NCBI GenBank assembly: GCA_018675425.1
Contig: JABGYD010000044.1
Coordinates: 1 to 55,725 of the forward strand
Direction: 5' to 3'
Length of the DNA stretch: 55,725 nucleotides
From: Kordiimonadaceae bacterium
GTDB taxonomy: Bacteria > Pseudomonadota > Alphaproteobacteria > Sphingomonadales > Emcibacteraceae
Within the stretch, counting starts at the first letter, position 1; the number at the start of each line of letters is the position of its first letter. The notes beneath the pieces are model-generated. The model did not search any database, was not told the origin of the DNA, and saw only the letters and a list, made by a program, of their open reading frames with translations. Made by a program: the position numbers and the translations under genes. This document shows positions 1 to 55,725 of the stretch, piece after piece.

Positions 1-649
1 AACCAGAAATAGTAAAGAACGGAACGTTTGCTTCACCTGCAATTGCACGTGCAAGAAGAGTTTTACCAGTACCTGGAGGCCCTACAAGGAGCGCACCCTT
101 TGGTATTACAGCACCAAGACGTTGATATTTAGTGGGATCTTTAAGGAACTCTACAATCTCTTCAAGTTCTTCTTTGGCTTCTTCAATGCCGGCTACATCA
201 TCAAAGGTAACCCGCCCCGACATTTCATTGAGTAGCTTGGCTTTTGATTTACCAAAGCCCATGGCTCCGCCACCGCCCTGCATTTTACGCATGAAAAATA
301 CCCAAATGCCAATTAAAACAATAAAAGGAAGCCAGCTCAGAAGAAACGAGCCAAGCATACTACTTTCCATAGGTTTTGCATTTATATCTACCCCTTTAGC
401 ACTAAGTTTGTCGATTAGTGAAGCGTCATATGGGGCGTAAGTTTGAAAGGTCATGCCGTTAGTCATTTGACCAGCAATATTGTTTTCTTGTATTGTTACA
501 CTAGAGATATTACCAGAATTAACCCCGGATAAAAATTCAGAATAGGAAATTTCAGTGCGGTTATCACTACCAGAAGGCCCTTTAAAGGCACTAAACAAAG
601 CGAGTAGTAAAATTAAAATAATCAACCAGAATGCGAAATTACGTTTCAT
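1..649 (-). CDS. ftsH: FtsH, ATP-dependent zinc metalloprotease (N-terminal part, cut by window edge)
   Basis: Membrane-anchored AAA+ protease that degrades misfolded membrane proteins and short-lived regulators. Only about 216 N-terminal codons are in the window; the gene runs off the left edge. Visible are an N-terminal membrane segment right after MKRNFAFW, a periplasmic domain of about 75 residues, a second membrane segment ending in [13 protein letters not shown], the linker with [15 protein letters not shown], and the Walker A motif GPPGTGKT near bases 63-90. The zinc site and most of the AAA module lie outside. It follows tilS on the same strand with a 124-base gap that holds a possible heat-shock promoter. 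The identification is secure. Confidence 0.96.
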
Positions 650-712
650 ATTGTCCACGTACAGAACCTCTATTTAAGTATTAATATTCAGATAACATTG
701 TTTCATATCCAA

Positions 713-741
713 TAGATAGGTGCAAACTATTTTGAAACAAG
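713..741 (-). promoter_or_regulatory. Possible RpoH-type (heat shock) promoter of ftsH
   Basis: On the minus strand CTTGTT (741-736) is followed after 15 bases by CCTATCTA (720-713), about 64 bases upstream of the ftsH start. The second box resembles the -10 element of alphaproteobacterial RpoH promoters (CCTATnTA-like), but the -35 box matches only at CTTG. Heat-shock control of ftsH is known in this class; the assignment here is inference from two short motifs. Confidence 0.4.
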
Positions 742-773
742 CCAAATATATAAATTATTATTAAAGTTTATCT

Positions 774-2111
774 TTATTTGTTAAAAACTGCTGAAAAACT
801 ATCCAAATTAGCTCCATTAAGCTCTGACAGAAGAAAATCAGGTAGAATTAATTTACCATTATCACCAATAATGCACGGCAAAGATGGTAAAACTCTATCT
901 CGAAGCTGATGGTGATCAAAGATAGCCAGAAAACGTTCTTTAATATCCGGAATTACCCTCACAATATATTTAACAACACTTTCGTCGATAGGGACTACTT
1001 TTCCGGATATTTCACCCACCTCCATAAGAAATCGATTATCCCACTGATATGTTTTTAACTTCGTAATATTTATCTCATCTGGAATACCTTTAGGCTCTCT
1101 AGTAAAAATGATACACCCCTTAGAAACCTGAAACATAATCACACCCGAAAGCGTTTTCCCAAGAAATTTTGGTTTTTTTAGAGTATCCAGTAAAGCATTA
1201 AGTTTTTTGTGCCGTGGAGGATAATCTCTTCCTCCAATAGTTTTTAAAACTTTACTCAATAATCTCAAGGAAATTTCTTCGTGAAGGTTCTTTTGGAAAT
1301 TAAGATCAAGGCTAGCATATCCAAAATCACTGTAACTAACATAATCCGATAAGGCTAATATCGTCTGCTCTTCCAAAAAAGACCTAACTCGCTGCATCCG
1401 TTCTGCCGTCGAAGAAAGCCGCGCAGCATCAAACCCCTTAATTACATTATTTTGTAGAAGATCACGGACCTGAACTCGAGTAAATTTATCATTATTATTA
1501 CTCGGGTCCTCGATCCACTTTTGGTTAATATTTAATAAATACTTTTCAAGGCTTTCTTTATTAACCCCTAAGAGAGGTCGATAAACTTTTGGAAAATTAT
1601 TAGATTTTTGCGCAGTGGGAAATTCGCTATTTTTTTTCATTGCTGAAAGACCGTCAACACCACTTCCCCGAAACAATCTAATTAAAAATGTTTCTGCCTG
1701 ATCCTGCATATGATGAGCTAAAAACAGATGAGATATTTCATTGTCTTTACACCATTGACCCATCAGCCTGTAACGTGCGGCTCTTGCCTCGTCCTGAATA
1801 TTCGCGATGGGCTTTTGACCAATCCATTTTAGAATGTGCAGTTCAATATCCCAACTAGAAAGCCAATCACTTAATTGCTTAGTTTCTCCCTTAGATTTCT
1901 CACGAAGGCCGTGATCAACTGTCAGAACAAAAAGCCGGATAGAGTGATCCTGACAATACTGATTAAGCAGCAATGTAAGTGCTAAACTATCGGCACCGCC
2001 AGATACACCAACAGCTATACTCCTAGGCAATCCAATTTCGAGAATTTCCACAAGGTTTTTAAATTCTTCAGCAGTAATGGACTTACACTCATTTTTATCA
2101 CTTAATTGCAT
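774..2111 (-). CDS. tilS: TilS, tRNA(Ile)-lysidine synthetase
   Basis: Cytoplasmic ATP-dependent enzyme that converts C34 of the CAU-anticodon isoleucine tRNA to lysidine, so that it reads AUA. The 445-residue protein has the PP-loop motif SGGADS at residues 37-42, the conserved stretch LFLAHHMQDQAETFLIRLFRGSG, and a C-terminal part of the length usual for TilS. Its start overlaps the last 10 bases of cpoB, so the two are probably translationally coupled. The order cpoB-tilS-ftsH is common in alphaproteobacteria. The enzyme should be essential in this AT-rich genome, where AUA codons are frequent. Confidence 0.95.
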   Translation of the reverse strand: MQLSDKNECKSITAEEFKNLVEILEIGLPRSIAVGVSGGADSLALTLLLNQYCQDHSIRLFVLTVDHGLREKSKGETKQLSDWLSSWDIELHILKWIGQKPIANIQDEARAARYRLMGQWCKDNEISHLFLAHHMQDQAETFLIRLFRGSGVDGLSAMKKNSEFPTAQKSNNFPKVYRPLLGVNKESLEKYLLNINQKWIEDPSNNNDKFTRVQVRDLLQNNVIKGFDAARLSSTAERMQRVRSFLEEQTILALSDYVSYSDFGYASLDLNFQKNLHEEISLRLLSKVLKTIGGRDYPPRHKKLNALLDTLKKPKFLGKTLSGVIMFQVSKGCIIFTREPKGIPDEINITKLKTYQWDNRFLMEVGEISGKVVPIDESVVKYIVRVIPDIKERFLAIFDHHQLRDRVLPSLPCIIGDNGKLILPDFLLSELNGANLDSFSAVFNK

Positions 2112-2938
2112 CCTGCTTTTCTTTCCTCAACTGGGCGCAGTCGAGTATTTTCTGAACTGTCAGGAAATCGCGCATTAAGCTCGCGATAGATATCACAAGC
2201 ATCGTTTTTTAATCCACTCTGGTTCAGCGCCATACCTGCTTTAAGAATAAATGCCGGAGCTTTTTGACTTTTTGGATATTTTATCATTCCCTCAAGAAAT
2301 GTTCTGGTCGCATCATCATAATTTAAACGCGCATAATAAGTTTGCCCTAGCCAATACTGTGCATTACCGGCGAGAGTATTCTCTGGATAATCCTTCAAAA
2401 ATCCAAGCAAGCTTATTTCAGCTTCATCATATTGAGCATTTGATACGAGGCCGTATGCATAGTCATATTTCTGTTTTGGGGTGCTTATACCAATAGAAGC
2501 ATTATCTAAAACAAGCCCAAGACTTACTTTTGGCGTTGAGCCTCCAACCTCTCCTTCAATTTCGACAAAACGAAACTCATAATCTTTTTTCATTGTTTCA
2601 ATTTGGCTGTTTAGGGAAGATACCTTATAGTTAGCCTCCTCAAGCTGGCCCGTCATTTGACGGAGCTGAGTTTCGAGCTCGGAAATACGGATATTTATAT
2701 CAGCAATTAACATTCCCTCAGAGCCAGCAGTACTATTTAAACCAGCGGGTGCATCATCCCCAGGGGGTTGAAAGCGACTGCCAGGCTTAAAGACCTGTCG
2801 CTGTATCGCATTGAGTTGTTTTTCAATGACACTTACTCGCTCTCTAGTAGATTGAGCAACCGAAGTGTCAGTAGTCAGTATTAGAATAACCATTCCAATT
2901 AATAACATTAATATATTTGACAAACTTTTGTTCAACAT
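2102..2938 (-). CDS. cpoB: CpoB/YbgF, Tol-Pal associated periplasmic protein
   Basis: Periplasmic partner of TolA that coordinates peptidoglycan synthesis and outer-membrane constriction during division. The 278-residue protein starts with a signal peptide (cleavage near VAQ, residues 27-29), then a coiled-coil segment rich in Q/E/L (about 30-125), then TPR-like repeats from about residue 155 to the end (KYDYAYGLVSNAQYDEAE, AQYWLGQTYYARLNYDDA). It is the last gene of the pal-tol group and is separated from pal by a strong terminator, so it may also have its own promoter in the 90-base gap. Confidence 0.92.
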   Translation of the reverse strand: MLNKSLSNILMLLIGMVILILTTDTSVAQSTRERVSVIEKQLNAIQRQVFKPGSRFQPPGDDAPAGLNSTAGSEGMLIADINIRISELETQLRQMTGQLEEANYKVSSLNSQIETMKKDYEFRFVEIEGEVGGSTPKVSLGLVLDNASIGISTPKQKYDYAYGLVSNAQYDEAEISLLGFLKDYPENTLAGNAQYWLGQTYYARLNYDDATRTFLEGMIKYPKSQKAPAFILKAGMALNQSGLKNDACDIYRELNARFPDSSENTRLRPVEERKAGCN

Positions 2939-2969
2939 AAGTAGCTCCGTATCATTACTCTTTTTTATT

Positions 2970-3010
2970 AAAAAAATGCCCGCGTGACTGAAATTAGTCG
3001 CACGGGCATT
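2970..3010 (-). terminator. Rho-independent terminator after pal
   Basis: Read on the minus strand, AATGCCCG...CGGGCATT forms a long GC-rich stem (outer arms ATGCCCG/CGGGCAT, inner AGTC/GACT pairing) followed directly by a run of seven T. It lies 18 bases beyond the pal stop codon and before cpoB. Confidence 0.85.
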
Positions 3011-3027
3011 CAGAAAAAATTCAAATA

Positions 3028-3552
3028 TTAGTTTACACGTGTGTATCCGCGACGGTTAGCATCTTGATCAGTCCCAACCGGCCGCTCTTTGCCGTAGCTC
3101 ACTGTGCGTACACGCGACCCGCTGACGCCCATTGCAACAAGATAATTTTTAACCGCGTTTGCACGCCGATCGCCAAGTGCTATGTTATATTCGCGTGTTC
3201 CGCGCTCATCACAATGACCCTCAACTATCACATTGACATTATTCGCTTTCATCCAGGTAGCTTGAGCCTGAAGGATGCTTCGCGCAGCCGCATCAACATC
3301 ATATCTGTCATATGCAAAATTAACTGTTGCTCCACCCATTCCGCCCATAACTTGATTAAGTGCTTCTTGTGAAAGCGGATCGAGTCTATCAACTACAACA
3401 GGCATCATTGGCATTGGTGGAGCTATATTTTCTACTGGGTCCGTCATCACCGGGGCATCATCCCGGCCAGTGTTCCCCATATTAGCACAGGCACTTAGAA
3501 TTAGTGCCGCGCCAACTGTTATTAAAAATTTTGCATGAAATATATTTTTCAT
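3028..3552 (-). CDS. pal: Pal, peptidoglycan-associated lipoprotein
   Basis: Outer-membrane lipoprotein that binds diaminopimelate in peptidoglycan and docks TolB, tethering the outer membrane to the wall. The 174-residue product has a lipobox LSAC with the lipidated Cys at residue 22, a short proline-rich linker, and a C-terminal OmpA-like domain (about 70-174) with NFAYDRYDVD and VEGHCDERGTREYN followed by GDRRANAV. It is preceded by tolB with a 206-base gap and followed by a strong terminator. Confidence 0.96.
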   Translation of the reverse strand: MKNIFHAKFLITVGAALILSACANMGNTGRDDAPVMTDPVENIAPPMPMMPVVVDRLDPLSQEALNQVMGGMGGATVNFAYDRYDVDAAARSILQAQATWMKANNVNVIVEGHCDERGTREYNIALGDRRANAVKNYLVAMGVSGSRVRTVSYGKERPVGTDQDANRRGYTRVN

Positions 3553-3758
3553 TTAGTAATCCTTCACAAATTTATTTTTTTATTTTCCCAAAAACACTGC
3601 TATTTTTCATGTAAATCATAGTGAATAATTAAACAAAAAATCTACTGATTAATAGGCTTATTTAGACTATAAGCATAGATAACCGACTAATCAAGCAACA
3701 AAAATTGCTATTTCGGAAGTTGATTATATCTAATTAAAAAACTGGCTTTGATCAACTA

Positions 3759-5099
3759 TTAATCTAACAAAGGTGACCAGGCTGGATCTGACCCATCAAG
3801 AGGCGTAATAATCTGCCTTTCATTATAACCAGTCAGGTCAACAGACCATAATTGAGTATCACCCCCACCGCCACGATTATCATATGGATACTTACGGTAA
3901 TACATAAGAACTCTGCCATTTGGCGACCATGTAGGCCCCTCTTCAAAAAAACTTTCGGTAAGAATTCTTTCTCCAGTGCCGTCCGGTCTCATTACACCAA
4001 TATAAAATTTGCCGCCAGTCTGCTTTGTAAAGGCAATCAAATCGCCCCGCGGTGACCAAACTGGTGTTGCATAAATGCCGGCTCCAAAGCTAATACGCTT
4101 TATATTGTTACCATCAGAATTCATAACATAAAGCTGCTGTGATCCCCCACGATCAGAGTTAAAAGTAACATAATCACCCTCGGGAGCATAACTCGGGCTG
4201 GTATCAATAGCTGAGTGTGTTGTTAATTGCTGAACATGTCTTGTTGCCAACTCCATAACAAATATATCTGAATTCCCCCGCTCAGCTTTTGACATAATTA
4301 CTTTTTTGCCATCTGGTGAAAAGCGTGGAGCAAATGTCATCCCCTCAAACTCCCCAAGCATTTCTCTTTTACCGGTCTCAATATCAAATAAGTAAACGCG
4401 AGGAGTATCATTATAATAGGATAAATATGTAATTTCCTGAGAAGTTGGCGAAAAACGTGGATTCAAGACCATATATGATCCGTCTGTCAAAAACTCATGA
4501 TTGTATCCATCCTGATCCATAATAGCGAGCTGCTTGATGCGATCAAGATAAGGGCCACTTTCAGAAATATAGACAATACGAGTATCAAAATAACCATCTT
4601 CACCTGTGAGACGTTTATAAATTGCATCGGATATCAAATGAGCTATTCGGCGCCAATTACTTGGTGCCGTAAATAATCGTAGCCCTATCATCTGGCTGCC
4701 AGCGAGGACATCCCAAAGTCTAAATTCAACACGGACACGGCCATCCCCTTCAAGGACAGCACCCCCCGTTAACAGTGCCTGTGCACCGACAGCACGCCAG
4801 TTAGAAAATTGCGGTGCGGAGCTAGTATTATCAGTATTAATAAAAGCGCCCGGATCAATTGCACTAAAAAGTCCTGAACGTTCAAGGTCAGCAGTAACTA
4901 CTTGTGCAATTTTCTCCCCAATCTGTAAAACTGAACCAACCTTAGTCAATGCGTCGCTATCTCCTATTAATGGAGTGATAGCAATAGGCAGTGGCTGCAC
5001 GTTACCCCGAGTGATATCTATTTCAATTACAGCCTGGGCAGGCAGACTTATAAACATAACTCCTAAAAAGGATAATATTAAAAATTTTAACAAGTTCAC
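3759..5099 (-). CDS. tolB: TolB, periplasmic beta-propeller of the Tol-Pal system
   Basis: Soluble periplasmic protein that shuttles between Pal and TolA. The 446-residue product has a signal peptide ending at AQA (residues 21-23), an N-terminal alpha/beta domain to about residue 165, and a six-bladed propeller with repeated FSPDGKKV / YAPEGDYV / WSPRGDLI / WSPNGRVL signatures. The length is typical. It sits 30 bases downstream of tolA in the standard tolQRAB order. Confidence 0.96.
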
Positions 5100-5129
5100 G
5101 TTTCATCTCCTTTAATATCTAGTATTTTA

Positions 5130-5939
5130 CTAACCTATCATACCAGAAGGATCAAAGTTAAGAATAACCTCTCGCCACTGGTCATACATTTCTTGCGGTA
5201 ATTTTAAATCACTATAGGGTGCACACATTCGGACTGCTCGAAGCGCACTATCTGCCGCTACCTTCATAGAGCCAGCCATGCGAACATAATCATCAGCGAC
5301 AGGTGGCCGCGCCAACTTTCCTTCTTGAGTAAGGTAAAATTTAACTCTAACTTTAAGGCTGCCTGCATCCAACGCACCAGAAGGTGGATTCCAGCACTGA
5401 TCTTCAATTTTTTTTTGTATTGCTGAACTTATAGACATAACCTGACGCCGAACATCTAATGAAGTTGCTTGCTGATCTTGCGAGCCAAGCCTATCAGATA
5501 GTTGTTCTATTACATTTTCTTTTTTAGGTACTTTATTAAGAAGCTGAGCAATACGGTCTGAATTATATCTGCTTGGCGGTTTTGGTTTTTCACGTTGACT
5601 AATTTCTGGTGCGACAGATCTTAAATCCGCAACCTTAATGTTTTTTGTAGGTCTTTGTACCTGATTAGGTAATGGCATAGTTGAGAGCATTTTTGGAGGG
5701 GGCGGGGGAAGCTTGGCCTGGCGTATTGGCCTCTTCTCTGGTGGCTTGGGTTTTTCCCGTTCTATATTTGGAAGTTTTGCAATTTCTTTAGTTCTTGTTT
5801 CTTTGGCAAACTGCAAAATTTCAACTGGGATTATAACCATCTCAGAATTCTCAACGCTGTCGAACCAAGGTATTTCCATCGCTGCCGTAACCAGCAATAC
5901 AACATGAAAAAGTCCAGATATGGTCAGCGCATTCTTCAT
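5130..5939 (-). CDS. tolA: TolA, inner-membrane energy-transducing arm
   Basis: Spans the periplasm to couple the TolQR motor to TolB-Pal. The 269-residue protein has one N-terminal membrane segment (about residues 7-24), a proline/lysine-rich extended region (55-135) and a C-terminal domain with DQCWNPPSGALDAGSLKVRVKF and RMCAPYSDLKLP. The long alanine/lysine helix of the E. coli protein is replaced by a shorter proline-rich stretch, as is usual in alphaproteobacteria. It begins 6 bases after tolR. Confidence 0.9.
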   Translation of the reverse strand: MKNALTISGLFHVVLLVTAAMEIPWFDSVENSEMVIIPVEILQFAKETRTKEIAKLPNIEREKPKPPEKRPIRQAKLPPPPPKMLSTMPLPNQVQRPTKNIKVADLRSVAPEISQREKPKPPSRYNSDRIAQLLNKVPKKENVIEQLSDRLGSQDQQATSLDVRRQVMSISSAIQKKIEDQCWNPPSGALDAGSLKVRVKFYLTQEGKLARPPVADDYVRMAGSMKVAADSALRAVRMCAPYSDLKLPQEMYDQWREVILNFDPSGMIG

Positions 5940-5945
5940 CTAATT

Positions 5946-6383
5946 CTACCTTGAGGGATCCGTAACCATAGCAACCCGTGAAAATCCATTGCCGTTAAGA
6001 AGTCCTATAACTTCCATAACACGTCCGTAATTTACCTTCTGATCCCCATGAACATAAATACGATCTTCTTTTCGGTTTTCAAAAATTACTGTGATCCGTG
6101 CCACCATCTGATTAAGGTCAACTTCTTCATCTTGAAGATAAATTTTACCATCCTCATTAATAGTAATTGAGAGTGGCGTATCATTTTCAGGTAGATTGTT
6201 TGCTTCGGAATTAGGGAGATCAATTGGCACACCCACCGTCAAAAGCGGTGCAGTTACCATGAAGACCACCAGGAGCACAAGCATAACATCTACAAAGGGC
6301 GTTACATTAATATCGCTCATTTGCTTATGACGCTTTGCAAACCCTGTGCGTCGAATATTTCCGCCACTTCCGTTTATCTGCAT
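5946..6383 (-). CDS. tolR: TolR, Tol-Pal motor subunit
   Basis: ExbD/TolR-family inner-membrane protein that, with TolQ, forms the proton-driven motor. The 145-residue protein has a single membrane segment (about 30-52) with the conserved Asp in INVTPFVDVMLVLLVV, and a periplasmic domain with INEDGKIYLQDEEV and IYVHGDQKVNYG. It lies 5 bases downstream of tolQ. Confidence 0.95.
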   Translation of the reverse strand: MQINGSGGNIRRTGFAKRHKQMSDINVTPFVDVMLVLLVVFMVTAPLLTVGVPIDLPNSEANNLPENDTPLSITINEDGKIYLQDEEVDLNQMVARITVIFENRKEDRIYVHGDQKVNYGRVMEVIGLLNGNGFSRVAMVTDPSR

Positions 6384-6388
6384 TGACC

Positions 6389-7123
6389 TTATTCCTCATC
6401 CATTTGACGTGAGAGTATTGTTCCAAATTCCTCCGCAAAACCTTCGAGCCTGTTCGCATAACGACCAAGGTCAGCTGATAACACGTTATAAGCAATTACT
6501 GCAGGGATAGCAGCGACAAGACCCATAGCAGTTGCAGCAAGTGCCTCAGCAATGCCTGGCGCTACCACTGCGAGAGAAGAATTGTTGGAAGAAGCAATAG
6601 ACTGAAAACTATTCATGATGCCCCAAACAGTTCCGAACAAGCCAACAAAAGGAGCGGTGGAACCAACTGTAGCGAGAACACTTAAATAATGTTCTAGCCG
6701 CTCCATTTCCCGGCTCACTGTCACCTGCATTACCCTATAGATTCTTTCCTGCGTACCCATAGCAATTTTCCCTGTACTACTGGCAGACGACCTTTGCCAT
6801 TCGCGCATTGCGGACACAAAAAGGATAGCCATAGGATGATCTGGGTTGTGACGGGTTCGTTCATAAAGTTCTTCAAGACTGTTACCAGACCAAAAATCAC
6901 TTTCAAATTCATCAGCCCGTCTCCTGACATTACCCAGGCGTTTGTATTTGTCCCAAATTATTGCCCAACACCAAACCGAAGCTCCAAGCAATATAATCAT
7001 GACACCTTGAACAATAAAATCCGCCTGCCAGAACATTCCAAAAAATGAAAAATCTGGCACCGTTCCACCCAAATTAATAGCCTCCACAGGCTCTACTGGA
7101 CTTGGTGTTATTTCTTGTGCCAT
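6389..7123 (-). CDS. tolQ: TolQ, Tol-Pal motor subunit
   Basis: MotA/TolQ/ExbB-family proton channel subunit. The 244-residue protein shows three membrane segments (about 30-50, 150-172, 190-212) and the family core VGSTAPFVGLFGTVWGIMNSF and GIAEALAATAMGLVAAIPAVIAYN. The N-terminus carries an alphaproteobacterial extension of about 25 residues before the first membrane segment. It follows ybgC by 9 bases. Confidence 0.96.
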   Translation of the reverse strand: MAQEITPSPVEPVEAINLGGTVPDFSFFGMFWQADFIVQGVMIILLGASVWCWAIIWDKYKRLGNVRRRADEFESDFWSGNSLEELYERTRHNPDHPMAILFVSAMREWQRSSASSTGKIAMGTQERIYRVMQVTVSREMERLEHYLSVLATVGSTAPFVGLFGTVWGIMNSFQSIASSNNSSLAVVAPGIAEALAATAMGLVAAIPAVIAYNVLSADLGRYANRLEGFAEEFGTILSRQMDEE

Positions 7124-7132
7124 TCTTGCTTC

Positions 7133-7591
7133 CTAAATTATATTTAAGTTTGTTAAGTTTATTTTTTTTCTTAATTTGCCTAATATTTTTTTCGGCTTAC
7201 CTTCATTATTAATTGCAGCAATTTTTATTACGCCATTTACAAGAATTTTATCATTTCTAATAATATCTTGATTGATAACAAGGCTCGCACCGCCAAGCTT
7301 TATAATTTTAGTTTTAACAATCAAATAATCATCAAATTTAGCAGATTGCATAAATTCAATTTCTGCATGCCTTACAACAAAAATAACATCTTCAGGATAG
7401 CTAAATTTTAACATTTCCTTTTGATTAATACCAACCAGCCTTAGCATTTCAGAGCGCGCTCGCTCCATAAACTTAAGATAATTAGCGTAATACACAACGC
7501 CCCCTATATCTGTATCTTCATAGTAAACACATAGTGGGAAGTGATGTATTGTGTCTTTAATAAATCCAGAATGTGGCAAAATTTTAGTCAT
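7133..7591 (-). CDS. ybgC: YbgC, acyl-CoA thioesterase of the Tol-Pal operon
   Basis: Hotdog-fold thioesterase hydrolysing short-chain or other acyl-CoA/ACP esters; its link to Tol-Pal is by conserved gene position. The 152-residue product has the signature [20 protein letters not shown] (residues 23-42) that contains the catalytic aspartate. The start overlaps the ruvB stop by 8 bases. Lysine- and isoleucine-rich composition follows the local AT bias. Confidence 0.93.
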
Positions 7592-8642
7592 TTATACTTT
7601 TTATCTCATTTTCCAGCATATCAGGTTGTGTAATATCAAAAGTTTTTGGTTTTTTAAGGCCAATATGTTCAAAAGCCTGAGGTGACAACATACGTCCCCG
7701 AGACGTACGCTGCACAAGCCCCATTTGCATTAAGTATGGCTCAATAATATCCTCGATTGCATCTCGTGGCTCACTCAGTGCCGCCGCTAGCGTTTCAATA
7801 CCAACTGGTCCACCACCGTAACTTTTTCCAATGCATTTAAGATATTTGTGGTCCATTGCATCGAGCCCACGCGCATCGACTTCTAATCTTTTAAGGGCGT
7901 TATCTGCTATTTCTGCATTTATAGAGCCGCTTCCTGCAACAAGGGCAAAATCACTGACCCGCCGAAGAAGTCTGCCCGCAATTCGCGGGGTACCCCTTGC
8001 CCGCCGAGCGATTTCCAGGGAACCATTACTATCAATTTCAACACCAAGAACTCGGGCCGCGCGGGTAACAATTTTTTCAAGATCTTCTGGATCATAAAAA
8101 TTAAGCCGCGTTGGAATACCAAACCTGTCTCGTAGAGGGGTTGTTAAAAGACCAGACCTTGTTGTTGCACCCACTAAGGTAAAAGGCGGGAGATCAATGC
8201 GCACCGAGCGGGCCGCAGGCCCCTCACCAATTATTAAATCAAGATGAAAATCTTCCATAGCCGGATAAAGAATTTCCTCAACAGCAGGGTTAAGGCGGTG
8301 AATTTCATCAATAAAGAGAATGTCATTTTCTTCAAGGTTAGTTAAAAGCGCTGCCAAGTCTCCAGATTTGGAAATTACTGGACCAGCGGTTGCCCTAAAG
8401 TTAACTCCTAACTCACGTGCCATAATTTGTGCAAGTGTAGTTTTCCCCAGACCTGGTGGGCCAAAAAATAATACATGATCAAGGGCTTTACCGCGAGCCT
8501 TGGCAGCTTCAATAAAAACTTTGAGGTTATCACAGGCTTTACGTTGACCTATAAATTCGCTGAGCGTTGCCGGACGTAAAGAGATATCAGCATCATCCTG
8601 CAATTCACTACCGCTGATTATGCGGTCTTCCTGATCACTCAT
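7584..8642 (-). CDS. ruvB: RuvB, Holliday junction branch-migration ATPase
   Basis: Hexameric AAA+ motor that pumps DNA through the RuvA-bound Holliday junction. The 352-residue protein has Walker A GPPGLGKT at 61-68, Walker B ILFIDEIH at 108-115, sensor region [18 protein letters not shown], and the C-terminal winged helix with [12 protein letters not shown]. The start overlaps the ruvA stop (ATGA-type, 4 bases). Confidence 0.98.
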
Positions 8643-9238
8643 TTAGCAAGCTCCTTTAGTCCAAGCCTTATCAGCACTTGAACATCATCATCTGCACCAT
8701 CATTTATAGCCTTTGAAACTGCAGTGTAAGCTTCCGCTTGCTTGTAACCTAAATTTGAAAGGGCAGACACCGCATCACCAAGTGCAGATGATCTTAACGG
8801 CGATCCATCGCCTAATTTAACTGGTGTTAATGCGAATTTAGCCACTTTATCTTTAAGCTCATGGATGATCCGAGTGGCTAGCTTTGGACCAACGCCAGTG
8901 GCCAGTCCAACCACGGTTTTATCCTGTGCAGCTATAGAGTTTGATAGCTCATCTGGCCCAACGGCTGAAAGTATAGCCAAAGCCACCTTAGCTCCGACAC
9001 CCTGCACAGTTTGAACCAGTCGAAACCAATCACGTTCTAGTTCCGTGGCAAAACCAAAGAGGTGAAAGTGATCCTCGCGTATGTGTGTTTCTATAAGAAG
9101 CGTTACTTCCTCACCCAGTCCGTTCAAATTATTAAGGGTCCGTGAGGAGCAAAAAACATGATAACCAATACCGTTAACGTCAATGATACACCAGTCATCA
9201 CCAAAACTATCAAGTAACCCACGGAGTTTAGCTATCAC
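8639..9238 (-). CDS. ruvA: RuvA, Holliday junction recognition subunit
   Basis: Tetrameric DNA-binding protein that holds the junction open and loads RuvB. The 199-residue product has the N-terminal OB fold ([22 protein letters not shown]), two helix-hairpin-helix units around [13 protein letters not shown] and [19 protein letters not shown], and the C-terminal three-helix domain ([15 protein letters not shown]). It overlaps ruvC and ruvB by 4 bases on each side. Confidence 0.97.
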
Positions 9239-9801
9239 GTCCTTGTTCCCTTCATTATAATTTGAGCACCTCTACCCGTTAATCCAGCCTTATCAATAGC
9301 TTCTGAGAGACGCCCTTCTGCGCCACCACTATGTGCATGACATATTGCAACCGCAAGCGCGTCCCCAGCATCTTCACCATTTATCTTTATACCAGGAAGT
9401 AAAATTCCTAACATTGCCTTCACTTGGTCTTTACCAGCATGTCCAGAACCAACTACTGATTTTTTAATATGATTAGGTGAATATTCAGCCACGGGAAGAC
9501 CCGCGATGGCAGGGACTAGTAAGGAAATTCCCCGCGCCTGACCCAATTTTAATGTCGAGTTAGGGTTCTTGTTAACAAATGTTTCTTCAACTGCGGCCGA
9601 TATTGGCTGCCAATCAATAATAACTTGGGTTAGGCCATCATAAAGTTGCACAAGACGCTCTGCTAGGGAAAGTACATTTTGCGTTTTTATAACACCATTT
9701 GCCACGTGACGTAAGTGGGAGCCCTCAACATCAATTATACCCCAACCGGTTTTCCGAAGACCGGGATCAAACCCCACCAATCGTTGTCGAATATTAGTCA
9801 C
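9235..9801 (-). CDS. ruvC: RuvC, Holliday junction resolvase
   Basis: Metal-dependent endonuclease that cuts Holliday junctions. The 188-residue protein shows the four acidic residues of the RNase-H-like site: D12 in [12 protein letters not shown]72/E73 in VEETFVNKN, and D144/D147 in [14 protein letters not shown]. The order ruvC-ruvA-ruvB with 4-base overlaps, directly after yebC, is the usual alphaproteobacterial arrangement. Confidence 0.97.
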
Positions 9802-10547
9802 GCCCCAAGCTTCTCCATTACTGCTTCAGAAATCTCATAATTACCATATACGTTTTGCACATCATCCAAATCTTCTAGTGCATCAATCATTTTCATTAAT
9901 TTTGTTGCGCTGTCCAAATCGAGTGCGACAGTATTTTGAGCTTTCCAAATTAGTTTTGTTGACTTTGGCTCCTCACCCATCGTCTTTGTAAGGGCAGTCG
10001 AAACAACATTTAAGTCTTCCATGGCACAATTGATTTCATGAATATTGTCATCACTTTCAACATTATCAGCTCCAGCGTCCAGGGCCCGCTCAAACATGTC
10101 ATCGTTGGAAACGTTACTTTCTTCAAAAATTATTTCTCCAACGTGATCAAATTGGTAGGAAACACTGCCTCCTTCGCCCATATTGCCACCATTTTTGGCA
10201 AATGCTGTGCGAATATCAGTCGCCGCGCGATTACGATTATCAGTCAAACTTTCAACTATAATTGCCGTGCCGCCAGGACCAAACCCTTCATAGCGAATTT
10301 CCTCATAATTAGCACTATCACCCGCCTCTGATTTACTAACTGCTCGAGTAATATTATCTTTAGGCATACTTTGCGAGCGAGCGTTTTGAATTGCGAGACG
10401 CAAACGCGCATTAGAATCTGGATCGGGCCCACCCATTTTCGCCGCAACAGTAATTTCTTTTGATAATTTACTAAATAAACCGGAACGCTTCTTATCCTGC
10501 GCTCCTTTTCTATGCATAATATTTTTAAACTTTGAATGGCCTGCCAT
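9798..10547 (-). CDS. yebC: YebC/PmpR-family protein (TACO1 family)
   Basis: Widely conserved protein; members act as transcriptional regulators or, as shown for some YebC and for mitochondrial TACO1, help ribosomes through difficult sequences such as proline runs. The 249-residue product starts [21 protein letters not shown] and contains [18 protein letters not shown] and [19 protein letters not shown], all family signatures. It overlaps ruvC by 4 bases. Confidence 0.95.
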
Positions 10548-10648
10548 CTTCTTCTCTTTTCTTGAAACTATAAAAGGGCTCGAAACATATTAAATTTCTT
10601 TATAGAACCTTGATAAAGCAAGCCGTCGCATTTGTGAATTATTTTTTA

Positions 10649-11464
10649 TTAAATTGATGGAAAGTTTTCAATGAGCCGTGCGCCCAAGCGGATCGGTTCA
10701 ATGTGTGTAGCTAAACCAGTACTATCATCAGTCTGAACAAAAACTCCACAAAGGGTACCATCACCAAGAGCCGGTGAATAGCGATCTCCGCGTATTTTTT
10801 TAGTAAAACGGTTTATAGGCTCAACCTTATCCATCCCAATCACACTGTTATAATCACCGCACATACCAGCGTCAGTTTGGTAGGCAGTTCCTCCATCAAA
10901 AATTTGTGCATCCGCAGTGGGAATATGACTATGGGTTCCCACTACAAGTGATACTTGGCCATCAAGAAACTGACCCATTGCCATTTTTTCAGATGTTGCT
11001 TCTGCGTGTATATCCACCAATATAAATTTCACCGTTGCGCCAAGTTGATGTTTTTTAAGTTCAATTTCAACCGCTTTAAAAGGATCGTCAAGTGGGTCCA
11101 TGAATATTCGGCCCATAACATTAATTACTAGAATACCTCGGCCACGATTATCCTCAACTATAACAGACCCTTTGCCTGGTGCACCCTCAGGATAGTTAAT
11201 AGGCCTAATCATGCGGGGTTCGGTATTTATATATCTTTTTGTATCTTTTTGATCCCAAACGTGATTTCCGGTTGAAATTACAGCAATACCAAGATCAAAC
11301 AACTCTTTAGCTATTTTTTCGGTTATACCAAAACCAGCAGCAGCATTTTCACCATTAACTATAATCGCATCTGGTTTTAATTTTTCCTGAATTTCAGGTA
11401 ATTTTTCAGCAACAATTTTTCGGCCTGAACGGCCAACTAAATCGCCAAGATATACAATTTTCAC
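10649..11464 (-). CDS. YmdB/TIGR00282-type metallophosphoesterase
   Basis: Calcineurin-like dimetal phosphoesterase; characterised relatives hydrolyse cyclic nucleotides. Seen in the 271-residue protein: YLGDLVGRSGRK at the N-terminus, NGENAAAGFG, the metal motif GNHVWDQKD, a histidine in VDIHAEATSEK, and GTHSHIPTADAQI, the ligand set of this family. It abuts fau (next base) on the same strand, an arrangement often conserved in alphaproteobacteria. The physiological substrate cannot be told from sequence. Confidence 0.9.
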   Translation of the reverse strand: MKIVYLGDLVGRSGRKIVAEKLPEIQEKLKPDAIIVNGENAAAGFGITEKIAKELFDLGIAVISTGNHVWDQKDTKRYINTEPRMIRPINYPEGAPGKGSVIVEDNRGRGILVINVMGRIFMDPLDDPFKAVEIELKKHQLGATVKFILVDIHAEATSEKMAMGQFLDGQVSLVVGTHSHIPTADAQIFDGGTAYQTDAGMCGDYNSVIGMDKVEPINRFTKKIRGDRYSPALGDGTLCGVFVQTDDSTGLATHIEPIRLGARLIENFPSI

Positions 11465-12028
11465 TTAAATAAACCTATATGTTTTTTTTTCGGTTACAAC
11501 TATGTCCAGAGACTGATCATAGCTATCAGTAGGTACGCTCGCAAGCTTTTGATTATCATATCCTATTCCAATCACAACTAATTCTATATTTTTTGCTCTT
11601 AGCTGTTCTATTGTCCGGTCATAATATCCACCACCATACCCCAACCTATTCCCTTTTAGGTCAAAAGCAATAAGTGGTACAAGAAGAACCTCAGGCGTAA
11701 CTATACTCTCGCTCGAATGCATTGTTCCAAAAGGACCTTCTTCAAGTTGAGTTCTCATATTCCATGATCGAAATTCAAGGGGGTTTCCTTTTGGCGTAGT
11801 AGTTGGAATACAAAAAGGAAAACGCGCGGCGTGGAGTGCCTTGAGTATTATAAGGCAATCTAATTCTGAGTGAATAGGTGAATAGCCAGAAATCATTCTT
11901 ATCTCATCTAGTTCTGGCAGCATAATTATCTGGGCAGTAATTTTTCGCGCTGCCATACCATCGTCTTCGGCGTGGGCTCGATCTCGCAATACTAGAGATT
12001 GTTCACGTTGTAATTTTTTATCAAGCAT
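11465..12028 (-). CDS. fau: 5-formyltetrahydrofolate cyclo-ligase
   Basis: ATP-dependent enzyme that converts 5-formyl-THF to 5,10-methenyl-THF, rescuing folate for one-carbon metabolism. The 187-residue protein contains the family core PLIAFDLKGNRLGYGGGYYDRT and the N-terminal basic stretch LVLRDRAHAEDD. It lies directly downstream of the 6S RNA gene, as in E. coli and many alphaproteobacteria (zapA-ssrS-fau order), so it is probably partly transcribed from the 6S promoter. Confidence 0.93.
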   Translation of the reverse strand: MLDKKLQREQSLVLRDRAHAEDDGMAARKITAQIIMLPELDEIRMISGYSPIHSELDCLIILKALHAARFPFCIPTTTPKGNPLEFRSWNMRTQLEEGPFGTMHSSESIVTPEVLLVPLIAFDLKGNRLGYGGGYYDRTIEQLRAKNIELVVIGIGYDNQKLASVPTDSYDQSLDIVVTEKKTYRFI

Positions 12029-12052
12029 GGATTAACTTCAATTAAAATAAAG

Positions 12053-12214
12053 GTGCGGGACCATTTTGCCGTAACTATTTTATATTCTTCAGAACCTAAT
12101 ACGTATAGGTGGGCGCCGCGGTAAAAAGGCCACGGCCCTAGCAGAGGCAGCTCCCAAAGAAGAATTATCGCCCCGAGAATTTAAAGTGAGCCACTAACAA
12201 AACAGAACCCGCCT
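12053..12214 (-). ncRNA. ssrS: 6S RNA (SsrS)
   Basis: Regulatory RNA that mimics an open promoter and sequesters sigma70 RNA polymerase. The 398-base gap between zapA and fau, on their strand, holds a foldable segment of about 160 bases. Its two ends pair: GCGGG (12212-12208) with CCCGC (12059-12055), extended by UUUUG with CAAAA. The 3' part has GCGGCGCCCACCTA followed by a small hairpin ACCTA/TAGGT, a pattern I associate with alphaproteobacterial 6S RNAs, and a second hairpin GCCGTGG/CCGCGGC. Gene order zapA-ssrS-fau is the conserved context. Ends are estimated from the closing stem. The remaining bases 12254-12426 show no gene. Confidence 0.82.
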
Positions 12215-12219
12215 CTCTT

Positions 12220-12253
12220 ATGTAAAGCTTCTTGAGCCACTCGGCAACGTCAA
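12220..12253 (-). promoter_or_regulatory. Likely promoter of the 6S RNA gene
   Basis: On the minus strand TTGACG (12253-12248) and immediately TTGCCG (12247-12242) are -35 candidates; TTGCCG is followed after 16 bases by TTACAT (12225-12220), which ends 6 bases before the inferred RNA start at about 12214. The spacing fits a sigma70 promoter, but the -10 box is weak. Confidence 0.45.
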
Positions 12254-12426
12254 GTTTAAATTTTACTGCATTTTAGTTGGATTTTTAGACGTTTTTAATA
12301 ATGCAGCCGCAAGAAAGCCCTCAATCAATGATTTTACTTATGTACGCCAAGTTCTTATGGCTAGATGTAATAATTCTTTAGCTAACTGAGAATATATAAA
12401 TATTATAATCAACCTTGGGGGGTTAA

Positions 12427-12741
12427 TTAAATTTCAAGATTTTTAGCTAGCTCTTCTATTCTTATAACAGCCTTACCCATTGCAACATCCATCCGTTTTA
12501 ATTCGGCCTCTGATACACCAATTGAGGGTAATTCTCCGTCATTAAAATCATGAAATTCATCCGCAATCATAATCGCTGTCATCAATAGAAGGCGAAGGTC
12601 TCCAACGGGACCCATTCGATCTACAAGACCTTCTGCGCGCTGGCTGATATAATCAGCAAGCATTTTAAGGCGATCTTCACCACCGCTTTGACAAGCGAGA
12701 TGATGCTCTTGATTGTTAAAGGTAACTGATACTTGTCCCAT
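12427..12741 (-). CDS. zapA: ZapA, cell-division protein
   Basis: Small cytoplasmic protein that bundles FtsZ protofilaments at the division ring. The 104-residue product has the N-terminal MGQVSVTFNNQEHHLACQSGGEDRLKMLA pattern of ZapA (beta strands, then LADYI), LLLMTAIMIADEFHD, and a C-terminal helix suited to coiled-coil dimerisation. It is flanked upstream by a small coiled-coil protein and downstream by 6S RNA, the usual alphaproteobacterial setting. Confidence 0.9.
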   Translation of the reverse strand: MGQVSVTFNNQEHHLACQSGGEDRLKMLADYISQRAEGLVDRMGPVGDLRLLLMTAIMIADEFHDFNDGELPSIGVSEAELKRMDVAMGKAVIRIEELAKNLEI

Positions 12742-12756
12742 AGCTTATATTCCTAT

Positions 12757-13068
12757 TTATTGCAGTTTTTGTTCTATAATCAAACTATCAAGCTGCTGGA
12801 TCATAAGCCCAATTTCTTTTTCTGCCGAGTCGCCAACCTCCTCTAATCTCTCAAGGCGTGCCTCAAGCTTCTCAACGTGATTTTTTTCTACTTCTAGTTC
12901 GTGTGTGAGAGAACTATTTTCTTTCTCAAGTTGAGCGATAAATTCAGCATTTTTGCTGTATTTTACCTTGATTATTTCCTGCTTTGATTGAATATTTTTT
13001 TCTAATCTGGCAAGCACTTCTTCTAGTGCCATGACAGTTTTATCTGCGGATAATCTTTTTTCTTTCAC
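12757..13068 (-). CDS. Small coiled-coil protein, DUF4164-like
   Basis: Function unknown. I place the start at the GTG at 13068, because GGAGG lies about 10 bases upstream; a longer frame from a TTG at 13101 and a shorter one from an ATG at 13032 are also possible. The product of about 103 residues is almost wholly helical with heptads (ALEEVLARLEKNI, LEVEKNHVEKLEARLERLEEV). Proteins of this size and kind often precede zapA in alphaproteobacteria (DUF4164 family), which suggests a division-related role; this is inference from position. Confidence 0.7.
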   Translation of the reverse strand: MKEKRLSADKTVMALEEVLARLEKNIQSKQEIIKVKYSKNAEFIAQLEKENSSLTHELEVEKNHVEKLEARLERLEEVGDSAEKEIGLMIQQLDSLIIEQKLQ

Positions 13069-13349
13069 GACTAACTTAACCTCCAACTTGACATTTATCA
13101 ATTTCTATAACCAATAAGATTTGCAACATTATGCTAAAAATATCCACCAAAAAGTATCAGAAATATAAAATCTGACTAAAAAAATTAAAAGATAGTATAA
13201 AATCAACCTTTTTAGTAATACAATATTGACCATGGAGCATAGAAAGTCCATTGTGCGCTTGTTAATTATCAGGATGATATTATTAGTATATCACTCCTAA
13301 AATTTTAAAATAATTTCTAATTAAAATGATAAGGCTGTAATTAATTAAA

Positions 13350-15323
13350 ATGACAATGACAGATCAAAAAATGGCAAATGCAATCCGGGCACTTAGCATG
13401 GATGCAGTTCAGGCAGCAAAATCCGGGCACCCCGGCATGCCAATGGGAATGGCAGATGTAGCCACAGTTCTTTTTACTAAATTTTTGAAATTTGATCCCA
13501 ATTGGCCCGAATGGCCAGACCGTGACCGTTTTATTCTCTCCGCTGGTCATGGCTCAATGCTTATTTATTCACTTCTTTATTTGACCGGTTATAAAAAGCC
13601 AACCATAGATGATATTAAAAACTTTCGGCAACTCCATCAGCCTTGCGCCGGGCACCCTGAAATTGGCGAAGCTCCAGGCATTGAAATGACTACTGGGCCT
13701 CTTGGGCAGGGACTTGCTACCTCAGTTGGCTTTGCTGTAGCTGAAAAACTAAGTGCCACACGCATGGGTAGCGTGATAAATCATAATACCTATGTGATAG
13801 CTGGTGATGGCTGTCTTATGGAAGGGATCTCTCATGAAGCTATCTCTCTGGCTGGACATTTAAAGCTCGGAAAACTTATCGTTCTTTGGGATGATAATAG
13901 CATCTGCATTGATGGTAGCACCAACATGACCGTTTCTGATAATCAGCTTAAACGTTTTGAGGCTTCAAACTGGCATACACAAGCTGTTGATGGCCACGAT
14001 ATGGAAGCAGTGGAACTAGCAATTGAAGCAGCAAAAAGTGATAATAGACCCTCGATGATTGCTTGTAAAACAACAATCGGTTACGGCGCTCCAAATAAGG
14101 GGGGCACATCCGCAACGCATGGCGCCCCACTTGGTGATGCTGAAATCGCTGCTACACGTGAATTTCTTGACTGGCCATCTGATCCATTTATCATTCCAGA
14201 TGATATTTTAAACGCATGGCGCGATGCGGGTCTAAAAGGTGCAAACCTCTCAAAAACTTGGAAAGAAAGATTTGATATTCTTAGTGGCCCTGTTAAAGCA
14301 GACTTCAATCGTCGCCTTAAAAAAGAATTCCCACACGATCTTATTCCTGCACTTAATACCTATAAAAAAGGTCTTGCCGAAAACCCTGTAGGAGTAGCAA
14401 CTCGGATCGCATCTCAAATGGTATTAGAGGTGATCAACCCTATCATGCAAGAAAATATCGGAGGGTCCGCAGACTTAACCGGCTCAAATATGACGCTAAC
14501 CAAAGACCTCAATCCTATTACTGCTGGCGATTTTTCGGGCCGCTATATGTACTACGGTGTAAGAGAGTTTGGTATGGCGGCTACCATGAATGGCCTTGCT
14601 CTACACGGCGAATATATGCCCTATGGCGGTACATTCATGGTTTTTACTGATTATTGCAGACCAGCTATTCGCCTCAGCGCACTCATGAAGCAACGTGTAA
14701 TTTATGTAATGTCTCACGATAGTATTGGTCTTGGCGAGGACGGGCCCACCCACCAACCAATCGAACATCTAGCCTCGCTTCGTGCTATGCCCAATGTTAA
14801 TGTTATGCGGCCTTGTGATGCTATTGAAACTGCTGAATGTTGGCTCTCAGCGCTAGAAGATAAAGAAACACCCTCAATCATAGTTCTTACACGTCAAGGC
14901 CTTAAGCAAGCTCGTTTAGATCACACGGACGAAAATCTTTCTGCCAAAGGCGGCTATGTAATATCTGAAGCCAGCAATAATCCGGAAGTTACCATTATTG
15001 CCACAGGATCAGAAGTTGAAATTGCCATTAATGCCCAAACTGAGCTTGAAGCCGCGGGAATAACTACACGTATCATTTCCATGCCTTGTGCAGAAAAATT
15101 TGATGCTCAGTCTTTAGATTATCAAAGTGATGTGCTTGGAAGTTCTAAAGTTTATGCCTCAATTGAGGCGGGTTCTACCTATGGATGGGACAAGTATGTA
15201 GGTCGTAACGGTATTAAGGTTGGTATAGATGAGTTCGGTGCATCAGCGCCAGCAAAAGACCTATACAAACATTTTGGCGTTACAAAAAATAATCTAATAA
15301 AATTAATTAAAGAAAAATTATAA
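13350..15323 (+). CDS. tkt: Transketolase
   Basis: Thiamine-diphosphate enzyme of the pentose phosphate pathway that transfers two-carbon ketol units between sugar phosphates. The 657-residue protein has AMDAVQAAKSGHPGMPMGMA-type N-terminal residues, the TPP motif GDGCLMEGISHEA ending in WDDNSICIDG, the pyrimidine domain with MYYGVREFGMAATMNGLALHG, and the C-terminal domain with ATGSEVEIA. It opens an operon with gap and pgk (25-base and 1-base junctions). The 281-base divergent gap upstream holds weak promoter-like boxes only (TTGTTA, 16 bases, TATTAG near 13260-13290). Confidence 0.97.
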   Translation: MTMTDQKMANAIRALSMDAVQAAKSGHPGMPMGMADVATVLFTKFLKFDPNWPEWPDRDRFILSAGHGSMLIYSLLYLTGYKKPTIDDIKNFRQLHQPCAGHPEIGEAPGIEMTTGPLGQGLATSVGFAVAEKLSATRMGSVINHNTYVIAGDGCLMEGISHEAISLAGHLKLGKLIVLWDDNSICIDGSTNMTVSDNQLKRFEASNWHTQAVDGHDMEAVELAIEAAKSDNRPSMIACKTTIGYGAPNKGGTSATHGAPLGDAEIAATREFLDWPSDPFIIPDDILNAWRDAGLKGANLSKTWKERFDILSGPVKADFNRRLKKEFPHDLIPALNTYKKGLAENPVGVATRIASQMVLEVINPIMQENIGGSADLTGSNMTLTKDLNPITAGDFSGRYMYYGVREFGMAATMNGLALHGEYMPYGGTFMVFTDYCRPAIRLSALMKQRVIYVMSHDSIGLGEDGPTHQPIEHLASLRAMPNVNVMRPCDAIETAECWLSALEDKETPSIIVLTRQGLKQARLDHTDENLSAKGGYVISEASNNPEVTIIATGSEVEIAINAQTELEAAGITTRIISMPCAEKFDAQSLDYQSDVLGSSKVYASIEAGSTYGWDKYVGRNGIKVGIDEFGASAPAKDLYKHFGVTKNNLIKLIKEKL

Positions 15324-15348
15324 ATTAAATTTCTGGAGAATAACAAGA

Positions 15349-16356
15349 ATGGCAATTCGTGTCGCAATTAACGGTTTTGGTCGAATTGGCCGCTTAGCCC
15401 TACGCAGTATATATGAAAGTGGGCGTGACGATATAAAGGTAGTCGCCATTAATGATCCAGGTGGCCTAGAAACGAATTCTTATCTTCTTAAGCGTGACAG
15501 TGTGCACGGCCCCTTTCCATTCACAGTTATTACCAAAGATAACGCTTTGTTCGTTGATGGTGATAAAATTAATTTTACCTCTGATCGTAAGCCATCCAAC
15601 CTTCCATGGGGAGAACTTGATGTGGATGTTGTTTATGAATGTACTGGTGCCTTCGCTGATAAAGATAAAGCATCAGCGCATTTGGACGCAGGCGCTAAAA
15701 AAGTTCTTATATCTTCGCCAGCATCCGGCGTTAATAAAACTATAGTTTACGGTGTAAATCACGACACACTCGAGGCCGGTGATAATATTATATCAAATGC
15801 TTCTTGCACAACAAATTGTCTAGCACCTGTAGCTCAAGTTCTTAACGATGCGGTTGGGCTTGAAAAAGGTATGATGACAACCGTTCACTCCTACACTAGT
15901 GATCAACGTATTCTTGATGCAAATCATAGGGATATACGCAGAGCACGTGCCTGCGGCCTTTCCATGATCCCTACATCAACCGGTGCCGCACGTGCTGTTG
16001 GTTTGGTCCTTCCGGAACTCGAAGGTAAACTCGAAGGTACTTCTGTGCGCGTGCCAACACCAAACGTTTCTATGATTGATCTAACCTTTGTTTCAGAGCA
16101 CGGTACTACAATCGAAATAATTAATGCGGCCATTAAAGAGGCAGCTAATGGTAGACTTAAAGGTATTCTTGCATATATTGATGAGCCAGTGGTATCTATT
16201 GACTTTAATCATGATGCGCATAGTTCAAATTTTGACTCATCACAAACCTCAGTAATAGGGGGTAATCTTGTGCGTATTCTTGCCTGGTATGATAACGAGT
16301 GGGGTTTTGCCAGTCGTATGTCAGATACTGCTAAAGTACTGCACGAAGTCGGTTAA
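15349..16356 (+). CDS. gap: Glyceraldehyde-3-phosphate dehydrogenase (type I)
   Basis: Oxidises and phosphorylates glyceraldehyde 3-phosphate with NAD(P), in either glycolytic direction. The 335-residue protein has the Rossmann motif INGFGRIGR (7-15), the catalytic Cys153 in SNASCTTNCLAP, and the C-terminal WYDNEWGFASRM. The sequence AINDPGG after the second strand is typical of NAD-using alphaproteobacterial enzymes. A ribosome site TGGAG precedes the ATG. The stop overlaps the pgk start by one base. Confidence 0.98.
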   Translation: MAIRVAINGFGRIGRLALRSIYESGRDDIKVVAINDPGGLETNSYLLKRDSVHGPFPFTVITKDNALFVDGDKINFTSDRKPSNLPWGELDVDVVYECTGAFADKDKASAHLDAGAKKVLISSPASGVNKTIVYGVNHDTLEAGDNIISNASCTTNCLAPVAQVLNDAVGLEKGMMTTVHSYTSDQRILDANHRDIRRARACGLSMIPTSTGAARAVGLVLPELEGKLEGTSVRVPTPNVSMIDLTFVSEHGTTIEIINAAIKEAANGRLKGILAYIDEPVVSIDFNHDAHSSNFDSSQTSVIGGNLVRILAWYDNEWGFASRMSDTAKVLHEVG

Positions 16357-17567
16357 TGACAATTTTTAAAAACATTGAAAGCCTCGGACCCCTAGAAGGA
16401 AAACGCGTCCTTGTTCGCGCAGATCTTAATGTTCCTATGGCAATGAATGATGAAGGTGAACGGATAGTCACGGATGATACACGTATCCAATCTGTAACAC
16501 CAACGATCAAATTTCTTGCAGAAAAAGGGGCACGAGTGATCGTGCTTTCACATTTTGGTCGGCCGCTAGGCATACGAAATATAGATTTATCAATGGAGCC
16601 GCTAGGGCAGCCTCTCGCAAATTCTACACGGCTCCCTGTTTCCTATATTAACGATTGTATTGGGGATGAGGTCTTAGAAGTAATTGACGCCCTTGAGAAC
16701 GGTTCAGTACTTTTGCTAGAAAATGTTCGATTTTATAAAGAAGAAATAAAAAATGATACTAACTTTGCTACTGAACTGGCACGGAACGCTGATCTTTTTA
16801 TAAACGACGCTTTCTCATGTTGTCACCGCGCGCATGCATCAACTGTTGGAATTACAAAAATTCTACCAAGTGCAGCCGGTTTTGCTTTAGAAAAAGAACT
16901 ATTAATACTAGAAGGGGTACTAGAGAAACCTACACATCCTTTAGCAGCCCTAGTCGGTGGTGCCAAGGTCTCTTCCAAGTTGGATGTGCTTAGCCATTTA
17001 GTTGAAAAAGTAGATCACCTTATTATTGGTGGTGGTATGGCAAATACATTTCTCGCAGCTCAAAAGGTGAATGTTGGAGTATCTCTTTGTGAACATGATT
17101 TAATAGAAAAGGCGAGTACAATCCTCGCAAAAGCATTATCAAATAACTGCTTAATTTATCTTCCAACGGATGTTATCGTTGCCAAAGAATTTAAAGAAAA
17201 TGCACAAAGTAGAACTACTAACACTAATGATGTGCAATATGATGAAATGATCCTCGACGTTGGACCTGATACTGTAAAAACAGTTTGTAAAGGTTTGGAG
17301 GCCTGTAAGACATTGATCTGGAACGGGCCACTGGGAGCTTTTGAAATTAGTCCTTTTGACACAGCAACCGTTGCAGTTGCCCTCAAAGCCGGTGAACTCA
17401 CACAAAGTGCTGGCCTTATATCTGTTGCTGGGGGTGGCGATACAATCGCAGCTTTAAATCACGCCGGTATTGCTAATCAATTCTCCCATATTTCAACTGC
17501 AGGAGGGGCATTTTTAGAGTGGATGGAAGGGAGAAAATTACCTGGAGTCCAAGTTCTCTTAGCATAA
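16356..17567 (+). CDS. pgk: Phosphoglycerate kinase
   Basis: Transfers phosphate between 1,3-bisphosphoglycerate and ADP. The 403-residue product has RVLVRADLNVPM at the N-terminus, LSHFGRP, LLENVRFYKEE, the hinge GGAKVSSKLDVL, and the nucleotide site GGGDTIAAL near the C-terminus. The start overlaps the gap stop (TAATG). The gene ends the tkt-gap-pgk operon, with a terminator about 50 bases downstream. Confidence 0.98.
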   Translation: MTIFKNIESLGPLEGKRVLVRADLNVPMAMNDEGERIVTDDTRIQSVTPTIKFLAEKGARVIVLSHFGRPLGIRNIDLSMEPLGQPLANSTRLPVSYINDCIGDEVLEVIDALENGSVLLLENVRFYKEEIKNDTNFATELARNADLFINDAFSCCHRAHASTVGITKILPSAAGFALEKELLILEGVLEKPTHPLAALVGGAKVSSKLDVLSHLVEKVDHLIIGGGMANTFLAAQKVNVGVSLCEHDLIEKASTILAKALSNNCLIYLPTDVIVAKEFKENAQSRTTNTNDVQYDEMILDVGPDTVKTVCKGLEACKTLIWNGPLGAFEISPFDTATVAVALKAGELTQSAGLISVAGGGDTIAALNHAGIANQFSHISTAGGAFLEWMEGRKLPGVQVLLA

Positions 17568-17617
17568 AAAAAACCAAAAAAGTGGATTATTGGCAAAAAA
17601 TAAATACTTTAGCGAAC

Positions 17618-17650
17618 AAAAAAGCCGGTCTGTTTCCAGCTCGGCTTTTA
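17618..17650. terminator. Bidirectional terminator between pgk and the M28 peptidase gene
   Basis: AAAAGCCG..CTG, loop TTTC, CAG..CGGCTTTT: an 11-pair stem with a two-base internal mismatch, flanked by A-runs on the left and T-runs on the right, so it can serve both converging genes. Confidence 0.8.
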
Positions 17651-17667
17651 AATTTAATAGTTTTAGA

Positions 17668-19965
17668 TTACCACTTTACGATTTTTTTCCATATCAGATA
17701 CCATTTCGTCCGCATATTCAGAATCATAGCAGTAGCCAGGTCAAGTTGATCACAGTAAGCTTTGAGAACTTCTGCAAGCTTTACCATTTGTTCCTCGGTT
17801 TCATCCCATTTGTATTCTTCGATCCCCTCACGAACACCGGGAAGGGTTTTAACACCGTAACCAGTATAATATCCAGGTGCATAAATATGATGACGATACC
17901 AAGGACGACGAGGAAGGCCCTCAGGCCGAGTTAATTTAGCTTCAATCTGATACATTAGCTTATCAAGTTTATTAATATCATCCTTGCTCATATTATAGCC
18001 TAAAGCTGCCATCGCCTTATACGCATCATCAAAGGCTTTACCTGAAGCAAGAAGACGATCCACAGAATTTTTCATAGGAGATAAATTTATATAAGGTACT
18101 TCTTCTCTAAGTTCAGGCGTAACATATACTTCACGTATATTTGCTGCTGCTTTATAATGGCCGTCATTTATTAACATATTGTGACGTTCAACATCTTTAC
18201 GAGTTTTTTCCATTGCAGATACCATTTCATCCGCATATTCAGACACAGTGCGAGCCATATTTCCAAACTGAAATGGCAAGACATCGGCATTAGCAAGCCG
18301 TGTAGCAACCCGTCCAGTCACAGAACCCAGTGCTTTAGTATAATGCAGGCCCGGATCCCTAAACTTAGTATAATAATGATAACTATCATAATTAGTATGA
18401 TAAGAACCACCACCATATTCACCGCCATAACCAATATTCATAGATGTAATTCCAAGATGCTGGAAGAAACCTGAATAATCAGAGCCGGAACCGAGAGCAC
18501 TCAGATAATAATGACTTGATTTTTCAGCACGACTACGTGTGAGTGAATTACTAGACATTAAATTACGTGATCTAACCCTCTCTGCAGCGGTCATTCCTTG
18601 TATAGGGTCTGTCACAGAGTGAGCTATCTCATCAAAAAAAGTTTCAAGGGTATGTGATCCACCAGCACCAAGAAAACCAGCACCATTTCCGTCTGTATTA
18701 ATATAAGCGACTGCCTTTTCTCTGAGCTCTAAGGCATGTTCTTCTACCCACTCAACAGAACCAATTAACCCCTGTTCTTCTGAACCCCAGGCAGCAAATA
18801 CTATTGTACGTTTTGGTCTCCAGCCTGTTTCCTTCGCATATTCAGAAAGAATACGGGCCTCCTCCATTTCAACTACCAAACCAGAGATTGGATCAGCTGC
18901 TCCATGCACCCAGGCATCATGATGGTTGCCACGTATCACCCATTGATCAGGAAATTCAGAACCCTCCATCTTAGCAATTATATTATAGGTTGGCACTATG
19001 TCCCAGTTAAACTCAAGCTTCAAATGAAGCATAGCTGGACCGGGACCCATATGATAAGTTATTGGAAGTCCACCGCGCCACCGTGGCGGAGCAACGGGCC
19101 CCTCAAGTGCTTCTAGAATTGGCATCGCATCGCTATAAGATATAGGCAGGGTCGGTATACCAACAAAAATTTCTACATCTTCGAGCGCAATACGCTTAGC
19201 TCCCTCTGTGGCACCAACATAGGGCGTTAAAGGGTCTCCTGGGCGCGTTGGAAGATCCATAATAGAACCCCGCTGAACTCCAGTGGGATGTTTCCATGGC
19301 CCTTTAGGGTATATATCACCTTGGCCGTAACCATCATCTTCCGGGTCGGAATAAATTAGTGCACCAATGGCACCAAATTCCTCCGCCATTTTTGGTTTAA
19401 TACCTCGCCAAGAACCACCGTATTTTGCAAGAATTATTTTCCCTTTAACATCAACGCCTCTGCGAGCAAGGTCTTCATAATCTTCACGAAGTCCTTGATT
19501 TACAAATACTACTTCCGCTGTAACATCACCATCAGGCGAGAAAGAGTGATATGCTGGAAGCCGATCATCCTGATCAGATGTTGGGTCATCCTTGACCGCT
19601 TCCTCCTCAAGCGATGCAGTCCATTTAACTGGATGCACCATTTCAAGAAGACGAATTTTTGGTGTAGGCATAAGAATGTTGTATGTTTCTATTTTCGTGT
19701 CATAACCCCATTCTTTGAACTTATTTGCAATAAATTCAGCCACCTCTTTGTCAAAAGGCTGGCCCGTCGCATGGGGTTTGGATGTCATGTATTTCATCCA
19801 CTCATCCATGTTTTTTATATTAATGCGCTTATCAATTTCAGCCTCAAGGAGATATTGCTTATCACTATTTTCTTTTGTAAAGCCTCGAATACTCTCCGCG
19901 GCATTCGCTGTAACTGCTAACCCTAAAAGAAAAGAAGCCACTTTAAATAATTTTGATAGTTTCAT
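17668..19965 (-). CDS. Secreted M28 family metallopeptidase (glutamate carboxypeptidase II-like)
   Basis: Exported zinc exopeptidase, probably acting in the periplasm on peptides or acyl-amino acids. The 765-residue protein has a signal peptide (cleavage near ANA, 20-22), a PA-type inserted domain (about 145-270), then the M28 peptidase domain with metal ligands H348 in GNHHDAWV, D358, E396/E397 in WGSEEQGL, D425 in YINTDGNG and a His in GGSYHTNYDSY (about 530), and a transferrin-receptor-like dimerisation domain at the end. The last 20 or so residues are encoded by an out-of-frame copy of an upstream segment (see the repeat entries), so the C-terminus is unusual. Confidence 0.9.
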   Translation of the reverse strand: MKLSKLFKVASFLLGLAVTANAAESIRGFTKENSDKQYLLEAEIDKRINIKNMDEWMKYMTSKPHATGQPFDKEVAEFIANKFKEWGYDTKIETYNILMPTPKIRLLEMVHPVKWTASLEEEAVKDDPTSDQDDRLPAYHSFSPDGDVTAEVVFVNQGLREDYEDLARRGVDVKGKIILAKYGGSWRGIKPKMAEEFGAIGALIYSDPEDDGYGQGDIYPKGPWKHPTGVQRGSIMDLPTRPGDPLTPYVGATEGAKRIALEDVEIFVGIPTLPISYSDAMPILEALEGPVAPPRWRGGLPITYHMGPGPAMLHLKLEFNWDIVPTYNIIAKMEGSEFPDQWVIRGNHHDAWVHGAADPISGLVVEMEEARILSEYAKETGWRPKRTIVFAAWGSEEQGLIGSVEWVEEHALELREKAVAYINTDGNGAGFLGAGGSHTLETFFDEIAHSVTDPIQGMTAAERVRSRNLMSSNSLTRSRAEKSSHYYLSALGSGSDYSGFFQHLGITSMNIGYGGEYGGGSYHTNYDSYHYYTKFRDPGLHYTKALGSVTGRVATRLANADVLPFQFGNMARTVSEYADEMVSAMEKTRKDVERHNMLINDGHYKAAANIREVYVTPELREEVPYINLSPMKNSVDRLLASGKAFDDAYKAMAALGYNMSKDDINKLDKLMYQIEAKLTRPEGLPRRPWYRHHIYAPGYYTGYGVKTLPGVREGIEEYKWDETEEQMVKLAEVLKAYCDQLDLATAMILNMRTKWYLIWKKIVKW
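17674..17722. repeat. Copy A of a 49-base direct repeat inside the M28 peptidase gene
   Basis: Matches 18195-18243 at 45 of 49 positions in the same orientation. Copy A lies at the 3' end of the M28 gene and is read there in a different frame from copy B, giving the odd C-terminus MRTKWYLIWKKIVKW. Confidence 0.85.
18195..18243. repeat. Copy B of the 49-base direct repeat in the M28 peptidase gene
   Basis: Internal copy encoding SEYADEMVSAMEKTRKD in the normal frame of the gene; 45 of 49 bases match copy A at 17674-17722. Confidence 0.85.
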
Positions 19966-20054
19966 TAGTATCCCCCATTATATTTAATTATTTTAAAGTC
20001 TAATCTTTAATAAAAATCCTATGAGAATTAAGTTGAGATTGCAAGTAGCCCTTA

Positions 20055-20095
20055 AATAAAAAAAGGCCCAGTATAATACCGAGCCTTTTCTTATT
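20055..20095 (-). terminator. Terminator after degP
   Basis: On the minus strand AAAAGGC...GCCTTTT with an inner GTAT/ATAC stem and a T-rich tail, about 20 bases beyond the degP stop codon. It separates degP from the M28 peptidase gene downstream. Confidence 0.75.
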
Positions 20096-20113
20096 TATAT
20101 GATGTTTAGTTGA

Positions 20114-21592
20114 CTATTCATCTTCATCCAATTCAACAGGCACATGTGCAAACTGACCACTTCTGAATATGGACAAAAGAACTACTGAACGATCAGCTTC
20201 ACGTTGGGCTTCAATGCGTACTTTGACATCGTCGACTGTCATGACTTTTTGTTGTGTGACTTCCACAATGACGTCGCCACGTCGGAGAGCACGAAGGCCC
20301 TCTCTACCACTATCATAATCAACCTTAGTGATTAGAACACCTTCCATTCCTGCTTCAATCTTAAGTTCTTTGCGCGCCTCGTCGTCAAGCTTTGTAAGAG
20401 TTAGACCGAGAACAACCTCCAACTCTTCGACTACTGCCTCTTCTTCTGCATCATCAGTTAACGCACCCTCATCTAGCTCATCAATCGTTATATGAAGAGT
20501 GACACGCTTACCTTTTCTAAGCACCACCATATCAACTGTGCTTGCTATTTTAGTATTAGCAACCTTAGTTGTTAAGTCACGGACTTCTATGATTTTAGTG
20601 CCATCAAACTCAATGATAATATCCCCAAATTCAACACCAGCTTTACTAGATGGGCTATTTTCTTCAACGGTATTAACGAGTGCACCTTCAGCATCATCCA
20701 TACCAAGGCTTTCAGCAATTTCATCCGATACAGGCGTAATACGTACTCCGATACGGCCACGCTTGGTGCGACCAAATTCCCGCAGTTGCTCGATAACTAT
20801 CTCTGCTTGTGTCGACGGAACAGCAAAGCCAATACCAACATTACCGCCGGATTGAGAATAAATAGCAGTATTGATACCTATAACCTCACCATTCATATTA
20901 AACATTGGCCCACCACTATTACCTCGATTGATGGAAGCATCTGTTTGAATATATTGGTCATATGGACCTGATTGAATATTACGGTTGCGAGCAGAAATAA
21001 TACCAGCTGTTACCGTGCCACCTAGGCCAAAAGGATTACCAATGGCTAAAACCCAATCGCCAACGCGAGACTTACTATCATCACCAAAAGATACGAAAGG
21101 AAGGTCTTCGTCTGTTTCTACCTTCAATACAGCAAGGTCCACCTTGTCATCCTTACCTATCAACTCAGCTTTAAGTTCAGTACCATCCTGAAGACGGATA
21201 GATATTTCATCCGCATCATCAATAACATGATTATTCGTAATTATAATTCCGCTAGCATCAATAATAAAACCGGAACCTAGGGAACGTCTCTGTTGCACTC
21301 GTGGACGTTCATTACCCTCGTTACTTTGGCTATCTCCCTCTTGATCAGGGTTCTGAAATCTTTTAAAAAATTCTTCGAAAGGCCCTCCCGGTGGAAAACT
21401 ATTTCTGCTGTTCCCCCTGTTGCGGTCAACATGAATATTTTGTGTTGTATAAACATTAACAACTGCAGGAAGAAGTTTTTCTGAAAGATCAGCAAAACTT
21501 TTTGGCGTGCCTTGTGCACTTGATAATGCGGGAGAGACAGCGATATAGAATAATACAAACACTGCGCTCGTAAAACGTTTTCTAAAATTCAT
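20114..21592 (-). CDS. degP: DegP/HtrA-type periplasmic serine protease (Do family)
   Basis: Periplasmic protease and chaperone for misfolded envelope proteins. The 492-residue product has a signal peptide (to about SSA, 24-26), a trypsin-like domain with catalytic H122 (TNNHVID), D152 (VDLAVLKV) and S226 (GNSGGPMF), and two PDZ domains (about 275-375 and 400-480). A Q/N-rich loop follows PGGPFEEFF. It is third in hflK-hflC-degP, a common alphaproteobacterial arrangement. The 116-base gap before it may carry its own promoter. Confidence 0.95.
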   Translation of the reverse strand: MNFRKRFTSAVFVLFYIAVSPALSSAQGTPKSFADLSEKLLPAVVNVYTTQNIHVDRNRGNSRNSFPPGGPFEEFFKRFQNPDQEGDSQSNEGNERPRVQQRRSLGSGFIIDASGIIITNNHVIDDADEISIRLQDGTELKAELIGKDDKVDLAVLKVETDEDLPFVSFGDDSKSRVGDWVLAIGNPFGLGGTVTAGIISARNRNIQSGPYDQYIQTDASINRGNSGGPMFNMNGEVIGINTAIYSQSGGNVGIGFAVPSTQAEIVIEQLREFGRTKRGRIGVRITPVSDEIAESLGMDDAEGALVNTVEENSPSSKAGVEFGDIIIEFDGTKIIEVRDLTTKVANTKIASTVDMVVLRKGKRVTLHITIDELDEGALTDDAEEEAVVEELEVVLGLTLTKLDDEARKELKIEAGMEGVLITKVDYDSGREGLRALRRGDVIVEVTQQKVMTVDDVKVRIEAQREADRSVVLLSIFRSGQFAHVPVELDEDE

Positions 21593-21708
21593 TATTTTTA
21601 TTCCTGATAGTATTATTTTTAATTAATTTTACTTACGGGTTTATACTATAACCAATTATGACTAAATTACGGCCATGTTACAAAATAAAATCTTTCCCTT
21701 CTGGCTAG

Positions 21709-22578
21709 TTATTTGCCTTCCATACTTGAAAAGTATTTAAAAAATTCACTGTCTGGAGAAAGCACCATCGACGTATCATTATTCTTCATTGAATTTTTGT
21801 AAACTTCCATTGACCGGTAAAAAGCGTAAAATTCAGCATCCTTATCGTAAGCATCTGAATAAATTTTTGCCGCTACGGCATCTCCTTCACCCCGAAGTGT
21901 TTCTGAATCGCGCGTTGCTTCGGCCATAATCACTGTACGATCACGTTCCGCTTTAGATGTAATACGGAGTGCCTCTTCTTCACCACGCGCACGGATTTCA
22001 CGAGCAACTTGATTACGGTCAGCTATCATACTTTGGAAAATCGGAGCACTGTTTTCTTCTGGTAGATCTGTCCGTTTGATGCGCACGTCTACAATTTCAA
22101 TACCAAGTTCAGAAGCTTCCTGCAAAACAGCGTCTCGGATACTTTGGCGAAGTTCACCGCGCTCACCACTTAAGGCTTTTTGTAATTCTTGAACGCCAAA
22201 AACCTTACGTAAGTTTGAATTAGTGATAATAGAAAGTCTATTCTCAGCACCACGTTCGTTGCGAACCGCCTTGTACACTTTAAGTGGGTCTTCAATACGA
22301 AATTCCGTAAAGGCATCAACAATCATACGTTTTTGATCTGACGTAATCACAATAATTTCAGGCATGTCTAAGATACGTATACGACGATCAAAGTAAATTA
22401 CATCTTGAATAAGTGGAATTTTAAAATGAAGTCCAGCCTCCCGAACAGTTTTTTTCCATTCCCCAAATTCAAGCACAAGCGCCTGATTAGTTTCTTTTAC
22501 CTGAAAGGTTGCAGAACCAAATAACATTAGTCCGCCGCCAAAAACTACAAGTGCAATAATAAATTTTAAATTTTTCAT
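21709..22578 (-). CDS. hflC: HflC, SPFH-domain regulator of FtsH
   Basis: Forms with HflK a large inner-membrane cage that encloses FtsH and controls its access to substrates. The 289-residue protein has one N-terminal membrane segment (about 5-25), a periplasmic SPFH/band-7 domain (VKETNQALVLEFGE, GLHFKIPLIQDVIYFDRRI) and a helical C-terminal part with RAIADRN-like REIRARGEEEALRITSKAERDRTV. It starts 15 bases after hflK. Confidence 0.96.
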   Translation of the reverse strand: MKNLKFIIALVVFGGGLMLFGSATFQVKETNQALVLEFGEWKKTVREAGLHFKIPLIQDVIYFDRRIRILDMPEIIVITSDQKRMIVDAFTEFRIEDPLKVYKAVRNERGAENRLSIITNSNLRKVFGVQELQKALSGERGELRQSIRDAVLQEASELGIEIVDVRIKRTDLPEENSAPIFQSMIADRNQVAREIRARGEEEALRITSKAERDRTVIMAEATRDSETLRGEGDAVAAKIYSDAYDKDAEFYAFYRSMEVYKNSMKNNDTSMVLSPDSEFFKYFSSMEGK

Positions 22579-22593
22579 AATAATATCCTACTG

Positions 22594-23643
22594 CTAATTA
22601 CTAGCTTTTTTATTAAGTTCGGCAAGTGGAAGGTAAGGAACAACTCCACCCCCTTTACTGTCAATAACAATTTTATCAGTACCAGAAAGAACCTGTTGCA
22701 TGGTATCTAAATAAATACGCCTGCGGGTTACATCCTTTGCATTAACGTATTCACCAAGTATAGCTGTAAACCGCGAAGCTTCACCAGTTGCTTCGGCAAT
22801 TACCTTTTGCCTATATCCTTCAGCTTCTTGCAACATTCGTGCCGCTTGACCACGTGCCTGAGGCACTATTTTATTTTGCTCAAGTTTTGCTAAACTAATA
22901 CTGCGCTCTCTATCAGCTTCCGCCTTTTGGACATCGTTAAAAGCATCAGAAATTTCAGCTGGTGGCTTAACATTTTCCATTTTCACCTGAGTAATTTCAA
23001 TACCAGCTTCGTACCGACGCAAGATATCCTGAGTTATTTGCATAACCTCAAGCTCAATACCATCCTTGTTATTAGTCATAACATTTTGCACATTAGTTTT
23101 TGCAACGACTTCCCGCATTGCACTTTCAGCAATTGACTTTATCGTTTCTGCGCGATCACGAAGATTAAACTGGTAACGTGCGGGATCACTTATCCGCCAC
23201 ATTATCGAAAATGGCGCATCAACAATATTTTCATCGCCCGTGAGCATTTGACGCTCTTTTTGAGCAATCAAAGTGTTTCCAAAACCAATCTGAATGACAT
23301 TTATCGCTGTAACTTTAGTAAGTTGCTTACTTTCAAATGGAGCAATTAGAAAATGTATACCCGGATCTGTAGTTTCTACCCATTTACCAAAACGAAGTAC
23401 AATGGCCTGCTCATCCGTATCAACAATATAAACACAGAGGTAAAGCCATATGGCAATAAGACCAAGAAAAATAAAACTGTAACTCTTTCCACCGCCTACA
23501 CTACCGCCGCCAAAGACACTACGAAACTTATCCTGACCTTTTTTGATCAGTTCATCAATATCAGGCGGTTGTCCCCCGCCACCTTGATTAGAACCTTGTC
23601 CCCAGGGTCCGCGGTTATCGCCACCATTATTTTGCCACGACAT
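22594..23643 (-). CDS. hflK: HflK, SPFH-domain regulator of FtsH
   Basis: Partner of HflC in the FtsH-modulating complex. The 349-residue protein opens with a Gly/Asn-rich cytoplasmic tail (MSWQNNGGDNRGPWGQG), then a membrane segment (about 52-72), then the SPFH domain with VDTDEQAIVLRFGKW and DPGIHFLIAPFE, and the assembly helix PQARGQAARMLQEAEGYRQ. A good ribosome site AGAGGAG precedes the start. Confidence 0.96.
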   Translation of the reverse strand: MSWQNNGGDNRGPWGQGSNQGGGGQPPDIDELIKKGQDKFRSVFGGGSVGGGKSYSFIFLGLIAIWLYLCVYIVDTDEQAIVLRFGKWVETTDPGIHFLIAPFESKQLTKVTAINVIQIGFGNTLIAQKERQMLTGDENIVDAPFSIMWRISDPARYQFNLRDRAETIKSIAESAMREVVAKTNVQNVMTNNKDGIELEVMQITQDILRRYEAGIEITQVKMENVKPPAEISDAFNDVQKAEADRERSISLAKLEQNKIVPQARGQAARMLQEAEGYRQKVIAEATGEASRFTAILGEYVNAKDVTRRRIYLDTMQQVLSGTDKIVIDSKGGGVVPYLPLAELNKKASN

Positions 23644-23719
23644 TTAGTGCTCCTCTTAAGTAATTTGAGAAAATATATCTAAAAGCTACATAATTCCCTT
23701 TAAAAAAAAATACATCTAT

Positions 23720-23748
23720 CTTATACGCTATGAAGTGTCCAACTTCAA
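23720..23748 (-). promoter_or_regulatory. Likely sigma70 promoter of the hflK-hflC-degP operon
   Basis: On the minus strand TTGAAG (23748-23743), a 17-base spacer and TATAAG (23725-23720) lie about 80 bases upstream of hflK, in the 144-base gap between the divergent hflK and mrp genes. Spacing and boxes fit sigma70; no experiment supports it. Confidence 0.5.
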
Positions 23749-23787
23749 CGTCGGAACAACTTTAATTATACTATAGGTAATAACGAA

Positions 23788-24894
23788 ATGTCAGACGTCA
23801 AGCGCGAAACAGTCATTGAAGCTCTAAAAACAATTATTCACCCAACTGCTGGGAAGAATATAATCGACCTTGGAATAGTTCAAGGGTTAGTTATCAAGGA
23901 TGGCGCAATTGGATTTACATTAAGTATTGAACCAAATGAAGCTGAAGCAATGGAAGATGTTCGACAAAGCTGCAACCGCCTTCTTATGCAAATATACGGT
24001 GTTGATAAAATAACCTCCGTCCTCACTGCAGAGCGCAATGGCAACAGCGAACCTCCTAAAAAGGGGTTCGGTGAAAAACGCGCTTTTGGTGGGCATGGGA
24101 CCCCTCCTCCTCCAAAAGGGCCTGACGGAATTCCAGGTGTTAAGCACGTAATTGCCGTGGCTAGTGGAAAGGGTGGCGTCGGAAAATCAACTACTTCAAT
24201 TAATCTAGCTCTCGCGTTTAGTATGCTAGGCCTCAAAGCGGGAATTTTTGATCTTGATATTTACGGACCAAGTGTGCCGCGACTGATGGGGCTTACTAAT
24301 GAAAAACCCAAAAGCCTGAGTGACGGAAAAATCACACCACTCAAAAATCATGATATTATTAGCATGTCTATTGGTTATCTTATGGAGAAAGATGAAGCTA
24401 CCATATGGCGAGGGCCCATGGTCATGGGTGCTATCCAGCAAATGTTACGTGATGTGAAGTGGGAGCTTTTCGGGCCAGTTGATATCTTGATCTTAGATCT
24501 ACCGCCCGGTACTGGTGATGCACAGCTTACAATGGTCCAAAATATTAAATTAGATGGGGCCGTAATTGTTTCAACCCCACAAGACTTAGCACTTATTGAC
24601 GCCCGCAAAGCTATTACTATGTTTGATAAAACGAAGACAAATATTTATGGTATTATTGAAAATATGAGCTACTTTATTTGCCCTCATTGTGGTGAGCGTT
24701 CAGATATTTTTAGTCACGGCGGAGCCTGCGCAACTGCAAAAGAAAAAAACATGGATTTCCTCGGTTCAATCCCACTTGACATGGATATCAGGAAAAGCTC
24801 TGATGGCGGCAATCCGATCGTTATCAGTCAACCCGAAAGCCCACATACAAAAGTCTACATCGAAATCGCGGATAAAATTATGCAAAAATTATAG
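23788..24894 (+). CDS. mrp: Mrp/ApbC, P-loop iron-sulfur cluster carrier
   Basis: Cytoplasmic ATPase that binds and delivers Fe-S clusters to apoproteins. The 368-residue protein has an N-terminal DUF59/MIP18-like domain (about 1-90), a linker with a PPPPKG stretch, the deviant Walker A GKGGVGKS at 127-134, DLDIYGPSVPRLMG, and the cluster-binding pair C298-x-x-C301 in FICPHCGE. It is divergent from hflK. The stop codon overlaps the 3' end of the converging beta-lactamase gene by 6 bases. Confidence 0.95.
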   Translation: MSDVKRETVIEALKTIIHPTAGKNIIDLGIVQGLVIKDGAIGFTLSIEPNEAEAMEDVRQSCNRLLMQIYGVDKITSVLTAERNGNSEPPKKGFGEKRAFGGHGTPPPPKGPDGIPGVKHVIAVASGKGGVGKSTTSINLALAFSMLGLKAGIFDLDIYGPSVPRLMGLTNEKPKSLSDGKITPLKNHDIISMSIGYLMEKDEATIWRGPMVMGAIQQMLRDVKWELFGPVDILILDLPPGTGDAQLTMVQNIKLDGAVIVSTPQDLALIDARKAITMFDKTKTNIYGIIENMSYFICPHCGERSDIFSHGGACATAKEKNMDFLGSIPLDMDIRKSSDGGNPIVISQPESPHTKVYIEIADKIMQKL

Positions 24895-25680
24895 TAGCCC
24901 AAGTACTTTAAGACTAGCAACGCCCAATTCTGTTCGGAGCCGCGCATCATTTATATTATTCATATCAATATTCAGGGCAAAGGCGTATATTTTTTCATCG
25001 CGTTCAATCCAACCTACCCACCAACCAATACCGGGGTCTGTTGCAGTTTGCCATCCAGTTTTCACATATAATGTATAATCTTCAGTTTTTTGAATTTCTA
25101 AAATTTCTGCAATCGCTTCCTGATGCGAAACCTTAAAGTCAAGTTTTTTCTTCGCAAGCATGGAAATAAATAAGACTTGTTCCATAGCACTTATTTGAAG
25201 TGGTCCATCAAGCCAAAACCTATCAATAAGTAGTCCTAAATCCATATTTCCGTAATTAAGTTTAGTTATATTTTTTTGCATTCTAAATAGATTAATTCGA
25301 CGAGCAAGCTCCTGATATATGGGAACATTTGATATTTTAATTGCATCACGAAGCGACATATTATGCTCCCATGATTTAATAGGCTGATCTTCACCTCCGT
25401 ATGGTAATACCTCATCCACATTCTTTACCGCTCCAACTGATAATCCTATCAAGCTATTACCTATTTTAAAAGTTGAACCCGGTATATACCTAGTCTTTGA
25501 GCGAGCTTCATTAAAACCAACAAACAGGTCATTACTGATGTCATAAAGAACAAAAGTTCCCTTGACCTTTTTTTCATCAAATATTATTTTTATATCACTA
25601 TTGTTAGTCCACTCTGCAGATAATGCCTGAATTGAAAACAAACCAGTCATAAAAGTAATCAAGAGGTATTTATAAATCAT
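24889..25680 (-). CDS. Class D (OXA-type) beta-lactamase
   Basis: Serine beta-lactamase, probably exported by the N-terminal signal peptide (to about LSA, 20-22). The 263-residue product carries the class D motifs: S69-T-F-K72, S117-N-V in [16 protein letters not shown]143-G-N, W in [12 protein letters not shown], and K207-T-G followed by [12 protein letters not shown]. All catalytic residues are present, so it may be active, though substrates cannot be told. The start overlaps the scpA stop (ATGA), so the two are translationally coupled. Base composition matches the surroundings, which argues against recent arrival on a resistance element. Confidence 0.9.
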
Positions 25681-27812
25681 AATTTCTCTTCAAGAACGTC
25701 TATAACTTTTGAAGCAGCATCGGGAATATTTGTTCCGGGACCAAATATTGCTGAGACGCCAGCTTTATAGAGTTCATCATAATCATGGGTTGGAATAACC
25801 CCACCCGCAACTACTAGAATATCATCTGCCCCTTCAACCCTCAGTGCGTTGATCAGACTAGGAATGAGGGTCTTATGTCCTGCAGCCTGAGAGGATACCC
25901 CAATAATATGAACATCATTTTCGATGGCTTCGCGCGCCGTTTCAGCGGGCGTCTGAAAAAGTGGCCCCACATCAACATCAAACCCAATATCAGCAAAAGC
26001 TGTAGCTATAATTTTTGCTCCTCGATCATGACCATCCTGCCCCATTTTAGCGACTAGTATGCGTGGACGGCGTCCTACTTTTTCAGCAAACGCTTCAATT
26101 TTATTTTGAATATTCACGTAATCTTTATCCCCTTTATAAGCTGCACCATAAATACCAGAAATAGACTTAATTTCCGCGCGGTGACGACCAAATACTTCTT
26201 CCATGGCGTCTGAAATTTCCCCAAGTGTAGCACGAGCACGCGCTGCAACAATTGATTTTTCAAGTAGATTGTCACTTCCTGCGGCAGCATTAGTCAGCTC
26301 TTTAAGAGCCGCTTGGCATTTGTCATCGTCGCGTTCTTTTCTCAATACTTCTAGTTTCTTAATTTGTATTTTACGTACAGCTAAATTATCAATCCTTAAA
26401 ATATTTATTTCTTCTTCTTCAACCAGACGATGTTTATTGACGCCCACGACGGTTTCTTCACCCATGTCAATTCGCGCCTGTTTCATAGCTGCAGCTTTCT
26501 CAATATCAAGTTTGGGCAGGCCTTTGGAAACCGCTTTGGTCATGCCACCGACATCTTCAATTTCAGTAATAATTTTCCAAGCTTCTTGAACCAATTGATC
26601 AGTCAAGCTTTCAACATAAAAAGAGCCGCCAAGAGGATCCACTACATTGGTTAAATTAGCTTCTTCCTGAAGAATAATCTGAGTGTTTCTAGCAATACGG
26701 GCCGATGCATCAGTTGGCAGCGCCATCGCCTCATCGAAAGAATTTGTATGCAGGGACTGGGTCCCCCCAAATACTCCTGCCATACCTTCGATAGTTGTGC
26801 GGATTACATTATTATAAGGGTCCTTCTCAGTGAGTGATGCACCAGATGTTTGACAATGAGTTCTCATCATCATACTTTTTGGGTTCTTAGCACCAAAATT
26901 TTCCATAATTTGCGCCCAAATGGTCCTGGCAGCTCTTAGCTTTGCTACCTCCATAAAGAAATTCATTCCAATAGCAAAAAAGAAACTAAGCCGTGGGGCA
27001 AAATCATCAATATCAAGCCCCTTTGCCATAGCAGTTCGCACATATTCCATCCCATTAGCTAGGGTATAGGCAAGCTCCTGCAGTTGATTTGAGCCTGCCT
27101 CCTGCATATGATAACCAGAAATAGAAATACCGTTATATTTGGGCATTTTTTTCGAAGTGTATTCTATAATATCTCCAACGATGCGCATACTTGGTTCAGG
27201 TGGATAAATATAAGTGTTGCGTACCATAAATTCTTTCAGAATATCATTCTGAATTGTTCCACTAAGTTGATCATGTTTGACCCCCTGCTCCTCGGCAGCA
27301 ACGATATAAAAAGCAAGACATGGAATGACTGCGCCGTTCATTGTCATGGATACAGACATTTTATCAAGGGGTATACCATCGAACAGTATTTTCATGTCTT
27401 CAACACTGTCAATGGCAACGCCGGCTTTTCCAACGTCTCCCTCAACCCGCGCATGATCACTATCATAACCTCGGTGAGTTGCCAGATCAAAAGCAACAGA
27501 TAATCCCATTTGCCCTGCTTCAAGATTTTTACGATAAAATAAGTTACTTTCTTCGGCAGTAGAAAAACCAGCATACTGCCTGATCGTCCAAGGCCTAGCG
27601 GCATACATAGATCCTCTGATGCCCCGAGTATATGGGAAAAAACCTGGTAAATTATCTTTATGAGCAACGCCCACAAGGTCATCTGCCGTATAAAGCGGCT
27701 TAACTTTAATTCCTTCAGGGGTTTGCCAATTTAAATCATCCAAGGATTTGTTTTTTATCTCACCAGAAACCAGCATGCGCCAGTCATCTATAGTTTTTGA
27801 CTTCTTAACCAA
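25677..27812 (-). CDS. scpA: Methylmalonyl-CoA mutase, single-chain
   Basis: Adenosylcobalamin enzyme that interconverts methylmalonyl-CoA and succinyl-CoA, used for propionyl-CoA assimilation or the reverse. The 711-residue chain has the N-terminal TIM-barrel catalytic domain ([30 protein letters not shown]) and the C-terminal B12 domain with the D-x-H-x-x-G motif [10 protein letters not shown], His at about 595, plus SSQAAGH and VVAGGVIP. This is the homodimeric layout of E. coli Sbm/ScpA. It follows metH by 81 bases on the same strand and may be read from its own promoter there. Confidence 0.96.
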
Positions 27813-27829
27813 AGAAAAATCCTCATGTA

Positions 27830-27858
27830 AAAATAATGTTACTGATCAGTATTATTTT
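27830..27858. repeat. Bulged inverted repeat between metH and scpA
   Basis: AAAATAAT-GTT-ACTGA followed directly by TCAGTATTATTTT: 13 pairs with a three-base bulge and no loop (centre TGATCA). The lack of a loop speaks for a protein-binding site or cruciform more than for a terminator. It lies 18 bases upstream of the scpA start. Confidence 0.5.
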
Positions 27859-27893
27859 ATAGAAAAAATAAGATATCGCAAGAACTTAGGTTA

Positions 27894-30539
27894 TCAGCGC
27901 TGATACCCTAGATTAGGAGCTAGCCATCTTTCCGTCAGTTTTAAGTCTATATCCTTACGTATTGCATAATCCTGCACCTGGTCTTTTGATATTTTACCAA
28001 GCCCAAAATATTGGCTTTCTGGGTGAGAAAAATAATAGCCGCTGACAGACGAAGTTGGCAGCATTGCCATACTTTCCGTCAGTTCAATGCCTGTATTACG
28101 TTGAGCATTGAGCAACGTAAACAGACCGCTTTTTTCTGTATGGTCCGGGCACGCTGGATATCCTGGAGCTGGTCGAATACCAAGGTATTTTTCCTTAATA
28201 AGCGCTTCATTGTCTAAACTTTCGTCTTTCGCGTAACCCCAAAAATTCTTACGAACTAGCATATGCATATGTTCTGCAAATGCCTCTGCAAAACGATCTG
28301 CTAATGCCTTAAGTAAAATATCATTGTAATCATCATTTGCACCTTGAAATAGTTCAATTTTTTCTTCAATCCCAATTCCCGTAGTAACTGCAAAACCACC
28401 GATATAATCTTTAATACCAGTCTTTTTAGGTGCCACAAAATCAGCCAGACACATGTTAGCTTTACCACTTCTTTTTTTCATTTGTTGACGAAGAAAGTGA
28501 ACCGTATCAATCGGTATTTTTCGACTTTCATCTTCATATAGCTCCACATCATCACCTACTGAATTTGCCGGCCAGAAACCGATAACTGCTTTTGCTTTTA
28601 GCCATTTTTCATTAATTATTTTTTGAAGCATTTCTTCGGCATCTTTAAAGAGGTCACGGGCACTTTGCCCTACAATTTTATCTTCTAGAATTTTTGGATA
28701 AGTACCTGCAAGTTCCCAAGTTCGAAAGAAGGGTGTCCAATCGATAGTGTCTGCAAGGTCCGCAAAGTCATATTCGTTAAATACCTTTAGCCCCTTAAGT
28801 TTTGGTGACTTGGGGGTGTGAGCTTTCCAATCAATTTTAAAATTATTGGCCCGCGCTTCGTTTATAGAAATTTGATTGTTTGATTTATCACGGTTTTCAT
28901 ATTTTACGCGCATATCATGATATTCTTTTGATATATCTTCACTAAACTGTTCTTTAGTATTTTTATTAAGTAAGCTGCCTGCGACGCCAACTGCCCGGGA
29001 AGCATCAAGAACATAAACTAAGGGCCCACTATAATTTGGTGCAATTTTAACGGCCGTATGGACTTTTGACGTAGTTGCACCACCGATTAGAAGTGGTAAA
29101 TCCATATTGAGACGCTCCATTTCGCTAGCGACCGTGCACATCTCCTCAAGCGATGGCGTAATAAGACCGGAAAGTCCGATCATATCGACATTCTCTTCCT
29201 TGGCTTTAGCAAGTAAAGCATCACAAGGTACCATTACCCCCATATCTATAACTTCATAATTATTACACTGAAGTACAACCCCAACGATATTTTTACCTAT
29301 ATCATGGACGTCCCCCTTAACAGTAGCCATCAAAATTTTACCGTTAGAGGATGAAACTGTACTATCATCTTTCTCCTCTTCAATGAACGGCAAAAGATAG
29401 GCTACGGACTGTTTCATTACTCGCGCTGATTTTACCACTTGCGGAAGAAACATTTGACCTGAGCCAAAAAGGTCCCCTACCACATTCATTCCCGCCATCA
29501 GTGGCCCTTCGATAACTTGAATTGGTCGATCAAATTGTTGTCGGGCTTCTTCAGTATCCTCTATGATAAAAGCAGTGATACCTCTAACCAAAGCATAGGA
29601 AAGGCGCTCCTCAACCGTACGGTTTCTCCATTCCAAATCTTCTTTTTTTACTTCGCCTTTGACACCTTTATATTTATCCGCAATCTCAAGAAGGCGGTCT
29701 GTTGCATCGTCACGACGATTAAGTATTACATCTTCAACGCACTCGCGCAGCTCATTAGGAATTTCCGAATAAACCGTCATCATTCCTGCATTCACAATTC
29801 CCATATCCATCCCTGCTTGGATAGCATGATATAAAAAGACACTGTGCATAGCTTCACGGACGGGATTATTACCCCGAAATGAGAAGGAAACGTTACTAAC
29901 TCCGCCAGATACATGACAATATGGAAGATTATCTGTAATTTTTCTAGTCGCTTCAATAAAATCTACGGCGTAATTATTATGTTCCTCAATCCCTGTTGCC
30001 ACAGCAAAAATATTAGGATCAAAAATTATATCCTCAGGTAAAAAGCCTACTTTTTCAATAAGAACTTTATAAGACCTCGCGCAAATATCAAATTTTCGAT
30101 CGAGGGTATCAGCTTGCCCTTTTTCATCAAAAGCCATAACTACCGCTGCTGCACCATAACGCTTAATAAGTTTTGCTTGCTCGATGAAGTTTTCTTCACC
30201 TTCTTTCAGAGAAATACTATTAACAACAGCTTTACCCTGCACACATTTCAGGCCAGCCTCAATAACACTCCACTTAGAACTATCAATCATAATCGGCACA
30301 CGTGAAATATCTGGCTCTGAAGCAATTAAATTTAAAAATTTAACCATCGCAGCTTCTGAGTCGAGCATCGCTTCATCCATATTGATATCAATGATCTGTG
30401 CTCCAGCCTCAACTTGTTGTAATGCGACGACAAGCGCTTCATCAAAGTTACCGTTTAAAATAAGCTTCTTAAATTTAGCTGACCCTGTAACGTTAGTCCG
30501 CTCACCAACATTAATAAAAATACCTTGCTTCTTTTTCAT
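27894..30539 (-). CDS. metH: MetH C-terminal part: folate, cobalamin and reactivation domains
   Basis: Cobalamin-dependent methionine synthase without its homocysteine domain. The 881-residue protein has the pterin-binding barrel (from [13 protein letters not shown], residue 8), the B12 cap, the B12-binding domain with D410-V-H412-D-I-G (His412 is the cobalt ligand), and the SAM-binding reactivation domain at the end ([14 protein letters not shown]). The missing homocysteine module is the preceding gene, which ends one base upstream; AAGGTGA at its 3' end acts as ribosome site. Split MetH is known in several alphaproteobacteria. The two products must act together. Confidence 0.95.
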
Positions 30540-30540
30540 A

Positions 30541-31596
30541 TCAAATCACCTTAAAGGGTTCTAGCCCACTAAGGCGCATGTGAGGCTCAATTACTGGAAC
30601 TTTACGTGGTGCGCAATTCTCTACAGCCATGGAAATGGCTCGAATATGATCAGGTCTGGTACCGCAACACCCACCAACAATATTTAAAAATCCACTCTCA
30701 GCCCATTCTTTTATTTGAGCAGCCATTTCTTCTGGACTTTCATCATATTCACCCATTTCATTGGGAAGACCAGCATTGGGGTGAGCAGAAACCGCCGTAT
30801 CAGCAACCTTGGAGAGGGCCGCAACATGTTGACGGAGATCTTTGGCACCAAGAGCACAGTTAAATCCTATACTAATAGGATTTGCATGCCGAATACTGTG
30901 CCAAAATGCTTCGGCAGTCTGACCGGACAGAGTTCGCCCAGAGGCATCTGTAATAGTACCAGAAATCATTACTGGCAGTTCAATATCCATTTTTTCAAAA
31001 ATTGTTTGCACGGCAAATATTGCCGCCTTAGCATTGAGAGTATCAAATATAGTTTCAATGAGAATAATATCAGCACCTCCATCAATAAGACCATTTGTTG
31101 CTTCTTTATAGGTACCAACAAGTTCATCAAAATTCACATTTCGAAACGCAGGATCGTTGACATCAGGTGAGAGTGATGCTGTGCGTGAGGTTGGACCTAG
31201 AACACCCGCTACAAAACGGGGTTTATTAGGGGTGAGAGCAGTGAATTCATCAGCCACTTTACGGGCAATCTTTGCACAGGCAACGTTGAGTTCATAAACT
31301 ATATCTTCCATTTGATAATCCGCCTGGGAGATACTTGTTGCATTAAAACTATTTGTTTCAATAATATCAGCGCCGGCCTCTAAAAATTCTCTATGGATAT
31401 CGCTGATAACATTAGGTTTTGTTATAGCAAGAATATCGTTATTACCTTTAATTTCGTTATTTTTATCTTTAAATACTTCTCCGCGAAAATCTTCTTCTTC
31501 AAATTTATAGGCCTGTATCATAGTGCCCATGGCGCCATCTATAATCAGTATTCTTTCAGACAAAGCATCCTGAAGCTGTTTGAATCGAGTTGTCAT
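30541..31596 (-). CDS. metH: MetH N-terminal part: homocysteine S-methyltransferase domain
   Basis: Activates homocysteine on zinc for methylation by methyl-cobalamin. From the ATG at 31596, which overlaps the metF stop (ATGA), the product has 351 residues; a longer frame reaching into metF is not credible. It starts [28 protein letters not shown] and has the zinc ligands C247 (GFNCALGA) and C310/C311 ([11 protein letters not shown]). It ends after [18 protein letters not shown], just where a full-length MetH would continue into the folate domain. Confidence 0.95.
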
Positions 31597-32498
31597 GATC
31601 CTTCTCTTATTCCAAGAATATGGCAAATTGTAGAGGTGAGTTCCGCACGATTGAGCGTATAGAAATGATAGTTTTTGACACCACCACGATAAAGTCTCAA
31701 GCACTGCTCTGCAGCCACCATAGACCCAATATGTTTTTTAATGTCAGGTGTATCTTCCAAACCTTGAAAAATGCGCCCCAACCATTCTGGTATCGAGGTT
31801 CCACAACGTTCAGAAAAAATTTTTGCCATCTTAAAGTTAGTAACAGGCATAATTCCGGGTATAATTGGAACATTAATACCTGCTGCGAGAACTTTATCCA
31901 TAAAGCGAAAGTATACATCAACATCAAAAAAATATTGGGTGATGGCACGGTTCGCTCCCGCATCAATTTTGCGTTTTAAGTTATCTATGTCGTCACTTAA
32001 ATCATTACTATCAGGATGCATTTCGGGGTAAGCCGCCACAGAAATATCAAAATCACCAATTTTTTTTAAACCAGCAACTAACTCTGCTGCATTTTCATAG
32101 CCTTCAGCTTTTGGTTTATATTTTTGACCTATAGTTGGCATATCTCCACGAAGAGCTACAATATGACGCACTCCAGCCCTCCAATAATCATGCGCAACCT
32201 CATCCACCTCATTTTTAGTTGCTCCAACACAAGTCAAATGTGCTGCAGGTGTCAGGTTCGTTTCTTTTAAAATACGTGTAACGGTCGCATGGGTGCGCTC
32301 TCTGGTACCCCCGCCAGCACCGTAAGTGACCGAGACCATCGATGGATTAAGCCTTTCAAGTTTGCCAATGGTTTGCCAAAGTATCTCTTCCATTTTTGCC
32401 GTTTTGGGCGGAAAAAACTCAAATGACACATCAATATCTTTTGCATGCTCCGCAAAAAGACTAGGTCTTAAATAATCTTTATTTTCGTCTGTATACAT
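31593..32498 (-). CDS. metF: MetF, 5,10-methylenetetrahydrofolate reductase
   Basis: Flavoenzyme that makes 5-methyl-THF, the methyl donor for MetH. The 301-residue TIM-barrel protein has [42 protein letters not shown] and [14 protein letters not shown], all MTHFR signatures. It lies between the ArsR-methyltransferase fusion (12-base gap) and metH (4-base overlap), so the operon makes and uses methyl-THF in one unit. Confidence 0.97.
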
Positions 32499-32510
32499 TA
32501 TATTTTTCTT

Positions 32511-33449
32511 TTATTTCTTCGTTGCTACCCAAATAAAGAGATCCAGTTCTTTTCCCCGCATCACTTTAGTTGTTGTAATCTTAAGGTCAGTAATTCGACA
32601 CCACTCATTAATTTCTTCCTCTGAAAACCCTAGTCTTCTATGAGCGTGCTCCTCGCGTAATTTTTCATTTTTATGTGGCAGAAAGTCAATGACGATTACA
32701 ATCCCATCAGGTCGCAATATTCGTGCTGTTTCTCTAATCGCCGCTAGAGGATCATCTGCAAAATGCAGTACTTGGTGAAAAAGAACTAAATCCATACTGC
32801 CATCCATTAAGGCCAGATCATACATATCACCATGCCGTATCTGCATATTAGTTATGGCATTATTTTCGAGATGAGATCTTGCAACACCAAGCATTTCATG
32901 GCTTAGATCTATTCCTATACCCTGTTTTGTATGAGGTGAGAACAGTTTGAGCATTCGCCCTGTACCTGTACCAACATCAAGTAAAGTTTCTATTTCAAGA
33001 TTATTAGTTATTTCAAGAAGGTAGTCCTCTACCTGACGCTCGGGTACATAAAGTGATCTTATTTTATCCCAGTTAGCCGCATTTTCTTGAAAATAGCTTG
33101 CTGCTTTTAAGTCTCTTGTTTTTTTTACTTCCTCAAGTCTCTTCTGATCATGTTGAAGTATCTGATCCTGATAAGGAATATAATTCATAATAGAATTAAC
33201 TAAGTCAGCCTGTTCTCCAAGGTCGGCAAGACGATAAAATATCCATGTTCCTTCGCGGTGACGCTCAAGAAGGCCAGCCTCACAAAGTAACCTTAGATGC
33301 CTTGAAATCCTTGGTTGGCTCTGTCTCATTATAGTGGCAAGCTCAGTTACTGTAAGCTCACCACCCTTAAAAAGGGCCAGAATACGTATTCGAGTTTCCT
33401 CACCTGCAGCTTTCAGAACATTTAACAAACTATTTAGAGCAAGTTTCAT
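32511..33449 (-). CDS. ArsR-type regulator fused to a SAM-dependent methyltransferase
   Basis: First gene of the metF-metH operon. The 312-residue protein has an ArsR winged-helix domain (about 1-90: LTVTELATIMRQSQPRISRHLRLL as recognition region) without the usual metal-binding cysteine pair, and a class I methyltransferase domain with DVGTGTG at 158-164 and VLFHQVLHFADDPLAAI. Proteins of this layout are common next to metF in alphaproteobacteria and are thought to sense SAM or SAH through the methyltransferase fold and control methionine-cycle genes. Whether this one methylates anything is unknown. A quasi-palindrome lies 30 bases upstream. Confidence 0.88.
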   Translation of the reverse strand: MKLALNSLLNVLKAAGEETRIRILALFKGGELTVTELATIMRQSQPRISRHLRLLCEAGLLERHREGTWIFYRLADLGEQADLVNSIMNYIPYQDQILQHDQKRLEEVKKTRDLKAASYFQENAANWDKIRSLYVPERQVEDYLLEITNNLEIETLLDVGTGTGRMLKLFSPHTKQGIGIDLSHEMLGVARSHLENNAITNMQIRHGDMYDLALMDGSMDLVLFHQVLHFADDPLAAIRETARILRPDGIVIVIDFLPHKNEKLREEHAHRRLGFSEEEINEWCRITDLKITTTKVMRGKELDLFIWVATKK

Positions 33450-33478
33450 TTAAGTACCTCAAATTAACATGTAACCAT

Positions 33479-33498
33479 ATATAAAGATATATTTATAT
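33479..33498. promoter_or_regulatory. Candidate operator of the ArsR-methyltransferase regulator
   Basis: ATATAAAGATATATTTATAT is a 20-base palindrome with a single mismatched pair, 30 bases upstream of the regulator's start. Length and symmetry suit an ArsR dimer, and its place suits autoregulation of the whole met operon. AT-rich sequence makes chance palindromes more likely, so the call is moderate. Confidence 0.5.
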
Positions 33499-33631
33499 AT
33501 TGTAAACAATAATAACAATAACATCTATCCATCTATTGTTAATTAACTATTTTAAGGCTATAAATGATTTAATATTTTATACTTTTGGGGTAAATATCTA
33601 TTTCGTTTACCTGAGTAATAAAGGAAAGATA

Positions 33632-34180
33632 ATGAGCAAACTTAATTATATCTTAATAATATTTAAATTAACTCCGATAGTAACACTGATTAGTATTATA
33701 TTTATGTCGACAGTAGCTAACACACAGACGGCACCAGAGCCGTGGACTGGGGCAATTCCAGGAGATAATATCCACTTTGGAACTAATGATGTGCTAGTTA
33801 GCATCAGAAAAAATTTGAACCGTGGCGATATAACAAATGCAGTTCGTTTAGCCGAAAAAAATATTAAGAGCATAGAAAACAATTCTCGGTCCGGAAAAAC
33901 AACAAAGTATAGTTATGATGCATACAACGCTTTATGCATAAGCCTTACAGCTCAAAAAAACTACGAGCGAGCGTTAATAGCGTGTAATACAGCTATTAAA
34001 GATTCACCAAATCGTTGGTTTGCCTTTAACAGTCGTGGTTCCTTAAAATATCAAACAGAGAAATTTAAGGATGCCATATCAGATTATCGTTTAGCACTCG
34101 ATAATGCTCCCAAGTTTGCTGATATAACATCGATACTTGAGCACAATATTCGACTTTCTGAAGCTAAAGTTACTAAATAA
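33632..34180 (+). CDS. Secreted TPR protein, paralogue 1
   Basis: Unknown function. The start is taken at 33632, where AAGGAAAG provides a ribosome site; an upstream in-frame start at 33536 lacks one. The 182-residue product has a long hydrophobic N-terminus ending in ANTQT (signal peptide, cleavage near residue 30) and TPR-like helices (about 60-175: YNALCISLTAQKNYERALIACNTAI, FNSRGSLKYQTEKFKDAISDYRLAL). It resembles the product of 35351-35890 over its whole mature length; mlaA lies between them. Confidence 0.8.
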   Translation: MSKLNYILIIFKLTPIVTLISIIFMSTVANTQTAPEPWTGAIPGDNIHFGTNDVLVSIRKNLNRGDITNAVRLAEKNIKSIENNSRSGKTTKYSYDAYNALCISLTAQKNYERALIACNTAIKDSPNRWFAFNSRGSLKYQTEKFKDAISDYRLALDNAPKFADITSILEHNIRLSEAKVTK

Positions 34181-34385
34181 TTAAAAAATTATTTTCATAG
34201 GGATGATCATTGGTTCCAAAATTTTCCCCAAAATAACTAAGATATTTCAATTGAAAAAAATCTCTCTTTAGAAAAAATATAATGCTATGAATATGCTTCA
34301 AACAAATCTAATCTAATCTAACATTTATAAATTACCAAAATATGCAAAAATTAAAAATAATAAAAATTAATCCTCGTAGAAAAAA

Positions 34386-35201
34386 ATGTTTACCTCTCAA
34401 TTCACTTTAAAAAAAATAAAATATTTCAATGTAAGAGCAGTTATTATTTTTTTTATGCTTCTTCTCACAATATCCTGTGCCAAGCGACCGCTGGAGACTG
34501 ACCATGAAGCTCGTCTTATCTACAACGAGGCTAATGATCCACTTGAGCCTATGAATCGTCAAATTTTTTTATTAAACACTATATTTGATGAAGTAGCTCT
34601 TGAACCTGCAGCGAGACTTTATCGCATGTGGGGACCACCTGATATTCGTGATGGCATATCGAATTTTGTTGGAAATTGGCGTGAACCTGTCACTTTTGTA
34701 AATGACATTCTGCAAATGGAACCAAAAAGAGCTGGGACATCCTTTTTACGTTTTCTAATTAATAGTTCGTTTGGAATACTGGGTACTTTTGATACCGCCT
34801 CAAGTTGGGGTATTAAAGGTCATAACGAAGATTTTGGTGAGACCTTTGCTGTTTGGGGTCTTCCAGAAGGGCCTTTTATCATGCTGCCTTTCCTCGGCCC
34901 TTCCAATGCTCGGGATTTATCCGGATTTACTGTTGATTTCTTTTATGATCCTACAAGCATGTGGCTTTCTCATAAAAAGTGGCCCTACGTCCGCTACGGC
35001 AGGCTGGGCCTAAAAGGGCTTATCTACCGTGAGGAAAACCTTGAAACATTAGATGATTTAAGTAAATCATCGACAGATTTTTATGCCACCATGCGTAGTA
35101 GCTACCGGCAATTACGAACGTATGATATAAATAATGGCAACCTCGATACTAGTGAGGAAGATGATTTGTTTGACGAAGAATTCGAAGATTTTGAATTTTG
35201 A
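34386..35201 (+). CDS. mlaA: MlaA/VacJ, outer-membrane lipid-asymmetry lipoprotein
   Basis: Removes misplaced phospholipids from the outer leaflet of the outer membrane and hands them to the Mla system. The 271-residue protein has a lipobox TISC with lipidated Cys31, the family start YNEANDPLEPMNRQIFLLN, and RAGTSFLRFLINSSFGILGTFD plus NEDFGETFAVWGLPEGPFIMLPFLGPS. The acidic tail DEEFEDFEF is common in the family. Mla ABC genes are not in the window; the flanking genes are two secreted TPR paralogues. The 205 bases upstream are AT-rich with no gene. Confidence 0.94.
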   Translation: MFTSQFTLKKIKYFNVRAVIIFFMLLLTISCAKRPLETDHEARLIYNEANDPLEPMNRQIFLLNTIFDEVALEPAARLYRMWGPPDIRDGISNFVGNWREPVTFVNDILQMEPKRAGTSFLRFLINSSFGILGTFDTASSWGIKGHNEDFGETFAVWGLPEGPFIMLPFLGPSNARDLSGFTVDFFYDPTSMWLSHKKWPYVRYGRLGLKGLIYREENLETLDDLSKSSTDFYATMRSSYRQLRTYDINNGNLDTSEEDDLFDEEFEDFEF

Positions 35202-35350
35202 ATATTTATTAAACTTGAATTATTTTAATTTATATAACTATTATAGATAATTATGCACCTCAGACTATTAGAAAATACTAAATTGATTACTAAGGCTATA
35301 TTCAAATTTAAATAAATTATAAATTTATGTTTCCAAATAAGTAAAAAATT

Positions 35351-35890
35351 ATGCAAAATCATTTAAATATAAAAACTGTTTTAGGGTTTTTTGTATTAGT
35401 TATTATATTCGCAATCCCAATTTTAACTGAAGCACAAACGTCGACCTCAACAGGGCGGTCTAATATTATCACAGAAACTATGAGTGAAAGCGATATTAGG
35501 TCTATTCGCAAAATTCGAAAACTAATTAATGAACAAAAGTTTAACAAAGTAGTCAACCTTGCCAACAGACTTATTAAAGCAGAATCAAGACGAAGCCGGG
35601 CAGGACATTCTTATTCTGAATTTTATTATGAAGCTCATAATTGCGTTTGCCTAGGGTTAACTGGCTTGGGCAAAAATGATGACGCTATGAAGGCCTGTAA
35701 TATATCTATAGAACTCACGCCCAATCACTGGGAAAGCTTAAAAACTCGCGCAACCCTTCATTATATGGCTCAGAATTTCAAAAGATCTCTTGATGATTTT
35801 ACGATGGCCTTAATCAATGCTCCCGATGACAATGGAATTACTAGTGTCTTGAAACAAAACATTGGCGTTGTAAAGTCAAAAATAGAATAG
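35351..35890 (+). CDS. Secreted TPR protein, paralogue 2
   Basis: Unknown function. The 179-residue product has a signal peptide (to about EAQT, residue 29) and TPR-like helices (NCVCLGLTGLGKNDDAMKAC, LKTRATLHYMAQNFKRSLDD). Aligned with paralogue 1 it keeps the order of helices, the Cys in xACN(T/I)xI, the N(R/H)W turn and the INAPDD/DNAPKF end. The pair flanks mlaA on the same strand with gaps of 149-205 bases. Confidence 0.8.
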   Translation: MQNHLNIKTVLGFFVLVIIFAIPILTEAQTSTSTGRSNIITETMSESDIRSIRKIRKLINEQKFNKVVNLANRLIKAESRRSRAGHSYSEFYYEAHNCVCLGLTGLGKNDDAMKACNISIELTPNHWESLKTRATLHYMAQNFKRSLDDFTMALINAPDDNGITSVLKQNIGVVKSKIE

Positions 35891-35932
35891 TGGATAAGCA
35901 TAATCGCAATAAATGCTTTTGTTAAAAAACGA

Positions 35933-37612
35933 TCAGCGCGTGAGTTTCTTATATTGCATTTTATGAGGACGGTCCGCCGCTTTGCCTAACCTTCTACGAC
36001 GATCAGCTTCATAATCCTCATAGTTTCCTTCAAACCATTCCACATGAGAATTTCCCTCAAAGGCAAGGATATGCGTGGCTATCCGATTTAAGAACCACCT
36101 ATCATGAGAGATAATAACGGCACAACCAGCAAAATCTTCTAATGCTGCCTCAAGCGCACTTAAAGTTTCTACATCAAGGTCATTTGTTGGTTCATCCAGA
36201 AGAAGTACGTTCGCTGGTGTTCTTAACATTTTAGCTAAGTGAACGCGATTACGCTCGCCACCAGATAGCTGACCAAGTTTTTTTTGTTGGTCTGTACCTT
36301 TAAAGTTAAAGTTGCCAACGTAGGCACGAGTTGGAACACTACGACCATTAAAATCAAAAACATCAAGTCCTTCTGAAATTTCCTCCCACACTGTTTTTTT
36401 GTCGTCCAACCCATCTCGGCTTTGATCGACATGACCAAGTATAACAGTTTCACCTATCTTGATGCTTCCCGTATCAGGCTTCTCATCGTCTGTAATCATT
36501 TTAAATAGAGTAGATTTACCCGCACCATTAGGACCAATGATACCGACAATACCACCTGGTGGTAATCTAAATTCCAACTCATCAATCAACAACCGCTCAT
36601 CAAAGCCCTTTGATAATTTATCAGCTTCGATAACCACACCACCAAGACGCGGACCAACAGGAATTTGAATTTGCGCCTCACCATTTCGACCATCTTGGGC
36701 CGCAGCAAGTAAGTCATCATAAGCGTTGATACGTGCTTTACTTTTAGCCTGACGAGCTTTTGGTGATTGTTGAATCCATTTAAGCTCACGTTTCATAGTA
36801 CGCTTGCGGCCGGCTTCCATTCGTTCTTCTTGGATAAGTCGTTTTTCTTTTTGCTCAAGCCAGGATGAATAATGACCCTCGTAAGGTATCGCATGGCCAT
36901 GATCAATTTCAAGCACCCAGTTTACAACATTGTCGAGAAAATAGCGATCATGGGTCACAAGAATAACTGTACCAGCATATTCCTTAAGGTGATTTTCAAG
37001 CCAAGCTACAGACTCTGCGTCAAGATGGTTAGTTGGTTCATCGAGAAGAAGAATTTCAGGTTTTTCTAGTAATAATCTGCAGAGTGCAACTCGACGACGC
37101 TCTCCACCTGAAAGAACGTTAACATCGGCATCTTTTGGTGGACACCTCAGTGCTTCCATAGCAAGCTCAACCCTACTATCCAAATCCCATGCATCACCAG
37201 CATCAATTTGATCCTGAAGTTCGCCTTGCCGAGCAATAAGCTCATTCATTTCATCATCAGTCATGGGTTCAGCAAATTTAGCACTTATCTCATTAAACTC
37301 ATCCACTACGGCCTTGATTTCACCCATGCCCTCCATAACATTTTCAAAAACAGATTTATTAACATCAAGATGAGGTTCCTGCTCTAGGTAACCAACCCGG
37401 ACACCTTCTGCAGCCCAAGCTTCACCAACGTAATCTTTATCGGTACCTGCTATAATTTTCATCAATGTGGATTTACCGGCACCATTAACGCCAATAACAG
37501 CAATCTTTGCATCCGGTAAAAACGAAAGCGTAATATCACTAAAAGTTGGCTTACACCCCGGATAAGTTTTCCCAAGGTCCTTCATTACAAAGCTATATTG
37601 ATAAGATGCCAT
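35933..37612 (-). CDS. ettA: EttA, energy-dependent translational throttle (ABC-F ATPase)
   Basis: ABC-F protein that binds the ribosomal E site and gates entry into elongation according to ATP/ADP. Taking the ATG at 37612 (MASYQYSFVMKDLGKTYPG) gives 559 residues, close to the E. coli length; the longer frame from 37663 adds an unlikely leader. It has two ABC cassettes (Walker A GVNGAGKST and GPNGAGKST; LSGGERRRVALCRLLL and LSGGERNRVHLAKML; DEPTNHLD and DEPTNDLD) joined by the P-site linker with KWIQQSPKARQAKSKARI. Confidence 0.96.
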   Translation of the reverse strand: MASYQYSFVMKDLGKTYPGCKPTFSDITLSFLPDAKIAVIGVNGAGKSTLMKIIAGTDKDYVGEAWAAEGVRVGYLEQEPHLDVNKSVFENVMEGMGEIKAVVDEFNEISAKFAEPMTDDEMNELIARQGELQDQIDAGDAWDLDSRVELAMEALRCPPKDADVNVLSGGERRRVALCRLLLEKPEILLLDEPTNHLDAESVAWLENHLKEYAGTVILVTHDRYFLDNVVNWVLEIDHGHAIPYEGHYSSWLEQKEKRLIQEERMEAGRKRTMKRELKWIQQSPKARQAKSKARINAYDDLLAAAQDGRNGEAQIQIPVGPRLGGVVIEADKLSKGFDERLLIDELEFRLPPGGIVGIIGPNGAGKSTLFKMITDDEKPDTGSIKIGETVILGHVDQSRDGLDDKKTVWEEISEGLDVFDFNGRSVPTRAYVGNFNFKGTDQQKKLGQLSGGERNRVHLAKMLRTPANVLLLDEPTNDLDVETLSALEAALEDFAGCAVIISHDRWFLNRIATHILAFEGNSHVEWFEGNYEDYEADRRRRLGKAADRPHKMQYKKLTR

Positions 37613-37680
37613 TTCAGTCTCACATTTTTTTAAGTAAAATCGAGACTGTATAACGCAAAGCACAAAGAATTAGCAACGAT

Positions 37681-37716
37681 AAAAAAATCCCCCATCGGAT
37701 CGACAGAGGATTTTTA
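37681..37716 (-). terminator. Terminator after the lipoprotein methyltransferase gene
   Basis: AAAAAATCC...GGATTTTT, a 7-9 pair stem around a loop of about 16 bases, flanked by A and T runs, 23 bases beyond the stop codon at 37739 and just upstream of ettA. Confidence 0.65.
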
Positions 37717-37738
37717 AAATCAGTTTGAGTGAAATTCT

Positions 37739-38515
37739 TTATGGATTTCTAAATTTTAGAATAAAACGACTGGTTTTACCTCTTACAGATTCATCGAAAA
37801 CACTCTTAGATGGATCATCTACATCATTTTTAAGTATATCAAGGGCCCCAACAAATTCAAAACCTGCTTTTTCCATATCCCTTTTAACAATCATTGGGTC
37901 AATTCTATGGACAGTTGTTCCAGAAGAACTCGGAGCACCTTCACCGGCATCATGGTCAATAATTGCCATAATTCCACCTGATTTTATAGCGCTACTATAC
38001 ATTGCCAATATTTTTTCAACATCCACATCAAATCGATCGAAATAAAAGTCATGAAAATTTTGAATTAAGAAAACAGCATCTAATGAATTTTCTTCAACTA
38101 CCAAATTCTTAAAGTCTGCATAAATGGGTATTACATTACTCATGTGATCCTTATTACGTATATATTCAGCATATGCATTATTCGGATCCATACCAGAGTT
38201 TGAGAACATATGAGCAATGACACGGCCACCATCACCAACTACTCCCGCAAGAATTTCAGCATAATAACCTCCGTTAGAGACCATATCGAGTACTGTATCC
38301 CCTGGCTTAACACCCATGAATTTGATTACATCACCTGGCATTCTTAGGGAATCACGTACCGAATTTGCTTGGGCTCTTGCTGGATCATTTACTGCTGCAT
38401 CGACAATAGTTTCAAGGTTTTGTACGGGAGTTTCAAGGTTTTGTACGGGGGCCTCGCAGCCGATAATTAAACTAAGCGATAACACTACTAGTCCAGACTT
38501 GAATATTGGATACAT
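37739..38515 (-). CDS. Lipoprotein-type SAM methyltransferase-like protein (COG4798-like)
   Basis: Predicted class I methyltransferase fold with an export signal. The 258-residue protein has a lipobox LIIGC (Cys20), then two copies of PVQNLET, then the fold: VKPGDTVLDMVSNGGYYAEILA where motif I is VLDMVSNGG and not DxGxGxG, GGRVIAHMFSN, FLIQNFHDFYF and IIDHDAGEGAPSSSG, IVKRDMEKAGFEFVG. These features fit the COG4798 group of predicted methyltransferases, many of which carry signal peptides. SAM is not expected in the periplasm, so the protein may bind another ligand. The coding start and the leader each contain a short tandem duplication. Confidence 0.75.
   Translation of the reverse strand: MYPIFKSGLVVLSLSLIIGCEAPVQNLETPVQNLETIVDAAVNDPARAQANSVRDSLRMPGDVIKFMGVKPGDTVLDMVSNGGYYAEILAGVVGDGGRVIAHMFSNSGMDPNNAYAEYIRNKDHMSNVIPIYADFKNLVVEENSLDAVFLIQNFHDFYFDRFDVDVEKILAMYSSAIKSGGIMAIIDHDAGEGAPSSSGTTVHRIDPMIVKRDMEKAGFEFVGALDILKNDVDDPSKSVFDESVRGKTSRFILKFRNP
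38409..38450. repeat. 21-base tandem duplication in the lipoprotein gene
   Basis: Two adjacent 21-base units starting GTTTCAAGG, differing at the last base; they encode the doubled PVQNLET right after the lipidated cysteine. Confidence 0.95.
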
Positions 38516-38528
38516 TGTATCTTATCCT

Positions 38529-38566
38529 TTAATGTTTTTTACTTATATTAATGTTTTTTACTTATA
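38529..38566. repeat. 19-base perfect tandem duplication upstream of the lipoprotein gene
   Basis: TTAATGTTTTTTACTTATA occurs twice in a row with no mismatch, 14-51 bases upstream of the start at 38515, in its leader or promoter. Confidence 0.95.
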
Positions 38567-38602
38567 AATGAAATTCTAAATCGTTTATGCTAAGAAACTA
38601 TC

Positions 38603-38637
38603 AACTCATAATGTAGACGCTGTCAACATTATGAGTT
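38603..38637. repeat. Strong inverted repeat (16-pair arms, 3-base loop)
   Basis: AACTCATAATGTAGAC, loop GCT, GTCAACATTATGAGTT: sixteen pairs with one mismatch. It lies 25 bases beyond the stop of the ICMT-like gene and about 90 bases upstream of the lipoprotein gene. No T-run follows on the minus strand, so it is not a typical intrinsic terminator; it may still end or stabilise transcripts. Confidence 0.7.
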
Positions 38638-38661
38638 AATAGCAATTAAAAATTTATAATT

Positions 38662-39129
38662 TTATATCCAGCGTCTAACACACTTTTTGTATTCGAAATA
38701 TTTTTCACCAAACTTGCGAGCAAGATAAATCTCCTCTTTCTCAATAACTAATCTATTCATAACAAGAATAAGCGGGACCATAAAAATAGCTATCCATAAT
38801 ATGTTAAATTGGAGAGCTACCCCAAGAACCAAAAGTAACATACCTAAATAAATTGGATTTCTAGAGTAGCCAAAAATTCCTGACTGAAAAATTTGCGAAG
38901 AAGAAGCATGGACACTTGGATTTTGTCGGTGCTTTAAGAAAATTTTTCCCCCAAGAGCAATCACTAACACTCCCAAAGTAATAGTAATGATACCTAGAAC
39001 TAAACTCGCTTCTCTAAAAATGAACGAAAGCGGATATATCTTATCAAAGACCAAGCCAAGTATAATTGCTAAAAAATAGAAAACAGGTGGATGGGTTATA
39101 ATACCCGCATTATCAGTATGCTCTTTCAT
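38662..39129 (-). CDS. ICMT/PEMT-like membrane methyltransferase family protein
   Basis: Small integral membrane protein of the isoprenylcysteine carboxyl methyltransferase-like family. The 155-residue product shows about four membrane segments (12-28, 40-62, 95-128) and the SAM-site pattern H..QNPSVHAS...SGIFGYSRNPIYLGMLLLVLG followed by RLVIEKEEIYLARKFGEKYFEYKKCVRRW. Bacterial members are mostly uncharacterised; some act on lipids or hopanoid-like or phenolic substrates. The true substrate is unknown. Confidence 0.8.
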   Translation of the reverse strand: MKEHTDNAGIITHPPVFYFLAIILGLVFDKIYPLSFIFREASLVLGIITITLGVLVIALGGKIFLKHRQNPSVHASSSQIFQSGIFGYSRNPIYLGMLLLVLGVALQFNILWIAIFMVPLILVMNRLVIEKEEIYLARKFGEKYFEYKKCVRRWI

Positions 39130-39240
39130 CCCTTCTCCAAAATCTATTACTTAGGTGTAAAATTAACAATATCGTAATAAAACAAGATAAAAAGTGTTTT
39201 TTTATTTATAATTTTAAATGGCACCAATTTTATATTAATT

Positions 39241-39705
39241 TTATTTGGCAAAAACACTTTTCAATATTTTTTCTAACCAAAATTGGTCTACCTTGTCAAA
39301 GTTAGAAATAATTTTACTATCAACATCAAAAACAGCAATTAAAGCACCATCTTTATCATAAACTGGAACTACTATTTCAGAACAGGTTTGGCTGTCGCAT
39401 GCAATATGATTTGGAAAATCTTGAACGTTATCGACAATCTGCGTCTTACTGGTCAATGCAGCGGCACCACATACACCGCGGTCATATGTAATGCGGAGGC
39501 ACCCAAGATTGCCCTGGTAAGGACCTACAACTAATTCTTGTTCTTCGTACAGATCAACAACATAAAAACCAACCCAGAAAAAATTCTCAAATGTCTGATT
39601 AAAAATACAGCTCAAAGAGGCCATATTTGCAATCACATTATGTTCATTCTTCGTGACTGCATAAATTTGCGCTTCAGCATCGCGGTAAAGTAATTCTTTA
39701 TGCAT
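39241..39705 (-). CDS. msrC: Free methionine-(R)-sulfoxide reductase (GAF domain)
   Basis: Reduces free methionine R-sulfoxide with thioredoxin-linked cysteines. The 154-residue GAF protein has FFWVGFYVV, GPYQGNLGC69LRI, RGVC79GAA, HIAC103DSQTC108SEIVVPV and DVDS. The spacing of C69, C79 and C103 equals that of the three catalytic cysteines of E. coli fRMsr. It stands alone, 66 bases from the TauE-like gene on the same strand. Confidence 0.92.
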   Translation of the reverse strand: MHKELLYRDAEAQIYAVTKNEHNVIANMASLSCIFNQTFENFFWVGFYVVDLYEEQELVVGPYQGNLGCLRITYDRGVCGAAALTSKTQIVDNVQDFPNHIACDSQTCSEIVVPVYDKDGALIAVFDVDSKIISNFDKVDQFWLEKILKSVFAK

Positions 39706-39770
39706 GAGTAAACATCCATTATGTATTTTTTATAACACCTTTAAATTAAAATAGGTAAAAGGCTATTTCC

Positions 39771-40595
39771 TTAGAACAGGTAACGATAAAGCATCTGGCT
39801 CGAAACAATAAGTAAAAATAATCCAAAGGCGAGATTAAGCTGACGGCGATTAAGTTTATGAGCTATTTTTGCACCAAAGGGCGCTGCGAAGTATGAGACT
39901 GGACCAATAATTGCAAGCCCAATAAGGCTAACATAACCAATATTTCCAGGGGGCAAACCAACCTGACCACTGCCAGTGATCATATAGCTAATAGTTCCAG
40001 GGACGCTAATAAGAACCCCAAAAAAAGACGCTGTCCCCACTGCACGATGGATCGACATTCCAAAAATCGTCATAAAGCTTACACCCATAACGCCGCCACC
40101 AATACCTACCATACTTGATAAAAAACCAATAGACATTGGCATGAGCTGAACGGCAGCATGATCTGGAAAGTTTTTCTGTACTTTTTTAGTTCCGCCGCGA
40201 ACTAGCATCTTGATTGCGACAAAGAAAGCAAGTAAAGCAAATAAAACGACTAAAGATTTACCGTTTAATTTGGATGCTGCCCAGCTACCTACGGAAGCCG
40301 CAAGAAGCATTGATGCCATCCACCTTTTTATAAGGGCACGATCAACATTATCGTGTTTGTGATGCGCCCGAGCGGATGAAAAGGAAGTCACTATTATGAT
40401 TGCTAATGAAGTTGCTATGGCAATATGCATACGCACGCCATCATCAACACCAAAAAAAGCAAGTGAAAACTCAAGTATAGGGACAATAACAATTCCACCA
40501 CCTATCCCAAGTAATCCAGCCATAAGACCGCTAAGAATACCCGAGGCAAGCATAATTAAAACAAGTGGGGCAAACTGAAATGCGCCTCCTAACAA
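39771..40595 (-). CDS. TauE/SafE-family (TSUP) membrane transporter
   Basis: Inner-membrane protein of the sulfite exporter TauE/SafE family, which moves sulfite, thiosulfate, sulfoacetate or related anions. The 274-residue product has about eight membrane segments and the two family repeats GLLGIGGGIVIVPILEF and SMVGIGGGVMGVSFMTIFG. It overlaps sufE by 7 bases and is close to a tusA-like gene, which suggests handling of reduced or oxidised sulfur, but the substrate is not determined by sequence. Confidence 0.88.
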   Translation of the reverse strand: MLGGAFQFAPLVLIMLASGILSGLMAGLLGIGGGIVIVPILEFSLAFFGVDDGVRMHIAIATSLAIIIVTSFSSARAHHKHDNVDRALIKRWMASMLLAASVGSWAASKLNGKSLVVLFALLAFFVAIKMLVRGGTKKVQKNFPDHAAVQLMPMSIGFLSSMVGIGGGVMGVSFMTIFGMSIHRAVGTASFFGVLISVPGTISYMITGSGQVGLPPGNIGYVSLIGLAIIGPVSYFAAPFGAKIAHKLNRRQLNLAFGLFLLIVSSQMLYRYLF

Positions 40596-40993
40596 AAGCT
40601 TCGCCCTATCTCCTTAATGCGCTCAACCATAGAAAACAGACCGTTGGTCCGCATAGGTGACAAATGTTGTGAAAGCCCTAACTCCGTTAAAATTACTGCG
40701 GCGTCCGTATCTAAAATTTGCTGGGGAGTTTGACGCGAAAATATTGTTATAATTATATAAACAAGTCCTCGTACAATATGCGCATCACTATTACCTTTAA
40801 ATAAAACTGTTTCACCGTTTTTTTCGTATATTAACCAAACTTGACTTGTGCAACCGTGAACTCGGTTTGCTTCTGTTTGGTCTTTCTCATCAAAATCGGG
40901 TAAATTTCGACCAAGGTCAATAATATATCGGTATCGATCTTCCCATTCGTCCATCAGTTCGAATGTTTCTTTAATTTCATTAATATTCATCAT
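40589..40993 (-). CDS. sufE: SufE, cysteine desulfurase sulfur acceptor
   Basis: Takes persulfide sulfur from SufS and passes it to the SufBCD scaffold for Fe-S assembly. The 134-residue protein has YRYIIDLGRNLPDF, the acceptor Cys48 in NRVHGCTSQVWL (equivalent to C51 of E. coli), and LGLSQHLSPMRTNGLFSMVERI. Either of two adjacent ATGs may be used. The suf operon itself is not in the window; here sufE sits with a TSUP transporter and a TusA-like gene. Confidence 0.94.
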   Translation of the reverse strand: MMNINEIKETFELMDEWEDRYRYIIDLGRNLPDFDEKDQTEANRVHGCTSQVWLIYEKNGETVLFKGNSDAHIVRGLVYIIITIFSRQTPQQILDTDAAVILTELGLSQHLSPMRTNGLFSMVERIKEIGRSFC

Positions 40994-41018
40994 TTAGTTT
41001 CACTGTTTAAATTAACAA

Positions 41019-41255
41019 TTATATCAGTTTTTTTATTAAGTAGAAAATATTTTCGTCTTTTTCTAGGATACTTTCAACGCTATGCCCCGCCTCGCGACAA
41101 AAGTTTGGTACATCAATTAGTGTCATAGTATCTGTCGCCAGAAGGGTCACTGTTTCTCCAATGGTTAATTTTTCTAAAAACCGTCGAAGACGCAGCACAG
41201 GTATTGGGCATTTATGACCACTAACATCTAATATATTCTCGGTCTGAGCTAAAAT
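41019..41255 (-). CDS. tusA: TusA-like sulfur carrier, with a non-canonical start codon
   Basis: Small SirA/TusA-fold persulfide carrier (78 residues): ILDVSGHKCPIPVLRLRRFL with the active Cys16 and downstream Pro, then GETVTLLATDT, IDVPNFCREAGHSV, ENIFYLIKKLI. The frame is open from a TGA at 41285-41283 but holds no ATG, GTG or TTG before the CPIP motif. I place the start at ATT 41255, because AAAGGG lies 7 bases upstream; ATT at 41258 or an ATA further up are alternatives. A one-base gain in the T-run at 41254-41251 would join the frame to a GTG at 41263 (MKLFLAQ...), so a sequencing error or real frameshift is possible. The divergent neighbour is MnmC-like. Confidence 0.8.
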   Translation of the reverse strand: MLAQTENILDVSGHKCPIPVLRLRRFLEKLTIGETVTLLATDTMTLIDVPNFCREAGHSVESILEKDENIFYLIKKLI

Positions 41256-41482
41256 AATTTCACCCTTTATTATTATGCAAATTCAGTTAACTAATCCTGA
41301 TTTAACAAGTAAAAGACCAACAAGCAAAGATTAAAAAAATATCGCATTTAAATTAGGTAATAATCCATAATTTTTTAACTGTATAGTTACTAAATATAAA
41401 AGAAAAAATAATGCCTAATACAATTACAAGGGTATAGTAGATTTTAGTTAAATTTAAATCCTAATTTTAAAATAGTTATAAA

Positions 41483-42643
41483 ATGAAAAAACCTTGGTTC
41501 AATAAGCCACCCAAACTTAAATGCGGCGCACATATAGCGATTATTGGTGGTGGTATCGGCGGGGTCACACTCTTACATCATCTAAGGAATGCTGGTTACA
41601 AGACAACGCTTATTGAAAAAGAACCACACATTCTCTCTGGCGCGTCAGGAAACCCTGCAGCTATTCTTGATCCATACTTGAGTTTAGGAGAATCAATTGA
41701 AAAATCATTTTATTTGAGAGCTTATGGTTATGCCCTTAAATTTTATAAAGAATTAAATGGTGAAATCTTTCATGATTGTGATCTTTTTAAACTTAACAAC
41801 TCAAAAAATAAAATGGAACGCTTCGAAAGGTTATCGCAAAATTACGATAATAATTTTTTAACTCTCACATCCGAAGGTTTGGTTTGTTCACCAAGTGGCT
41901 ACGTAAAACCATTTAAGATGCAGAGTATGTTTAGTGATAGCACTGACATTATAAACGGTATCTCAATAAAAGAAATTGATCAACTTCCCAATAAAAAATG
42001 GGCTTTATACGACAAGAATAATGATGAAGTTTTAAAGGTAGACGCAATCGTCATTGCGAATTCTTATCTTTCAAGGCAGTTTAATCAAACCAAACAAATA
42101 GAATTTAATAGTATTGCGGGTCAAATTTCACTACTTTCCCCGCAGTATAAAGAAAAAAATATCTTGTGCTCTGAAGGTTACGTTACGCCTATTATTTCTA
42201 CAGAGATTGGAGATGTCAATATCTGCGGCGCCACTTTTGAAAAAAATATTGCACTAGGAATCACGGAAGAAGCTCACCTTTTAAATCTTTCAAAGTCTCC
42301 TTATAAATTTAATGATCAAAGTGTAATTGGCGGAAGGCGTGGTATCCGTGCGATGACAAATGATCACCTTCCTATATCTGGCCCAGTTCCTGATTTTCCA
42401 AAGTACGAAGAAGAATATAGGAGCCTAAACCATGGCCCGCATCACAAAAAATTTCCTGTGCCATCTTACCATCTCAACCTTTTTATAAGCGTGGGTCTTG
42501 GTGCTAGGGGATTTCTTTCTGCTCCTATTTTGGCCAAACACCTCACATCACTTATCTGCGGGGAAAAAAGTCCACTAGAAGAAAAAATTTGTCACTCGCT
42601 TCATCCAGGTCGATTTGTTATTCGCGCTTTATCAAAAAAATAG
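41483..42643 (+). CDS. mnmC: FAD-dependent oxidoreductase, MnmC C-terminal (oxidase) domain-like
   Basis: Probable stand-alone MnmC(o) enzyme, which removes the carboxymethyl group from cmnm5-uridine at the tRNA wobble position. The 386-residue product has the FAD motif IIGGGIGG at 20-27, IEKEPHILSGASGNPAAILDP, typical of MnmC oxidase domains, and the C-terminal LFISVGLGARGFLSAPILAKHL. Assignment to MnmC and not another DAAO-fold oxidase is by the GASGNP..P motif and by length. It is divergent from a TusA-like gene, a partner in 2-thiolation of the same nucleotide in other bacteria. Confidence 0.78.
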   Translation: MKKPWFNKPPKLKCGAHIAIIGGGIGGVTLLHHLRNAGYKTTLIEKEPHILSGASGNPAAILDPYLSLGESIEKSFYLRAYGYALKFYKELNGEIFHDCDLFKLNNSKNKMERFERLSQNYDNNFLTLTSEGLVCSPSGYVKPFKMQSMFSDSTDIINGISIKEIDQLPNKKWALYDKNNDEVLKVDAIVIANSYLSRQFNQTKQIEFNSIAGQISLLSPQYKEKNILCSEGYVTPIISTEIGDVNICGATFEKNIALGITEEAHLLNLSKSPYKFNDQSVIGGRRGIRAMTNDHLPISGPVPDFPKYEEEYRSLNHGPHHKKFPVPSYHLNLFISVGLGARGFLSAPILAKHLTSLICGEKSPLEEKICHSLHPGRFVIRALSKK

Positions 42644-42698
42644 ACTTTTTGCTCATGACAATTTAATCTCAAAAGATAAATATCTGATCGAGGACTAA

Positions 42699-44639
42699 AT
42701 GACAGAAAATAAAATCTATCCCGTAAATTCGGAAACCGAAAATCACGCATTAATCAACAAGCAGAAATACCAAGAGATGTATAATTATTCTGTTTCGGAC
42801 CCTGAAGGCTTTTGGGGCGATATGGGTAAGCGTATTGATTGGATAAAACCATATGAAACTGTAAAAAATGTTTCCTATGCCAAGGACGACCTTCATATCA
42901 AGTGGTACGAAGATGGAACGTTGAATGCATGTGTAAATTGTGTTGATCGACATTTAGAAAGCCGGAGCCATCAAACTGCTATTATTTTTGAAGGCGATGA
43001 CCCAAGCGTATCTTGCCATATAACATACCGAGAGCTTTACGAAGAAGTATGCCGGTTTGCTAATGTGCTTAAATCAAGGGGTGCCAAAAAAGGAGACCGA
43101 ATTACTCTTTATATGCCGATGATACCGGAAGCCGTTTATGCAATGCTTGCTTGCGTTCGTATTGGTGCTATTCATTCAATTGTTTTTGGTGGTTTTTCAC
43201 CAGACGCTCTCGCTGGCAGGCTCATTGATTGTGATAGCCATATTATTATCACTGCGGATGAAGGAATGCGTGGCGGTAAAAGAATACCGCTTAAAAATAA
43301 CGTTGATAAGGCCTTACAAAACCCCGAAGCTAAAGTCTCAACTGTTATTGTTGTAAAGGCTACTGGTGGTGAAGTAGGGTTCAAGGATGGGCGTGACGTT
43401 TGGTACAGAGAAGCCGCTAGAAATATATCCGCCGTATCGCCTCCAGAGGAAATGAACGCGGAAGACCCAATGTTTATCCTTTATACATCCGGCTCAACTG
43501 GGCAACCTAAGGGGGTTATGCACACAACGGGTGGATACATGGTTTATGCAAGCCTTACCCACCAATACGTATTTGATTATCATGACGGAGATATTTACTG
43601 GTGCACAGCGGATGTAGGTTGGGTAACTGGTCACAGCTATATTGTATATGGACCGCTTGCCAACGGCGCTACAACTCTTATTTTTGAGGGTGTCCCTAAT
43701 TATCCCGATGCCTCCAGATTTTGGCAGATATGTGATAAACATAAAGTTAATATTTTCTACACTGCGCCGACAGCTGTTCGAGCACTAATGAGTGCTGGTA
43801 ATGAATTTGTTCAAAAATGTGACCGAAGTTCACTTAGAATACTTGGCAGTGTTGGTGAGCCAATTAATCCTGAAGCTTGGAATTGGTATTATGAGGTTGT
43901 AGGCGATAGTCGTTGTCCAATTGTTGACACATGGTGGCAAACTGAGACAGGTGGCATCATGATTACACCACTCCCTGGAGCGACAGATTTAAAACCCGGT
44001 TCAGCCACTCGTCCTTTTTTTGGTATTATACCAGAACTTATTGATGGTGATGGCAATGTGCTTGAAGGGGCGACATCCGGAAACCTCTGTATAGCCGATA
44101 GCTGGCCTGGGCAAATGAGAACGGTTTACGGGGATCATGACCGTTTTATCCAAACTTATTTTTCAACATACGATGGCAAATACTTTGCTGGAGATGGTTG
44201 CCGTCGTGACGAAGATGGATATTATTGGATCACTGGTAGGGTCGATGATGTTATTAATGTATCTGGCCATCGCATGGGCACTGCTGAAGTTGAAAGTGCT
44301 CTCGTCTCACACGAAGACGTTGCAGAGGCCGCCGTCGTTGGTTTTCCTCATGCAATAAAGGGACAGGGTATATACGCTTATGTCACACTTATGGCTAACA
44401 ACAACCCCAGCGAAGAGCTTCGCAAAAAATTAGTTAGCTGGGTTCGCAAGGAAATTGGCCCAATAGCAACCCCAGATCATATTCAATTTTCACCAGGCTT
44501 GCCAAAAACACGATCAGGTAAAATAATGCGACGTATTTTAAGAAAAATTGCTGAGGATGATTTTTCAAACCTAGGAGATACGTCTACACTTTCAGACCCC
44601 AGTGTTGTTGAGGACCTCATCAGTAATAGAATGAAATAA
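42699..44639 (+). CDS. acs: Acetyl-CoA synthetase
   Basis: AMP-forming ligase that activates acetate (and perhaps propionate) to the CoA ester. The 646-residue protein has [11 protein letters not shown], the P-loop [37 protein letters not shown] with the acetate-pocket Trp, and the C-terminal acetylation-regulated lysine in [17 protein letters not shown]. The length is that of Acs, which is longer than PrpE. GAGGAC precedes the start. It is 55 bases downstream of the MnmC-like gene. Confidence 0.95.
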
Positions 44640-44712
44640 ATACTAAGTGAATTTCAGGCTTTTATATTTGCAAAAAATTATATTCCAGATACCTAAAACT
44701 AATAATTTTTTG

Positions 44713-45699
44713 TTACCGGGTAAGAATTTTTGAGGCATTTACTCTTAATATCTTTTCCTTATCATCACTAGAAAGCCTTGTACTTCTGATAGCATCAAGG
44801 CCAACCTGCCCAGAAAATATCGGAGTATCAGTTCCGACAACTATATTGTCAATACCATATATTTCAACTGCAAGCTCAATTGCCCGCGGTCCTAAAGAAG
44901 ACGTATCAACATATAAGTTTTTACGTCGACTTGATGGCATTTTAGCGTTTGGAAAGCGAGCATCAACAGTATGGTGCATACGCTCAACCACCATTGGAAA
45001 TGTACCCCCTAGATTGGCCACATGTATCGTCATGTCTGAAAAATCATTTAGGAAACTTGTATAAAGAAGTGTAGTCATAGCAAGTGATACAGAATGTTGG
45101 ACCCCAAGCGCTCCGCGAGCAATTAAAATCTCGTCTGGATCATTAGGGCGCGTATCATTAACTGGGTATTCATCCGCACGCCAGCCAGGGTGTATAAAAA
45201 AATGTAGTTTTTTTTCATTAGCATACTCAAATAAAGGTTTTAACGTATGGGCGTAATCTAGAGATAAAAAAGAATTATTAGGTAATATAGCTCCTAAAAG
45301 CCCGAACTCCTCTACGCAACGCTTTAGCTCAGCAACCATGGCCGGCACGTCAGCAAGAGGTAATGAGGCAAGAGCAATTATTCTTTCTTTATATTTGTTA
45401 GCATGGCTTGCAAGATTATTATTGCTAACCTTGATCAATGGTAGCGACTGCTCAATGGGTAAATAATCAATTCCCAATAGTCCGGGAAGCGACAACACCT
45501 GCTTTTCCATGCCAATATAATTTAAATATTCAATACGTTCTTCTATATCATAGTAGGCGCTTGAATATGGAAGGGTGCTCACAGGCATATGGTAAAGAGA
45601 CCCATTCCCTCCGTGGGTGATACGAGGATTATATTTTCTTTCCTGAAGCATTTTCATAACTTTTGGTGCTATAAAATGAGCGTGAAAATCAATCGCCAT
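44713..45699 (-). CDS. ACMSD-type amidohydrolase
   Basis: Metal-dependent TIM-barrel enzyme of the amidohydrolase-2/ACMSD family, members of which decarboxylate or hydrolyse aromatic and related acids. The 328-residue protein has the metal motif FHAHF (His6, His8), FFIHPGWR (about 176), and GTDTPIFSGQVG with the catalytic Asp near 290. It is followed on the same strand, after 12 bases, by the PepSY gene start upstream, so both may share a transcript. The substrate is unknown. Confidence 0.82.
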   Translation of the reverse strand: MAIDFHAHFIAPKVMKMLQERKYNPRITHGGNGSLYHMPVSTLPYSSAYYDIEERIEYLNYIGMEKQVLSLPGLLGIDYLPIEQSLPLIKVSNNNLASHANKYKERIIALASLPLADVPAMVAELKRCVEEFGLLGAILPNNSFLSLDYAHTLKPLFEYANEKKLHFFIHPGWRADEYPVNDTRPNDPDEILIARGALGVQHSVSLAMTTLLYTSFLNDFSDMTIHVANLGGTFPMVVERMHHTVDARFPNAKMPSSRRKNLYVDTSSLGPRAIELAVEIYGIDNIVVGTDTPIFSGQVGLDAIRSTRLSSDDKEKILRVNASKILTR

Positions 45700-45711
45700 A
45701 AATTAAAATTC

Positions 45712-46239
45712 CTATACTTTCTGACGTTTATTTTTTTTGTTAAAAACACGTTTAACATAAGGATAGATGAACATGTAAAGTCCAGTGATCCATAATAAAA
45801 ACAGTAAAACTGCTGTTGGGAGAATTATAAAATATTTTACACCATTACCAAAATAAGAACCGTCATGAATTTTTTCAAAAAAATCAGATCTTCGCTCTGC
45901 AACAGATAATATCGATCCATTGGTAGTATCTACCTGTACTTCCCAACCCTCTATCGTCATGAACTTAACCATTCCGCGATCAACCTTATAATCAATGCGA
46001 TCAAATTCTGCCCATTTCAACCCCTCAGTTTGGGGAATACTCGTTGCAGTTGCTAGTAATGCATCATGTGAAATTATGGGTGTAGCCTCACTTTGTCCGC
46101 TAATACTCGGCGGTTGTATCCAGCTAAAGTCTTTCTTTAACTGAAGAAAAAAACCAGAAACGACTATCAGTAAAAGAGGTAGAGCAATAAAAATGGAGAT
46201 CCAGTTATGAACAGTCCGATTTAACTTTGTAAGCTTCAT
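45712..46239 (-). CDS. PepSY-domain inner-membrane protein
   Basis: Small membrane protein of the PepSY-associated family, found with iron uptake or protease regulation. The 175-residue product has an N-terminal membrane segment (about 12-34: WISIFIALPLLLIVVSGFFLQL), a periplasmic PepSY-like region (ALLATATSIPQTEGLKWAEF, WEVQVDTTNGSILSVAERR), and a C-terminal membrane segment (YFIILPTAVLLFLLWITGLY). It ends 12 bases before the amidohydrolase start. Confidence 0.8.
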   Translation of the reverse strand: MKLTKLNRTVHNWISIFIALPLLLIVVSGFFLQLKKDFSWIQPPSISGQSEATPIISHDALLATATSIPQTEGLKWAEFDRIDYKVDRGMVKFMTIEGWEVQVDTTNGSILSVAERRSDFFEKIHDGSYFGNGVKYFIILPTAVLLFLLWITGLYMFIYPYVKRVFNKKNKRQKV

Positions 46240-46415
46240 TTCATACTCACTAAATAAATATATTTTAAATTCCTTAGTAATTCTGTCAATAATGTATCAA
46301 CTACTAATCAAAACTCAATAATGAAATATAAATATAGTAAAAAACACTTGAATTAATTATTTTTTTTAGGATATCTTCCAAACTTATTAATCTAATAAAT
46401 AGGGAAGAGGGTGCC

Positions 46416-47744
46416 ATGAGCTATAAAATAAATAAAAATAAACACCTGAACGCCTACTGGATGCCATTTACGCCAAATCGAGCGTTCAAAGAAAAACCCC
46501 GCCTTTATAAGAGCGCAAAAGGACTTTATTATCAAACCACAGACGGACGCCAGGTTTTGGATGCCATTTCAGGTTTATGGTGTTCAAACCTTGGCCATTG
46601 TCACCCAAAAATTACTGAAGCCATTCAAAAACAAGCGGCTAAACTTGATTACTCAACTGCATTTAATTTTGGTCATGAGGACGCTTTCCAGTTAGCCAAT
46701 ATTCTAGTTGATCAATTTCCTAAGTCATTAGGACACGTTTTTTTTACAAACTCCGGCTCAGAGGCAGTTGATACGGCACTTAAAATAGCCCTCGCATATC
46801 ATCAGGTGAATGGCGAAAAGTCGAGGACACGTCTGATCGGTCGAGTTAAGGGCTATCATGGCGTTGGTTTTGGCGGTGTTTCTGTCGGTGGAATGTCAAA
46901 TAACCGTAAATATTTTGGAAATCTCCTCAGTGATGTAGATCATTTACCGTTCCCATATAATGAAAACGAAAATGCCTTTACTCGAGGCGAACCCGAAGAA
47001 AACCCAATGCATTATCTCAATGAACTTGAGCAAATAATTAAAACTCACGGTGCTAAAACAATCGCCGGTGTTATCGTTGAACCAGTGATTGGCTCTGCGG
47101 GTATGTTTGTTCCTCCCAAAGGTTATCTTAAAAAGCTTCGTCAAATTACAAAAAAACACGGAATTCTTCTTATATTTGATGAAGTAATTACCGCGTTTGG
47201 TCGGCTGGGCACCGCTAACGCTGCCACATATTTTGATGTTATACCCGATATGTGTACTATTGCAAAAGGCTTGAATAATGGAGCAGTACCTATGGGCGCT
47301 GTGGTTGTATCAAAGCAAATATATGATTGCTTCATTGATGGAACAAAAGAAGGAGTAGAATTGTTTCACGGCTATACTTATTCAGCCCACCCGCTAGCCG
47401 TTGCCTCTGGGCTCGCTTCTCAAAAAATCTACAAAGAAGAGAGTATTTATGATCGGGTAAAAAACAATGTTAAGTATTTTGAAGATGGTATGCACAATTT
47501 AATGGATAGCCCACACATAACCGACATTAGAAATATTGGCCTGGCAGGTGGTTTGACCATTGCCTGCCGTGATAATAAGGTTGGTGCCCGAGCTTATGAT
47601 TTGTTTCTCAAAGCATATGAACTTGGCATTGGAATTCGAGCTAATGGTGATACAATAGTCATTGCACCTATCTTGACGAGTTCAAAAAAAGAATTGGATC
47701 CAATTTTTGATATCCTTGAACAGGCATTAAAAAAAATTAAATAA
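46416..47744 (+). CDS. Class III aminotransferase, omega-amino acid:pyruvate type
   Basis: PLP enzyme moving the amino group of beta-alanine or another omega-amino acid or amine to pyruvate. The 442-residue protein has AYWMPFTPNRAFKEKPRL and DGRQVLDAISGLWCSNLGHCHP, typical of beta-alanine:pyruvate transaminases, the cofactor Asp in LIFDEVITAFGRLG, and the Schiff-base Lys in CTIAKGLNNGAVPMGAV. It starts after GGGAAGAGGG and is 27 bases from mmsA, whose product oxidises the malonate semialdehyde that beta-alanine deamination gives. Confidence 0.9.
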   Translation: MSYKINKNKHLNAYWMPFTPNRAFKEKPRLYKSAKGLYYQTTDGRQVLDAISGLWCSNLGHCHPKITEAIQKQAAKLDYSTAFNFGHEDAFQLANILVDQFPKSLGHVFFTNSGSEAVDTALKIALAYHQVNGEKSRTRLIGRVKGYHGVGFGGVSVGGMSNNRKYFGNLLSDVDHLPFPYNENENAFTRGEPEENPMHYLNELEQIIKTHGAKTIAGVIVEPVIGSAGMFVPPKGYLKKLRQITKKHGILLIFDEVITAFGRLGTANAATYFDVIPDMCTIAKGLNNGAVPMGAVVVSKQIYDCFIDGTKEGVELFHGYTYSAHPLAVASGLASQKIYKEESIYDRVKNNVKYFEDGMHNLMDSPHITDIRNIGLAGGLTIACRDNKVGARAYDLFLKAYELGIGIRANGDTIVIAPILTSSKKELDPIFDILEQALKKIK

Positions 47745-47771
47745 CTTCCTTAATTTTAAAGAGAATAAAAT

Positions 47772-49271
47772 ATGTATAAGATAGATCATTATATTGGCGG
47801 TCAAACTGTAGGGGCAACGAGTGATCGTACTGCTCCAATTTATGATCCATCAAACGGCACCGTACAAGGTGAAGTTGGACTTGCTTGCAAGATAGATATT
47901 AATCTTGCTGTTACTGTTGCTAGTGAAGCCTTCGAAACATGGTCCGACGTCGGACTTATGAAGCGTGTTTCAATAATGTTCAAATTTCGAGAGTTACTTG
48001 AAAAAAATCGTGACGAACTTTGCAGGCATGTAGTAAAAGAGCATGGTAAAGTTTGGGATGACGCCATGGGTGAAATTACACGCGGTATTGAAATTGTTGA
48101 AAATGCCTGCGGCATCCCTGAAATGTTAAAAGGTGATTATTCACAGCAAGTAGGCGACGGTATAGATGTTTATAGCACCCGGCAGGCACTCGGGGTTGTT
48201 TGCTCAATTACACCCTTTAATTTTCCAGCTATGGTGCCTCTATGGACCATTCCACTAGCAATCGCCTGTGGTAATACATTTATTTTAAAACCTTCAGAAC
48301 GTGACCCATCATGTGCTAATGTGATGGCACGCTTATTTTCTGAAGCCGGTCTTCCAGACGGTGTTTTTAATGTAGTCCATGGTGATAAAGTTGCTGTTGA
48401 TTGTATACTCGAGCATGAAGGTATAGAAGCAGTAAGCTTCGTAGGCTCAACACCGGTAGCTGAATATATTTACCATCTGGGAACTGCCAATAATAAGCGG
48501 GTACAAGCTCTTGGTGGTGCTAAAAATCATGCAATTATTATGCCAGACGCCGATATTGACCAAGCTGTTGATGCAATGATAGGTGCAGCATTTGGATCAG
48601 CCGGTGAACGCTGTATGGCCCTATCTGTCGCAGTGGTTGTTGGAAACGACATTGCAGATGAAATGATTAATAAAATCAAATACCAAGCAATAAATATTAA
48701 AGTCGGGTGCGGCATGGTAACGGACAATGAAATGGGTCCCCTCATTACTAAAGAGCATTGTGATCGCGTAAAGAGACTTATTTCAGAGGGTCAAGGACAA
48801 GGTGCAAAAGTAGTTCTTGATGGGCGTGAATTTGAAGGCCCCAAGGGTAATAAAAATGGATATTTTTGTGGCCCAACTATCTTGGATAATGTGACAAAAG
48901 ATATGTCTGTATATAAAGAGGAAATTTTTGGTCCAGTCTTAGTAGTTGTGCGCGTAGAGAGTTACGACGAAGCAGTAAAACTTGTTCAGAACCATGAGTA
49001 TGGAAACGGCACATGTATTTTTACCCGCGACGGAGATATTGCTCGTAATTTCACTCGAAAAATAAAAGTGGGTATGGTTGGCGTTAATGTACCCCTTCCT
49101 GTACCGCTTGCTTTTCATAGTTTTGGTGGTTGGAAAAGGTCGATATTTGGTGATCATCATATGTATGGACCCGAAGGAGTTCGTTTCTGGACAAAAATTA
49201 AAACTGTGACCTCACGCTGGCCAACTAGCATTATGGCTGGTGCCAACTTAAGTTTCCCATCAAGCGATTGA
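47772..49271 (+). CDS. mmsA: CoA-acylating methylmalonate/malonate semialdehyde dehydrogenase
   Basis: Converts malonate or methylmalonate semialdehyde to acetyl-CoA or propionyl-CoA with NAD and loss of CO2. The 499-residue protein has SITPFNFPAMVPLWTIPLA, FVGSTPVAEYIY, LGGAKNHAIIMPDAD, the catalytic Cys in GSAGERCMALSVAV (about 285), and FGGWKRSIFGDHHMYGPEG. These are MmsA/IolA signatures. It couples to the preceding transaminase, and its propionyl-CoA product could feed the methylmalonyl-CoA mutase in the window. Confidence 0.95.
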   Translation: MYKIDHYIGGQTVGATSDRTAPIYDPSNGTVQGEVGLACKIDINLAVTVASEAFETWSDVGLMKRVSIMFKFRELLEKNRDELCRHVVKEHGKVWDDAMGEITRGIEIVENACGIPEMLKGDYSQQVGDGIDVYSTRQALGVVCSITPFNFPAMVPLWTIPLAIACGNTFILKPSERDPSCANVMARLFSEAGLPDGVFNVVHGDKVAVDCILEHEGIEAVSFVGSTPVAEYIYHLGTANNKRVQALGGAKNHAIIMPDADIDQAVDAMIGAAFGSAGERCMALSVAVVVGNDIADEMINKIKYQAINIKVGCGMVTDNEMGPLITKEHCDRVKRLISEGQGQGAKVVLDGREFEGPKGNKNGYFCGPTILDNVTKDMSVYKEEIFGPVLVVVRVESYDEAVKLVQNHEYGNGTCIFTRDGDIARNFTRKIKVGMVGVNVPLPVPLAFHSFGGWKRSIFGDHHMYGPEGVRFWTKIKTVTSRWPTSIMAGANLSFPSSD

Positions 49272-49333
49272 TAATCATGTGCTTGATGTTTTGAAAAAAT
49301 ATATAAATAGAATTTTAAGAAAGATTTATAGTA

Positions 49334-50536
49334 ATGGAAAAACTAGCGCCGCAGAAGAAACGGATTGATGGCAGCACATCAGGTTGGTCACTGGATCGAG
49401 ACTTTTACAAAGATCCTGAAATATTTGAGAAGGAAAAAGAAAAAATCATCTTTGATAATTGGATTTTTGCGGGTCATGTATCCCAAATACCTAATGCTGG
49501 TGATTATTTTTTATTTAACCTACTTGAAGAAAGTATAATTATTATTCGTGGTAATGACATGGAAATTAGAGCCTTTTTTAATGTATGCCGTCATCGTGGC
49601 TCTCATGTATGCTTAGAAAAAACGGGTAATTCAAAACGTTTTATTTGCCCCTACCATGCTTGGACTTATGATATTGAGGGTAGCCTCTTTGCTGCACGAG
49701 GTATGCCAGATAGTTTTGATAAATCCAATCACGGTCTTCACCCATGCGCCATGGACATTATCGAAGGTATGGTTTTTATTAATTTTGGAGATAACCCCGT
49801 ATCATTAGAAAATGTGAAACGTGACCTCGCGGGACCACTCAAAATGTATGATTTTAACAACCTAAAAGTAGCAGCTCACAAGCGCTACCCAATTGACGGT
49901 AACTGGAAAATCACGCTAGAAAATTACCAGGAATGCTATCACTGTGCCCCATCGCACCCCGAATATTCACTAAGTCATACTTTTAAAGTTGAGGATGATA
50001 AATTTGAGGAACTTCAAAAACCAATGCTTTCGCGTATGGAAGCATTGGGTGTGGGAACCCATGAGTACGATTATCAGTTTGACAAACAGCAAGAGGGGCA
50101 AGAAAATTACGCATGCAGCCGGTATGCACTTTTTGAAAAATACAAAACGGGAAGCCAGGATGGTAAACCGTTAGCACCACTTCTCGGAAACTTATTAGGC
50201 TATGATCATGGCGCCCTCGATATAAATATCGGCTCTTTTACCTATTATCTATGCTATAATGATCATATAATTGTCTATGTATTTACCCCTACAGAGCATG
50301 AAAAATCAGCCTGTGACATATATTGGCTTGTGCGTAATGACGCTGAGGAAGGTAAAGATTACGACCTTGATAAGCTAACCTGGCTTTGGAATGCAACAAC
50401 TCTCGCGGATGAGCGCATCATTGTGGATAATCAAAAAGGGGTCAATAGCAAAAAGTATCAATCCGGCCCCCTAGCTATTAAAGAAAAACTTATTGAACGT
50501 TATATTGTTTGGTATTTACACCAATTGGCTAAATAA
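49334..50536 (+). CDS. Rieske non-heme iron oxygenase, quaternary-amine (carnitine/betaine) type
   Basis: Oxygenase alpha subunit. The 400-residue protein has the Rieske cluster ligands C85-x-H87 and C105-x-x-H108, and the catalytic iron site ENYQE200CYH203CAPSH208. The residue that bridges cluster and iron, normally Asp in aromatic dioxygenases, is Glu200 here, as in carnitine oxygenase CntA and glycine-betaine demethylases. So N-demethylation or C-N cleavage of a methylated amine is more likely than ring hydroxylation. No reductase partner lies nearby. It follows mmsA by 62 bases. Confidence 0.88.
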   Translation: MEKLAPQKKRIDGSTSGWSLDRDFYKDPEIFEKEKEKIIFDNWIFAGHVSQIPNAGDYFLFNLLEESIIIIRGNDMEIRAFFNVCRHRGSHVCLEKTGNSKRFICPYHAWTYDIEGSLFAARGMPDSFDKSNHGLHPCAMDIIEGMVFINFGDNPVSLENVKRDLAGPLKMYDFNNLKVAAHKRYPIDGNWKITLENYQECYHCAPSHPEYSLSHTFKVEDDKFEELQKPMLSRMEALGVGTHEYDYQFDKQQEGQENYACSRYALFEKYKTGSQDGKPLAPLLGNLLGYDHGALDINIGSFTYYLCYNDHIIVYVFTPTEHEKSACDIYWLVRNDAEEGKDYDLDKLTWLWNATTLADERIIVDNQKGVNSKKYQSGPLAIKEKLIERYIVWYLHQLAK

Positions 50537-50597
50537 TGACAAAAAGTAAAAAGACGCATAAATTAATGCATAATAATGATTTAGAATAGCGGTATGA

Positions 50598-50969
50598 ATG
50601 ACTAGTTCAACAGAAAAATATTCTATAAAACTGCAGATTATTAACGAAGACCATATTGCTATGGGTCCAGGAAAAGCAGACCTGCTTGAAGCAATTCAGA
50701 AAACAGGCTCTATAGCTGCTGCTGGGAGAGCAATGACAATGAGTTACAAACGTGCCTGGGACCTTGTTGAAATCATGAATATGTGTTTTACAGAACCTCT
50801 AGTTAAGAAATCGAAAGGTGGGATCAAGAAGGGCGGCACAACTTTAACACCACTAGGACTTAAAGTGATTGATCAATATAGAGCCTTAGAAGTAAAATCT
50901 AACGGCGCTATTAAGAAAGAAATGAATACCTTTTTTTCTCTTTTAAAGCATCCCCCCTTAGATAAATAA
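50598..50969 (+). CDS. modE: ModE-type molybdate-responsive regulator (HTH only)
   Basis: Winged-helix DNA-binding protein of the ModE/LysR-like molybdenum regulator family. The 123-residue protein has MGPGKADLLEAIQKTGSIAAAGRAMTMSYKRAWDLV and GGTTLTPLG, which match the ModE N-terminal domain. The C-terminal molybdate-binding Mop domains of E. coli ModE are absent, so sensing must be indirect or of another kind. It lies 60 bases upstream of modA, with an inverted repeat between. Confidence 0.88.
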   Translation: MTSSTEKYSIKLQIINEDHIAMGPGKADLLEAIQKTGSIAAAGRAMTMSYKRAWDLVEIMNMCFTEPLVKKSKGGIKKGGTTLTPLGLKVIDQYRALEVKSNGAIKKEMNTFFSLLKHPPLDK

Positions 50970-50971
50970 AC

Positions 50972-50977
50972 TTGACA
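50972..50977 (+). promoter_or_regulatory. Candidate -35 box of the modABC promoter
   Basis: TTGACA lies 2 bases after the modE stop codon. With standard spacing the -10 region falls inside the inverted repeat at 50994-51025, so bound regulator would block polymerase. The -10 itself is not clear. Confidence 0.4.
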
Positions 50978-50993
50978 GAAACGACTTATTAAT

Positions 50994-51025
50994 TTACCGA
51001 TATATTTATAAAAACATATCGGTAA
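50994..51025. promoter_or_regulatory. Candidate ModE operator upstream of modA
   Basis: TTACCGATAT, 12 bases, ATATCGGTAA: perfect 10-base arms. The CGATAT/ATATCG cores with this symmetry resemble known ModE sites (CGnTATATA-type half-sites). The right arm ends 4 bases before the modA ATG and provides the only weak ribosome site (GGTAA). Confidence 0.75.
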
Positions 51026-51029
51026 ATGT

Positions 51030-51779
51030 ATGAAATTGCTAATATTTATATTTGTATGGCTCAACTTAACGGCCACTCTGAGTGCAAAAGAGTTACGTGT
51101 TGCCGTTGCCACAAACTTTATGGAAGCAGCAAAAGAAATTAGTAAAGCATTCGAAAAAAACACTGAGCATACTACACTCCTTAGTTTTGGCTCGACAGGA
51201 CAGCTTTATACGCAAATTTCTCAGCATGCGCCCTTTGAAGTATTTCTTGCTGCTGATCAGGTACGGCCAAAGAAAACAGTCAAAGAGGATCTTGCAGTTC
51301 AAGGTAGTCGTTTCACCTACGCTAGTGGGAAAATTGTCTTATTCAGCCTCAACCAAACGCTGATCAACCCCAAAATTACCCTTGAGCAGGGAAATTTTAC
51401 TAAAATAGCAATCGCTAATCCTATTACCGCACCATACGGCATTGCCGCTATTCAGGTGATGAAAAATCTAAAACTATACAAATATCTAAAAAGTAAAATT
51501 GTTTATGGAAACAATATTGCACAGACATATCAATTCGTTCATACAGAAAATGCAGAACTTGGTTTCATAGCTTTGTCTCAAACTATAAAATCATCGGTAG
51601 GCTCACATTGGGTTGTCCCAAAAGAACTCTACTCAAATATTTATCAGGATGCCGTACTATTAAAGCAGGGCATCAATAATCCAGCCGCATACGAATTTCT
51701 TGAATTTCTAAAAGGGCCAGAAGCAACGAATATAATAGCTCAATATGGTTATGGTATCAGCAGCGATGAGAAAATATAA
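51030..51779 (+). CDS. modA: ModA, periplasmic molybdate-binding protein
   Basis: Solute-binding protein of the molybdate/tungstate ABC importer. The 249-residue product has a signal peptide (to about LSA, 17-19), [45 protein letters not shown] and [18 protein letters not shown], all ModA signatures. The stop overlaps the modB start by one base (TAATG). Confidence 0.94.
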
Positions 51780-52462
51780 TGCCTGAATATGCTGATTTAT
51801 GGTCACCCATCCGCCTGACACTAGAATTAGCAGGTATTACTACAATTATCCTACTTCTCATTGGCACCCCGATTGCGTGGTGGCTCTCACGTTCTAACTC
51901 GAAATGGAAAGATATTATTGCTGTCATTGTTACCCTTCCACTTGTACTACCACCAACAGTTATTGGTTTTTATTTACTTATAGCACTCGGTCCACAAGGT
52001 CCAGGTGGATGGATTGCTTCTATTTTTGGTGGCCGCTCTCTTGCCTTCACCTTTGAAGGACTAGTGGTTGGGTCCGTGATCTATTCACTACCCTTTGTGG
52101 TCCAGCCAATCCGCAACTCTTTTGATGCCATGGGTTCTCGGCCACTTGAAGTAGCAGCAACCCTTGGGGCATCGCCTTGGAATGCATTTTGGACCGTTGC
52201 AGTTCCGCTAGCAAGGCCAGGTTTTTTGACTGGAACGATCCTTGGCTTTACACATACTATTGGTGAATTTGGTGTCGTCCTCATGATCGGTGGCAACATT
52301 ATGGGTGAAACTAAAGTACTTTCAATCGCTATTTATGATTATGTAGAAACCTTATATTGGACCCCTGCACACATTCTTTCCGCTGGAATGCTTCTCTTTT
52401 CCTTCGTTATTATCTTTTCCATGATGAAAATGGAACGATATTTTCGGCAAACAGGAAAATGA
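51779..52462 (+). CDS. modB: ModB, molybdate ABC transporter permease
   Basis: Inner-membrane permease. The 227-residue protein has five membrane segments, starts [20 protein letters not shown], and has [17 protein letters not shown] and the cytoplasmic coupling loop [25 protein letters not shown], then [16 protein letters not shown]. It overlaps modA by 1 and modC by 4 bases. Confidence 0.96.
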
Positions 52463-53292
52463 GTGGAGTTAAAAACATAAAGGCATCCTTCAACGGCAGC
52501 ATAGACAACTTCAATTTAGATGTTAAATTTACTATGCCTATTGAAGGTATTACGGCTCTTTTTGGTCCATCTGGATGTGGAAAAACAACTATTCTTCGCT
52601 GCCTTGCAGGACTTAATAAATTACCTGGATATTTATTTTTTGGAGATGAAGTTTGGCAAAACGAAAACCAATTCATAAATGCACACGAAAGATCAATTGG
52701 CTATGTCTTTCAAGAAGCAAACCTATTTCCCCATTTATCGGTTCGTAAAAATCTCAACTATGGAGCGCAAAGAGCAAAAGCACATTACTTAAAAGAAAGG
52801 TTTCATTTTAACGATGTTGTTGAACTCCTCGGCATACAACACCTTCTTGAAAGGAATACAGTTTCTCTTTCTGGTGGCGAGAGACAACGCATTGCCATTG
52901 GGCGAGCCATTCTCGCACAACCAAAATTTTTGCTCATGGATGAGCCTCTTTCAGCGCTTGATAAGGTGTCTAAGAGGAATATCTTTTTTTGTTTCGAAAA
53001 GCTACAACGGGAGTTCAAACTTCCTATTCTTTACGTCAGTCACGATATAGATGAGGTTGCCAAGCTCTCTGGTCATATTATTGCGCTTGATAATGGTAAA
53101 AAAATTACTGAAGGGCCTGCAACAGATGTTTTGGCTCAATTAAAACTTAGCACTTCTTTAAGTGCGCGTATTATAGGCCATGATCTCGAGAAAAAACTCA
53201 CTTGGGTCCAATATAAGGAGCAAACACTTAGTATTCCACTTCAAGATAATCCAATAGGTGCTCTACTGAAAATCGATTTTCAAAGTTACTAA
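52459..53292 (+). CDS. modC: ModC, molybdate ABC transporter ATPase (short form)
   Basis: Drives molybdate import. The ATG at 52459 overlaps the modB stop (ATGA) and gives 277 residues; an upstream in-frame start inside modB is not credible. It has Walker [10 protein letters not shown] (36-44), Q-loop [12 protein letters not shown], signature LSGGERQR (138-145), Walker [14 protein letters not shown]. coli ModC has about 350 residues with a C-terminal Mop domain; here only about 55 residues follow the ATPase core, so a full Mop domain is missing. Confidence 0.93.
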
Positions 53293-53405
53293 ATAGAAAT
53301 TCTTAGATTAGTAAATATAGTCTGTATTTCAGTTAATTCGTGGTGTCACTTTCAGAGTTTGATAACATAATTAGTTAGCACTCATTTCCTTAATAAACAC
53401 CTCAT

Positions 53406-53446
53406 AAAAAAGCCAGGATAAGAATTGTTTCTATCCTGGCTTTTAA
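53406..53446. terminator. Bidirectional terminator between modC and the VOC gene
   Basis: AAAAGCCAGGATA, 11-base loop, TATCCTGGCTTTT: a perfect 13-pair stem with A-run before and T-run after, serving both converging genes. Confidence 0.92.
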
Positions 53447-53458
53447 CCCCTAATATTC

Positions 53459-53842
53459 TTATTCATCAGCAAAACAATAAGCACAAATTTTATGGCCATC
53501 CGGATCACGAAGATATGAAGCATAGGCAGTTGGTGAAAAATTACGGGACCCAGGGGCTCCCTCGCATGTTCCACCTGCTGCGAGACCTGCTTCATGAAAT
53601 TTATGAACTGCATCACGGGTTTCTGCCTTAAATCCTATGGTCTCACCATTTCCAACGGTTGCTGGGTTTCCGTCCATCGGCGTAAGGATGATAAAGTCAG
53701 GATTATCAATTCCATATAAAGTTGCCATTTCACCAAGTTCACCGAGATTATTAACCCCCAATGCACCAAGGGCCGCATCATAAAATTTTGCAGATTTAAT
53801 TCGGTCACTTGAGCCAACGCAGACATGATTAAGTATACTCAT
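53459..53842 (-). CDS. VOC-superfamily (glyoxalase/bleomycin resistance-like) protein
   Basis: Small metal-dependent-fold protein of unknown substrate. The 127-residue product has LNHVCVGSSDRIKSAKFYDAAL, GETIGFKAETRDAVHKFHEAGLAAGG, and YASYLRDPDGHKICAYC, the last carrying a usual metal or substrate residue of the family. This subtype is often annotated as a lactoylglutathione lyase-like protein, but it does not match true glyoxalase I well enough to claim that reaction. Confidence 0.88.
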   Translation of the reverse strand: MSILNHVCVGSSDRIKSAKFYDAALGALGVNNLGELGEMATLYGIDNPDFIILTPMDGNPATVGNGETIGFKAETRDAVHKFHEAGLAAGGTCEGAPGSRNFSPTAYASYLRDPDGHKICAYCFADE

Positions 53843-53993
53843 TTTGTTTTCCTTTATATTTTAGGTTTCAGGTTTAGTAACTCACAATTTTAAAAAATAC
53901 TATGTATTTTGCTCTTTTTGTCCTATAGGTTATTTGTTATGTAATGTAAATTCCTATAAAATTTAATACCACAAGGTGATAAAAAGATAAATA

Positions 53994-54560
53994 ATGAAAA
54001 AGAATTTAACTCAAATATTGATTGCGTTTTTCCTTTTACTCGAGCCAGCTAATCTACTCGCACAAACAGACGACTACAGGGATAAATCAAGTATTGACGA
54101 AGCCTTTAAGTTAGAACTTGAAGCACTAGGTTTTGAGAATGGTGAGTACCCCAAAACTAAAAGTAATTATGGTTATCAAGTCACTGATAATTTTATACAT
54201 ATTCCCACTGCCTCCGCACTTGCACCCGATGGGTCAATTCAAAAAGGGCATGTGCCAAATATCGCCAGCCAAAACGAAGCTATACATGCATCTTCTCTAG
54301 CCTGCGCAGCGGCAATTAACTTACTTAAAGATGCTGCCAATGGCGACTTAAGCCGCATTCGTAAAGTTGCTAACATTAGATATAGGACTTTAACCGTACC
54401 CGAATATTTTAATTATGTTCCAACATCTAACGCCTGCTCTGAAATGATGGTGCGTGTACTTGGTAATTCCGCAGGTACTCATACCCGGCATGCCGAAGGC
54501 CTTGCTACTTCAGACGACAACCAGACTTTTCAAATTGAACTGATGGCTTATTTAAAATGA
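53994..54560 (+). CDS. Exported RidA-like (YjgF/chorismate-mutase-like fold) protein 1
   Basis: The 188-residue product has a signal peptide (cleavage near LLAQ, residue 24) and a mature domain that starts LELEALGFENGEYP and contains ASALAPDGSIQKGHVPN, EAIHASSLACAAAINLLKDAANGDLSRIRKV and HTRHAEGLATSDD. This is the pattern of the YjgF_YER057c_UK114-like_1 group. Cytosolic RidA deaminates reactive enamines; the role of exported relatives is unknown. The start of the next gene overlaps its stop by 4 bases. Confidence 0.75.
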   Translation: MKKNLTQILIAFFLLLEPANLLAQTDDYRDKSSIDEAFKLELEALGFENGEYPKTKSNYGYQVTDNFIHIPTASALAPDGSIQKGHVPNIASQNEAIHASSLACAAAINLLKDAANGDLSRIRKVANIRYRTLTVPEYFNYVPTSNACSEMMVRVLGNSAGTHTRHAEGLATSDDNQTFQIELMAYLK

Positions 54561-55117
54561 TGAAAAAATTAATATCTATTGCATTAATAGTCTTTATCTC
54601 TTCATGCGCTAAGCAGGAAGTTATGGAAACAGAAGATACCATCGGTGCCCGATTAGAAATTGAACTAACGCGTCTTGGTTTTAAAGACGGCATGCCCGAA
54701 CTACCGCCCGTCTTTGGCCCTTACCTTCCCTTTCTGACAGTGGATAAGGAAATATATATTACTGCCTCCGCAGCTTTTACACCAGAAGGCACTTGGATCA
54801 CTGGCCTCGTAACAAATGAAACTGATCCGAAACATGTCCTATATGCCGCTGAACTAAGTGTTATACAGGCAATCAACCGTGTCCGCCTTGCAGCGGGTGG
54901 AGATTTAAATAATGTTGCAAAGCTTCACCATGTGAATGTCATGACCACGGCACCAAATGATTATCCACATACAGAGATGATTGCCCAAGCTACATCCGAC
55001 ATGATCATCAGAATCTTAGGGACAGAAATAGGTCAACACTCCAGAGGAATTATAAGAAGCACATCACTGCCCATCAACATGACACACGAAACGGAAATAC
55101 GGGCAGCTTTAAAATAA
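54557..55117 (+). CDS. Exported RidA-like lipoprotein 2
   Basis: Product of 186 residues with a lipobox ISSC (Cys17), then the same fold as its upstream neighbour: LEIELTRLGFKDGMPELPP, ASAAFTPEGTWITGLVTNE, ELSVIQAINRVRLAAGGDLNNVAKLHHV, HTEMIAQATSDMIIRILG, HSRGIIRSTSLP. The last part fits the YjgF-like_1 subfamily more closely than does paralogue 1. The ATGA overlap suggests equal amounts and perhaps a heteromeric trimer of one soluble and one anchored subunit; that is inference. Confidence 0.8.
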   Translation: MMKKLISIALIVFISSCAKQEVMETEDTIGARLEIELTRLGFKDGMPELPPVFGPYLPFLTVDKEIYITASAAFTPEGTWITGLVTNETDPKHVLYAAELSVIQAINRVRLAAGGDLNNVAKLHHVNVMTTAPNDYPHTEMIAQATSDMIIRILGTEIGQHSRGIIRSTSLPINMTHETEIRAALK

Positions 55118-55201
55118 TGCTGGCCCACCAGACTAAGTTGGCCAAACTAAGGAATGCATTTAATGAGCTGCAGCGATTTTATGCATTAATCTTATTAGCA
55201 C

Positions 55202-55459
55202 TCAAGGTGGTGAAATCTGGTCTAGCGAATAAGCTGGTATGAGCCAGTTATCGCCACTTGCATCTAACATGCCACCCATTTGCTCTGTCACCACACGGTC
55301 GATAACCTGGATGCCGCGGTCGCCCATCAATGGAAAAGTATCTTCGCCGATTTGATTAGGGGTGCGATCAGGAAAATTGCGTCTGGTGCGGGTGATCCGA
55401 TATGCCTCTGATAGCGAAGGCTGTCCAAAGACGCTTTCTATACCCTCCTTACCCAGCAT
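55202..55459 (-). pseudogene. Unrecognised GC-richer open frame, probably a 5'-truncated gene remnant
   Basis: An 85-codon frame from the ATG at 55459; it is open and coding-like further upstream to 55537 (…NPHKNPTATWGGLLGF before the Met). Base composition is near half G+C, clearly above the neighbouring 35-40 percent. The product (SLSEAYRITRTRRNFPDRT, GDRGIQVIDRVVTEQMGGML, ASGDNWLIPAYSL) is hydrophilic and I recognise no family. The open extension without a start suggests that the beginning has been lost. Confidence 0.4.
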
Positions 55460-55654
55460 AAATCCTAGTAGTCCACCCCAAGTGGCAGTCGGATTTTTGT
55501 GTGGATTGGTTTTTTTATAAATAAATTTTATGAAATTTCAATATATTATATATTTAAAAAATAAATATATATCTTAAATATAATTCGCTTTTCAAATAAG
55601 GTACCTAAGATAATATATTTTCAGATTAAATTAAAAATAAATTGAAGAGAAACG

Positions 55655-55725
55655 ATGGTACAGAATAAAAATGCAAAAATGAATTCTTAAGATGGTTATG
55701 ATCAAAATGAATTTGATGACGATTA
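55655..55725 (+). other. Possible start of a gene at the window edge, interrupted by TAA
   Basis: GAAGAGA precedes an ATG at 55655 by suitable distance. The frame reads MVQNKNAKMNS, then TAA at 55688, then continues DGYDQNEFDDD to the edge, which looks like protein. Either a CAA to TAA nonsense change, or a short leader peptide, or another start (ATG 55698, different frame) is the real one. The 117 bases before it are AT-rich with nothing else seen. Confidence 0.3.

Follow-up and report, generated by a model that had tools for sequence, protein, structure and literature searches.

A 55,725-nucleotide stretch from a Kordiimonadaceae bacterium (contig JABGYD010000044.1; hereafter the window) raises the question of what a Rieske non-haem iron oxygenase (RO) might contribute to the two genes of omega-amino acid catabolism that it follows. 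All three reading frames are uninterrupted and lie on the forward strand, coding for an AptA-type omega-amino acid:pyruvate aminotransferase (46416..47744, 442 aa), the CoA-acylating (methyl)malonate-semialdehyde dehydrogenase MmsA (47772..49271, 499 aa) and an RO alpha subunit assigned to the quaternary-ammonium group, group V (49334..50536, 400 aa), with gaps of 27 bp between the first two and 62 bp between the last two. The original prediction had named them as an omega-amino-acid transaminase, a semialdehyde dehydrogenase and a Rieske oxygenase, and curated and Pfam models bear this out. AptA scores 654 bits against NF052567 (cut-off 500), its best PDB match being the beta-alanine:pyruvate transaminase 4b98 (E 1e-128); MmsA scores 676 bits against TIGR01722 (cut-off 448.5) and is closest to the methylmalonate-semialdehyde dehydrogenases 4zz7 (E 5.7e-189) and 5tjr (E 1.2e-188); and both the Rieske and Ring_hydroxyl_A domains of the RO (PF00355, PF00848) score above cut-off. 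A scan of positions 46100-51100 gave 19 promoter-like sites against 16.3 expected and eight terminator-like sites against 3.8 (sd 2.0), and was uninformative except in that neither trio gap contains a terminator-like site on the forward strand. The RO is followed by modE/modABC-like genes. The window also contains scpA (25677-27812, reverse strand; 1239 bits against NF006944, cut-off 876), which fits the use of propionyl-CoA foreseen for it; it is unlinked to the trio, however, the two lying 18.6 kb apart on opposite strands.

The AptA-MmsA pair is an ordinary beta-alanine module, because homologous pairs sit among pyrimidine-degradation genes in relatives. In six stretches from another genus of the family (L152, L153, L154, L156, L157 and L159) a PreT-like gene and PreA precede an AptA homologue and MmsA (assigned by eye, with an HMM check of L153), accompanied by an NCS1 permease in five of the six and a dihydropyrimidinase in four. 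Based on family membership and these homologous pairs, AptA would convert beta-alanine (or 3-aminoisobutyrate) and pyruvate to malonate (or methylmalonate) semialdehyde, from which MmsA would form acetyl-CoA (or propionyl-CoA). The arrangement resembles the BauA/BauC type of beta-alanine catabolism by an omega-aminotransferase and MmsA, in that genes for an aminotransferase and a CoA-acylating semialdehyde dehydrogenase, both passing curated models, are adjacent, but the window adds an oxygenase gene. A pyrimidine route through PreA was rejected as the present source of beta-alanine in the window's genus, g1: at E<=1e-100, PreA was found in nine of 16 genomes of genus g5, in none of the 13 of g1 and in none of the three remaining genomes.

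Based on its motifs we place the RO in the quaternary-ammonium Rieske group, whose members of known substrate use quaternary amines according to excerpts of PMC7948474. It displays the CXH...CXXH, 2-His-1-Asp and bridging-Glu motifs of group V and the Cys-X-X-Cys of some of its members, the roles of which are described in excerpts of PMC10952381 and PMC7948474. The Rieske ligands (C85/H87/C105/H108), iron ligands (H203/H208/D359) and bridging E200 are invariant across 36 aligned rows, namely the window RO and 35 relatives hand-picked from 69 full-length candidates; the seeds used to retrieve these were sequence motifs, and E200 forms part of one of them. The codons of Glu200 (the bridging carboxylate), Cys201, Tyr202, His203 (an iron ligand) and Cys204 occupy 49931..49945 on the forward strand, as assigned by alignment and excerpts of PMC10952381; Cys201 and Cys204 correspond to CntA Cys206 and Cys209. 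The bridging Glu had been read as pointing to carnitine and betaine oxygenases: the residue is indeed there, but it is common to glycine betaine-type and stachydrine enzymes and so indicates no single substrate. As a substrate marker it was ruled out, being present in Stc2, CntA and a second, GbcA-like RO of the window's genome alike.

In the same excerpts of PMC7948474, group Va comprises CntA and the choline and benzalkonium enzymes and group Vb comprises GbcA and Stc2, position 203 of CntA being aromatic in the former and Asn in the latter. This position holds Tyr in the carnitine and choline enzymes, Phe in the benzalkonium enzyme and Asn in the demethylases GbcA and Stc2; alignment to CntA, Stc2 and relatives places there Tyr198 of the window RO (codon 49925..49927, forward strand; residue roles from the excerpts of PMC7948474), as in group Va and not Vb. 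The remainder of the protein is closer to Stc2, the stachydrine (proline betaine) demethylase: sequence matches reach E 4.4e-66 with Stc2 (3vca) and E 2.7e-45 with CntA, and an AlphaFold model (pLDDT 92.9) has 3vca as its closest fold among enzymes of known function (VIA Z 46.5, rmsd 2.0, 380 residues aligned), followed at a distance by CntA (6y9c; Z 33.1, rmsd 2.9, 341 aligned). Stc2 and the RO share the bridging Glu, the Cys-X-X-Cys and a Trp (353 in Stc2, 352 here), but are only 32% identical and differ in Tyr198, which is Asn in Stc2. GbcAB, the glycine betaine monooxygenase, likewise has a group V oxygenase, and a GbcB-like reductase is encoded elsewhere in the window's genome, but the RO was ruled out as a GbcA equivalog at 295 bits against NF058607 (cut-off 670), carries Tyr instead of Asn and adjoins no reductase. 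Its deep position relative to CntA and GbcA is not usable from the tree (YeaW branch 5.58, fork support 66/91), which was built on 43 of 95 collected ROs with the G023 row cut to 365 residues, where the frame enters unrelated sequence, and G029 represented by a C-terminal piece. As the RO combines the Tyr of carnitine and choline enzymes with a demethylase-like body, its reaction is not readable from sequence.

Our preferred reading, to which we give a probability of about 40%, is that of an operon for breaking down beta-alanine, in which an accessory RO would feed in a methylated omega-amino acid. The RO would most likely strip an N-methyl group, as formaldehyde, from such a compound, beta-alanine betaine being the natural candidate, and the demethylated amine would then enter the module through AptA. 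N-demethylation is suggested by the proximity of sequence and fold to the stachydrine N-demethylase, and is further favored by the neighborhoods of related ROs. Among 80 named loci, the best 80 of 283, homologs of a flavoprotein pair (at least 34% identity) occur near the RO in 52, both tested members of the pair being Pfam Amino_oxidase proteins, and a GCV_T folate T-protein homolog in 26. In G060 two flavoproteins, the T-protein and the RO follow one another in this order on one strand, and in G027 genes of the flavoprotein and T-protein types lie beyond the divergent regulators. Identity thresholds were 34% for flavoproteins and T-protein, 40% for a HemL-like aminotransferase and 60% for AptA, MmsA and the AptA-like protein; neighbors without an HMM assignment were named by eye, and flanks vary in length, some loci being shorter than 5 kb. 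Tyr198 is uniform across these best 80 of 283 loci, partly by construction since the seeds (ENYQECY and [YF]YKDP[EAS]IF) select for it; the set may also lack entries for the window's genome or ones close to it, and the family search and a plasmid search (364 records, six inspected) are less biased samples. Against N-demethylation stands Tyr198 itself, whereas GbcA and Stc2 carry Asn, and against the preferred reading as a whole stands the window's genome, in which neither a flavoprotein of the module type (E<=1e-30, 27 candidates scored) nor a match to the T-protein-containing model (E<=1e-60; SoxA matches it at 7e-55) was found. More doubtful is the specific proposal of an operon dedicated to beta-alanine betaine or a near relative, in which the RO would join a carnitine-type ammonium-binding Tyr to a stachydrine-demethylase body and the substrate might enter via AptA after N-demethylation or via MmsA as malonate semialdehyde, with trimethylamine as the other product.

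MmsA is followed by the RO on the same strand in four of the six family genomes with this RO (G000, G020, G027 and G029), and the full trio is present in three of the six. This adjacency exceeds chance, the order having been kept while the ROs of G020, G027 and G029 share only 65-68% identity with that of the window. Counted up to the earliest potential start codon, the gaps are 14 and 18 bp in G020 and 14 and 1 bp in G027. Both genomes also have an MFS transporter gene no more than 15 bp further on, as well as a divergently transcribed regulator of the PuuR/cupin type. These two neighbors are absent beside the window trio, which also counts against the preferred reading, and the best match in the window's genome to an MFS transporter of this type has 24% identity. 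The linkage, which the original prediction proposed to look for in relatives, is thus conserved but narrow. Five of the eight AptA-MmsA pairs of the window's genus are without an RO (G021, G022, G023, G024 and G025); G023 keeps its RO apart from the pair, and in G031, where two ROs are present, MmsA gave no match at E<=1e-150. MmsA lies within seven ORFs of the RO in only two of 79 loci (L112, among the best 80 of 283, has no RO ORF), and no trio outside the family was found among these 80. Accordingly, gene identities, bridging Glu, RO group and linkage in some relatives survive from the predicted pathway, and a single fixed pathway does not, given the RO-less pairs, the homologous pairs with pyrimidine genes and the two of 79 loci.

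The same distribution lends itself to a rather unlikely alternative, in which the substrate of the RO would be a different quaternary amine, whether choline, glycine betaine, proline betaine or some other, and in which common regulation or an inherited rearrangement, not a joint pathway, would account for the place of the RO beside the module. The RO-less pairs, G023 and G031 are all consistent with it, as is the weakly resolved MmsA tree, in which genomes with and without the RO are intermixed (the AptA tree is not usable for orthology, as long branches meet and the g5 AptA groups with an AptA-like protein of G026). Furthermore, among the gammaproteobacterial ROs adjoining the window RO clade in the tree (support 91/38) is that of L060, which has corrinoid methyltransferase and activation genes alongside. 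It fits less well with a same-strand order and gaps of 1-18 bp in G020 and G027 despite the divergence of the ROs, or with a genome that already has a GbcA-like RO, a GbcB-like reductase (both below the GbcA/GbcB cut-offs) and sarcosine oxidase genes.

A CntA-like cleavage is less probable still. Excerpts of PMC10952381 and PMC7948474 describe CntA as converting carnitine to malic semialdehyde and trimethylamine; by analogy, the RO would hydroxylate beta-alanine betaine at the carbon adjoining its nitrogen and so split it into trimethylamine and malonate semialdehyde, the latter passing to MmsA, with AptA as a separate entry from beta-alanine. Such a reaction would agree with the pi-cation Tyr and the Cys pair, which the RO shares with CntA/YeaW carnitine monooxygenase (group Va) as it does the bridging Glu, with the presence of MmsA next to the RO in each of the four linked genomes, G029 lacking AptA at that place, and with the window genome's lack of matches to the flavoprotein and T-protein. 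However, overall similarity to CntA is lower than to Stc2 (Z 33 against 46), the catalytic half barely aligns by sequence, the window RO has no adjacent reductase gene, and the CntA pocket residues Tyr315 and Phe319 correspond to Leu351 and Thr355, in an alignment that is weak (its CntA part scores only 0.9 bits), whereas the Stc2 Trp is kept. Moreover, the window's genome has no FMO-type enzyme (E<=0.001) and no TMAO-demethylase match (E<=1e-60), so that trimethylamine would probably be lost. Finally, a route in which the module degrades polyamine-derived omega-amino acids (for instance beta-alanine formed from 3-aminopropanal) and the RO removes an N-alkyl or N-methyl group from an amine on the way is very improbable: a PuuR/cupin-type regulator is divergent from AptA in G020, G027, G022 and G023 (127 bits in G020, PuuR cut-off 211) and several loci have genes assigned by eye to Pot-like ABC transporters next to the RO, but the regulator is not beside the window trio, no polyamine gene lies within the trio, and the known substrates of group V enzymes are quaternary amines (PMC7948474, in excerpt).

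Under the preferred reading of an accessory RO in a beta-alanine operon, the RO would draw its electrons from a reductase whose gene lies elsewhere, none being seen beside the trio RO. The window's genome has two ROs and two PF00175 matches, one within a 774-aa frame on contig C60 and the other a GbcB-like reductase (C77:6807-7862; 254 bits, cut-off 500) that adjoins the second RO, which is GbcA-like (483 bits against NF058607, cut-off 670), with sarcosine oxidase genes nearby. The search for the missing reductase has thus yielded one plausible candidate, the GbcB-like protein on C77, as putative partner of the trio RO.

Among the literature matches listed (the best 15 of 521 in the broadest set, most subscription journals being outside its scope) there was no gene for beta-alanine betaine breakdown; listed matches joining beta-alanine betaine with Rieske enzymes were plant-stress work only, those joining Rieske with malonate semialdehyde and transaminase consisted of a food review, and Rieske, phytoene, aminomethyltransferase and betaine together gave no match. 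If correct, the operon would provide an oxygenase for beta-alanine betaine, a compatible osmolyte of halophytic Limonium according to a reference title in PMC4744692, and would predict which of the two, formaldehyde or trimethylamine, is given off when such organisms degrade it. The combination of Tyr198 with an Stc2-like body would also offer a direct test of the published one-residue split between groups Va and Vb. A homocholine proteome study is named in a reference list within the homocholine/trimethylamine literature.

The window, contig C72 of a 2.2-Mb genome (94 contigs, 99.6% complete), carries on its forward strand three intact ORFs, which code for an AptA omega-aminotransferase (46416-47744; AptA model 654 bits, cut-off 500), the CoA-acylating methylmalonate-semialdehyde dehydrogenase MmsA (47772-49271; 676 bits, cut-off 448.5) and a Rieske oxygenase (RO; 49334-50536) with Rieske and Ring_hydroxyl_A domains. 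The first two scores bear out the omega-amino-acid transaminase and malonate/methylmalonate semialdehyde dehydrogenase of the original prediction, and their closest counterparts of solved structure are beta-alanine:pyruvate transaminase and methylmalonate-semialdehyde dehydrogenase, respectively; those of the RO are the uncharacterised 3n0q, stachydrine demethylase and carnitine monooxygenase (CntA). We conclude that the RO is a quaternary-amine oxygenase on a beta-alanine module, conserved yet dispensable and of narrow distribution, and tentatively propose, at a probability of roughly 0.4, that it feeds a methylated omega-amino acid into this module via N-demethylation. No description of the trio was found in the literature searched, a weak negative because most subscription journals lay outside its coverage. 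The scpA gene, earlier invoked as the user of the resulting propionyl-CoA, is present in the window but stands 18.6 kb from the trio on the opposite strand. Divergent genes for an amidohydrolase and a PepSY protein lie upstream of the trio. Annotation of the RO as GbcA was rejected (295 bits only, cut-off 670).

AptA-MmsA type pairs convert beta-alanine to acetyl-CoA and 3-aminoisobutyrate to propionyl-CoA, and we identify the pair as this known module. Among the 32 family genomes, MmsA has a match at E<=1e-150 in 26 and AptA at E<=1e-100 in 24. In six genomes of another genus of the family (L152, L153, L154, L156, L157, L159; neighbours read by eye, HMM check at L153), a PreT-like gene (in two pieces at L152) and PreA are followed by an AptA homologue and MmsA, with an NCS1 permease in five and a dihydropyrimidinase in four of these stretches, those of L152 and L156 stopping at contig ends. 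At L153, models were passed by PreA (662 bits, cut-off 335), dihydropyrimidinase (599, cut-off 393) and NCS1 (377, cut-off 353); the hydrolase read as beta-ureidopropionase fell below its best model's cut-off (236 vs 410), and the PreT-like protein passed none. PreA at E<=1e-100 occurs in 9/16 genomes of that genus, and in none of the 13 genomes of the window's genus or the three others. We claim no strict orthology between these aminotransferases and the window AptA, as they share 51-53% identity with it and cluster with another AptA-like protein.

The RO has matches at E<=0.001 in 26/32 family genomes and at E<=1e-90 in 18/396 genomes of the order. At 65% identity or more there are seven genes in six genomes (G000, the window's; G020, G023, G027, G029; and G031 with two), or eight match rows, the G029 gene being in two pieces. 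The co-occurrence that the original prediction put up for checking is partial: MmsA lies directly 5' of the RO in four of these six (G000, G020, G027, G029), with AptA added in the first three, but the RO is present in only three of the eight AptA-MmsA pairs of the window's genus. The pairs without it are in G021, G022 (MmsA broken by stop codons), G023, G024 (spread across two contigs, with nothing RO-like in the 1.7 kb from MmsA to the contig end) and G025. In G020 and G027 only 1-18 bp separate the genes of the trio, the RO is followed at no more than 15 bp by an MFS transporter gene, and a regulator of the PuuR/cupin type is divergent. This MFS protein is at least 62% identical in G023, G027 and G031; its best match in the window genome has 24% identity. 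G023 has the order AptA-MmsA, cupin, MFS gene, with the RO on a separate contig; in G031 the MFS gene adjoins flavoprotein and T-protein genes, and no MmsA match was found at E<=1e-150. At L040 of G029 (7525-8813), the RO is split over two frames and MmsA has no AptA next to it, which may reflect decay or assembly error. Among the best 80 of 283 named loci, the closest RO matches are MAGs labelled Kordiimonadaceae and Emcibacteraceae; within seven ORFs either side of the RO in the available flanks, the trio occurs in L057 and MmsA-RO in L119 (on contigs equal in length to those of G027 and G029, respectively) and MmsA in no other, L112 yielding no RO ORF. All seven ROs fall into a single clade (100/99) in which trio-linked and unlinked rows are intermixed, and RO-bearing and RO-lacking genomes are likewise intermixed in the weakly resolved MmsA tree; both an ancient linkage with losses and repeated joining would fit. 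That the RO acts on another amine, a reading favoured by the five pairs that lack it and disfavoured by the tight same-strand order in G020 and G027, appears somewhat unlikely.

The AlphaFold model of the RO (36 alignment rows; pLDDT 92.9) aligns in VIA-align with the stachydrine demethylase Stc2 (3vca; Z 46.5, rmsd 2.0, 380 aligned) and 3n0q (46.4), then CntA (Z 33.1, rmsd 2.9, 341 aligned) and aromatic oxygenases (from 31.0); Foldseek gave the same group order, 3n0q topmost. According to passages of PMC7948474 and PMC10952381, CntA position 203 divides quaternary-amine ROs into Va (Tyr/Phe; carnitine, choline and benzalkonium enzymes) and Vb (Asn; GbcA and Stc2 demethylases), and a Cys pair adjoins the iron. 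The window motif ENYQECYHC (CntA DNYMECYHC, Stc2 ENNRECYHC) supplies Tyr198, Glu200, Cys201 and Cys204. Tyr198 thereby agrees with CntA, whereas Stc2, GbcA and, at the equivalent position, the second RO of the window genome have Asn; yet the catalytic helix has a tryptophan (Trp352) as in Stc2 and neither Tyr315 nor Phe319 of CntA, the CntA part of this alignment being very weak. Therefore the RO is a mixed Va/Vb enzyme whose reaction the Va/Vb rule cannot settle. CntA-type cleavage, for which Tyr198 speaks and the Stc2-like helix does not, appears improbable.

N-demethylation is favoured because RO relatives adjoin genes of methylated-amine breakdown. In the available flanks of the same best 80 of 283 loci, one or both of two flavoproteins have a homologue near the RO in 52, a class III aminotransferase (four kinds compared) in 32, a T-protein homologue in 26 and a BetI-like regulator in 24; Pot-like ABC transporter genes, recognised by eye, are frequent. 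Both flavoproteins tested were Pfam Amino_oxidase and both T-proteins GCV_T, the remainder being named by similarity. G060 has the single-strand order flavoprotein, flavoprotein, T-protein, RO; at L060 a corrinoid methyltransferase and activation genes precede the RO, of the kind that passages of PMC12478193 report for the cobalamin-dependent demethylation of glycine betaine; and on one Leisingera plasmid an RO adjoins a trimethylamine methyltransferase family gene. The L060 locus (6943-11149; HMM check, L060 only) places a gammaproteobacterial RO relative beside methyltetrahydrofolate:corrinoid methyltransferase and corrinoid activation genes; relatives of this type are 55-58% identical to the window RO, and L059 and L062-L065 resemble it, judged by ORF lengths alone. 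A set recurring around the family (L056, L067, L069, L093, L169 and others) comprises a BetI-like regulator, two Amino_oxidase-type flavoproteins, a GCV_T protein and a GntE/HemL-like aminotransferase, some loci adding an acyl-CoA dehydrogenase, an acyl-CoA synthetase-like protein and a Pot-like ABC transporter; we met no description of it in the literature examined, and it may represent a wider methylated-amine pathway. At L035 of G031 (1126-4830 and 16783-19165), an APH-type kinase gene comes after each of two RO copies, and the first of these kinases shares its frame with a class III aminotransferase (PF01636 and PF00202), an arrangement that recalls hydroxylysine or ethanolamine phospho-lyase systems.

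In the window genome, no flavoprotein of the kind seen beside RO relatives was found at E<=1e-30. The model that contains the T-protein had no match at E<=1e-60, its hit to SoxA, part of which is a T-protein, reaching 7e-55; nor was there an FMO-type enzyme at E<=0.001 or a TMAO-demethylase match at E<=1e-60. The reductase expected elsewhere has a candidate in a GbcB-like protein on contig C77, albeit below its cut-off (254 vs 500 bits), clustered with a GbcA-like RO (483 bits, cut-off 670) and with the alpha and beta subunits of sarcosine oxidase, which both exceed their cut-offs. This cluster could provide electron supply and later demethylations.

Directly 3' of the window RO on the same strand (50598-53292) are a short regulator resembling ModE (77 bits, cut-off 98.5) and, by eye, an apparent modABC molybdate transporter. 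Two tandem proteins with signal-peptide-like starts (53994-54560 and 54557-55117) are RidA/YjgF-like by eye. At 27894-31704, as read by eye, methionine synthase is apparently split in two ORFs, and its neighbours are an ArsR-methyltransferase-like fusion and a gene resembling metF.
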